A DNA stretch of 36,018 nt from positions 1 through 36,018 of the forward strand of contig CAMVMU010000014.1 of NCBI GenBank assembly GCA_947168655.1, written 5' to 3'. The position numbers and the translations under genes were made by a program. This document shows, in pieces, positions 1 to 36,018 of this stretch (the stretch's first letter is position 1; each line of letters begins with the position of its first letter). The notes under the pieces are model-generated. The model was not told the origin of the DNA and did no database searches. It saw only the letters and a program-made list of their open reading frames with translations. This DNA comes from an uncultured Oscillospiraceae bacterium. GTDB taxonomy: Bacteria; Bacillota; Clostridia; Oscillospirales; Oscillospiraceae.

Positions 1-68
1 GTGTCATTGCGAGGGCTGCGCAGCAGCCCGTGGCAATCCGTCCCCCACGGGAGGGGACGGATTGCCAC
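1..68. repeat. Dispersed palindromic repeat, family A
   Basis: The segment starts with GTCATTGCGAGG, has a short GC-rich inverted core, then GTGGCAATCCGT, and ends with a reversed CGGATTGCCAC half. The same framework recurs at about 3138-3170 and 4560-4663, always between genes. It looks like a host-genome REP-like element, probably forming a hairpin in RNA. It runs to the window edge, so its full extent is unknown. Confidence 0.75.
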
Positions 69-138
69 TCCCCTACGGTATCCCCGCATTGTTCTGCCTT
101 GTAGGGGCGCTTCTCCGTGCCCGCCCAAAAGCCCCCAC

Positions 139-180
139 GCAAAGCGATCCCGGCGGGTCTCCCCGCCGGGATCGCTTTGC
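139..180. terminator. Perfect 19-bp stem-loop, possible terminator
   Basis: Positions 139-157 pair perfectly with 162-180 around a TCTC loop. The stem is very GC-rich. The run after it on the plus strand is only weakly T-rich and the minus strand shows no clear T-tract, so terminator function is inferred from stem strength alone. It could end a gene entering from the left edge or serve the C11 peptidase gene on the minus strand. Confidence 0.4.
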
Positions 181-332
181 GTTATTCGTTCAAAAAGCAT
201 CGCAGATTTCGCGCCGCGCACGGCGCGAATCGTTTAGATCATTTTTCGCCGCGGCGTGTACGTGGCGAAAAATACATCTCAGGCCACGCAGTATGCGAGC
301 GAAGCGAGTGCGCGGAGTGGACTGCAAACCTT

Positions 333-365
333 TTTCATCAGAAAGGCTTAGCCATTCTGATGAAA
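333..365. other. Palindrome directly after the C11 peptidase stop codon
   Basis: Positions 333-343 (TTTCATCAGAA) pair with 355-365 around an 11-nt loop, immediately beyond the stop codon of the minus-strand C11 gene. Neither strand has a following T-tract, so it is more likely a 3'-end stabilising hairpin or part of a dispersed repeat than a canonical terminator. A second inverted repeat lies at 242-250 / 264-272. The rest of 1-365 holds repeat material and no supported gene. Confidence 0.45.
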
Positions 366-2897
366 TCAGGGCATGGTGGGCGTCCAGTACTCCTGTCCGT
401 AGATGTCGGTCAGGCAGTAGCAGGCGGCGGCGCTGTGGTCGCTGATGTCCACGTCGCTGACCTTTTCGTTGCCGGTCCAGGTCATCTGCTCGCCCAGCAT
501 ATAGGTGTTGTCGTAGTCGCCGTCGTAGGTGTAGTAGTCGCACAGGAAGTCGATCTTGTCCCCGGCCTCCAGCGCGATCTCGTTCTTGGGCACGGTCTCG
601 GTCTCGCCCTTGTCGTACACGGTGCGGGCGCCGGCCACGTAACCGGTGGGATGGTCGTTGTCGAACACGATCAGCAGCTCGGCCCGCTGGCCGTTGAGCA
701 GCACGGGCACGCGGCCGCGGATCAGGAAGCTGTCGCCGTCGAAGGAGCTGTCCTCATAGTAGAAGGCCACCACCTGCTCGTCGATGGCCAGCCAGGTGCC
801 GTGATACAGGCCCAGCAGGTCGCCGTCCTTGGTGAACTCATAGGCGCAGTCCATGCCCAGGTCGATATAGCCCTCGCCGTCGTCCACCCAGACGTTGAGC
901 TGCAGGTCGTTGACCAGGCCCCACTGCTCCTCGCTCAGGCACAGCACGGGCTGGCCGTCGGCGTTGCGGGTCCACTTCATGGCGGAGCAGTCGAAATGGT
1001 TCTCAGCCAGATAGTCGGCGGTGTCGCCCTCATCCAGGCCGATGTCTGCCAGGGAGCGTCCGCCGCCCAGCAGCGTGCCCAGCAGGGAGCCGATGGCGTC
1101 GGAGCCCATGGCGGAGCCGGCGGAGCCGGAGGTGCCGCCGCCCAGCAGGGCGTCCAGGGGGGAGAATCCGCCGCTGACGCCGTTGGTGGCCACGGCCTGA
1201 CCGCCGCCGCCCATGGTGGCGAACTGCTGGATGACGCGGGCGTAGTCGCTGTCCATGCCGATGGCCTGATAGGTGGCCACGGCGGAGTTGACCTTATTGG
1301 CGCTCTTGTAGGGGAAGTAGATGGACAGGCCGTAGGCGTTGGTCATGGCGTCGGAGGTGCGGTTGTACTTCACCGCGCCCAGCAGGGCGCTGGCAAGTGC
1401 CTTGCTCTCCTTGGTGTTCATGTTGTAGGCCAGGTGGGTCAGGTCCACCTGGTCGATGCGGTTGGAGGAGGCGAACTCACGGGTGGCGCTGCGGGCGTCG
1501 GACACCACCTGATACTGCTGGCTCTGCAGCAGCTTGGAGGTGCCGGCGGAGAAGGCGGAGAGCTTGCCCGGCACGGTGTTGGCCAGCTCCGCCAGATCCA
1601 CCACGGACAGGGTGGTGGCCTGGCCCCGGCACTTGCGACCGCACTCCTCCACGAACTCGTCCACGATCATCTTGCCCAGGTCCAGGGTGGTGATGGAGGT
1701 GTTCTTGTCCAGGGCCTTGAGCCAGTTGGTGTAGTACCAGCCCACGCCGGGCTCCGTCTCCTCGGAGGCGATCATATAGTCGGCGTAGGGCTCCAGCATG
1801 AGGCCGGTCTCCAGGGTGGCCATGAGGCAGGCGTCGAAGCCCACGAAGTCGAACTTGACGCCTGCGGCCTGGAGCACCTGGTTGATGCTGGCCAGATTCA
1901 TGGAGCCGGAGCGTGCGCTCTTCTCATCGTAGCCGTAGCCGCTGAGGGAGCCGCCGCCGTGGTCCCACAGGATCAGCATATTGCGGTTGGCGGGGAAGGT
2001 CTGTGCGCAGTAGCGGATAAAGCCCAGCAGGGTGTTGGGATCGGTCATGACCTTGCTGCCGTCCTCGCCCAGCAGGGTGAGCTGCCCGTTGCGCACCTGG
2101 TAGACCTGGTTGACGCTGCTGGAAACCACGTTGTTCTGCCACTGCTTGCAGCCGCCGGTGTAGATGATCACGTTGAGCCGGGGGTTGGACACGGTGGCGC
2201 TGAGGATCTCCTGCAGGTCCATGGTGCCCATGCGGCTGCGGGACTCCAGATCGGTGCCGCACATATAGATCATCATGGTGACGGTATCCCTGCCGCCGCC
2301 GATGATATTGGTGTACTTGGCCCGGGACCCGGACGCCACGGACTTGTCCAGCCGCCCGATGTTGGGGGTGGCCAGCCAGCCGTTTGACACGGTGGAGCTG
2401 CCGCCGAAGGAGCTGGGGGCGGAGCTGCCGCCCAGCAGGCTGCTCAGCAGGTCCATGCCGCCGGTGCTGGGGGTCGCGGCGGAACTGCCGCCGCCCAGCA
2501 GGCTGCCGATGATGCCGCCGCCCTGGTTCTGGGTCTGGGTCTGGGTCACGGTGCTGGCCACGAAGTTGCCCAGCAGATTGCCCGTGCTGCCGCCGCCCAG
2601 CAGGCCGCCCAGCAGATTGCCGATGCCGCCGCCCTTGCCCAGCAGCAGCACCGCCAGGATGATAACGATGATCAGTCCGCCGCCGCCGATGGCGCGGGTG
2701 GGCAGGTGCCCGCCGCCGCTGCCGGAGCCGGTGGGTCGGAAGCCACCGCCCTGGGGCCGCTCATTGCCCTCTTTCTTGCCCTGATAGGCGTCCTCGCGTC
2801 CCACGGGACCGGTGTTCAGGCCCTCGCCCCGCTTGTAGAGGCCCTTGCCCTTACCGGTGACGTTCTGTTGGCGTCCGTCGTTGGGTCTGTTTTCCAT
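366..2897 (-). CDS. Membrane-anchored clostripain-like (C11) cysteine peptidase
   Basis: An 843-aa protein. The N-terminus is basic and Gly-rich, followed by one membrane segment at about 74-86. A low-complexity Gly/Leu linker with repeated LLGG units runs to about 165, and the C11 peptidase domain starts near 205. The catalytic dyad is visible as His313 in WDHGGG and Cys357 in FDACLMA, the standard clostripain signature. A second Gly-rich linker leads to a C-terminal domain (about 650-843) that I do not recognise. Clostripain-family enzymes cleave after basic residues; topology suggests the domain sits outside the membrane. The ATG is preceded by GGAGGGATGTACAA and a sigma-A-like promoter. 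It is a host-backbone gene with no operon partner in view. Confidence 0.9.
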   Translation of the reverse strand: MENRPNDGRQQNVTGKGKGLYKRGEGLNTGPVGREDAYQGKKEGNERPQGGGFRPTGSGSGGGHLPTRAIGGGGLIIVIILAVLLLGKGGGIGNLLGGLLGGGSTGNLLGNFVASTVTQTQTQNQGGGIIGSLLGGGSSAATPSTGGMDLLSSLLGGSSAPSSFGGSSTVSNGWLATPNIGRLDKSVASGSRAKYTNIIGGGRDTVTMMIYMCGTDLESRSRMGTMDLQEILSATVSNPRLNVIIYTGGCKQWQNNVVSSSVNQVYQVRNGQLTLLGEDGSKVMTDPNTLLGFIRYCAQTFPANRNMLILWDHGGGSLSGYGYDEKSARSGSMNLASINQVLQAAGVKFDFVGFDACLMATLETGLMLEPYADYMIASEETEPGVGWYYTNWLKALDKNTSITTLDLGKMIVDEFVEECGRKCRGQATTLSVVDLAELANTVPGKLSAFSAGTSKLLQSQQYQVVSDARSATREFASSNRIDQVDLTHLAYNMNTKESKALASALLGAVKYNRTSDAMTNAYGLSIYFPYKSANKVNSAVATYQAIGMDSDYARVIQQFATMGGGGQAVATNGVSGGFSPLDALLGGGTSGSAGSAMGSDAIGSLLGTLLGGGRSLADIGLDEGDTADYLAENHFDCSAMKWTRNADGQPVLCLSEEQWGLVNDLQLNVWVDDGEGYIDLGMDCAYEFTKDGDLLGLYHGTWLAIDEQVVAFYYEDSSFDGDSFLIRGRVPVLLNGQRAELLIVFDNDHPTGYVAGARTVYDKGETETVPKNEIALEAGDKIDFLCDYYTYDGDYDNTYMLGEQMTWTGNEKVSDVDISDHSAAACYCLTDIYGQEYWTPTMP

Positions 2898-2944
2898 TTG
2901 TACATCCCTCCATACACAGTAGTGTGGGAAATAATTGCCCCTTT

Positions 2945-2973
2945 ATTATAACAGGTTTTTTCCGCAATGCAAA
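2945..2973 (-). promoter_or_regulatory. Sigma-A-like promoter for the C11 peptidase gene
   Basis: Read on the minus strand, TATAAT (2945-2950) is preceded by TTTGCA (2968-2973) with a 17-nt spacer. It lies about 50 bases upstream of the C11 start codon. The -10 box is perfect and the -35 moderate. Confidence 0.65.
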
Positions 2974-3035
2974 TTTATCTTTTCTTCCGGCCGGGACTTG
3001 CGCCGGATTTCCCGGTGATTTATAATGAATGAGCT

Positions 3036-3290
3036 GAAAAAGCCTTCCCCTTGAGGGGAAGCCTTTGGCTGATGCAGTACCCAAGCCTTCCCCTTGAGGG
3101 GAAGGTGGCACGGCCGCAGGCCGTGACGGATGAGGTGTCATCGCGAGCCCCCGCAGGGGCCGCGGCAATCCGCCCCCCAAGCCTTCCCCTTGAGGGGAAG
3201 GTGGCACGGCCGCAGGCCGTGACGGATGAGGTGTCAGCTTCGCCTCGCCGTGCCCGCCCAATACCCGCGGCAATCCGCCCCCCTTTCTCA
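3036..3290. repeat. Cluster of dispersed repeats, families B and A
   Basis: Family B is a CCAAGCCTTCCCCTTGAGG-type palindrome, followed by GAAGGTGGC, a variable inverted core and CGGATGAGG. Two identical 60-bp copies lie at 3081-3140 and 3177-3236, with a truncated copy at about 3036-3063. A family A copy (CGCGAG...GCGGCAATCCGCC) sits between them and its tail recurs near 3270-3290. This fills the spacer between the C11 and aminotransferase genes; no gene is supported here. Confidence 0.85.
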
Positions 3291-3356
3291 CGAAGCGATT
3301 TCCTGCCGCTCTGACAACCGGAAAACAAATGACAATATAAACAGGAGGTCTCCCCT

Positions 3357-4538
3357 ATGGAACGATTTGATTTCACCTTTTTTGACGCGCCCCAGGACCG
3401 GCGGAACACCGGCTCCCTGAAATACGGCACGCCCCCCGCCGGCGCCCCGGCGGACGTGATCCCCATGTGGGTGGCGGATATGGACTTCCCCACGCCCCCC
3501 GCCGTGGCAGGCGCGTTGCGGAAAGCCGGCGAGCGCCCCATCTTCGGCTACACCGCCGTGGATCCGTCCCACTGGGATGCCGTGACGGACTGGTACCGCC
3601 GCCGCATGGGCTGGGACATCGACACATCGTGGTTCGCCCCCGTCCCCAGCGTCCTCTCCGGCGTCAGCGCCGCCATCCGGGCGCTCAGCGCCCCCGGCGA
3701 GGGCGTGGTGCTGTGCCAGCCGGTGTACTACCCCTTTGCCCGCATCATCACCGGCTGCGGGCGGTCTCTGCGCGTCGTCCCCCTGCGTCTGGAGGGAGAC
3801 CGCTACACCTTCGACTACGACGCCATCGAGAAAGAACTGCGGCGTACGGATTGTAAAGTATTTCTCCTTTGCAACCCACACAACCCCGTTGCCCGTGTGT
3901 GGACCCGGGAGGAACTGGAAAAGCTTGGTAATCTCTGCCTGCGCTGCGGCGTCACCATCGTCTCCGACGAGATCCACGCCGACCTCATTCTGGATCAGCG
4001 CCGCCACGTGCCCATGGCCTCCGTCTCGCCGGAGATCGCGCAGATCACCGTCACCGCCATGGCGCCCACCAAGACCTTCAACATGGCGGGCATCCCCGCC
4101 GCCCATCTCATCATCCCCAACGAGGAGCTGCGCGGCAGGGTCCGCGACATGTGCTGGGCGTCCGGCATGGCAGGCTGGGGCGTTGCGTCCATGCTGGCAG
4201 CCCGCGCCGCCTACGGTGAGAGCGAGCCGTGGCTGGAGGGCCTGCTGGACTACCTCCGCGCCAACCGGGACCTGCTGTATGAGAGCTTCCCCGCAGGCGG
4301 CCCCATCGTCTGCCTGCCGGTAGAGGGCACGTATCTGGCGTGGCTGGACTGCCGGGGTCTGGGGCTCACGGAGGAGGCGCTCCACGACCTGTTCCTGAAA
4401 AAGGCGGGCGTCTGGCTGGACGACGGCGACATGTTCGGCCAGGGCGGCGAAGGCTTTATGCGTCTGAACTTCGCCTGCCAGCGCGCCACGCTCACCGAGG
4501 CCATCCGCCGCATCCGCGCCGCAGCAGGCATGGAATAA
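3357..4538 (+). CDS. MalY/PatB-family PLP-dependent aminotransferase / C-S lyase
   Basis: A 393-aa fold-type I PLP enzyme of the usual family length. Early motifs VIPMWVADMDF and FGYT are typical of MalY/PatB proteins. CNPHNPVARVW corresponds to the cofactor-proximal NPHNPxGRxW loop, SDEIHADL holds the Asp that contacts the pyridine nitrogen, and the Schiff-base lysine is Lys239 in APTKTFNMAG. Known relatives cleave cystathionine or cysteine conjugates to a thiol, pyruvate and ammonia; some act as aminotransferases. Predicted cytosolic. The ATG has an AGGAGG site seven bases upstream. It stands alone on the plus strand between repeat-rich spacers, so no pathway partner is visible. The Gly of the NPHNPxGR motif is Ala here, a small deviation. 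Confidence 0.93.
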   Translation: MERFDFTFFDAPQDRRNTGSLKYGTPPAGAPADVIPMWVADMDFPTPPAVAGALRKAGERPIFGYTAVDPSHWDAVTDWYRRRMGWDIDTSWFAPVPSVLSGVSAAIRALSAPGEGVVLCQPVYYPFARIITGCGRSLRVVPLRLEGDRYTFDYDAIEKELRRTDCKVFLLCNPHNPVARVWTREELEKLGNLCLRCGVTIVSDEIHADLILDQRRHVPMASVSPEIAQITVTAMAPTKTFNMAGIPAAHLIIPNEELRGRVRDMCWASGMAGWGVASMLAARAAYGESEPWLEGLLDYLRANRDLLYESFPAGGPIVCLPVEGTYLAWLDCRGLGLTEEALHDLFLKKAGVWLDDGDMFGQGGEGFMRLNFACQRATLTEAIRRIRAAAGME

Positions 4539-4559
4539 GCATCCCCCCTTCTCTCCCCC

Positions 4560-4665
4560 GTCATTGCGAGGAACCAGTGCGCACACTGGTGACGTGGCAA
4601 TCCGTCTCTCCCCCGTTTTCAACGGATTCCCACGACCAGTTTGCGAACTGGTCTCGGAATGACAG
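4560..4665. repeat. Two opposed copies of dispersed repeat family A
   Basis: A forward copy (GTCATTGCGAGG, inverted core ACCAGTGCGCACACTGGT, CGTGGCAATCCGT) at 4560-4605 is followed by a reversed, diverged copy at 4623-4663. The cores ACCAGT/ACTGGT form hairpins. This is host-type intergenic repeat. Confidence 0.8.
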
Positions 4666-4698
4666 AAGGGGCGGGGCTCTGTCCCCGCCCCAAGCCTT

Positions 4699-4747
4699 CC
4701 CTCTCTTCTCTCCGTCCCTCTCTTCTCTCCGTCCCTCTCTTCTCTCC
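4699..4747. repeat. 17-bp pyrimidine tandem repeat, about 2.9 copies
   Basis: The unit CCCTCTCTTCTCTCCGT occurs at 4699-4715 and 4716-4732, with a third partial copy at 4733-4747. It directly follows a CAAGCCTTCC fragment, so it may have grown by slippage inside a family B repeat. Confidence 0.8.
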
Positions 4748-4764
4748 AACCCTCTCCCCCTCCT

Positions 4765-4860
4765 CCAAGCCTTCCCCCTGGGGGGAAGGTGCCCCCGAAC
4801 CCTCTACTCCTCCAAGCCTTCCCCCTGGGGGGAAGGTGCCCCCGAAGGGGGCGGATGAGG
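4765..4860. repeat. Truncated and full copies of dispersed repeat family B
   Basis: A 36-bp truncated copy at 4765-4800 is followed by a full copy at 4812-4860 with the GCGGATGAGG tail. The core (CCCTGGGGGG) differs from the copies at 3.1 kb. The remaining stretch 4861-5063 has family A starting words (GTCATTGCGAGGG at about 4904) and GC-rich inverted sequence but no supported gene. Confidence 0.8.
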
Positions 4861-5063
4861 GGGTACCCACCGGGCGGGCACTGATCAGTGCGTGCCCGGT
4901 CCCGTCATTGCGAGGGCCAAAGCGGGGTCCCCCGCCGCAAACCAACGCAGTGTTTGCGGTGGGGAGAGGAGGCGCAGCGGAGCGAGTGAGCCGCCGCGTA
5001 TACGCTGCGGCGATGGATGCGGAGCTTGTTCCAGCGCCCTCGCAAATCCGCAACCCCACAACC

Positions 5064-5098
5064 AAAAAGAGGAGAGGCTTTCACCTCTCCTCTCTTTT
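5064..5098 (-). terminator. Bidirectional-looking intrinsic terminator of the lipoprotein gene
   Basis: A 13-14 bp stem (AAAAAGAGGAGAGG against CCTCTCCTCTCTTTT) has a short loop and T-tracts available on both strands. It lies 27 bases downstream of the minus-strand lipoprotein stop codon. Confidence 0.85.
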
Positions 5099-5124
5099 AT
5101 TCCGTTTTTCCGATTCACAGCAGT

Positions 5125-6021
5125 TTACGGTCTCGGGTTGTTCTCGTTCAGGGCCTGCCGGGCCTCCGCCAGCTCGTCGGCGGCGGGGTTTTTGCTCAGC
5201 ACGGCGGACTCCCACCTGTCGCCCCACCACCAGTAGCGGGTGGCCAGGCGGCCCAGCTCGCCCACGTTCTCCACCCGGCCCTGGCTGTCCAGCGCCATGC
5301 CGTCCTTCCAGATCACCTGCTCCGGGTGGTCGGTGAGCATCACGTACTCCACAGCGTAGATGTTGACGGTGCTGTCGTCGGTCTCGTCCACGTAGGAGCG
5401 CAGGAACTCCAGCCGGGTGATCTCCCAGCCGGTAAAGGGCTGGCCGTTGTCCAGGGCGTCCTGTCGGATCTCCTCGATGGCCTTGCCCAGCACCTCGCCG
5501 TACCGCTCACGGACCTGCTCGTTGATGACGCTCTCCCTGTCCCCCATGTGGCGCAGCAGCGTGTAAAGCTCCTGGCCCTCCACGTAGCACACGCCGAACT
5601 GGGAGCTCTTGTAGGCGGTGACGCGCACCAGGTTCTCCGTCAGGCCGCAGGTCAGCTCCAGCCACATGTCGCCGGCGCTGAAGCCGCCGGAGGTGCCCTC
5701 CAGATGGACGGCGCGGGTCCAGTAGCCCTCCTTGCCGGGGGCCAGCCCCGCCGCCGCGCCGTCCTCGGCGGAGCGCTTGTTCTGCGCCGCCTGGCGCAGG
5801 GCCTGAGCCAGCTTGAAGCGGGTGAAGCGCTTGTCGGCGAACTCGTGGTCCACCGGGAAGCTGGTGGCCTCCACGTTGGTGATGAGGTTCACCACGTTGA
5901 TGGTGCCCATGTCCTCGTTCTGCTGCTCTTCCTCTCTCTGCTGCCAGGGAAACGTGACGGCGCAGCCCGTCAGCCCCAGAACCAGCACGGCGCAGAGCAG
6001 CCACGCCATGATTCGTTTCAA
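5125..6021 (-). CDS. Predicted lipoprotein of unknown function
   Basis: A 298-aa protein with a textbook lipoprotein signal: basic start, hydrophobic core, then the lipobox LGLTGC with Cys20 as the lipidated residue, placing it on the outer face of the membrane. The start is TTG: AAAGGAG lies at proper spacing before it, whereas the next ATG four codons later has worse spacing. The mature part is mixed alpha/beta in character (ITNVEATSFPVDHEF, a YWWWGDRW stretch near the C-terminus). I recognise no enzyme motif. It has its own promoter (6064-6092) and terminator, so it is a single-gene unit. Confidence 0.8.
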   Translation of the reverse strand: MKRIMAWLLCAVLVLGLTGCAVTFPWQQREEEQQNEDMGTINVVNLITNVEATSFPVDHEFADKRFTRFKLAQALRQAAQNKRSAEDGAAAGLAPGKEGYWTRAVHLEGTSGGFSAGDMWLELTCGLTENLVRVTAYKSSQFGVCYVEGQELYTLLRHMGDRESVINEQVRERYGEVLGKAIEEIRQDALDNGQPFTGWEITRLEFLRSYVDETDDSTVNIYAVEYVMLTDHPEQVIWKDGMALDSQGRVENVGELGRLATRYWWWGDRWESAVLSKNPAADELAEARQALNENNPRP

Positions 6022-6063
6022 ATGATCCACTCCTTTCGCCTTTGGGATGCTCTCTTGTGACAC

Positions 6064-6092
6064 ATTGTAGGGCAAATCGACCCCGGGGTCAA
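6064..6092 (-). promoter_or_regulatory. Sigma-A-like promoter of the lipoprotein gene
   Basis: On the minus strand TTGACC (6087-6092) and TACAAT (6064-6069) are separated by 17 bases, about 40 bases upstream of the TTG start. Confidence 0.75.
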
Positions 6093-6159
6093 TATGTTGT
6101 GCCGTATTGTAATCAAAGCTGGCCCCAATTCGACGCATCTGTTACCGAATCGCAACCCC

Positions 6160-6205
6160 CCAAGCCTCCCGGGGGAAAGGTGTCGCCGAAGGTGAAGGAT
6201 GCAGG
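6160..6205. repeat. Degenerate family B repeat at the left edge of the island
   Basis: CCAAGCCTCCCGGGGGAAAGG, a GTCGCCGAAGG core and GAAGGATG are a decayed family B element. This is the last host-type repeat before the lower-GC island; the next lies at 28.9 kb. The island's left junction is therefore probably between about 6205 and 6329. Confidence 0.65.
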
Positions 6206-6243
6206 CGCCGGTCATTGCCCGGTCAAAAACACGTATACAACAA

Positions 6244-6278
6244 GGGCTTTCCGGAGAAACGCTCATACCGGAAAGCCC
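6244..6278 (-). terminator. Stem-loop ending the leftward island arm
   Basis: GGGCTTTCCGG (6244-6254) pairs with 6268-6278 around a 13-nt loop. On the minus strand it is followed by a T-rich stretch (TTGTTGTAT, later TTTTT). It lies about 50 bases beyond the stop of the M50 protease gene. Confidence 0.65.
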
Positions 6279-6328
6279 TGTATCATTCTTTCATCGGATC
6301 CACCGGACCCTCTGTTATGTTGAGAAGC

Positions 6329-7300
6329 TCAAAAGAGGTTGAAAAAGACGGATGCGACGTCCAGGTCGATAAGGACCCAAAGCAGGACTCTTGCCATCAG
6401 AGCAACGGCGAAAACGCAGAGGCATGCGTATCCGGGCAAACCGGATCCGAGAAGCTTTCCACGGTGTTTTTTATCCAGCAGCCATCTCTTTGCAGCCGCG
6501 CTGATGCTGTTCACGCCGCATGCAGCGCTCAGCGCTGATTCACCGTCAAGTCCCGGGGCCGGCAGCAAATTGATGCCGGCAAGGACGACGTTGAAATTTG
6601 CAGCAAAGGTCATCGTCAGCGCCAGCCGATCATACCGCATCGCTAACAGGAGGCAGATACCGGCGATCAGAAGATCCGCCTCCACTCCGGCCAGGGCAAG
6701 CTGTATCCTTTCCGCTTTTGTTGCGTCTTCCCTGTCCTCGTGAGCCACGTATGCGCCCACCGGTATGATACCCAGCAGGAGGATCCCCGTGTCTGTGATC
6801 CTGTATCCGTAAGCAAGCGCGGCAATCATGTGACCCGCTTCATGGAGCATGACAGAACACGCCAGGAGGCTGTAAAAAATCCACCGGTTGAACTGGTATC
6901 CGGTATCTGCGCCCCTGTTTTTCATCAGAAAAACGCTTATGGCGAAGAACAGGACGGACACCAGCGGCAGGGCCCCGTTTATTGCCTTCAAAACCGGGCT
7001 GCCATTCCGGATCCGGTTCCCGACGGGAAACAGGATCAGGCGGTTGAACACGCTGTCGTCATCCCGGACAAATCTGGACGTCCGCACGAATCCGTGCTTT
7101 TTCAGCCCGGGAAGTACCTTGCGTCCGTTGTCCGGCAGGTTCAAGGGCCGGGTCCCGTCTGCCTGAAGAAGGGCTTTCCACAGTCTGTGGCTGACTTCAA
7201 ATTCCTGGCCGTCGGCGTTTTCGATGAAATAGTGGGTGGCATCGGAACCTTCATACTGAAAGGTTCCGACAGACACACCTTCCTTCAGCACCGGATACAC
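6329..7300 (-). CDS. M50-type intramembrane zinc metalloprotease
   Basis: A 323-aa polytopic membrane protein. Residues 1-85 form a soluble N-terminal domain that resembles a PqqD/winged-helix module (inference). Hydrophobic segments follow. The site-2-protease signature is complete: HEAGH at 153-157 supplies two zinc ligands and Glu, and NLLPAPGLDG at 244-253 matches the NxxPxxxLDG third-ligand motif. Such enzymes cut transmembrane or membrane-adjacent substrates. The start is GTG at 7300, 14 bases after the stop of the VirD4-like gene, with an AAGGTGGTGATCC ribosome site identical to the one before the gene at 14201-14830. It is the last gene of the leftward arm. Role in the system (processing a membrane-anchored component) is inferred. 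Confidence 0.85.
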   Translation of the reverse strand: MYPVLKEGVSVGTFQYEGSDATHYFIENADGQEFEVSHRLWKALLQADGTRPLNLPDNGRKVLPGLKKHGFVRTSRFVRDDDSVFNRLILFPVGNRIRNGSPVLKAINGALPLVSVLFFAISVFLMKNRGADTGYQFNRWIFYSLLACSVMLHEAGHMIAALAYGYRITDTGILLLGIIPVGAYVAHEDREDATKAERIQLALAGVEADLLIAGICLLLAMRYDRLALTMTFAANFNVVLAGINLLPAPGLDGESALSAACGVNSISAAAKRWLLDKKHRGKLLGSGLPGYACLCVFAVALMARVLLWVLIDLDVASVFFNLF

Positions 7301-7314
7301 AGCGGATCACCACC

Positions 7315-9141
7315 TTACTGCGTTTCCAAAAACGCCTTCCCGCCGGCCCGGATCACCTCATTGACAAGTGACTCCGCTTTGCTCCTGGTGTCAAATGCAA
7401 TATCCACCGGGAACCGGCTCAGCCTCTTTGCCGCTTTACCGAGGTCTTCCCCTGTGGCCGCGGCAACCGCCCGGATGATCCTTGCCCGATTGCCCTGCCC
7501 GTTGGTGATGATGGCGTGGAATTTCTTCTCCGTCTTCCGTTTTTCCCGTTCAGCCTCCTCAGCTTCGAGCTCGGCGATTTTTGCGTCGATCCTCGCAGTC
7601 AGGCTGTCGAGGTCTATGAGATCATCCACCCGTTCTCCCCCCGGGAAGGGGGACGGCATCACGGGGGCTTTTCTCTCCGGGGATGCGCCGGCCATGAGGG
7701 CCTCTATCTTCTTTTTCCTGCTCTCCTTGACCATGGCTTCAAAATCGAACGATTGGATCGGTTTTCCACCTGCCGCAGAATGATGACGGGGGGCTTTCCA
7801 GTCGGAGTTATCGTACATCTCGTCGTAGAAGGGAAAATGGGCGATAAACTTGTACTGGTTGTCCACCATCACCAGCGCCGTCCCGGTGGGCATGGCCGCC
7901 AGCTGGGACGCGGTGATCAGCTGTTCCTTGATGAGATGCCCGGCGTTTTCGACCTGCCGCTCTCCGCAGCGCTGCGCCCACTCTGTCAGCGTTTCCCAGC
8001 TGTTGGTGGAGAAGCCGATGGTGATGCCGATGCAGGAATTGATGGTCTCCGCCTTGCTCTTCCCATACACGTCGGTAAGCTGGGCAACACTTTGCAGCAC
8101 CAGCATCAGCCTCATGTTGCGGCTGCGGCTGGCCACCATCAGGTTGGGCAGAGACGGGATGCTCTTCCCCACGGAGCCCAGCTCCTCCAGAATGATGTTC
8201 ACCCGGATGGGAAGCCGCCCGCCCATCTCCTGGGCCACGCGGATGAGGTGCTGCGTGACCTGGGAGATCAGGAGGCCGGACAGCGTATCGTAGACGTCCG
8301 TTTCATCCGGGGTTATGATCCGCAGCACGAAGGGGCGATTGACGTCGATATCCATGATGTTCAGCGTATCATCGCTGAGCATTTCCATCAGGCCCTTGCT
8401 GCGGCTGAAGACCTCCAGGCCGGAAGCGGCAACGCTGTGGATAGACGCTCTCGTCTCGTTGGGCGCGGTCACATAGGTGGCCAGATTCCGCTTTGCCAGC
8501 GAGTCATGGGGCAGATCGTCGTAGAATGCCTTGAGCAGGTTGCTGCCCCCCAAGCGGATCTCAGACTGCTCCATCATCACGGCGACGCTGTCAAGATTGA
8601 CGTGCTCCTTGTCCACGGTTTCAAACAGCGCGTAGATCAGGCCTTTGAGGTAATTTGCGGCGGCATCCGTCCAGAACCTGTCGGATTTTCCGTCATAGGG
8701 ATAAACCCCGCTGCAAAACTCGCTGATCATGGAACTTGCGATATCCTTATCATCGGGGTCTTCGGAGCAGAAAAGCCGGTAGGGTGTGCTCAGCGGATTC
8801 CACCTGGTGGGGCTCATGCGGGGATTGCGGAAGTCAAGGCTAAAATCCTGATAGTTTTTCGGGATGTAGCAGGAATTTCTCCTGTCTCCCTCTCCTTTGG
8901 AATCAAGCATGATCAGGCTCTCCCCATTCAAGTAGATTTCTCTCTCAAAGGGAAGGCTGCAGCACTGGCTCTTGCCCGTACCGGTACGACCGATGACCGC
9001 GATGTGCGATTCGCCGTCATCAGAGTATTTTCTGCCGTTCTCCACATACACCACCGGGCCGGCGCCGCTGGCCGGGTCCGTGGTCTCATGGAATCTGCGC
9101 TTGATCTCGCTGATCGTATTCCAGCGCTCGCTTCTGCTCAT
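7315..9141 (-). CDS. VirD4/TraG-like ATPase with an L7/L12-CTD-like (ClpS-fold) C-terminal domain
   Basis: A 608-aa P-loop ATPase of the conjugative coupling-protein class. Walker A is GRTGTGKS at 51-58 and the Walker B strand is VNIILEELGS at 314-323, followed by the family's SRSRNMRLMLVLQS. No N-terminal membrane segments are present, unlike classical VirD4. After the ATPase core (to about 445) comes a linker with a helix containing DAKIAELEA (519-527), then residues 541-608. These align convincingly with the ribosomal protein L7/L12 C-terminal domain: an F-x2-I-I start, GNRARIIRAV, ATG, then AESLVNEVIRAGG. ClpS shares this fold, and a ClpP-type gene lies two genes upstream. The start ATG overlaps the preceding stop (ATGA), so translation is coupled. 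Confidence 0.88.
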   Translation of the reverse strand: MSRSERWNTISEIKRRFHETTDPASGAGPVVYVENGRKYSDDGESHIAVIGRTGTGKSQCCSLPFEREIYLNGESLIMLDSKGEGDRRNSCYIPKNYQDFSLDFRNPRMSPTRWNPLSTPYRLFCSEDPDDKDIASSMISEFCSGVYPYDGKSDRFWTDAAANYLKGLIYALFETVDKEHVNLDSVAVMMEQSEIRLGGSNLLKAFYDDLPHDSLAKRNLATYVTAPNETRASIHSVAASGLEVFSRSKGLMEMLSDDTLNIMDIDVNRPFVLRIITPDETDVYDTLSGLLISQVTQHLIRVAQEMGGRLPIRVNIILEELGSVGKSIPSLPNLMVASRSRNMRLMLVLQSVAQLTDVYGKSKAETINSCIGITIGFSTNSWETLTEWAQRCGERQVENAGHLIKEQLITASQLAAMPTGTALVMVDNQYKFIAHFPFYDEMYDNSDWKAPRHHSAAGGKPIQSFDFEAMVKESRKKKIEALMAGASPERKAPVMPSPFPGGERVDDLIDLDSLTARIDAKIAELEAEEAEREKRKTEKKFHAIITNGQGNRARIIRAVAAATGEDLGKAAKRLSRFPVDIAFDTRSKAESLVNEVIRAGGKAFLETQ

Positions 9142-9923
9142 TTCACTTCGCTCCTCTCCGCAACTTTGTGCCAACCGGCGCTCATCGCTTTCAGGCTGTT
9201 TTCGTCGACGACGGGGGTAAACCCGGAGAAGTCGGCAAAACGGACCAGGCTGTCGGCCGTGGTAATGGCGTCCTTGACGCTGCTGATACCGAACTCCGAC
9301 ACCATGTCGGACAACACGTCCCAGAAGACGGCGGCGTGGTTGATGTCGATGCCGTGGTCGGTGACGGTCTTGACGATCAAAGCGCACAAGTCGTCCTTCG
9401 TATAGGGCTCCACCGCCAGGCGCTTGATGTTGGGGATGGCCTCGCACAGCTTCTCCAGCAGCTTCTCCTCGTTCCGGCTGGGGCTGGTGTGAACGAAGAA
9501 GATCACGCAGGCGTGCTCGCAGACCCGTTTGCAGTTCTTCATGAACTCCGCAAACTGGGTTTCGCCCAGGTGGGCGGCGATGCCGCTGATATCCATGCCG
9601 ACGATATTGCCGTACTCGTTGGTATAAACCGCCGCGGAATCGATGGCGGCAAAGGCCTGCTTGAGCTGCTGAGGCGTCCCATCGAGAGTGACTTCGACGT
9701 AGTCATCCAGGCCGCTGGTGAAACTCAGGACGCCGGCCTCCTTGTACTTATCCGTGATGTACTCGACCAGAGTCGTTCTGCCGGAACCGGAGTCCAGGGA
9801 AATGATCAAGTGTTTCGGGCGAAGACCGCACTGCTTATACATGCGGGCATTGCTGCACGTACTCTCGATCTCCTCACAGATGGTGTTGAGCCCGATGGGT
9901 TTCGTAATTTCATAATGTTTCAT
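9138..9923 (-). CDS. AAA-type ATPase with a degenerate P-loop
   Basis: A 261-aa protein. The segment LIISLDSGSGRTT (39-51) occupies the place of a Walker A motif, but the invariant Lys is Arg. A hydrophobic strand CVIFFVHTS follows and could be the Walker B/sensor-1 strand, with PYTKDDL and a C-terminal helical region like an AAA lid. ATP hydrolysis is therefore doubtful; it may bind nucleotide or act structurally. I chose the ATG at 9923 because GGAGG precedes it by seven bases; a longer GTG start seven codons upstream lacks this. It sits between the ClpP-type gene and the VirD4-like gene with coupled translation, so a partner role for one of them is likely (inference). Confidence 0.7.
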   Translation of the reverse strand: MKHYEITKPIGLNTICEEIESTCSNARMYKQCGLRPKHLIISLDSGSGRTTLVEYITDKYKEAGVLSFTSGLDDYVEVTLDGTPQQLKQAFAAIDSAAVYTNEYGNIVGMDISGIAAHLGETQFAEFMKNCKRVCEHACVIFFVHTSPSRNEEKLLEKLCEAIPNIKRLAVEPYTKDDLCALIVKTVTDHGIDINHAAVFWDVLSDMVSEFGISSVKDAITTADSLVRFADFSGFTPVVDENSLKAMSAGWHKVAERSEVK

Positions 9924-9937
9924 AATTTTGCCTCCAT

Positions 9938-10528
9938 TCACCACTCGGAAACAGGATCCCCCACCTGGTCCACCAGTCCGTACCCCAGGGCTTCCTCTGC
10001 GCTCATGATGTTGTCCCGCTCCGTGTCGCTCTCAATTTTTCCGCAAGGCTGTCCGGTACATTCCGAGAGGATCCGGTTCAGTTTCGCACGGACTTTGAGA
10101 ATATGCTCGGCGTGGATGCGGATATCCGACGCCTGTCCGCTTGTCCCGCCAAGGGGCTGGTGGATCAGGACCTCGGCGTTGGGCTGGCACCAGCGCTTCC
10201 CCTTCGTTCCGGCGGCCGCCAGGATGAAGGCGCCCATGCTGGCAGCCATGCCGCAGGCGACGGTAACGATATCGCACTTCAGCGCCTTCACGGTATCATA
10301 GATGCTCAAGCCGGCGGCCACAGATCCCCCGGGGCTTTGGATGTAGATGGTGATGTCGTCTTCCGAGTCCCTGGCAAGGCATCTGAGGGCGGAATTCAAT
10401 ACGGTAGCGACTTCCTCGTCGATTTCACCCGTGAGAGAAATGGTCCGGTGGGCAAAGTCAATATCCAGGGGCGCCAGCATCATGTCCTGGCCGTTGAGAT
10501 TGCAGACCTTCTTCATAAGATAGTTCAT
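9938..10528 (-). CDS. ClpP-type serine protease
   Basis: A 196-aa protein of ClpP length with all catalytic residues visible: Ser97 in GMAASMGAF, His123 in VLIHQPLGG, and Asp172 in DTERDNIMS. The family oligomerises into a barrel and needs an unfoldase to feed it. The sequence is diverged from housekeeping ClpP at the N-terminus ([19 protein letters not shown]), the region that normally gates the pore, so a dedicated partner is likely. Its ATG overlaps the preceding stop (ATGA) with GGGAGG upstream. No canonical ClpX/ClpC gene is nearby; candidates for the partner are the degenerate AAA protein or the VirD4-like ATPase with the ClpS-fold tail (inference). Confidence 0.93.
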
Positions 10529-10731
10529 ACGATCAAACCTCCCATATGATTGGTTGCCCCCATCAGGAGCTTGGCTTCGCGTTCGGTGATCTCGTCGAGA
10601 AGGATGATTTTCTTTTCGGGGACGTAGAGCTCCTTCTTCGCCGTAACAAGCAGCGAATTAGGGATCTCCTCGATAACCAATCCCCTCAGGTCCACGTTTC
10701 CGGTATTCAGGTTTTTTTCAAAAGTCTTCAT
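10525..10731 (-). CDS. Small conserved-looking protein of unknown function (68 aa)
   Basis: It starts [12 protein letters not shown] and ends HMGGLIV. I chose the ATG at 10731 because AAAGGA lies seven to eight bases before it; earlier ATG and TTG codons in frame are too close to or far from a ribosome site. It is charged, soluble, and contains [14 protein letters not shown], a likely beta-hairpin. It is the first gene of the ClpP/AAA/VirD4/M50 sub-operon and its stop overlaps the ClpP start, so the two are translationally coupled. No recognised family. Confidence 0.7.
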
Positions 10732-10852
10732 TTCTCTCATCCTTTCTGTTTGGCTGTCTCTTAATACGGCGGCGCCGAACAAATCTCCACGGCTCCGTAT
10801 CTGTTGGTTTTCTGCTCACGTCCATTCATACGGGAGATGCTGTCAAATCTCC

Positions 10853-10884
10853 AAAAAAAGAAGAGAGCAGGAATGCTCTCTTCT
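10853..10884 (-). terminator. Intrinsic terminator after the HNH nuclease gene
   Basis: An 11-bp stem (10859-10869 with 10874-10884, AGAAGAGAGCA) with a 4-nt loop is followed on the minus strand by a run of seven T. It lies about 80 bases beyond the nuclease stop and splits the leftward arm into the Ubl-to-nuclease operon and the ClpP-to-M50 operon. The latter should have its own promoter within 10732-10852, which I could not identify with confidence. Confidence 0.88.
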
Positions 10885-10962
10885 CAGGTCCGGACAACAC
10901 CGGCGGGAAACACGCGGGAAGATATCCGGGAACGGCTCTTCCTGTGTCGAAACAGCTCGTCT

Positions 10963-11661
10963 CTAATTTCCCCACAGGGCATTTCCGCCCGTATGGCCCA
11001 CGGAATGATCGTCCCGCGACACCAGGTCAAAGCTGCCTGTTTCGGGGTTGTGCTGCCACGTGTAGCCTTCTGGTGTATAGCCCTGGGGCGAGTCCATCCT
11101 CTCCATCGCGCCGATCGTCACGCCCTCCAGCTTTTCGGGACTGTCGAACATGTGATTCTGGAAGTCCTCCCGGCAGGCGCTGAACTGCTGGTGAAGGCTC
11201 ATATCATTTGCAGCGCTCCCCAGTTCAACGTGGTGTTTGCTTTCAAAATCGGGGAAAACGCCTTCAACGGATAAGCCATCGGCCAGCTCCGCAGTCCGCC
11301 TTTCAAAGGCAACGCCGTTTTCGGATTCCCGTCCATCCAGAGCCATGTTGCGGGTGGTTATCGGAATGGGGTCCCCGGGGACAAATACGTTCCCATCATA
11401 GTGCCGCTCTATGTAATCGGCCGCCTTATCAAAGCCGTAAGAGCGGGCGTAGTCGGCGGCTTTCTCCGCCTCCGTCTGGATCCCATTCCCGTCTGGCTCA
11501 AGATCCGGCGCGTGGTCGGAAACATCCGCCCCGCCGGGGAGCTCCGATGTCTCCGTGCCAGCATCGTCTGTTTCAGCGAAATCAAAATCAGCCCAGTCAC
11601 TTGTATCCGTCGTTTCCCCGGCTCCGGAAACCTCCATGGAGATGTCATCGAATTCACTCAT
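10963..11661 (-). CDS. HNH/EndoVII-superfamily nuclease (WHH-like), possible effector
   Basis: A 232-aa protein. Residues 1-65 are acidic and disordered-looking. The middle (100-170) carries RNMALDG, GVAFE and VEGVFPDF, matching the segment that precedes WHH-type nuclease domains in polymorphic toxins. The C-terminus has TWQHNPETGSFDLV, then DDHSVGHTGGNALWG: the family pattern W-x-H ... H-x3-HTGG, with His204, His219 and His223 visible. The first His of the WHH triad is Gln (WQH). The family cuts nucleic acid using a metal held by a beta-beta-alpha finger. The gene overlaps the ATPase gene upstream by eight bases and has GGGAGG before its ATG. No separate immunity gene is obvious. Confidence 0.78.
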   Translation of the reverse strand: MSEFDDISMEVSGAGETTDTSDWADFDFAETDDAGTETSELPGGADVSDHAPDLEPDGNGIQTEAEKAADYARSYGFDKAADYIERHYDGNVFVPGDPIPITTRNMALDGRESENGVAFERRTAELADGLSVEGVFPDFESKHHVELGSAANDMSLHQQFSACREDFQNHMFDSPEKLEGVTIGAMERMDSPQGYTPEGYTWQHNPETGSFDLVSRDDHSVGHTGGNALWGN

Positions 11662-14191
11662 TGACGGTTCCTCCCTTTCTTCGCATGTCTGTTAAAAGCA
11701 TTGTTACCGCCTGCCTGCCGAATGATATGCCGTTCTCCATGGCGCATTTTCTCAGGAGATGGACAGCAACGCATCCGCAGGTTTTTCTGAACGCGGCCTT
11801 ATTCTCCGTGCTGATGTGGGACTGCAATACCGCTGGAATGCGCACGATGTGTTCAGCAATCGCCTCCGGCGTACTCAGTTTGCGCTGCCGCTGGGCAAAA
11901 ATCTGTGCGGCCAGCATGTTCGCCTCTTCCCGGGTGGCAACCGTGCAGCGTCCGCAGCCGGCGCTTTCACAGAAAGCGAACGGACAGTAGTCTTTTGCGT
12001 GGGCCGTCAGGTACGCCAGCTGCGCTTTTACGATCTGCTCATCCGAAACGTGCTTTCCCTGCTTCCCATCGGGGGTGTATTCCATTCTGACAGGCAAAGC
12101 GGACCTGAGAAAACGGTTTTTCAGCACATACTCACCGGTGCTCATCAGGGGCAGGACTTCGCAGATACTGTCGTCGGCTCCCATGTGCTCTTTGAGCGTC
12201 TCTGCTTCCTCACCGCTTAACCGGAAGGAAATCAGGTTATCCACGTTGTCAAGCATTTGCCCGCCGACGCGCGAGGGGGACTGATCCGAGAAGATGACGC
12301 CAACCCCATACGCCCGGATTTCAGTGATGACATTAATCATCAACTGTGTCATGGTGCTGTTTAACGCTTTCTCCTCCTGTGTAGCTCCTTCGCCCTGGTC
12401 CAGCAGGGCATGCGCCTCATCGATCAGAATGACGTTTTTCAGATGATGATCGCTCTTCCTGGTTGATTTCAGATACGCCAGTATGCTGATGAGCGTCAAA
12501 GCCGAAACCAGCGATTTCTGTTCCGGATCAAGATTTCCCATCTCAAGAACCGCGCAGCCGTTCAGGAGATCCTCCACCGATGTTGAATGGATCGTATCGA
12601 ATGTGCGGGGGCATCTCTCAACCAGGCTTTGAAGCCTGAACGCGCCGCCGGACATCATATTGCCTTTCACCTCGCCGCTGTAACCGGATCTGTCAATAAT
12701 CCGCTTGAAGATGCGGACGAAGTCGGCCATATCGAACAGGGAGACATTGGGATCTCCGCTCGTACTGATATCCGTCCAGCCATGCAGCGTATATGCCTCA
12801 GAGATCGCTTTTTCAAAAAGAGCCGGCAGCGGGTCGGGCAGGGAAAAAGCGGCCTTGAACGCAGACAGCAAACTGCTCCGGTATTCTCCCAGGGACACGT
12901 CCTTCGGAACGTAAAACGGGTTGATGAGCAGGGGTGTCACCGGCCGTTCAACCGTAAAAACCCTGCTGTCTTTCATGCCGGCAACCAAATCGCGATACTC
13001 ACGCTTGACGGGCTCCATGATCAAAACGGGAATTCGGCGATCTTGAAGCTGTGTGATCAGCTGTTTCAGAAAGGTGGTCTTTCCGACGCCGGATTTCCCC
13101 ATGACCGCAGTGTGGAGCAGCAGCTGTTCAAGGGGCATGAACACCCTCCGGGAAGAATAGATGGTTTTCCCCAGGGGAAGGCTTTGCCTCTCGCCGCCTG
13201 TCAGCCGTTCGCTCAGGAGATCAATTTCAGGCATCAACGAGAAAGCGTTTCCCTCCACGCCGATAAAGTAGCTGCTCTGCACGGGCAGTTGAAAGATTCG
13301 TGAGGCCTCCTCCGACGTCCACTTCCCCAGGCTGGCGGCATCCGCTTTTCTTAACGCGCGGGAGATCTTCCACGGCTGGTTATAAATGCTATACGCGGCG
13401 TACCCGGAGACGGCGATGGCCTGAAAAGCGGTCCGGCCCACAGACTGCCTGATCCGGGCGGTTACCAGCGCAGCGCCGGTAACCGCTCCGACGACCAGGA
13501 TGTTGACGTCGGCAAACGGATGGGAGGCCTCCCGCGCATAGTATTTCCAGCGTTCGGCTGACGCCGCGGCAAGGCTGTCCCGCAGGTTGGGGATCACACC
13601 ATCTGTGGCCTGTGAACACTGCGCGGCATTTTTTGCGATCAGCCGGCGTTCATGATCGGACAGCAATGCCGGAATGATTTGGATACACAGGCCGCAGCCG
13701 GAGCCATCCAGCGCGGCGTAGATCCTTTTCCAGTCCACGCTTTCAATGATGGACGGTGATCTGTATGTTCCCTGCACGCCAAATTCCTGTATGTCCTGCT
13801 TCTTTAGCGCCCAGGCGGCGCTGACTTCCATCCCGGACAGATGATTTCTGTAGCCCTCGTAAGTCATCTCCTGGGCGGTGTAACCGGAATGGTGAAGGAT
13901 CGAGAGCACGCCCTTCTCAAGCGCTTCCTGCCGGATAACGCAATCCCGCTCGGAGCTGTCATGGGTCCTGATCGTAAGGAAATGCCTCATGCGGCTTCCC
14001 GTTTTTTCCCCGGCAATCCGGAGGATCTCCAGGGCTGTTTGCCCGTTGCCCGCAGCAGAGAGATAGCAGGCGTCGTCACAAATCGTTCTCGCAAGTGTTA
14101 TGCCGACTTCATCGTCTTCCGCGAGAGGAACCGCCGTGATGTGATACGAGGACAGGGCAAAGTATTCTCCGCCTTCATTAAACTTCTTCAT
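11654..14191 (-). CDS. HerA/VirB4-like ATPase with N-terminal membrane region and Cys cluster
   Basis: An 845-aa protein. Residues 1-220 form a soluble domain I do not recognise; two hydrophobic segments lie at about 228-270. A HerA/DUF87-type ATPase domain follows: Walker A GKSGVGKT at 365-372, Walker B NVILIDEAHALL at 586-597, and FSDQSPSRV typical of the HerA/VirB4 class. Near the C-terminus four cysteines (736, 741, 746, 749) form a likely zinc or Fe-S site. HerA/VirB4 proteins are hexameric pumps acting on DNA or on secretion machinery. A GGAGG site precedes the ATG and overlaps the previous stop. Coupling to the nuclease gene suggests that it delivers or works with that protein (inference). 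Confidence 0.85.
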   Translation of the reverse strand: MKKFNEGGEYFALSSYHITAVPLAEDDEVGITLARTICDDACYLSAAGNGQTALEILRIAGEKTGSRMRHFLTIRTHDSSERDCVIRQEALEKGVLSILHHSGYTAQEMTYEGYRNHLSGMEVSAAWALKKQDIQEFGVQGTYRSPSIIESVDWKRIYAALDGSGCGLCIQIIPALLSDHERRLIAKNAAQCSQATDGVIPNLRDSLAAASAERWKYYAREASHPFADVNILVVGAVTGAALVTARIRQSVGRTAFQAIAVSGYAAYSIYNQPWKISRALRKADAASLGKWTSEEASRIFQLPVQSSYFIGVEGNAFSLMPEIDLLSERLTGGERQSLPLGKTIYSSRRVFMPLEQLLLHTAVMGKSGVGKTTFLKQLITQLQDRRIPVLIMEPVKREYRDLVAGMKDSRVFTVERPVTPLLINPFYVPKDVSLGEYRSSLLSAFKAAFSLPDPLPALFEKAISEAYTLHGWTDISTSGDPNVSLFDMADFVRIFKRIIDRSGYSGEVKGNMMSGGAFRLQSLVERCPRTFDTIHSTSVEDLLNGCAVLEMGNLDPEQKSLVSALTLISILAYLKSTRKSDHHLKNVILIDEAHALLDQGEGATQEEKALNSTMTQLMINVITEIRAYGVGVIFSDQSPSRVGGQMLDNVDNLISFRLSGEEAETLKEHMGADDSICEVLPLMSTGEYVLKNRFLRSALPVRMEYTPDGKQGKHVSDEQIVKAQLAYLTAHAKDYCPFAFCESAGCGRCTVATREEANMLAAQIFAQRQRKLSTPEAIAEHIVRIPAVLQSHISTENKAAFRKTCGCVAVHLLRKCAMENGISFGRQAVTMLLTDMRRKGGTVNE

Positions 14192-14200
14192 GGGAGCCTC

Positions 14201-14830
14201 CTAAATAAACGGATTGTGTTGGTAGTTGGGCGCAGCGCTCATTAGCTGCCTGGCCACCATGACGGGATGGGATGAGAACACCTTGTACAGGCAGGCTGCC
14301 ACGCCGCCTGTACACAGCACGGCAAGCAGGTAATGCTCCGCTGCGAAAAGCCCCCCGGCAGTGATTGAACAGAGTGCCGCCGCAAAGATCCATACGAGGA
14401 TCCTGGTTCTCCGGCCGTTGAGCGCGTCTCTGTGCTTCTCATACCGCCGCCTCCCGTATCGGATCATTTCATCGGAAACGCCGTTGAGTCTTACCAGCTT
14501 GTCCCACGCCTCAGAGGCGGCGGCCCGATGGGCGCTGTTTTCCATGTCTACGTCACTGAAATCCTGAGTCGCTGCACGCAAAACAGCGAGATAAAGCCTC
14601 TTTTCTGTGGGGTACTGACTCATTAACGGATTCAACAGCCGGATGGTCTGATCCCAGTTGCCGGCAGCAAGGTGACTCACGGCTTGGGAATATGTCCTGT
14701 CATATTGCATCAGCTGCTGATCCTGCTGCGGATCGTAAGCCGGTGCCCCGCAGGAGTCGCACTCCATTCTCATTCTGCTTCGGTTGTAGTGGAAGCCGGA
14801 ACAACCGCACCGGCTGCAGACGCGGTCCAT
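14201..14830 (-). CDS. Zinc-ribbon protein with helical repeats and two C-terminal membrane segments
   Basis: A 209-aa protein. An N-terminal zinc ribbon uses Cys5, Cys8, Cys24 and Cys27. A helical region (about 40-130) resembles a degenerate TPR. Two hydrophobic segments near 143-180 should anchor it, followed by a short tail. This architecture is common in Firmicute membrane proteins of unknown function and suggests a cytosolic zinc-ribbon adaptor tethered to the membrane. Its ribosome site AAGGTGGTGATCC is the same as that of the M50 gene. It sits in tight operon order between the 4-TM protein and the HerA-like ATPase. Confidence 0.75.
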   Translation of the reverse strand: MDRVCSRCGCSGFHYNRSRMRMECDSCGAPAYDPQQDQQLMQYDRTYSQAVSHLAAGNWDQTIRLLNPLMSQYPTEKRLYLAVLRAATQDFSDVDMENSAHRAAASEAWDKLVRLNGVSDEMIRYGRRRYEKHRDALNGRRTRILVWIFAAALCSITAGGLFAAEHYLLAVLCTGGVAACLYKVFSSHPVMVARQLMSAAPNYQHNPFI

Positions 14831-14862
14831 TGGATCACCACCTTTCTCACGGAACCGGCCGG

Positions 14863-15396
14863 TTATCGGTTTCTGGGCGGCAAGGGCGTGCCGGCAGAGA
14901 TCTGGCGCAGCGTATGAGGCGGAACGGGATGCTGCGTCCGGGCTCCGGGCTTGTGACCGCTGCGCTCTCCGGCCTCAGGCGCCGCCTGATTGTCCGACTC
15001 TGCCGGAATCGCCGCAGAGTACACGCCCTGCCCGCGTATTTTCCGTGCGGAACTGATCAACGGGATCAAGACGATCAGGCAGACCAGCGTCGTGATTATG
15101 AAGGCAAAAACGGCCGATCTGACGGAAGCGTCAACCGCCAAAAGCAGGGCGGAGAGCCCGGCAACCGCCGTTTCCAGCGCGCAGGAGACGACAGCCAGCC
15201 CTGCTGTTTTGCGAAGATTGCTGTTCCAGTAGGTCACGAGAAATGCAGCGGGGATTCCGACCGTCAGAAGGGTACCGCCGATGTATACTGCCAGATGTGC
15301 GCGCGATGACGCGGGAGCCAGCCACCAAAACAGAAACTGGGGGATCAGCGCGACTGCCGCCAGGACAGGGACCAGTGTGTAGTTTTTACGTGTCAT
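14863..15396 (-). CDS. Four-segment membrane protein with proline-rich tail
   Basis: A 177-aa protein with hydrophobic segments at about 7-26, 36-56, 66-86 and 92-113, then a polar tail from about 118. The tail ends in TPLPPRNR, close to the E2 protein's tail (PPPLPGRNH). The ATG at 15396 has AAGGA at good spacing; an ATG three codons earlier is too close to it. No family recognised. Position between the SPFH-like and zinc-ribbon genes suggests part of a membrane assembly (inference). Confidence 0.72.
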   Translation of the reverse strand: MTRKNYTLVPVLAAVALIPQFLFWWLAPASSRAHLAVYIGGTLLTVGIPAAFLVTYWNSNLRKTAGLAVVSCALETAVAGLSALLLAVDASVRSAVFAFIITTLVCLIVLIPLISSARKIRGQGVYSAAIPAESDNQAAPEAGERSGHKPGARTQHPVPPHTLRQISAGTPLPPRNR

Positions 15397-15410
15397 CTCA
15401 ATCATTCCTT

Positions 15411-16511
15411 TCAGAAAAACCGATATCCGCAGATCGGACAAACAGAATTGCTGCGCATGACGTTTCCGTTACAGGACGGGCAGCGCCTGTATCGGTCGGG
15501 CATGGGCGGAGGCGCGTCGGCGGATGATGTGCTCTCCCGGGAATCAGACGCTGCGCCTCCGAACATATCGGTGTGACGCGTCATTTCAGACAGCGGTTCC
15601 CGCAATGCGGGAAGCATTTGCGAAAGCATCATCATCTGCATCATCACGGGAGCCATCCCGCCCGCGTTCCCGCCGGGATTGCCGGCAGGGATCCCGGAAG
15701 GGGCCTGTCCGCGGGAATGGATTCCCGTCATCATCTCGCTGACGGTGCGATTGTTGACGTTGCCGTTCCATACCCTCTGCAGGTTATCCAGTTCAAGATC
15801 GGTTCGGGTTTTTCCGCCTGCATATTCCTGTTCCAGGGCATAGAGCCGGCGGATCTCGGAATCGGGGATATTGATGGCCGCAATGTCAAACCGCTCCATT
15901 CTGATGCCATACTCTAACAGCCCCGATCTGATCGCTGCTGCCGCTTTTCTCCCGATATGAGAAAGATTGCTGTTGAACTCCGAAACGTCAAGCTTGCCGA
16001 TTTCACTGGAAATGGCTTCTCTCACAGGGGCGAGAACCATCTGATTGACGCACGGATCAATATCCTCCTCCGAGAACGCGGAGCTGTAGCTGCCCACCAG
16101 TTTCGTCAGGACCTTCAGCGGATCGGAAATAGAGAACGAGAGGTTGCACGAGGCAAGTGCTTTCATGGTTAGCCGGAAGCGATGCTCGCGGAAAGGGAAC
16201 TCCCCGGTACCGAGCTTGATAAACCTGGACTTCTCCGTGGACACGAAGAAAACGGAGACGGTCGTTCCGGTATCACCTCGGGCCAGGATGTTCTGGAGTC
16301 TTACAAAGAAGGGATCCACTCCTGTGAAGATTTCATATCTGCCGGGCCCGTAGGCACGGGAGAGCAGGCCGTTGACGGCAAAGAATGCCGTCGTTCCGGG
16401 GGGGACGATCAGAATACTGCCGTTTACGACAGCGGCGTATTGTCCGCACACGTCCGGCCGGATGCGGATCAGCCCGTTCCCCCCCGGATCTCTGATGGTT
16501 GATTGGTACAT
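15411..16511 (-). CDS. SPFH / virion-core-like protein with C-terminal zinc ribbon
   Basis: A 366-aa protein. Residues about 15-245 look like the SPFH domain of the YdjI 'virion core protein' group: an early GSILIVPPGTTAFFAVNG strand pair, then LLEYGIRMERFDIAAINIPD near the domain end. A Gly/Met-rich linker follows (about 265-310), then DAPPPMPDR (332-340) and a zinc ribbon with Cys344, Cys347, Cys358 and Cys361. SPFH proteins form large membrane-associated rings or scaffolds and often accompany proteases. It lies directly downstream of the transglutaminase gene with an AGGAGG site, and probably scaffolds the island's enzymes at the membrane (inference). Confidence 0.82.
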   Translation of the reverse strand: MYQSTIRDPGGNGLIRIRPDVCGQYAAVVNGSILIVPPGTTAFFAVNGLLSRAYGPGRYEIFTGVDPFFVRLQNILARGDTGTTVSVFFVSTEKSRFIKLGTGEFPFREHRFRLTMKALASCNLSFSISDPLKVLTKLVGSYSSAFSEEDIDPCVNQMVLAPVREAISSEIGKLDVSEFNSNLSHIGRKAAAAIRSGLLEYGIRMERFDIAAINIPDSEIRRLYALEQEYAGGKTRTDLELDNLQRVWNGNVNNRTVSEMMTGIHSRGQAPSGIPAGNPGGNAGGMAPVMMQMMMLSQMLPALREPLSEMTRHTDMFGGAASDSRESTSSADAPPPMPDRYRRCPSCNGNVMRSNSVCPICGYRFF

Positions 16512-16528
16512 AACTTCTCCTCCTTGTC

Positions 16529-17512
16529 CTAAACCTTTTTCACAGCCAGGTTATTCAGCGTCGGATGGTAATACAGCCTGTGATTTCCGCTGATGTGTTC
16601 TGTGCTGAAAGCTCTTTGGACCTCCTCCACGTAATCACCGGAGGGAGGACGATAACCAAAGTGGATCAGTATCGGCGATGTGCCTTTCAACGATTCCGCA
16701 GCGAGCCGCGCCCTGAGGTCCTGAAAGGAGTTGACGCATAGGCCGCGATGGCGGTAATAGCTCAGCGTTTCCGTGGTGCATACAGGGACGCGGGGTCCCT
16801 GGAAGTCAAAGTGATCGCCCGATATCTGGTGATCCGACAGGTTCAGGTAATTGAAGCGCACCATCCCCTCCTTCGATCCGTCCCATGTGACGTCACAGTG
16901 GACAGGCGTTCCGTTGATCCAGGCGATCGTCCAGCAGTGCCAGCCATCCGTTCTGGTTTTGCCATAGGCCTTGATGCAGGGGATTCCGATCCGCCTGAAG
17001 CACAGCATCAGCAGGGCGTTCTGGCCCTCACACACGCCCGAGGACAGCAGCACGGGTCCCACGATATTGTGATCCCGAACGTCGCCGTGGTTGTCATAAG
17101 CGAGTTTCCTTGCGATTCGCTCGTAGACGAGCACCTCCCGCTCTATCATCGGAAGGACCGCTGTTCCCCGAACGATGCGGTAGATGCTTTTTCTCATCTG
17201 CTGCCGGATCCTTCCGATGATCTCAGGGGTGTAGAGAATGGGGTACTCCAAGGTCCCGGTCTGTCCACAGCGGGTGAATTCGCTCTGGGAACCCAGATAG
17301 AAGTATTCCGGATGATCGTCCCGAATGGCCTTGTACGCCGCGAAACAATCGGACGCGGACGTTTCGGGCCGGGTGATGGAGAAGGATGTTTTTCCCGAGT
17401 AGTCTCCCCGGAGGAGCTGGGCATTGATGCCGTCATAAAAGGCCTGCCCCTGTGGGGAGAGAAATCCTCTGTAGTATTCTGAACCCAGTTTCTCCGGCAG
17501 CTTCGTCATCAT
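16529..17512 (-). CDS. Transglutaminase-like cysteine enzyme
   Basis: A 327-aa protein with a transglutaminase/papain-like core. The triad is visible: Cys161 in SGVCEGQNALL, His192 in DGWHCWTIAW, and Asp207 in HCDVTWD, matching the GVCxG ... HxW ... DxTWD family pattern. Microbial members act as proteases, peptide cross-linkers or deamidases. Next to a JAMM protease and Ubl-conjugation genes, plausible roles are removal or cross-linking of the Ubl, or modification of a target (inference). The start at 17512 follows the JAB stop by three bases, with AAGGAG upstream inside the JAB coding end, so the two are co-translated. No signal peptide, hence cytosolic. Confidence 0.85.
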   Translation of the reverse strand: MMTKLPEKLGSEYYRGFLSPQGQAFYDGINAQLLRGDYSGKTSFSITRPETSASDCFAAYKAIRDDHPEYFYLGSQSEFTRCGQTGTLEYPILYTPEIIGRIRQQMRKSIYRIVRGTAVLPMIEREVLVYERIARKLAYDNHGDVRDHNIVGPVLLSSGVCEGQNALLMLCFRRIGIPCIKAYGKTRTDGWHCWTIAWINGTPVHCDVTWDGSKEGMVRFNYLNLSDHQISGDHFDFQGPRVPVCTTETLSYYRHRGLCVNSFQDLRARLAAESLKGTSPILIHFGYRPPSGDYVEEVQRAFSTEHISGNHRLYYHPTLNNLAVKKV

Positions 17513-17515
17513 TGC

Positions 17516-18379
17516 TCACTCCTTTCTTCCCCTGGGGATCACAAGGCGGATCTTCAGGCATCCTCTGCCATCCATACGCGTGTGAAGCCGGATATCTCCG
17601 GCATAGCCGCGCGTGCGAAGGCACTGACCGGCAAGGCGCACGACTTCATCGGCCGGGGGGATCAGGCGTTTGTCTTCGCTGAGATCCGCCCGGGGAGCTG
17701 CGCCGTGCGAATAAACAATGATCTCGGCCTCAGCGAAGTTTTTCCCGATGCTGCCCAGCATCTTTTTCCGAATCGGGTCACACACGAAGATGCATACAGG
17801 GGATGACGCCGCCCGGGCAGCGCCGCTCACCCTGTCGGTGCTGCTGTAGAAGACGCCCAGATCGGGGTGGGTATGCCCTTCCAGGACGAACTGCGAAGGC
17901 CCGCAGAGCTCGAGAAAAGGATCGACCTGGCAGCCAAAGGCGTCGGTATTGTACTTGACCTCATTTCTCATGAACTCCTCGCGGTGGTACGCAAGGAAGT
18001 CGAGTCCCGGGTTGTACTCCCCGTCGGGCCCCAGATTTGACGCGCCGACGGCATTCCGGTTCATGGTCTGGATCTCGATAAAATGCTTTACGATCGTAAC
18101 GATATGCCCGCTCTCATCCATCAGATAATGCCCATAACCGGCATACTTCTGCTCATTGGCATTCATCGGAGAGCGTCTGCCGTATGAGATCATTACTTCC
18201 AGCTCACGTGCCGCTTCCGGCAGGATGATTACCTTGTTGGGGCCTTTCCCGTGTCTCTCCGCAATACAGACATCACCGCATTTGTTTTCGATGATATCCA
18301 TCGCTTTCTTCAGAGAACAAATCGGATAGGTCGGGGGTAATGCAGGTCGTCTGGTGGGCATAGGGGTATGATTCGTCAT
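17516..18379 (-). CDS. JAB/JAMM metalloprotease (predicted Ubl protease)
   Basis: A 287-aa protein. The zinc motif is perfect: His169-x-His171-x7-Ser179-x2-Asp182 within LEGHTHPDLGVFYSSTD. The assisting Glu should be upstream, with Glu61 or Glu76 as candidates. JAMM proteins remove or process ubiquitin-like proteins; in bacteria they are encoded with E1/E2 genes (BilC, Cap3). Here the likely substrate is the island Ubl, either trimming its two residues after Gly97 or releasing it from targets. The N-terminus is proline-rich (TPMPTRRPALPPTYP). A C-terminal part beyond about 205 is additional to the core. It is flanked by E2 and transglutaminase genes in a tight operon. Confidence 0.92.
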   Translation of the reverse strand: MTNHTPMPTRRPALPPTYPICSLKKAMDIIENKCGDVCIAERHGKGPNKVIILPEAARELEVMISYGRRSPMNANEQKYAGYGHYLMDESGHIVTIVKHFIEIQTMNRNAVGASNLGPDGEYNPGLDFLAYHREEFMRNEVKYNTDAFGCQVDPFLELCGPSQFVLEGHTHPDLGVFYSSTDRVSGAARAASSPVCIFVCDPIRKKMLGSIGKNFAEAEIIVYSHGAAPRADLSEDKRLIPPADEVVRLAGQCLRTRGYAGDIRLHTRMDGRGCLKIRLVIPRGRKE

Positions 18380-18395
18380 GATGCCAACTCCTCTC

Positions 18396-19028
18396 TCAAT
18401 GGTTCCGTCCGGGAAGGGGCGGAGGTGTTACAGGCGGCTTGACTGCCGTCCTGCGGGGCGGAAGCGCCGTCATCTCGGGGGCATAGAGCAGCTTGGGCTG
18501 GATCGTGGGAAAACGCCCGGCCGCCACGCCATCCCTGTGCCAGTTCTCCATGCCGCTGTTTGCCATACTGTCATAGCGGGTAACCCCCGGATCGTGGATC
18601 ATATCCCGTACGAGCTTGTCCACCACCGTAGTCAGTGAGCTTGTAAAGGGGATCCAGGTGTCGATGCAGGCTCTGCCGGAGCGAAAAACGTTCGGGCTGG
18701 CGAGATAGTGATCAGAAGCATATGCAGCCGATACGGATTTCAGCGGATAGCCGGGATAGCAGATGATATCTGCCGTCATAGATGCGCAGGCCTTCGGTGA
18801 GGAATCCTCCTTTGAGCTGAGGTAATGCGAAGGCGCCCTGACGGTCACACTGAGATGCATTGCCTCGCCGGGTTTTGCCTGAACCCGCCGGATCGTTACA
18901 TATCTGGGATCGTATTTCCGAATGATTTCCAGATAATCGTTCTTCAGGGCTTCAGCGGAGTCCTCCTTGGTGATGGAAACCTCCCGGGTGTGGCCGTATT
19001 CATCGGTATAGTTGGTTGAGTAACTCAT
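18396..19028 (-). CDS. E2 ubiquitin-conjugating-enzyme-like protein
   Basis: A 210-aa protein with a UBC fold signature. SPNVFRSGRACIDTWIP (111-127) corresponds to the eukaryotic HPNVxxxGxICLDIL region: the catalytic Cys is Cys121, and the HPN motif is SPN. It continues with SSLTTVVDKLVRDMIHDP, matching the E2 tail segment TLxxVLxxIxxLLxxP. It should carry the Ubl as a thioester received from the E1 encoded just upstream. The C-terminal tail is proline-rich and ends PPPLPGRNH, a motif shared with other island proteins. I chose the ATG at 19028 because AGGAGG lies six to seven bases before it; an ATG five codons upstream does not have this. Confidence 0.88.
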   Translation of the reverse strand: MSYSTNYTDEYGHTREVSITKEDSAEALKNDYLEIIRKYDPRYVTIRRVQAKPGEAMHLSVTVRAPSHYLSSKEDSSPKACASMTADIICYPGYPLKSVSAAYASDHYLASPNVFRSGRACIDTWIPFTSSLTTVVDKLVRDMIHDPGVTRYDSMANSGMENWHRDGVAAGRFPTIQPKLLYAPEMTALPPRRTAVKPPVTPPPLPGRNH

Positions 19029-19051
19029 AGTAGACCTCCTCAATATGTGAT

Positions 19052-20323
19052 TTACAGCTTCCGGACTTCGTGCATTCTCAGATGATCTTCATCGAAAGCG
19101 AATACCGTCCTCTTGATCTTCCCGGTGTCCAGAAAGTCAAGGGCCCCGTTTCGCTGGATCACCTCGATATGCGCGCCCAGGGGATAACCGAGATCGTAAA
19201 GAGTCATGCTTCGGACAGGCTCCTCACAGTCATACGAAAACGCGTGGAGGGGATCGCAGTGGGTGAATTCAGAGGCGGGCCGGGGCTGTTTGCCTGCACC
19301 GGCACACTCCTCACACAGAAGGTCATGCGGAAAAACACGTCCTTCATGCCGCATGACATGGATGGTTTTTCCGCACGAACGGCAAACGTCGTCTACGATG
19401 AATCCGGCGTGAACGACTTTCCTGTAGTTCAGGCGATGTACGGATATCTCGAAATCTGTGGTGCCCAGGAAAGCGGAAATCTGCTCCATTGCGTCCTTCA
19501 ACGTGACTTCCATGACGCTGCCGTGAAGCCATTCGATCTGAGCAGGCGGATGGATGGCGCATCCCGGGCAGTTCCGCTTGCGCATGGGGCGGGAGGAACT
19601 CAACTCCAGATGGGGATAGGCCGTATAGGTCAGCCTGCAGTTCATCACACCGTCGTCCCCGACAACACTGGCTCTCAGTTGTTCGGCGCTGAGATGGGCA
19701 GCCATGGAGCTTGCAAGGTTTGACGTACGGACGATTTCATTTACGCCGCCGGTTTGCCTGATCTGCGGACCTGTGCAGGACGTTCTGATGCTGCTGTCCT
19801 TCATCCAGCTCTCGTCGATCAGGCAGCGAATGCAGAACTCGGTGTTGTCAAGGATAACGCTCTGCGCCATTTCATCGTGGGTTCCATCCATGATAATGTT
19901 GGGCCGCCGTTTCTCCGGGAGACGGCGGATCAGCTCGTTCAGAAGCACCTTGGCGTCGAAATTATCAACCGCTGCCACGACATAGTCGTAATCAGAGAAC
20001 GCTTCCGGCCCGAGTTTGCACAGGTCGCCGTCGATCCCATTTGAGGAGCATCCGTCATCCAGCAGCGGCTGCACCCGGTCAGACGTGCATTCGGCCTTGT
20101 TTCGTCCGGCATCATCCGGCGTGCGGACAAGGCAGCCATGCTTTGCAGCGTTCTCAAGCGTAAAAAAGTCAAAGTCGATCGCATCAGGAGACAGTCCCAT
20201 TTTGGCAAATTTCTCCATCAGATGGGTTCCGACTGCACCTGCGCCTACAATCAGCACACGCAGGTTGTGAAACAGCGGCCGATATTCCGACAGCTTCAAT
20301 GTGTTGTAAACAACCTTCGTCAT
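19052..20323 (-). CDS. E1-like (ThiF-family) Ubl-activating enzyme
   Basis: A 423-aa protein. The Rossmann nucleotide loop is GAGAVG (27-32); DFDFFTLENAAKHG matches the family's D-x-D-x-V-x-x-x-N-L-x-R segment. Cys164/Cys167 with Cys252/Cys255 form the structural zinc site and Cys183 in SCTGP is the likely catalytic cysteine, giving an adenylation-plus-thioester E1. Unusually, residues 314-340 carry a second CxxC...CxxC zinc ribbon, and 373-423 (TLYDLGYPLGAHIEV) look like a compact beta-grasp/UFD-type domain that would recruit the E2. It lies between the Ubl-side genes and the E2. The start has AAGGA upstream. Confidence 0.92.
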   Translation of the reverse strand: MTKVVYNTLKLSEYRPLFHNLRVLIVGAGAVGTHLMEKFAKMGLSPDAIDFDFFTLENAAKHGCLVRTPDDAGRNKAECTSDRVQPLLDDGCSSNGIDGDLCKLGPEAFSDYDYVVAAVDNFDAKVLLNELIRRLPEKRRPNIIMDGTHDEMAQSVILDNTEFCIRCLIDESWMKDSSIRTSCTGPQIRQTGGVNEIVRTSNLASSMAAHLSAEQLRASVVGDDGVMNCRLTYTAYPHLELSSSRPMRKRNCPGCAIHPPAQIEWLHGSVMEVTLKDAMEQISAFLGTTDFEISVHRLNYRKVVHAGFIVDDVCRSCGKTIHVMRHEGRVFPHDLLCEECAGAGKQPRPASEFTHCDPLHAFSYDCEEPVRSMTLYDLGYPLGAHIEVIQRNGALDFLDTGKIKRTVFAFDEDHLRMHEVRKL

Positions 20324-20350
20324 GTTACATCATCCTTCCTTTCCGGGCTG

Positions 20351-20779
20351 TCAAAGCAGTTTCCCATTCCTCTTGAACCGGTGCCCTCTGGAGCAGCGGT
20401 AGCAGTCTGCCCCGCTGTCCCAGAAAATCACCTGTCGGCCGCCCGGCACGTTCCTTTGTTTATCGAAGGGGCAGCATGGGAACTGGTTGGGTCTTATTCC
20501 GCGGGGCCCATAACCGGCCTCCGCAGCCCTTGGCGTTGCAATTGCTGTTGCCGTCACGGAAGAACGGCGGGGAGGCAGAGGCCTTACAGCGGAAGAATTG
20601 TTTGTTCCGGTTTGAGGCCGGCTGACTCGTGGTGAGGGTATGCCCACGTTGACCCGAGACGGGAGCGGAGGAGGCGCGTCTACCGTTTTTTCTTTGCGCC
20701 CCCTCCTCGTTGCGCATGTGATAATGACTCCGCAGGCAGCCAGGCCCAAGCCGACAAGGAGGCATATCGTCACCATCAT
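20351..20779 (-). CDS. Membrane-anchored Cys/His-rich protein between Ubl and E1 genes
   Basis: A 142-aa protein. An N-terminal membrane segment (about 3-24) is followed by RRGRKEK, so the rest is probably cytosolic. A long disordered stretch contains DAPPPLPSR (34-42) and RPLPPRR. The C-terminal 40 residues hold Cys102, Cys103, Cys126, Cys129 and His133, a plausible zinc-binding module ending in RGHRFKRNG. I do not recognise the family. By position (Ubl, this gene, E1, E2, JAB) it could be a membrane-tethered adaptor or a ligase-like factor; this is a guess from context. It has AAAGGAG seven bases before the ATG. Confidence 0.75.
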   Translation of the reverse strand: MMVTICLLVGLGLAACGVIITCATRRGRKEKTVDAPPPLPSRVNVGIPSPRVSRPQTGTNNSSAVRPLPPRRSSVTATAIATPRAAEAGYGPRGIRPNQFPCCPFDKQRNVPGGRQVIFWDSGADCYRCSRGHRFKRNGKLL

Positions 20780-20794
20780 GTCAGCTCCTTTTGT

Positions 20795-21094
20795 TTACGC
20801 CACGCCGGCATTGTCGCTGATTGCCAGCACGTCGCCATTCTGAAGGCCAAGGCCCTCAACGGTTTCATTGGTGTCGCTGGTGGATGCTCCGGTGCGCTTA
20901 TTCTCAAAGAGGATCTTGCTGTCGTGGGGATTCACGCCGATATCAACGGCATATTCCTGAAGCACCTGCCCCAGGGTATTCGTGCCCAGCACGGCGGCCT
21001 GAGGATAGGTCGTACCGGTCACCTTGTTGAGCAGATCGATCTCGAAGGTGCCTTCAGAGTTGGCGAGAGCCCCGTCAATAGGATAGTTTGTCAT
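20795..21094 (-). CDS. Ubiquitin-like beta-grasp protein
   Basis: A 99-aa protein. The order of segments fits a ubiquitin-type beta-grasp: a first hairpin (TFEIDLLNKVTG), a helix (TLGQVLQEYAVDIG), a strand with ILFENKRTG, and the late turn ETVEGLGLQNGDVLAI that mirrors the ubiquitin 'tLxdlgIqdgstLhL' end. It finishes SDNAGVA, so Gly97 is two residues from the C-terminus and could be exposed by the JAMM protease. First gene of the E1/E2/JAB run, with AAAGGAG upstream. In this system it should be the conjugated modifier. YukD-like and Bil-type Ubls are the nearest known analogies; a search is needed to place it. Confidence 0.85.
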   Translation of the reverse strand: MTNYPIDGALANSEGTFEIDLLNKVTGTTYPQAAVLGTNTLGQVLQEYAVDIGVNPHDSKILFENKRTGASTSDTNETVEGLGLQNGDVLAISDNAGVA

Positions 21095-21647
21095 AGCTGT
21101 AATCTCCTTTGTTCAGTATTTGCGGAGGCCGTATCCCGCATGGATGCCGCCGTCCGTATCAAGGCAGAACTCCTACCTGCTTGTTCTCGTACGCTCTTTG
21201 GATCCTATGGTTTCGATGGCGGGTTTTCGTTCTGCCTCTGCCCCTGTATACGGGGGCAATTATGAATTCTCCGCTTTTTCCGTTTTTGCATCCCGTGGCA
21301 GGCATAAGTCCAGCTCTCCTCTTATCCCGGTCCCGGGAGAAAAGCGAATCGGACGGCCCGGGCAAAAGCCGAGCGTGCTCTGTGCAAAAGAGGATTCGCC
21401 CTTTTTCGCAAATACGATATTTACTTTTACACTCTGCTGAAATATAATGATTTTAGTCTCTTTTTGACTGCGCCCGCCGTCCCTTCCCGTGCGGGACAGC
21501 TTGCCCGTTCCCGGGGGAAAAAGCGGTGACGGCTCTGTGGGTGGAATCCTGAACATCCGCGCAAAAAGCAGGACCCGGGCGGTCATTGCGTTCGCTTGGC
21601 AGGCGGCACACAAGCCGGATCCCCGGAGGATAACGGCCGATAATCCT
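21095..21647. other. Non-coding spacer upstream of the Ubl operon
   Basis: About 550 bases without a gene I can support. It should hold the Ubl-operon promoter (minus strand), but I found no convincing sigma-A pair in that direction. It does contain a good plus-strand promoter (21420-21448), an AT-rich core near 21410-21460, and two imperfect direct repeats (21328-21346 and 21506-21525, consensus CGNTCCCGGGRGAAAA). A 117-codon minus-strand reading frame here has no ribosome site or family resemblance and was rejected. Confidence 0.6.
21420..21448 (+). promoter_or_regulatory. Orphan sigma-A-like promoter pointing away from the Ubl operon
   Basis: TTTACT (21420-21425), a 17-nt spacer and a perfect TATAAT (21443-21448) on the plus strand. 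Nothing coding follows on that strand until 22.8 kb; a transcript would run about 230 bases to the hairpin at 21661-21684 and could be a small or antisense RNA. Confidence 0.5.
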
Positions 21648-21684
21648 CAAAAAGAATAGAGCGGCTGCTTCTGAAAGCAGCCGC
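21648..21684 (-). terminator. Intrinsic terminator of the sigma-like gene
   Basis: A perfect 10-bp stem GCGGCTGCTT / AAGCAGCCGC (21661-21684) with loop CTGA, followed on the minus strand by TCTATTCTTTTT. It lies 13 bases past the sigma-like gene's stop and separates it from the Ubl operon. Confidence 0.88.
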
Positions 21685-21697
21685 CCCGGGATTCTTC

Positions 21698-22597
21698 TTA
21701 TTCGCCCAGATGCTTGCTCGCTCTGTAAACCAGGCGGCTGATCTGGCCCGCGATCTGCCCGGCGTTTTTGGTGTCCGCTTTGACGGATTCCTCAGTCAGC
21801 TTGCTTTCGGCGATGACGCTACGGATCGCCGAAAGCTCCATGCCGTTCTGCCGGGCCACCCGGAAGATGATTTCGGCAAAAGCGTTTTCACAGCCCTTGC
21901 GGATGATCAGGCTCGCCAGCGCGCGGGGCTTCATGCCAAGATGCGTGCAGGCCAGTCTCACCATGACCTCGGCCGGGCGCTTGCTGAGACGGTCTGCCTC
22001 GCGAAGAATGGCTGCTTTCTTCCCGTCCCGTTCTCTTGCCTGCTTGGCCCTGAGCTCCATCGTCAGTTCCCTGACGGTCTCGCCTTCGGAGTGGATGCGC
22101 TCGGGATTGTATGTTACGTCGGGGATGATATCCTCGTAGGTGTATGCGTCCTCCGCATCAACGCCGGCTCCCTCAATCGTGCTGTTAAGGGAAACGATCC
22201 TGAGATTGTCGGGGGGAAGCTTTCTGAAGCAGTCGTTTACCACGTTGTTGCAGATCGCGTAGCAGTAGTTCTTCTGCTTCTCGACGGGCTGGCTCAGAAC
22301 CTTGTCCAGCTTCTCGACGACTTTGATCACGCAGTCCGTCTCGATCTCCTCTCTCGTGAACGCGCCGCGTTTCTCCAGCTCGTCGATCTTTCCGCAGTTG
22401 CCGGGGAGGATCTCGCCCCGGTCGTTCCTGCCGCCGGTCTTGGACAGAAGCACGAACCGGCAGACGAAGTCCTGCAGCGCCAGCCAGAACTGCGTGTAGA
22501 GCGCCGGATGTTCCATCAGCTCGTCCCTGGTGCGGATCCCCGCCTCGTGGATGGTGTCCAGGATGGAAACGAAAGTGGTGCAGGCCGTCTTTTTCAT
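21698..22597 (-). CDS. Sigma-70-region-2-like regulatory protein
   Basis: A 299-aa protein. Residues about 85-140 resemble sigma factor region 2: a helix DCVIKVVEKLDKVL, then QKNYCYAICNNVVNDCFRK, which fits the 'yxyxIxxNxxxDxxRk' core that binds the -10 element, followed by SLNSTIEG. The C-terminal half is helical and basic but a clean region 4 helix-turn-helix is not evident, so promoter recognition may be unusual. The ATG at 22597 follows GGGGGAG. It is transcribed toward the Ubl operon, divergently from the winged-helix gene, with its own terminator. Likely role: controlling expression of the island (inference). It could also be a diverged phage-type sigma. Confidence 0.65.
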   Translation of the reverse strand: MKKTACTTFVSILDTIHEAGIRTRDELMEHPALYTQFWLALQDFVCRFVLLSKTGGRNDRGEILPGNCGKIDELEKRGAFTREEIETDCVIKVVEKLDKVLSQPVEKQKNYCYAICNNVVNDCFRKLPPDNLRIVSLNSTIEGAGVDAEDAYTYEDIIPDVTYNPERIHSEGETVRELTMELRAKQARERDGKKAAILREADRLSKRPAEVMVRLACTHLGMKPRALASLIIRKGCENAFAEIIFRVARQNGMELSAIRSVIAESKLTEESVKADTKNAGQIAGQISRLVYRASKHLGE

Positions 22598-22795
22598 GAT
22601 GAGCTCCCCCTTCTGTTTTGATGGAGGGCGGAGCCGCAAACACGGTTTACTGCTTGTCCGTCCCTCTGATAAACAGTTTAGAAGGCGGAACTGATTTGCT
22701 TTTTCCCCCGGCAATTGTCTTTGCCTTACCTGCCTTGCTTCAGCCTTGATTTTATCTTTCGGGCCTCATTCTCCGGGCGAAAGGATTTGTGTAAC
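22598..22795. promoter_or_regulatory. Divergent intergenic region between the two island regulators
   Basis: About 200 bases separating the start codons of the sigma-like gene (minus) and the winged-helix gene (plus); both arms must be driven from here or nearby. AT-rich words such as GATTTTATC are present, but I find no clear -35/-10 pair in either direction. Confidence 0.5.
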
Positions 22796-23479
22796 ATGAG
22801 TTGGATTTCCAAACTGAAAGACAGGAGTTATTACATAGATTTTGACTCGGGTTATGTCTATGACGAGAATGACTCTGTCGTTGCCGAGATAACGTCGCCT
22901 ACACAGTTCAATATTCTCCTTTACTTTGCAGACCACCCTGGGATGTGGCTGAAAAAGGACGGGATCATTAGCACCTGCTGGCCGGATTCGGCAAGTGCCG
23001 AATATGTTTCGGACAGCACCTTTTACAAGCAGATTCACGGCGTAAAACACATCCATGTCAAGGTCAGTGAAAGCATTGAATCCTCACGCGGCATGGGGTA
23101 CAAATACCATGGGCTGCGTAAAGAGAAAAAAGACAGTTCGCCCCAAAAGCTTCCGCCGGAGGCAGCTCCCCGTTCTTCCCCGTCCGGGAAAAAGACGAAT
23201 GTCATTCCTTCATCAGTTGAAAACGTCATCAGTCTCTCCTCCATGCTGATCCACAAGGGCGGACAGGATCATCCGGAGTTGGGTGCAGAGCTGGAGCTGA
23301 TGATACGGAACATCATCGGGATTTTGGAGCAGGGAGTGGCCGAGGATTTTGAGAGTGTTAGTGATCGGGCCTGGGAAGATTATTCCTTGAAGGAGAAGGC
23401 CGCGAAAATCTTCCGGGCGTATGAAAATATTATGGAGCGGTCTCGAACCCTTTCCCCCGATCCAAACGCGAAATTGTAA
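22796..23479 (+). CDS. OmpR/PhoB-type winged-helix regulator without a receiver domain
   Basis: A 227-aa protein. Residues about 12-105 match the transcriptional regulatory C-terminal (winged-helix) domain: ITSPTQFNILLYFADHPG is the first helix segment, WLKKDGIISTCWP the second, and GMGYKYHG the final wing (family: G-x-GY). No phospho-receiver domain is present. A basic, proline-containing linker follows (about 108-145), then a helical C-terminal domain of unknown type. Starting at 22796 with AAGGA upstream. It diverges from the sigma-like gene and precedes the second VirD4-like ATPase by 17 bases, so it probably regulates the island and is co-transcribed with the rightward arm. Confidence 0.8.
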   Translation: MSWISKLKDRSYYIDFDSGYVYDENDSVVAEITSPTQFNILLYFADHPGMWLKKDGIISTCWPDSASAEYVSDSTFYKQIHGVKHIHVKVSESIESSRGMGYKYHGLRKEKKDSSPQKLPPEAAPRSSPSGKKTNVIPSSVENVISLSSMLIHKGGQDHPELGAELELMIRNIIGILEQGVAEDFESVSDRAWEDYSLKEKAAKIFRAYENIMERSRTLSPDPNAKL

Positions 23480-23496
23480 CCAGGAGGACGTGACAG

Positions 23497-25260
23497 ATGG
23501 CGGAAAACATGTATCTTGAGAGCAAGGAACGGATTTTTAAGGAGTTCTCCCATTTCTCCGTGGGCGAGAAAAACCCCGATAAGATTTTCACCCGCCGGCA
23601 GAGGGGCAAGTATCTGGGCGGCGTTCCTCTGGCTTACGACGCCGAGCGCGATCTGATCGCCATCGACTCGTCGGATACCCACACGCTGGTGTGGGGATCC
23701 ACCGGCTCACTCAAAACCCGGTGCGTCATTGAACCCACGGTCAAAATCATCGGGAAATCCGGCGAAAGCATGATCATCAACGATCCCAAAGCCGAGATCC
23801 ACAATCGATGCGCCGCGGAGCTGCAGGCGGAAGGCTATCAGATCATCGTGATCAACATCCGGGACCCCGAGTTCGGCAACTCGTGGAATCCTCTTGCCAT
23901 CCCCTACCGGTTCTATCTCGCAGGGGATCTTGACAGGGCCGCTGAGTTTGCCAATGACGTGGCTCACAACCTGACCATGGAACAGGTTTCTACGGAGGAC
24001 CCGTTTTGGGATTACAGCGCGTCGGACTGCCTGTTCGGGTTGATCCTCCTCCTGTTTCGATATGCCAAAGATCACAACCTGGATGAATCCGCCGTTCATA
24101 TGAGCAGCCTCATGAAACTGAGGCAGGAACTGTTCAAATCCTCCACCGGAGCCTTTAAGGCGGCAGGATCCCTGCTGTGGAAATACGCTTCGGAGGACGA
24201 ACTGATCGAAGCGAGCCTGAGCGGGTCCATCTATGCGCCTAACGACACCCGCAATTCGATCCTGTCGGTCTTTGACCAGAAGATGCGGGCCTTTACGATC
24301 CGCCCCTCACTGCTGGATATGCTGGCCAACAACGACATCGATCTCGGCGAGATCGGCGAGAGAAAGTGCGCCGTATTCCTCATCATCCCCGACGAGAAGA
24401 GCACTTACAACAACCTGGTCAGTCTTTTTATCAAGCAGGCCTATGAGTATCTCATCTATAAGGCTTCTTCCAATGAGGATCTCAAGCTGAATCACAGAGT
24501 CAATTTTGTGCTGGACGAGTTCTCCTCTCTCCCCCCCATCACTTCCATGTCGACCCTGATCTCGGCAGCTCGGTCTCGGGACATCCGCTTCGTTCTGGCT
24601 GTCCAAGGAAAGCACCAGCTCATTAAGCGGTACGGTGATGAGGCGGAGACGATCAAGAGCAACTGTGCCAACTGGATCTATCTCACCAGCCGTGAATATG
24701 ATCTGCTGAAGGAGATTTCGGATCTCTGCGGCGAGCAGCGCAACCGGACCCCCAACCTGTCCGTCTATGACCTGCAGCACTTCAGCAAGGAGAAAAGCGA
24801 GGCGCTGGTGCTGTGCGGCCGCTTAAAGCCCGCGAAGGTCAATCTGCTGGATATCGACAGATTCGGCGATCGGGACTATTCGATCCTGGAGTTTGCCCGC
24901 CTTCCCAGACGGCCCAGACAGACGACGGATTTCAAGTTGTCGGATGAGATCATCCACCGCATCGCTCCCGTGCTGAGCGGCAAACCGTATGGCTCGGACA
25001 GTACGCCCCCGTATATTTCTCCCGCGCCGAATAAACCGGCTCAGAGCGATCCTCCCCCCGCTGTACCGAAGGCCTTAGAATCTTCTTTTGCCGATGCGAA
25101 AAAGAAGAGCGTCAACAAAGAAAAACAACCAAATCTTGAGGCGATTGGAATTAAAACCCCGGCTGACCTTGACGATATCATTCGTCAATATGATCAAAAA
25201 ATAGCCGAGCTTGAAGCAGATGCTACTGTTTCAGGTTCGGACAGCGACGATAAGCAGTAA
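23497..25260 (+). CDS. Second VirD4/TraG-like ATPase
   Basis: A 587-aa coupling-protein-type ATPase. The P-loop is GSTGSLKT (67-74), in which the usual Gly before Lys is Leu. A Walker B strand VNFVLDEF (335-342) is followed by the family's AARSRDIRFVLAVQ. No N-terminal membrane helices. After about residue 485 the tail is proline-rich and then forms a helix with DQKIAELEA (566-574), nearly identical to DAKIAELEA in the first VirD4-like protein; it lacks the L7/L12-like domain. Classical relatives pass DNA or proteins to secretion channels. Here two copies without a relaxase suggest substrate recruitment for another purpose (inference). AGGAGG precedes the ATG. Confidence 0.88.
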   Translation: MAENMYLESKERIFKEFSHFSVGEKNPDKIFTRRQRGKYLGGVPLAYDAERDLIAIDSSDTHTLVWGSTGSLKTRCVIEPTVKIIGKSGESMIINDPKAEIHNRCAAELQAEGYQIIVINIRDPEFGNSWNPLAIPYRFYLAGDLDRAAEFANDVAHNLTMEQVSTEDPFWDYSASDCLFGLILLLFRYAKDHNLDESAVHMSSLMKLRQELFKSSTGAFKAAGSLLWKYASEDELIEASLSGSIYAPNDTRNSILSVFDQKMRAFTIRPSLLDMLANNDIDLGEIGERKCAVFLIIPDEKSTYNNLVSLFIKQAYEYLIYKASSNEDLKLNHRVNFVLDEFSSLPPITSMSTLISAARSRDIRFVLAVQGKHQLIKRYGDEAETIKSNCANWIYLTSREYDLLKEISDLCGEQRNRTPNLSVYDLQHFSKEKSEALVLCGRLKPAKVNLLDIDRFGDRDYSILEFARLPRRPRQTTDFKLSDEIIHRIAPVLSGKPYGSDSTPPYISPAPNKPAQSDPPPAVPKALESSFADAKKKSVNKEKQPNLEAIGIKTPADLDDIIRQYDQKIAELEADATVSGSDSDDKQ

Positions 25261-25277
25261 TGCGAGGAGGTACGCAG

Positions 25278-26333
25278 ATGGCAAGGAAAGTATTGATTCC
25301 CGATCCTGCCGCGGAGGAGATCCGGGAAGAAAAGAAAAAAACCGCGGCAGTGCTCACTGTCAAGCAGGCGACCGCGATCTGCCAGGGATACATCTTTGAA
25401 ATCAACCGGTCGCAGAAGTATAACGAGGATAATCCCGTGGCTCGTGAAGCTCTGTATGAAACCGTGGCGGAGCTGGTCGCCCAGCAGACGCAGGTGGGCA
25501 ATTCCGATCAGTTCCATAATCTCGTTGCCACATTGGGCGGAAATGGATTTGACGATCTGGCCTGCGACGTTCTCGATTGCGCTCTGGCCCGATTCCCCAT
25601 GAACGTCGATCTTCTTGCCGACTATCTGATCTACGGAATCGACTGTCAGCGGCTGGAGCAGTGCGCGGCTCATTTCGCCACGCTGGAATCGATCGAGCAG
25701 TCCGAATGGACATGGCGCTGTTTCGCGTTCGGCATTGTCTATACAAAACAGCTCAGGGATGACTTTGCCGCCACGATGGAGGAGCGAAACGGATATCGGA
25801 AAAAAGTGGCCGAATTGGCGCGGGCATACAAAAAATACCTTCCTTACGAGGAAGGCGGCTATCGGGAGGCGGCCAAGCTGATGGCAAAGAAACCGGAAGT
25901 GATGCTCAGGCAGCTCAATGACGCCTTGTCCAACGAACAGATCGGGTCCTGCCCCACCTGTGCCTTTGAGAAGGCGCAGATCCTGTTCAAGCAGAAAAAG
26001 TATGAGGAAGCTCTCTCCGCCATCAACCGCAGCCTCGACGATTCCATCAATCAGACACAGGGCGGCGTCAATGAAAACTATCTTCTCTTTATGAGGGGCC
26101 TGTGCCGCTATGCGCTTTTGCTGCAGGCATTCCGCGATGGAAAACCCGTTCAGAAAGAAGACGTCCTGGCCATCTACGCGGACTTCAACAAGGCTTTGCG
26201 TGACCTGGAGGAAAACTATCGGGCGAAAATCAAGATCAGAACGCAGTCGCTTGTTGAGGATACACCGATAATCCTTGGTGAGAAGGTTTATGTTCCCGAT
26301 GACATGGAAAGGCTGTCGGATCTGATAGAATAG
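25278..26333 (+). CDS. Helical-repeat (TPR-like) protein
   Basis: A 351-aa soluble protein, almost wholly helical by composition. TPR-like units are visible at about 215-245 (CAFEKAQILFKQKKYEEALSAINRSL) and less clearly before it. Typical TPR proteins are scaffolds. It starts 17 bases after the ATPase gene with GGAGG at proper distance, and ends with a short acidic tail. It may bridge the VirD4-like ATPase to the other island proteins (inference). No enzyme motif seen. Confidence 0.78.
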   Translation: MARKVLIPDPAAEEIREEKKKTAAVLTVKQATAICQGYIFEINRSQKYNEDNPVAREALYETVAELVAQQTQVGNSDQFHNLVATLGGNGFDDLACDVLDCALARFPMNVDLLADYLIYGIDCQRLEQCAAHFATLESIEQSEWTWRCFAFGIVYTKQLRDDFAATMEERNGYRKKVAELARAYKKYLPYEEGGYREAAKLMAKKPEVMLRQLNDALSNEQIGSCPTCAFEKAQILFKQKKYEEALSAINRSLDDSINQTQGGVNENYLLFMRGLCRYALLLQAFRDGKPVQKEDVLAIYADFNKALRDLEENYRAKIKIRTQSLVEDTPIILGEKVYVPDDMERLSDLIE

Positions 26334-26409
26334 TGTCCTGCTGTCAGCCGTGCTGCGAACGCCGTTTCCCGTCATACACCATATCCAATTATTCTGTACG
26401 GAGGCTTAT

Positions 26410-26868
26410 ATGTCTGATATGAAGAACGACCAGAGCATGATCAACGAGTCCGTGGACAAGGCAGCCGACGCGGCTGCGGTCACGGATCCGTTTGCTTCGC
26501 TTAATAAGATGCTTGAAGAAAACCCCCAGTTCAAGAACATTTATGACTCCATAGTGAACATTCTCAGCGATGACACCCCGGACGAGGGCGAGACGGAAGT
26601 CGATTGCTTTGAAATTGACGGTCATAATTATTTTGAAATAAAAAGAATTGAAATTGTCGGAAATACCTACTTATTACTCTTAAACGAAGATGACTATATG
26701 GACTTCGTTATTCAAAAAGTCACTATCGAGGATGGGGAAGAGTATGCAACCGATCTGGATTCCGAAAAGGAATTTGATCTTGTTCTGGCACACATCCAGC
26801 GCGACGCCTTGATGCAGATAAAGGAAAAGCAAAAAGGTGACCGCGAAGACAAGCCGGAGGATCAGTAA
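26410..26868 (+). CDS. DUF1292-like acidic protein
   Basis: A 152-aa protein, strongly acidic. Residues about 70-125 resemble the DUF1292 fold: FEIDGHNYFEIKRIEI, then YLLLLNEDDYMDFVIQKV and GEEYATDLDSEKEFDLVL. The N-terminal 65 residues are an additional helical segment not found in the short DUF1292 proteins. Function of the family is unknown. GGAGG lies five bases before the ATG. The gene is distinctly AT-rich compared with its neighbours. It sits in the rightward arm between the TPR-like and Sel1-repeat genes. Confidence 0.68.
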   Translation: MSDMKNDQSMINESVDKAADAAAVTDPFASLNKMLEENPQFKNIYDSIVNILSDDTPDEGETEVDCFEIDGHNYFEIKRIEIVGNTYLLLLNEDDYMDFVIQKVTIEDGEEYATDLDSEKEFDLVLAHIQRDALMQIKEKQKGDREDKPEDQ

Positions 26869-26886
26869 CGGATTAAGGGGGTCAGT

Positions 26887-27453
26887 ATGTATTTAGACGG
26901 AGGCTTTACACAGGAAAAATATGCGGCGCTGTTGACCGCGGCGCTGGACGGAAAACCGGATGCCATGTACGAGCTTGGCATGACCTGGTGTATCATCGGC
27001 AGGCAGACCAATGACGAGAAACGCATCTCGGACGGAATGGAATATCTGCAGAAAGCATCCGACCGGGGATATGCAGCGGCTTCGACTTATATCGGGACCA
27101 TCTACCAGGATGGTAAATTCGGATTCGCATCTGATATGAGCAAAGCTGTCGCATATTATAAACGAGGGGCGGAACTGGGAGATCCTATGGGCATGTCCAA
27201 TTACGGAATCGCCCTTCAGCGCGGAGACGGCGGCCTGGCGCAGGATAATGAACTGGCGTTTTTTTGGATAAAGAAAGCAGCTGATGCAGATGAGAGTCTT
27301 GGTGTGGCCCAGTATAACGTTGCGCTTGCCTGCCATGCGGGAAGAGGTGTAGCGGTTGACCGGGTAATGGCCAAACAGTATTTCCAGAGAGCAGCAAAAG
27401 CCGGTGTCGGAATGGCTGCGATTTGGCTCTATTCTGAAGACTATAAAGAGTGA
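26887..27453 (+). CDS. Sel1-like repeat protein
   Basis: A 188-aa protein built from about four Sel1-like repeats (SLR, a TPR relative): AAASTYIGTIYQDG, DPMGMSNYGIALQRGDGG, LGVAQYNVALACHAGRG and GMAAIWLY mark successive units. Repeats of this kind bind partner proteins; bacterial members often act with secretion or signalling systems. No signal peptide is visible, so cytosolic. GGGGG precedes the ATG. It lies in the rightward arm 18 bases after the DUF1292-like gene. Probably a scaffold for the island complex (inference). Confidence 0.88.
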   Translation: MYLDGGFTQEKYAALLTAALDGKPDAMYELGMTWCIIGRQTNDEKRISDGMEYLQKASDRGYAAASTYIGTIYQDGKFGFASDMSKAVAYYKRGAELGDPMGMSNYGIALQRGDGGLAQDNELAFFWIKKAADADESLGVAQYNVALACHAGRGVAVDRVMAKQYFQRAAKAGVGMAAIWLYSEDYKE

Positions 27454-27475
27454 TACTGTTTCAAGGGCCCTTTAT

Positions 27476-27565
27476 CTTCCGTATACAGCATCACAGACAA
27501 TCCGGATACGAAGAGAAACAAACGGCCGAGGTCATTGGAGATTTTGGGCTGCCTTCCGTATACAG
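27476..27565. repeat. Pair of 13-bp direct repeats containing GTATAC
   Basis: CTTCCGTATACAG occurs at 27476-27488 and 27553-27565, both in the spacer between the Sel1-repeat and DUF1292 genes. The central GTATAC is palindromic, so these could be paired binding sites or a recombination scar; no further support. Confidence 0.45.
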
Positions 27566-27615
27566 AGCCGGAACACAAGGGTGTTCGACTTCCAATGAAA
27601 GGCAGGTCAGAGATC

Positions 27616-27882
27616 ATGATGAACGAAGCAATGTCCTTTACACTTTCAGACGAGAACGGCAATGAAACCAAATACGAAACTCTGTTCACGTTTGACAGTC
27701 CAGAGACCGGCAAGAGATATATTGCGTACACCGACAACTCGGTCGGCGAAGATGGCACAATCTCCGTGTACGCATCGGTCTATCACGACAGTCCTGAAGG
27801 GGCGCAGCTTATGCCGATTGAAACCGAGAAAGAGTGGCGGATCATTGAAGTCATTCTGCAGGAGCTGGCGGCAGGAGCTTAG
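27616..27882 (+). CDS. DUF1292 family protein (88 aa)
   Basis: A short protein with the DUF1292 signature: MSFTLSDENGNE, FTFDSPETGKRYIAYTDN and GTISVYASVYH, then an acidic helix. YrzB-like proteins in Firmicutes belong here; function unknown. I chose the ATG at 27616 (AGG sites upstream); a second ATG follows immediately. It is separated from the Sel1-repeat gene by 160 bases containing two GTATAC repeats, and may have its own promoter. It is the second DUF1292-type gene in the arm, which is unusual since genomes commonly show the family next to housekeeping genes. Confidence 0.8.
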   Translation: MMNEAMSFTLSDENGNETKYETLFTFDSPETGKRYIAYTDNSVGEDGTISVYASVYHDSPEGAQLMPIETEKEWRIIEVILQELAAGA

Positions 27883-27986
27883 TATCAATCGGCCGAGTGA
27901 TGATCGAGGGACACGGCAAATGTGCCGTCTGAATAACGGAAGGTTGCTCCGGGATCACTGAATAACGGCAGTCCGGAGAATAACAG

Positions 27987-28031
27987 ATCCTCCCCGTATC
28001 AAGAGCCATCACAGATACGGGGAGGATTTTA
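27987..28031 (+). terminator. Strong terminator of the rightward island arm
   Basis: A 14-bp perfect stem (27987-28000 with 28014-28027, ATCCTCCCCGTATC) with a 13-nt loop, ending in TTTT. It closes the rightward arm about 100 bases after the DUF1292 gene. The 27.88-27.99 kb stretch upstream contains three GAATAAC[GA]G words (27931, 27960, 27978) but no gene. Confidence 0.85.
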
Positions 28032-28033
28032 AT

Positions 28034-28123
28034 ATGACGAACCAGTATGAAATGCCCGGTGCGTCGGATGGTTTTGAAGGCAATCCTGCCTGCAATTGCA
28101 GAGGACCTCAGATGTCGGTCTGA
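28034..28123 (+). CDS. Candidate 29-aa peptide gene
   Basis: ATG at 28034 opens a short frame that begins MTNQYEMPG, contains ACNCRG, and stops inside the next hairpin. A strong GGAGG site lies eight bases upstream, but it is within the 3' arm of the preceding terminator stem, so translation would require that hairpin to open. No family recognised. It could be a leader peptide, a small secreted or modified peptide precursor, or a chance frame; only the ribosome site supports it. Confidence 0.3.
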   Translation: MTNQYEMPGASDGFEGNPACNCRGPQMSV

Positions 28124-28133
28124 GGTCCTCTTT
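28101..28133 (+). terminator. Second hairpin at the right edge of the island
   Basis: GAGGACCTCAGA (28101-28112) pairs perfectly with 28119-28130 around a 6-nt loop, followed by TTTGTT. This backs up the terminator at 27987. Beyond it the GC content rises to host level, so the right junction is probably near 28.13-28.21 kb. Confidence 0.75.
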
Positions 28134-28214
28134 GTTATGTTCCGTATGGGAAATCAAACGGTACCGGCACGGTCAAAACGCACGGGGCAAGGTCATATCC
28201 ATCCCGGCTGCTGC

Positions 28215-28856
28215 TTAGCCTTCCACAGCCACGTAGCCGCACAGGCGCAGGGTCTCGGCGTCGATGTACCGGGGCCCGCCTGCCCAGCCGTCCGCCACCT
28301 GCAGATAGAGCCTCGACCGCCCCGCCACCGCCACCCGGACGAACCCGTAGGCCACCACCAGGTGGGAGCCGTAGCAGCGGTGGTGGGTCATGGCCAGCAC
28401 CAGCATCCGTCCCCTTGCCAATTCGGCAGCCATCTGCTCCGGCCGGGCCTGGATGCGCCAGGTCTGCCTGACGCCGTCCAATCCGCACTTCCGCAGGCAG
28501 GCCGCCACGTAGGGTCCCAGCAGCAGATAGGACGTGCCGCCCAGATGGAGCTTTTCCGGGATGTTCCAGTAGGTCAGCCGCCGCCGTCCCACGGCAGCGG
28601 CCAGGGCGAACACCTCCGCCGGATCCATTGGCGCCATGCCCCGCCGCTTCCGGGCGGCGCAGACGGCGTTGGTAACGGCGGTGGGACCGCAGTGCTGGTG
28701 GTAGTCCCGCTCCCCCGTCCGGGCGAACTGCCCGGTGGTGTGATACGCCGCCGCGCCGTCCCAGAAGCACACCCGCTCCGCCACGGAGCAGGGATAGCCG
28801 GTCTCAGCCGTGGCGTGAGCCACCGGATCGATGATGGGTTTAAGCTTCTGCGCCAC
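28215..28856 (-). CDS. C39-like papain-fold cysteine peptidase, predicted
   Basis: A 213-aa protein. HQHCGPTAVTNAV supplies the likely catalytic Cys56, YGSHLVVAYGF the His165, and VADGW the Asp189, which is the arrangement of C39/papain-like peptidases. There is no signal peptide, so if active it works in the cytosol. The start is GTG, chosen for the GGGAGGTGA site before it. High GC and flanked by host repeats, so it belongs to the backbone. The actual substrate is unknown, and it could be a non-peptidase member of the fold. Confidence 0.72.
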   Translation of the reverse strand: MAQKLKPIIDPVAHATAETGYPCSVAERVCFWDGAAAYHTTGQFARTGERDYHQHCGPTAVTNAVCAARKRRGMAPMDPAEVFALAAAVGRRRLTYWNIPEKLHLGGTSYLLLGPYVAACLRKCGLDGVRQTWRIQARPEQMAAELARGRMLVLAMTHHRCYGSHLVVAYGFVRVAVAGRSRLYLQVADGWAGGPRYIDAETLRLCGYVAVEG

Positions 28857-28932
28857 GGTCTCACCTCCCTTTTTTTGCTATGATACCACACTCTTCCGCC
28901 CTTTGCCACCCTCCCGGGCAAAAAACCCCTTT

Positions 28933-28990
28933 CCAAAGCCTTCCCCCCGGGGGGAAGGTGCCCCGGTGCGCACACCGGGGCGGATGAGGG
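28933..28990. repeat. Dispersed repeat, family B
   Basis: CCAAAGCCTTCCCCCCGGGG start, GGTGCCCCGGTGCG/CACACCGGGG inverted core and CGGATGAGG tail, as at 3.1 and 4.8 kb. It sits between the C39-like gene and the operon terminator, marking host backbone. Confidence 0.85.
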
Positions 28991-29008
28991 GACAAACGTC
29001 CCCCCGCC

Positions 29009-29041
29009 AAAAAGAGGGGAGGCGATCCGCCTCTCCTCTTT
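29009..29041 (-). terminator. Terminator of the reductase operon
   Basis: A 13-bp stem (29011-29023 with 29029-29041, one mismatch) is followed on the minus strand by TTTTT. It lies about 25 bases past the alpha/beta hydrolase stop, closing the seven-gene operon that begins at 34.36 kb. Confidence 0.88.
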
Positions 29042-29064
29042 CGATCAATGGCAAATTACCGTCC

Positions 29065-29799
29065 TCACGGGATCAGCAGGTCCCGGATGGCCGCCGCCGT
29101 GACGTCCTGCTGCTCCCCGGCGCTGACGGTGGGGACGCCGTCCCCTCTCTGGGCGCCGTAGGAGCCGAATTGGGCGTGGCAGCCGCCCCGGATGGCCAGC
29201 TCGGTAACGCCTTCGGGGAGATTGTCCCGGTACTTCCCGTACTGATCCATGCCCATGACGCCGTCCTCGGTGCCGTACACGCTCAGCACGGGCAGATCGC
29301 TTCCGGTGAGATCCGCCGTGGAATAGGCGGCCAGCAGCACCAGCGCGTCCACGTCCCGGGGATGTTTGGCGGCGTAGTCTGCCGCCATCACCCCGCCCAG
29401 GGAGTGTCCCCCCACGGCCCAGACGTCCACGTCCGGGAACTCCGCCGGGATGCCCTCTGCCGCGTTGGGGTTCAGCACCGCCAGATTCAGGGGCATCTTC
29501 ACCACCACGCAGAGGACGCCCTCCCTGGCCAGCTTCTCCATCAGCGGCGCGTAGGCGGTGTACTCCACCTTGCCGCCGGGGTAGAAGATCAGCCCCGCTT
29601 CCGGCTCCTCCGGGGCAAAGACGATGCGCCCCTTCTCCGCCCTATCCCTCCCGGCGGGATCGGGGTTTTTCAACACGGCCAGCGCCGTCTCGTCGGCGTG
29701 ATAGTAGTCGCTGACGTAGATGACCGCGGACAGTGCCAGCGCCAGCAGCACCCCCAGCAGCACGCGCCATACGGGCCGCCGCGTTTTCCACTCCCTCAT
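29065..29799 (-). CDS. Membrane-anchored alpha/beta hydrolase
   Basis: A 244-aa protein with one N-terminal membrane segment (about 11-30) and an alpha/beta hydrolase domain. The nucleophile elbow is GHSLGG (Ser133); Asp179 in YGTEDG and His208 in GGCHAQFG complete the triad. The domain should lie on the outer face. It is the last gene of the operon, and its ATG overlaps the upstream stop (ATGA), so it is translationally coupled. The substrate is unknown; an ester or lipid fits the reductase context (inference). Confidence 0.88.
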   Translation of the reverse strand: MREWKTRRPVWRVLLGVLLALALSAVIYVSDYYHADETALAVLKNPDPAGRDRAEKGRIVFAPEEPEAGLIFYPGGKVEYTAYAPLMEKLAREGVLCVVVKMPLNLAVLNPNAAEGIPAEFPDVDVWAVGGHSLGGVMAADYAAKHPRDVDALVLLAAYSTADLTGSDLPVLSVYGTEDGVMGMDQYGKYRDNLPEGVTELAIRGGCHAQFGSYGAQRGDGVPTVSAGEQQDVTAAAIRDLLIP

Positions 29800-30461
29800 C
29801 GTTCCGTTCCTCCGAACACGGTGAAGAACAACGCCATCAGCACCTCGCCGAACATGCCGATGAGGAAGATCAGGTCAAAGTTGCCGGTGGCGGGACCCAG
29901 CGCAGCGAAGGCAAACATAAGGAAGCCCGCCAGGAACAGGGCGGCGTTTTTCCGCCTGATCCACACGATGAGACCGGACACGATCAGCGGGATCACGGTG
30001 CCGTAGGACAGGATCCGCGTAAACCGCTCCGCCGGCGCCGGCGTCCCCTCTCCGGAGAGGAACCGTGTGATGCCCGCCGCGGAGGAGGGTTCCAGCCTGG
30101 TCAGCGCGCCGGACACGGCGCCGCAGACCATCAGCAGGCCCGTCACGATCCAGACCACGGTCCTGCCGGTCTTGGAAAAGCCCAGGGCCTCGGCGCAGAT
30201 GGGCAGCAGCAGCGGGATGAACAGCCCGTGGAAAATGAACCGCAGCTGGCTCATGGGTCGCAGCGCGTCCACGCTGATCCGTGCGCCCAGAGCCAGCACG
30301 GCGGCGTCGTAGCACAGGGCCAGGGACACCAGCGCCATGCAGATGAGGACGGGCTTCCTCTTTTTGCCAAACAGGATCAGCAGAACGACGCCGAAGATCA
30401 GCTCCAGCGCGGCGATGATCCCGGCCAGAAGGGGTCCGTTGTCCAGTAAGAATTCACGCAT
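29796..30461 (-). CDS. Polytopic membrane protein of unknown function
   Basis: A 221-aa protein with about six hydrophobic segments (roughly 11-32, 40-60, 73-95, 104-125, 150-175 and 185-214). No conserved motif that I recognise. It starts with GGGGAGG upstream and overlaps the hydrolase start at its stop. Operon position between a soluble protein of unknown function and the hydrolase. Confidence 0.78.
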   Translation of the reverse strand: MREFLLDNGPLLAGIIAALELIFGVVLLILFGKKRKPVLICMALVSLALCYDAAVLALGARISVDALRPMSQLRFIFHGLFIPLLLPICAEALGFSKTGRTVVWIVTGLLMVCGAVSGALTRLEPSSAAGITRFLSGEGTPAPAERFTRILSYGTVIPLIVSGLIVWIRRKNAALFLAGFLMFAFAALGPATGNFDLIFLIGMFGEVLMALFFTVFGGTER

Positions 30462-30478
30462 AGTGGTTTCCTCCCCCG

Positions 30479-31132
30479 TTATCTACAGGCAAACACGTAC
30501 TTCTCAAAGATCTCCCGTGCGGTCTCCTCCCCGAAGAGCTTCCTGAACTGGTCCACCGCCGGTCCGCCGTGGGCGAACAGCCCGTCCACGTAGGCGGCGG
30601 TCTTTTTCTTCTTCTCCGCCGGATCCGCCGCCGGGGCACGGCCCACGTTGGCATGGTAGGCGGCGAAATAGGCGGCGGTGATCTCCTCCTTCCGGGCCTT
30701 CAGCTCCTTGCCGGTGGCGCCCAGGGTGAAGTCGTAGCGGATGCTGTCGTACCACCGGGGCCCCGTCACGTAGGGCGGCAGGTCAGCGTACCGGGCTTTC
30801 ACCTGCCGGTACTGGGCCTCCGATTCCCCGTCCAGCGGGGCGATCATGTTGTCGTAGAACTCCTGGAGCAGGGTGCATTTCCCGGCGGCGCGGATGAAGT
30901 CGCCGGAATAGAGGGGCACGTCTTTCTCCTCCGCTGTCAGAATGAAGCTCTCCATCTTCATGAGCCCCAGCATGGCGGACATCTCGATGACGCTCATGGA
31001 CCCCAGCCCCTCGATCTCATAGGCGGAGATGCGGAAGGTCATGCCGGACTTTTTCAGCACGGCGTAGGGTCCAACGTCCCGCTGGCGCACGGTGAAGTCC
31101 CGGCGCAGCTCGTTCAGGATCAGATTCTTCAT
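30479..31132 (-). CDS. Soluble protein of unknown function in the reductase operon
   Basis: A 217-aa soluble protein beginning MKNLILNELRRDF. A segment VPLYSGDFIRAAGKC and a downstream LQEFYDNMIAPLD are distinctive, and a Lys-rich stretch (AEKKKKT) lies at about 170-180. I do not recognise a family with confidence. Its ATG overlaps the upstream stop (ATGA), so it is translated with the reductase genes. The fold (mixed alpha/beta) would permit substrate or cofactor binding, but no function should be assigned. Confidence 0.75.
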   Translation of the reverse strand: MKNLILNELRRDFTVRQRDVGPYAVLKKSGMTFRISAYEIEGLGSMSVIEMSAMLGLMKMESFILTAEEKDVPLYSGDFIRAAGKCTLLQEFYDNMIAPLDGESEAQYRQVKARYADLPPYVTGPRWYDSIRYDFTLGATGKELKARKEEITAAYFAAYHANVGRAPAADPAEKKKKTAAYVDGLFAHGGPAVDQFRKLFGEETAREIFEKYVFACR

Positions 31133-31716
31133 CTCTTCACCAGCTTTCCGGCGGCCAGAAGCAGGATGCCCTGTCCCGCCACGTTGACGCCCTCGGCGAT
31201 CCAGTTCATGGACGCCTGGGTAAAGTCGCGGGAGGACAGATAGCCCATGCCCAGCATGAAGACGAAGGCCACCCAGAACAATACGGCGGCGCCTGTCTTC
31301 TTCTGCTTGGCCGCCAGGATGCCCAGACCGCCGCAGAAGCCCAGGCAGCCCAGGATCATCAGCGCCACGAAGATCATGGTGCCGGGGAACACGGCAGGGG
31401 CGGCGGCGTAGACGGCGTTCTTCCTCTGGGGGAACGCCAGCAGCGCCACCACGGCGATGCCGGCCAGCAGGAAGCCCACGGACTGCATGGGGAAGAAGGC
31501 CTGGTTCAGCCGCTCAAAGTCGCACACGTTCAGGGCGTAGAGCAGCTTCCACACCGCCTTCATCAGCCCGGCGGCAATGACCATGACGGTGCCGCCGGCG
31601 AACAGGGCGAAGGCGCCCTTGCTCATGCGGTCGTACAGTCCCCGCTGGAGCACAATGGCGGAGACGGCGAACAGGATCACCGGCACGAAGTCCAGCAGGG
31701 CCATGGGCAGGCTCAT
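31129..31716 (-). CDS. Polytopic membrane protein of unknown function
   Basis: A 195-aa protein with about five to six hydrophobic segments (for example 5-25, 32-52, 72-95, 112-137 and 143-165). I chose the ATG at 31716 because it overlaps the DUF1295 stop (ATGA); a longer frame to 31902 would run inside that gene and lacks a signal. Coupled to both neighbours. No recognised family. Confidence 0.75.
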   Translation of the reverse strand: MSLPMALLDFVPVILFAVSAIVLQRGLYDRMSKGAFALFAGGTVMVIAAGLMKAVWKLLYALNVCDFERLNQAFFPMQSVGFLLAGIAVVALLAFPQRKNAVYAAAPAVFPGTMIFVALMILGCLGFCGGLGILAAKQKKTGAAVLFWVAFVFMLGMGYLSSRDFTQASMNWIAEGVNVAGQGILLLAAGKLVKR

Positions 31717-32534
31717 TTGCTCTCCCCCTCCTTGTTCAGGTGGTAGATGGGCAGCAGGGGCAGGATGATGGGGGTCTTGTCGGCATACTCCCGGTACGCC
31801 TTCAGGTGGCCGTACTGCTTCATCTGCCGCTTTTCCATGCGCTGTGCGCCGTTGAACATGATGTAGACGATGGCGACATAGGCCACCACGGCGAAGATCC
31901 ACTGGCCCACGCCGTGGTAGGTGGTGAGGCCCGCCACGAACACGCCGGTCCAGAAGGTGATCTCACCCAGATAGTTGGGGCAGCGCACCATCTTGTAGAG
32001 GCCGCGGGTGGCCACCATCTTGGGATCGGCCTTCTTCTGCTCCGACTTCTGCCGGTCCGCCAGGGACTCCAGCAGCAATCCGCACACGGAGACGGCGACG
32101 CCGACGAGGGGCACCACCAGATCCGTGGAGCCGTTGTGCCAGCGGAAGAACATGGGGCTCACCTGCATGACGTACAGGGCGGAGACGAAGATCCAGATGA
32201 AGATCAGCACGAAGATGGGCATCTTCTTCTCGTCGTTCTTGGCCAGGGATTCCTTGGCCACGTCGGTCTTGCGGAAGGAGGCGTTCTTGAACTCCCGGGC
32301 CAGCAGGAAGCCGGAGAGCCGGGCGCCGTAGGCCACGAACAGCAGCATCTGGATCAGCACCAGCCACAGCGGCGTGGCGGTGGGGTTGACAAGGTACATG
32401 ATAAAGACGGCGATGCCGCCGCCGGCCACGGCCAGGCCGTAGCCCACGGAGAGGAAGTAGACGAACTTATAGAATCCCACGGCGCACATCACGGCGCAGA
32501 CGATATAGAGGATTCCCAGCAGACCCCAGCTCAT
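31713..32534 (-). CDS. DUF1295 / steroid-5-alpha-reductase-like membrane protein
   Basis: A 273-aa polytopic protein. The family signature is clear: LESLADRQKSEQKKADP, then GLYKMVRCPNYLGEITFW (family: GLWxxxRHPNYxGE), and a C-terminal HLKAYREYADKTP. DUF1295 shares its fold with 3-oxo-5-alpha-steroid 4-dehydrogenases and isoprenylcysteine methyltransferases; members commonly reduce enone-type lipids with NAD(P)H, although many are uncharacterised. The His of the RHPNY motif is Cys here (RCPNY). The SDR stop directly abuts its start (TAAATG). With the SDR and flavin-reductase genes it suggests a reductive pathway for a hydrophobic substrate (inference). Confidence 0.87.
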   Translation of the reverse strand: MSWGLLGILYIVCAVMCAVGFYKFVYFLSVGYGLAVAGGGIAVFIMYLVNPTATPLWLVLIQMLLFVAYGARLSGFLLAREFKNASFRKTDVAKESLAKNDEKKMPIFVLIFIWIFVSALYVMQVSPMFFRWHNGSTDLVVPLVGVAVSVCGLLLESLADRQKSEQKKADPKMVATRGLYKMVRCPNYLGEITFWTGVFVAGLTTYHGVGQWIFAVVAYVAIVYIMFNGAQRMEKRQMKQYGHLKAYREYADKTPIILPLLPIYHLNKEGESK

Positions 32535-33401
32535 TTAGTTGCCCTCCTTGCCGAAATAGTCCTTGATATAGGCGGCGAAGCTCTTCTGGCCCACCTTGGT
32601 GTCGCCCACCAGGTCGTGGCTCAGGGTCCAGCGGGAGAAGAGGATGATGTCGTGCTTGCCGGCCTTTTTGATCTTGGGCAGGTTGGCCAGGATGCCGAAC
32701 AGCCAGATGGGGGCCCACTTGATCTTCAGGGGCTTGCCGGCGGCGTCGAAGCACATCTTGGCCATCTCCTCGTAGGTGTAGGTCTCCTTGCCGCCCACGT
32801 TGTAGGTCACGTTGGTGTCCATCATATGCTCCACGATGAACTTGGCGAAGTCGGGGCAGTCCACCACGTTGGCCTTCACCTTGCCGTAGTTCTTCAGCAG
32901 CTGCATCTCGCCCTTGTCCACGTAGGGCTTGAAGACCTTGCAGATGTCGTAGAAGTAGCCGGTGGGACGGTAGATGACCCAGTCCATGGGCTGCTTTTTC
33001 AGCTCCTGCTCCACCAGATACTTGGCGTGGAGCATGGGCACCTTCTCGGCGCCGGGCTCGTCGCAGGAGATGACGGAGATATAGTTGAACTTCTTCACCC
33101 CGGCGCGCTTGGCCTCGTCGTAGAGGTTCAGGTTGCCCCGCTGGTCGATGTCGTAGGACGTGAAGCGGGTGGAGGCCCCGGTGAGGCCCATGGTGGTGAT
33201 GACCACCTCCGCCCCGTCGCACAGCCCCTTCAGGGTGTCGGGGTTGGTGGCGTCGATGCTGCGGAAGGTGTATTTGCCCTCGGTGCCCTCCACCGGGCGC
33301 TCCTTCAGATCGGCGGCGACGACCTCATGCCCCGCCTTGCACAGCTCCTTCAGGATCTCGGCGCCCAGATTGCCGAAGGCGCCTGCCAGTACCACTTTCA
33401 T
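32535..33401 (-). CDS. NAD(P)-binding epimerase/SDR-type protein (NmrA-like)
   Basis: A 288-aa Rossmann protein. The dinucleotide motif is GAFGNLG (7-13) after MKVVLA; DLKERP follows the second strand and suggests NAD over NADP, and YISVISCD and YRPTGYF match the atypical extended SDR/NmrA pattern, in which the YxxxK motif is not standard. It may be a reductase, isomerase or redox sensor. Second gene of the operon after the flavin reductase, with TAAATG junction to the DUF1295 gene. Confidence 0.88.
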   Translation of the reverse strand: MKVVLAGAFGNLGAEILKELCKAGHEVVAADLKERPVEGTEGKYTFRSIDATNPDTLKGLCDGAEVVITTMGLTGASTRFTSYDIDQRGNLNLYDEAKRAGVKKFNYISVISCDEPGAEKVPMLHAKYLVEQELKKQPMDWVIYRPTGYFYDICKVFKPYVDKGEMQLLKNYGKVKANVVDCPDFAKFIVEHMMDTNVTYNVGGKETYTYEEMAKMCFDAAGKPLKIKWAPIWLFGILANLPKIKKAGKHDIILFSRWTLSHDLVGDTKVGQKSFAAYIKDYFGKEGN

Positions 33402-33434
33402 TGTTCTGTTCCTCCTTGTTATTTATTACCAAAG

Positions 33435-34358
33435 TTACTTGTTCTTTTCCTTGGATCGCTTGTCGTTGATGATCTTCATATGCTCGGCGGTGATCAGGGT
33501 CACGCCGTTCTCCCTGGCCCAGGACACGCAGCCCTTCAGCACCACCGGCAAAAAGACCCGGGGCACGTTGAGGATGGTCTCCAGAGCGTCGTCGGTGAAC
33601 TTGATCTTGTCATCGGCCCGGTCGGCGGCGTAGCGCACGGACTCCAGGGACGCCTTGCGCATGGGCAGCAGCTCGGCGCGCATCCGGCGCTTGCGGTGAA
33701 ACCAGAAGTTCTTGCTGTCACGGTAGCCGTAGTCCACCGGCAGAGGCGGGAAGTCCCGGGCCTGTACGCCGTTGATGATGGCGTCGGAGTACTTCTTCTT
33801 CATGAGGATGCGGTCCACCCGCAGGATGAAGTGCGCGCCGAACTTGGAGGTGATGCCGTTGAAATCGTGGTAGGGCGGCTCGTAGCCGTCCAGCACGCCG
33901 GGCTGGTCGTCCTGGGCGTGGTCCAGCTGGCGCATCCAGGTGCACTCGATGACCTGGATGGCGTCGGACAGCACCTGGGGGCGCTTCTCGCCGGTCTCCT
34001 CCTGGATCTGGCTCGTCTCCAGGCGGAAGCTGCACTTGGGCATCTTGTCCTCCGGCTTGTCGCCGGGCCAGGAGAGCTTGACGCACTCCTTGAAGGTGGC
34101 GGGCTTGTCGTCCACAAAGTTGATGGCGCACTTGCCGGTGCGCAGGATGTTCTGCGCCGTGTTGGAGGAGTTGCGGCAGCACAGCAGCATGGCGTAGTAG
34201 TCCTTGCCGGCCACGTAGTAGGGCTGGCACAGGGAATAGGGGCCCAGGGTGGTGGAGCCGTCCTCCGTCAGGGTGCTGATGACCACCGTGGGCATGGGGA
34301 AGAACAGGGACGTCTGGTAGAAATTGTCAACGACGCGCAGGTTTTCAAAACTGCTCAT
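33435..34358 (-). CDS. Flavin-reductase-like FMN-binding protein with PCP_red-like tail
   Basis: A 307-aa protein. The N-terminal two thirds is a flavin reductase-like split barrel: FPMPTVVISTLTEDG, LGPYSLCQPYYVAG and CCRNSSNTAQNILRTG fit the family that binds FMN and uses NAD(P)H. Residues about 250-300 (FTDDALETILNVPRVF ... ENGVTLITAEHM) look like the PCP_red domain, a small helical module first described at the C-terminus of light-independent protochlorophyllide reductase and found fused to diverse redox proteins. The ATG at 34358 follows AGGAGG and begins the seven-gene operon. Predicted to supply or use reduced flavin for the DUF1295/SDR enzymes (inference). Confidence 0.83.
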   Translation of the reverse strand: MSSFENLRVVDNFYQTSLFFPMPTVVISTLTEDGSTTLGPYSLCQPYYVAGKDYYAMLLCCRNSSNTAQNILRTGKCAINFVDDKPATFKECVKLSWPGDKPEDKMPKCSFRLETSQIQEETGEKRPQVLSDAIQVIECTWMRQLDHAQDDQPGVLDGYEPPYHDFNGITSKFGAHFILRVDRILMKKKYSDAIINGVQARDFPPLPVDYGYRDSKNFWFHRKRRMRAELLPMRKASLESVRYAADRADDKIKFTDDALETILNVPRVFLPVVLKGCVSWARENGVTLITAEHMKIINDKRSKEKNK

Positions 34359-34378
34359 ATAGATTACCTCCTGATTGA

Positions 34379-34394
34379 CAGCGCGTTGGCGCTG
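34379..34394. promoter_or_regulatory. Inverted repeat before the reductase operon
   Basis: CAGCGC-GTTG-GCGCTG (6+4+6) lies about 20 bases upstream of the flavin reductase start codon. It could be an operator or a leader hairpin. It does not match the TetR operator-like palindrome at 35.5 kb. Confidence 0.35.
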
Positions 34395-34437
34395 AAGATT
34401 ACGTTTTGTTTTGCCACCGCTGGAATAACACACCGTG

Positions 34438-34959
34438 TCAGTTCCGTTTTTTCCGTCCAATCAGATACCCTGCGCCGCCGACGCCCGCAATGCCGACAAT
34501 GGTAAGAAGCGGGTTGGACGAGGACCGAGTCGATGTGCTATCGTGCAAGGTGGTCGATTTTGATTCGTCTTGCCAAGTAGAGCTACTCGTCGATGTGGTT
34601 GGTTTGCTTGTTGATGTGTTCGGTTTACTTGTTGATGTGCTTGGCTTGCTTGTCGAATACGATGGGGTCTGGGGGTTTCTACTGCTTGATGTGGAGGAAG
34701 ATGACGATGGAGAAGATGCTGTTTTTCCACCATCATAGATTGGTGGGCTGCAGTGGGAGCAGGGTCGATACCCGCGACGTGTGGCATCCTCCAAAGATAT
34801 GGAGATTTTGCTCTGGCGAAGGTGGTAGCAGTCACCTCTGTGGTAGCATTCTCCGGTACGTGTGATATAGACTATCGTACTTCCATTGTCGGCATAGACC
34901 GGTGGGATGGAGAAAATCAGGATCAAAAGCGCACAAAGAAATGCGGTATATCGTTTCAT
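34438..34959 (-). CDS. Exported Cys-rich protein with Ser/Thr linker and C-terminal membrane anchor
   Basis: A 173-aa protein. A signal peptide (MKRYTAFLCALLILIF, cleavage probably near VYA-DNG) precedes a small domain VYITRTGECYHRGDCYHL ... GYRPCSHCSPP, a common extracytoplasmic module with an Ada-like Cys/His pattern (two CxxxxC-type pairs and two His, likely zinc-binding). Then comes a Ser/Thr/Lys/Pro linker with KPxTSTS repeats and a C-terminal hydrophobic segment plus GRKKRN, which may be a stop-transfer or a weak sortase-like end without an LPxTG motif. It lies downstream of the TetR gene in the same orientation; function unknown. Confidence 0.8.
   Translation of the reverse strand: MKRYTAFLCALLILIFSIPPVYADNGSTIVYITRTGECYHRGDCYHLRQSKISISLEDATRRGYRPCSHCSPPIYDGGKTASSPSSSSSTSSSRNPQTPSYSTSKPSTSTSKPNTSTSKPTTSTSSSTWQDESKSTTLHDSTSTRSSSNPLLTIVGIAGVGGAGYLIGRKKRN
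34586..34648. repeat. Three 21-bp tandem repeats in the linker of the exported protein
   Basis: Three diverged copies (34586-34606, 34607-34627, 34628-34648) encode the repeated KPxTSTS heptapeptide, so copy number can vary in steps of seven residues without shifting the frame. Confidence 0.8.
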
Positions 34960-34971
34960 GTTCGTTTCTCC

Positions 34972-35514
34972 TTATCTTCTGCTGCGCCGCTCCAGCAGCT
35001 TATCCACGGCGCTCTCCATGTCCCGCCACTGGCAGCCGTCATCGGCCCCCATGCGCAGGACCAGCTCCGCCAGAAAGTCGGGCAGCCACGGCTCCGCCTT
35101 CTCCTGCTCCGCCGGCAGGCCCCGGCGGACGTAGCCGGAGAGCTGCCGGACCAGCATGCCGTGATACCGCCGGCGGACGGGGGAGGCTTCGCCGCCTCTG
35201 CCGTACTGGTTCCAGGACCGGGCGTACAGGGCGGAAAAGGACCGCACCAGCTCAAAGAGGCTGCGCATCGTCTCCCGGGGCGTCCGCCCCTCCTGCCGCG
35301 CCTCAAAGTCCCCCGTCATCCTCTGCCAGTCCTCCAGCATGACGCCGGCGGCCAGATGCTCCTTGGAGGGGAAATAGTGATAGATGGTGGCGGGTGCGAT
35401 GCCCAGTGCGTCGGCCACCCGGCGCATGGTCATGGCGCCGTAGCCCTCCCCGGTCAGGATCTCCCTGGCCTCGGTCAGCGCCCGCTCCCTGACGTTTTCG
35501 ATGATTTTCGGCAT
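34972..35514 (-). CDS. TetR-family transcriptional regulator
   Basis: A 180-aa protein with the canonical N-terminal helix-turn-helix: AREILTGEGYGAMTMRRVADALGIA then ATIYHYFPSKEHL. The C-terminal ligand domain has the usual helical character but no identifiable ligand. It is preceded by a near-perfect promoter with a palindrome overlapping the start site, so it is probably autoregulated; by position it may also control the downstream reductase operon (inference). GGGAGG precedes the ATG. Confidence 0.95.
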   Translation of the reverse strand: MPKIIENVRERALTEAREILTGEGYGAMTMRRVADALGIAPATIYHYFPSKEHLAAGVMLEDWQRMTGDFEARQEGRTPRETMRSLFELVRSFSALYARSWNQYGRGGEASPVRRRYHGMLVRQLSGYVRRGLPAEQEKAEPWLPDFLAELVLRMGADDGCQWRDMESAVDKLLERRSRR

Positions 35515-35527
35515 AGTCCCTCCCGCA

Positions 35528-35545
35528 ATGTGAACACGTTCATAT
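35528..35545. promoter_or_regulatory. Probable TetR operator
   Basis: ATGTGAAC-AC-GTTCATAT is an 18-bp near-perfect palindrome at the predicted transcription start of the TetR gene. Its position between -10 box and start codon fits autorepression. Confidence 0.65.
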
Positions 35546-35549
35546 AAGC

Positions 35550-35578
35550 ATTATACGGCATCGTTATTTTTTTGTCAA
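35550..35578 (-). promoter_or_regulatory. Consensus sigma-A promoter of the TetR gene
   Basis: On the minus strand TTGACA (35573-35578) and TATAAT (35550-35555) are both exact consensus, with a 17-nt spacer. Confidence 0.92.
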
Positions 35579-35603
35579 CCGTTTCCTCCCTCTCTTTTCC
35601 CCG

Positions 35604-35632
35604 TTGCAAAACGGGGCGGATTTGGGTATAAT
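35604..35632 (+). promoter_or_regulatory. Sigma-A-like promoter for the small zinc-ribbon gene
   Basis: TTGCAA (35604-35609), 17-nt spacer, TATAAT (35627-35632) on the plus strand, about 35 bases before the start codon. Divergent from the TetR promoter. Confidence 0.82.
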
Positions 35633-35667
35633 AGGGGCAGTGAAATATTACCGCAGGAGGAAACCAT

Positions 35668-35892
35668 ATGGATATCCACGAAGAGCTGGAACTGCAGGAC
35701 TGCCCCATCTGCCGGGGACCCGGCCTGCTGGAGGAGGAGAACGGCTGGTGCTGGTACGTCATGTGCCTGGACTGCGGCTCCGCCACCGCCCCCATCGAAT
35801 ATAAGACGCCGGAGCAGCGGCTGGAGGCCGCCCGTCAAGCGGCGCACCTGTGGAACATCGGCAAGGTGATCCGCGCCGACCCCGGCGAATAA
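35668..35892 (+). CDS. Small Lar-like zinc-ribbon protein
   Basis: A 74-aa protein. CPICRGPG and CLDCGS give a CxxC...CxxC zinc ribbon and AARQAAHLWNIG resembles the 'A...WNxR' end of Lar-family (restriction alleviation) proteins. The usual final Arg is replaced by Gly here. Lar relatives occur widely in phages and Firmicutes; most have no tested function, so the name indicates a family only. Strong GGAGG site; own promoter divergent from TetR. Confidence 0.7.
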   Translation: MDIHEELELQDCPICRGPGLLEEENGWCWYVMCLDCGSATAPIEYKTPEQRLEAARQAAHLWNIGKVIRADPGE

Positions 35893-35982
35893 GCGCCTCT
35901 CTCAACCGCACACGCAAAAACTGCCGCCCTTCGGGGCGCACTCCGTAAGGAAGGCGCCCCGATGATTTGCTTGCTCTCGTCT

Positions 35983-36018
35983 ACACCTCATCCGACCTCG
36001 CTTCGCTCGGCCACCTTC
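35983..36018. repeat. Family B repeat, reversed, cut by the window edge
   Basis: Read on the minus strand it ends in CGGATGAGGTGT after a GAAGGTGGC start, with core GAGCGAAGCGAGG, matching the family B framework. Only part is in view. Confidence 0.75.

Follow-up and report, generated by a model that had tools for sequence, protein, structure and literature searches.

A predicted ubiquitin-like conjugation module at the head of a 16-gene nuclease cassette in an uncultured Oscillospiraceae bacterium

The stretch of DNA considered here (the window; 36,018 nucleotides from an uncultured Oscillospiraceae bacterium) carries on its minus strand a run of 16 genes, extending from 21094 to 6329 and headed by the four genes of a predicted ubiquitin-like (Ubl) conjugation pathway (Table 1). 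These four, coding for the Ubl, the E1, the E2-like protein and the JAB protease, had been placed between 17516 and 21094 in an earlier note, and their ORFs and order are confirmed; the note had missed, however, a fifth gene lying between those of the Ubl and the E1, as well as the continuation of the run, and the 16-gene cassette around the conjugation core is the new part of the present description. Neighbouring genes overlap or are separated by at most 32 bases, with the exception of a gap of 231 bases ahead of the 68-aa ORF. Synteny of the 15 larger genes extends to two other loci, G929 and G931, at identities of 61-92%, and the 68-aa ORF, spotted by eye, is also present in both. In the 25 comparisons covering 10 genes the dN/dS ratio never exceeds 0.41, and 21 of these comparisons fall below 0.17; dS is close to saturation in several. 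The sample of loci carrying the Ubl module comprises five members: the window, G929, G931, G1021 and the distant G043.

Table 1. Genes of the cassette, in order along the minus strand.
Feature	Position	Strand	Length	Remarks
Ubl	20795-21094	minus	99 aa	Single domain, ends NA-G97-V-A
142-aa protein	20351-20779	minus	142 aa	N-terminal hydrophobic segment, PPPLPxR motif, C-terminal CC...CxxC...H cluster
E1	19052-20323	minus	423 aa	One adenylation domain, Cys183, Cys pairs 164/167 and 252/255
E2-like (putative)	18396-19028	minus	210 aa	Counted from ATG; longer TTG ORF reaches 19043
JAB/JAMM protease	17516-18379	minus	287 aa	H169, H171, S179, D182
Transglutaminase-fold protein	16529-17512	minus	327 aa	Pfam PF01841 9e-6
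SPFH/Band-7 protein	15411-16511	minus		Pfam PF13421 2e-17; C-terminal Zn ribbon, PPPMPxR before ribbon
Hydrophobic protein	14863-15441	minus	192 aa (ORF)	Membrane nature judged by eye
209-aa protein	14201-14830	minus	209 aa	N-terminal Cys cluster, TPR-like stretch (Pfam TPR sub-threshold), hydrophobic segments
HerA/VirB4-like ATPase	11654-14191	minus	845 aa	Best PADLOC: mad8 3e-16, DndH 7e-15
Nuclease effector	10963-11661	minus	232 aa	Acidic N-terminus, C-terminal colicin-DNase/WHH domain
Small ORF	10525-10731	minus	68 aa	Nuclease on one side, ClpP on the other
ClpP paralogue	9938-10528	minus		Pfam PF00574 2e-63
AAA-like ATPase	9138-9944	minus	268 aa	Weak AAA_22, 0.018
VirD4/TraG-type ATPase	7315-9141	minus		Pfam PF02534 3e-28; start at residue 103 of a longer ORF, by homology
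M50 metalloprotease	6329-7300	minus		Pfam PF02163 6e-16; final conserved cassette gene

On sequence grounds the identity of the E1 is secure, because it matches Pfam ThiF at 2e-16 and because its catalytic and zinc residues (G27/G29/G32, D50, K76, D120, C164/C167, C183 and C252/C255) are invariant in five of five sequences; the zinc Cys pairs and Cys183 had been read correctly before, while the supposed P-loop is the Rossmann GxGxxG motif. The single ThiF match spans residues 19-240 of 423, and the region past it contains a further C4 set (314/317/337/340). When compared with the PDB, the E1 profile finds first the adenylation domains of eukaryotic E1s (UBA7, 3e-12; ubiquitin E1, 7e-10) and then TcdA (3e-9), Cap2 (1e-6), ThiF (5e-5) and MoeB (1e-4), a ranking which is not a phylogeny. 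The match to BubCD (2.5e-4) is confined to residues 12-130, that to NCBIfam 6A-MBL (2e-7) lies under the model cut-off, and the PADLOC 'E1-E2' matches reach at best 33 bits, over adenylation-domain stretches alone. In the C-terminal region, a LYDLG...IEV stretch is reminiscent of the ubiquitin-fold domain of eukaryotic E1s; such a domain is left unclaimed because the stretch scores 14.5 against Ubls, under the shuffled maximum of 18.7, and matches nothing in the PDB below E 0.26. Among 200 genomes searched, 84 had an E1 match at E 0.001, those of near full length being the window's own and G043; the remainder, of at most 240 residues and 40 bits, were set aside as ThiF/MoeB-type, and a Prevotellaceae locus (L066) was dropped as a partial match (42% over 53 residues). 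No E1 match was found in the phages or plasmids searched, nor any relative of the G043 E1 in the viral contigs searched.

The Ubl gene is present in four tandem copies in G929, while in G931 two units are fused head to tail (di-Ubl), the sole fused pair among the five loci; tandem and fused genes of this kind recall polyubiquitin or SUMO precursors. Gly-Val-Ala follows the domain in seven of nine Ubl units, two of which have Gly-Gly-Val-Ala; the near-terminal Gly described previously is indeed there, as G97, and is followed by a two-residue Val-Ala tail. The prediction that the small protein of the window is a beta-grasp Ubl with a conjugatable Gly is supported: aligned by hhalign with ubiquitin, NEDD8 and SUMO1, its nine-row profile scores 30.8 (E 3e-5, probability 73%), the maximum being 17.0 among 60 shuffles and 13.6 among ten other cassette families in the same test. 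The putative Ubl of G043, which was assigned from position and tail alone, has a profile score of 13.4, inside the control range, and ends Gly-Asp-Val-Ala. The 142-aa protein is 63-73% identical to its counterparts in three other loci and has no match in Pfam; with a membrane segment and a Cys/His cluster both judged by eye, it is, speculatively, a candidate membrane adaptor or E3.

The conjugation core had been called complete, a description that holds for its gene content; the fold of the E2 is a prediction, and the putative assignment of this protein rests on the SPN...C motif together with a modest profile match. It carries SPN at 111-113, Cys121 and a PPPLPGR tail at the C-terminus; the triplet ahead of Cys121, formerly termed HPN-like, is SPN in the window and HPN in the distant G043 homologue. 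SPNVFRSGRAC is the single match, within the 190 window ORFs of at least 60 aa, to a pattern picked after the motif had been seen, and this pattern arises in 11 of 20000 shuffles. Against three human E2s, a five-row profile scores 31.2 by hhalign (E 3e-4 for a single pair, probability 39%), compared with maxima of 20.1 for 60 column shuffles and 18.5 for ten other cassette families, and with 18.3 for the unrelated pairing of the E2 with the Ubl set; the score is 24.9 over 12 columns when the G043 row is left out, and the G043 E2 alone gives 17.9, inside the control range. Since the Cys of G043 is displaced by one column in alignment A8, the Cys121 column is not invariant; searches of Pfam and of PDB sequences gave no match for the E2. 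As to the JAB protein, its JAMM motif (HTHPDLGVFYSSTD; HxHx7SxxD), earlier described as perfect, is confirmed as the sole match among the same 190 ORFs, and when the protein is shuffled 20000 times the pattern arises in 3 cases; E76 is likely the catalytic Glu, and the JAMM stretch is RPN11-like (E 0.11). No JAB match was found in the plasmids searched.

That these genes form a Ubl-conjugation pathway rather than a ThiS/MoaD sulfur-carrier operon, as proposed in the earlier note, is well supported, because they include an E2-like gene and a JAMM protease, because the tandem and fused Ubls would need processing, and because the Pfam matches listed for the operon proteins include no rhodanese; the sulfur-carrier operon was rejected on the E2, the JAB and the Ubl profile. 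A related explanation invokes peptide or sulfur chemistry, with the E1 acting like ThiF/MoeB or like a RiPP adenylating enzyme on tandem precursors and the M50 protein as maturase. Small tandem genes with varied tails would suit it, as would the matches of the M50 protein to a daptide-protease model (35 bits, cut-off 300) and of the E1 to a ThiF model (42 bits, cut-off 275), both below cut-off; it is nevertheless highly improbable in view of the E2-like gene, the JAMM protease, the ubiquitin-profile match of the small protein and the eukaryotic E1 adenylation domains found first by the E1 profile.

The other cassette genes are of diverse kinds. The nuclease effector matches Pfam PF12639 (3e-11) and PF14414 (3e-8), and no immunity gene was recognised next to it; a family search assigned none to the 68-aa ORF. 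The transglutaminase-fold protein has an apparent Cys-His-Asp triad, assigned by eye, and the start of the hydrophobic protein is probably further downstream, since homologues align from residue 9-10. The AAA-like ATPase was found in one of 150 genomes, namely the window's own. In G1021 the order Ubl-TM-E1-E2-JAB is kept, while the nuclease differs (NucA-type, PF13930 4e-6), the VirD4-like ATPase is a different one and another ClpP-TraG pair is present, its ClpP being a 41% homologue; with the module beside replaced parts, the association recurs. The G043 locus has E1-E2-JAB and the putative Ubl, toxin parts being absent from the 36 kb examined. HerA was matched in 19 other genomes, and eight of these HerA loci were also examined; three bear other or similar effectors next to HerA, and in one of the three, G457, the effector adjoins a SUKH immunity gene (5.5e-20). 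The G500 effector has a metallopeptidase-like domain (DUF6782 4e-4, below cut-off), and the G555 effector differs and has no Pfam match. In the eight HerA loci (stretches of 4.7-30 kb, some of them short) there is no E1, E2, JAB or Ubl match at E 0.01, and this observation, together with the occurrence of the module alone in G043, would fit independent modules gathered on one mobile island, the Ubl system being functionally unlinked to the nuclease; such an arrangement is quite unlikely given that three sequences share the synteny of 16 genes, whose junctions overlap or are short, and given that G1021 shows the same combination built from other parts.

The exchange of toxin domains, a feature of polymorphic toxins, is seen among these loci (WHH in the window, NucA-type in G1021, others in G500 and G555). 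The cassette shares with the Tox-WHH systems (Zhang 2012, PMC3482391) a C-terminal WHH nuclease and an effector domain varying across related loci, and departs from them in the added Ubl module and in the lack of a recognised immunity gene in the window; SPFH and ClpP are unmentioned in the part of that paper covered, where the mentions of HerA concern T7SS. Bil (BilABCD), which by our own reading is operon type 6d of Iyer 2006, likewise has Ubl, E1, E2 and JAB as separate genes and a Ubl Gly that needs exposure by the JAB. In the covered part of PMC11354881, BilA has two consecutive Ubl domains, BilD combines an inactive and an active adenylation domain with a Cys domain, and BilB carries a CEHH motif (Glu +6, His +8 and His +13 from the Cys); in the window, by contrast, the Ubl has one domain, the E1 has a single adenylation domain and the residues at the CEHH offsets are P, T and T (S, T and L in G043), and the E2 site, [SH]PN...C, and the neighbour genes differ as well. 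On the three features tested the locus lies outside Bil, and it is not a Cap2-type fusion; the suggested relation to Bil and Cap2/Cap3 is one of chemistry and not of membership. A Bil-like antiphage role, in which the Ubl would be attached to phage proteins and the nuclease and ATPase genes would be separate neighbours, could appeal to four activities identical to those of Bil (PMC11354881) and to the defence-type genes adjoining G1021, namely a STAND NTPase and an AAA-domain protein of 3064 aa; the differences just given, together with the nuclease, ATPase and ClpP genes that accompany the module in four of the five loci, make this role unlikely.

With Cap2/Cap3, 6A-MBL and Bub (BubCD) the locus shares a related E1 adenylation domain. 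In Cap2 and the 6A proteins the E2 is fused to the E1, whereas the window has them as separate ORFs and contains a Ubl gene. The E2-E1 fusion of the 6A proteins is described in PMC1779556. The Pfam matches listed for 26 ORFs of the window include no nucleotidyltransferase (the CD-NTase of Type II CBASS). The archaeal Caldiarchaeum operon, composed of Ub-E1-E2-RING-JAB, is similar in its HPN-type E2 site (as in G043; SPN in the window) and its RPN11-like JAMM stretch, and different in that here no RING was found, the host is bacterial and the context is a nuclease cassette. Kaur et al. 2020 describe conflict systems that also couple JAB-containing Ubl conjugation to ATPases and an effector; of the components named in the covered part of that paper (vWA-MoxR and FtsH-type ATPases, a RING E3, EAD1 and a caspase-like effector; PMC7159879), none was recognised in the listed Pfam matches of the cassette.

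With modest confidence, the locus is considered to be a ubiquitin-type conjugation cascade serving or regulating a nuclease-effector, polymorphic-toxin-like conflict cassette. Beyond the gene content, intact motifs, synteny and low dN/dS observed, this reading includes biochemical steps, substrates and a link between tagging and toxin that we infer: the JAB would trim the Val-Ala tail or split fused units and so expose the Ubl Gly; the E1 would adenylate the Ubl and hold it as a thioester on Cys183; the Ubl would then be handed to Cys121 of the E2 and conjugated onto membrane-proximal targets, the 142-aa protein perhaps positioning the E2 or these targets; and the JAB would take the Ubl off again. 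The output arm would consist of the WHH nuclease; the SPFH-HerA and VirD4-like ATPases would handle it, and ClpP together with the AAA protein would be the proteolytic partner. Through conjugation, the effector or its targets would be controlled in their stability, release or export. A more specific and tentative possibility is that the Ubl system acts as the layer of control over a machine made up of membrane ATPase, nuclease and ClpP, the polyubiquitin-like tandem or fused genes supplying the tags; it is just as tentatively suggested that tagging may gate delivery or activation of the nuclease, or its degradation by ClpP, possibly replacing a classical immunity protein.

An analogue of the ubiquitin-protease pathway, in which the Ubl would mark proteins for the cassette ClpP and the AAA or HerA protein would be the unfoldase, is doubtful. 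In its favour, a ClpP gene accompanies the module in four loci (the window, G929, G931 and G1021), the GMAASMG and IHQP active-site motifs are retained (by eye), and a separate ClpP, 51% identical, is encoded elsewhere in the genome (G000:C32); against it, no Clp/Hsp100-type unfoldase is among the Pfam matches listed (for HerA, the best 25 of 31), and no ClpP homologue was found in the 36 kb around G043. Whereas Bil, CBASS and Bub are small defence-type operons, the conjugation pathway is embedded here in a cassette of 16 genes, among them those for a nuclease, for secretion-type ATPases and for a dedicated ClpP, a combination by which protein tagging may be tied to bacterial conflict; if the preferred reading of a conjugation cascade serving the nuclease cassette is true, bacteria would steer toxins, or feed a Clp protease, via ubiquitin-type tagging, a parallel, open to direct test, with the control that ubiquitin exerts in eukaryotes.

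Just one repeat, a 16-base GC-rich direct repeat unconvincing as a boundary, was found at the edges of the low-GC island in which the cassette sits.

The four genes for Ubl, E1, E2 and JAB, which the earlier note had described as a ubiquitin-like conjugation core, are indeed present on the minus strand (see the table). The ThiF-type E1, with its Cys pairs and catalytic Cys, is secure, both by Pfam (ThiF, 2e-16) and by its conserved residues; in the alignment, the nucleotide-binding residues, the two Cys pairs and Cys183 are invariant in 5/5 homologues, at identities down to 29%. The perfect JAMM motif claimed for JAB is found as HTHPDLGVFYSSTD, the sole motif of its kind across the 190 ORFs of the window; matches of JAB to Pfam Prok-JAB (0.02) and RPN11 (0.11) are sub-threshold. 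The Ubl profile gives weak matches in the PDB (polyubiquitin 0.023, NPL4 0.087, BilA 0.26; unrelated proteins from 0.46); compared directly to ubiquitin, NEDD8 and SUMO1 it scores 30.8 (E 3e-5 for this pair, probability 73%), with 60 column shuffles reaching at most 17.0 and ten other cassette families at most 13.6. Gly-Val-Ala occurs in 7 of 9 Ubl units, as Gly-Gly-Val-Ala in two of them. In the syntenic cassettes the Ubl is multiplied: G929 has four tandem genes, and G931 a head-to-tail fusion of two units, just under the cut-off of the NPL4 Ubl model (21.1 bits; cut-off 21.9). The third tandem Ubl of G929 stops short of the C-terminal Gly, and so could not be conjugated as the other units are.

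The E2 is the weakest link among the four. Its site, SPNVFRSGRAC, resembles the HPN...C site of eukaryotic E2s, and a distant homologue has HPN at this position; the protein lacks a Pfam or PDB match, and the UBC model has no match at E 10 in any of five genomes or records searched. Directly compared with three human E2s, the E2 profile scores 31.2 (E 3e-4) at a modest probability of 39%, above 60 shuffles (at most 20.1) and ten control families (at most 18.5); omitting the row of the distant locus G043, whose Cys lies one column away in the alignment, leaves 24.9 over 12 columns.

Between Ubl and E1 lies a 142-aa protein whose N-terminus is hydrophobic and which carries a Cys/His cluster. JAB is followed first by a protein with a transglutaminase fold, SPFH and two proteins of membrane or TPR type; then come the HerA-like ATPase, the WHH nuclease and an ORF of 68 aa, and finally ClpP, an AAA protein, an ATPase of TraG/VirD4 type and an M50 protease. 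GC content, in 1-kb steps, is 48-58% from about 6.0 to 28.2 kb and 64-74% in the flanks immediately outside. A proline motif, PPPLPxR or PPPMPxR, is common to three cassette proteins and is perhaps their docking site. In G931, too, homologues of the neighbouring 338-aa ORF, second TraG-like ATPase and TPR protein are found close to the cassette.

Features of the cassette, its surroundings and related loci
Feature	Location	Remark
Ubl, E1, E2, JAB genes	17516-21094	minus strand
142-aa membrane protein	20351-20779	proline motif
E2	18396-19028	proline motif at C-terminus
SPFH	15411-16511	proline motif before zinc ribbon
338-aa ORF, wHTH regulator, second TraG-like ATPase, TPR protein	21698-26333	divergent or neighbouring
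Clostripain-family peptidase	366-2897	C11, 4e-40; outside low-GC island
Acidic-headed effector, window	10963-11661	
Acidic-headed effector	L067:18668-19372	
Acidic-headed effector	L071:15658-16362	
Acidic-headed effector	L057:12120-14315	
Acidic-headed effector	L059:5586-7490	
G1021 nuclease	L081:15647-16348	acidic tail
Third tandem Ubl of G929	L071:5816-6103	
STAND-type NTPase and 3064-aa protein, G1021	L082:921-3389, 3418-12612	
Phage-type replication genes, IMG/VR record	L076:6975-15670	

The module is also found with other partners. G1021 retains Ubl, membrane protein, E1, E2 and JAB (63-78% identical). Its nuclease, which starts 3 bases past JAB, is NucA-type and bears an acidic tail in place of a head; the VirD4-like ATPase differs as well, and ClpP and then TraG come after some intervening genes. 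Upstream, a STAND-type NTPase and an AAA-domain protein of 3064 aa suggest a defence island. G043 has E1, E2, JAB and a small protein taken as Ubl from its place and tail, its profile score not being above controls. A HerA search of 394 genomes gave matches in 20, among them the genome of the window itself; in the eight loci read among the other 19, E1, E2, JAB and Ubl have no match (8/8), and SPFH is present in three. Acidic-headed proteins adjoin HerA in G555 and G500; that of G500 matches a metallopeptidase below threshold. In G457, a nuclease of WHH type (blastp 2e-16 against that of the window) is accompanied by a SUKH immunity gene. Apart from that of G457, the HerA-linked effectors (5 of 6) have an acidic head, the first 60 residues being 32-38% D/E and 0-2% K/R, possibly an export signal or a self-inhibitor.

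The gene set fits a pathway in which the Ubl would be processed by JAB and then conjugated via E1 and E2. Because four of five loci combine the module with a nuclease, ATPases of secretion type and ClpP, the best reading is that Ubl conjugation regulates a conflict machine made of these; the likeness in sequence of the HerA-like ATPase to PADLOC defence ATPases (mad8 3e-16, DndH 7e-15) lends weak support to such a role. By three features of Bil (PMC11354881) the cassette is not Bil: a two-Ubl BilA, a BilD with two adenylation domains and a Cys domain, and the BilB CEHH motif are all absent from the window; unlike Cap2 systems, it has no Cap2-type fusion. In the portion of Iyer 2006 (PMC1779556) consulted, neither of the two terms ClpP and VirD4 appears, and a description of the cassette was not found in the open-licence literature, which does not establish its absence from print overall. 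A possible parallel lies in the nuclease-protease pairs of other defence systems, in which, according to a 2025 paper (PMC12799240), the partner protease switches the nuclease on.

Across overlapping genome sets, whole-genome searches passed E limits in 4 of 400 genomes of the family (the window, G043, G1021 and G1116, the last matching at G929's position on the contig and thus counted once with it), 1/391 of the class, 1/295 of the order and 1/35 of the G1021 genus (G1021 itself); a looser search of 200 genomes gave near-full-length matches in the window and G043. The system is rare and patchy across genera, as would be expected of mobile DNA. Window-to-relative dN/dS (Nei-Gojobori; 25 comparisons, 10 genes) is 0.026 to 0.41, dS being near saturation in several comparisons; the highest value is one Ubl pair, followed by the 142-aa protein (0.23-0.30). 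IMG/VR gave one record, L067 (81%), retrieved again by E2, JAB and Ubl searches; phage-type replication genes, seen by eye, lie about 20 kb from its cassette, so its viral label may stem from a neighbouring prophage. A single scan of a species-genome collection gave at least one close relative, the uncultured Oscillospiraceae MAG L065 (E1 78% identical), a second match being dropped as partial; L065 and L067 keep the 15 larger cassette genes in unchanged order, and the isolate name of L065, Lapin, suggests a rabbit source.
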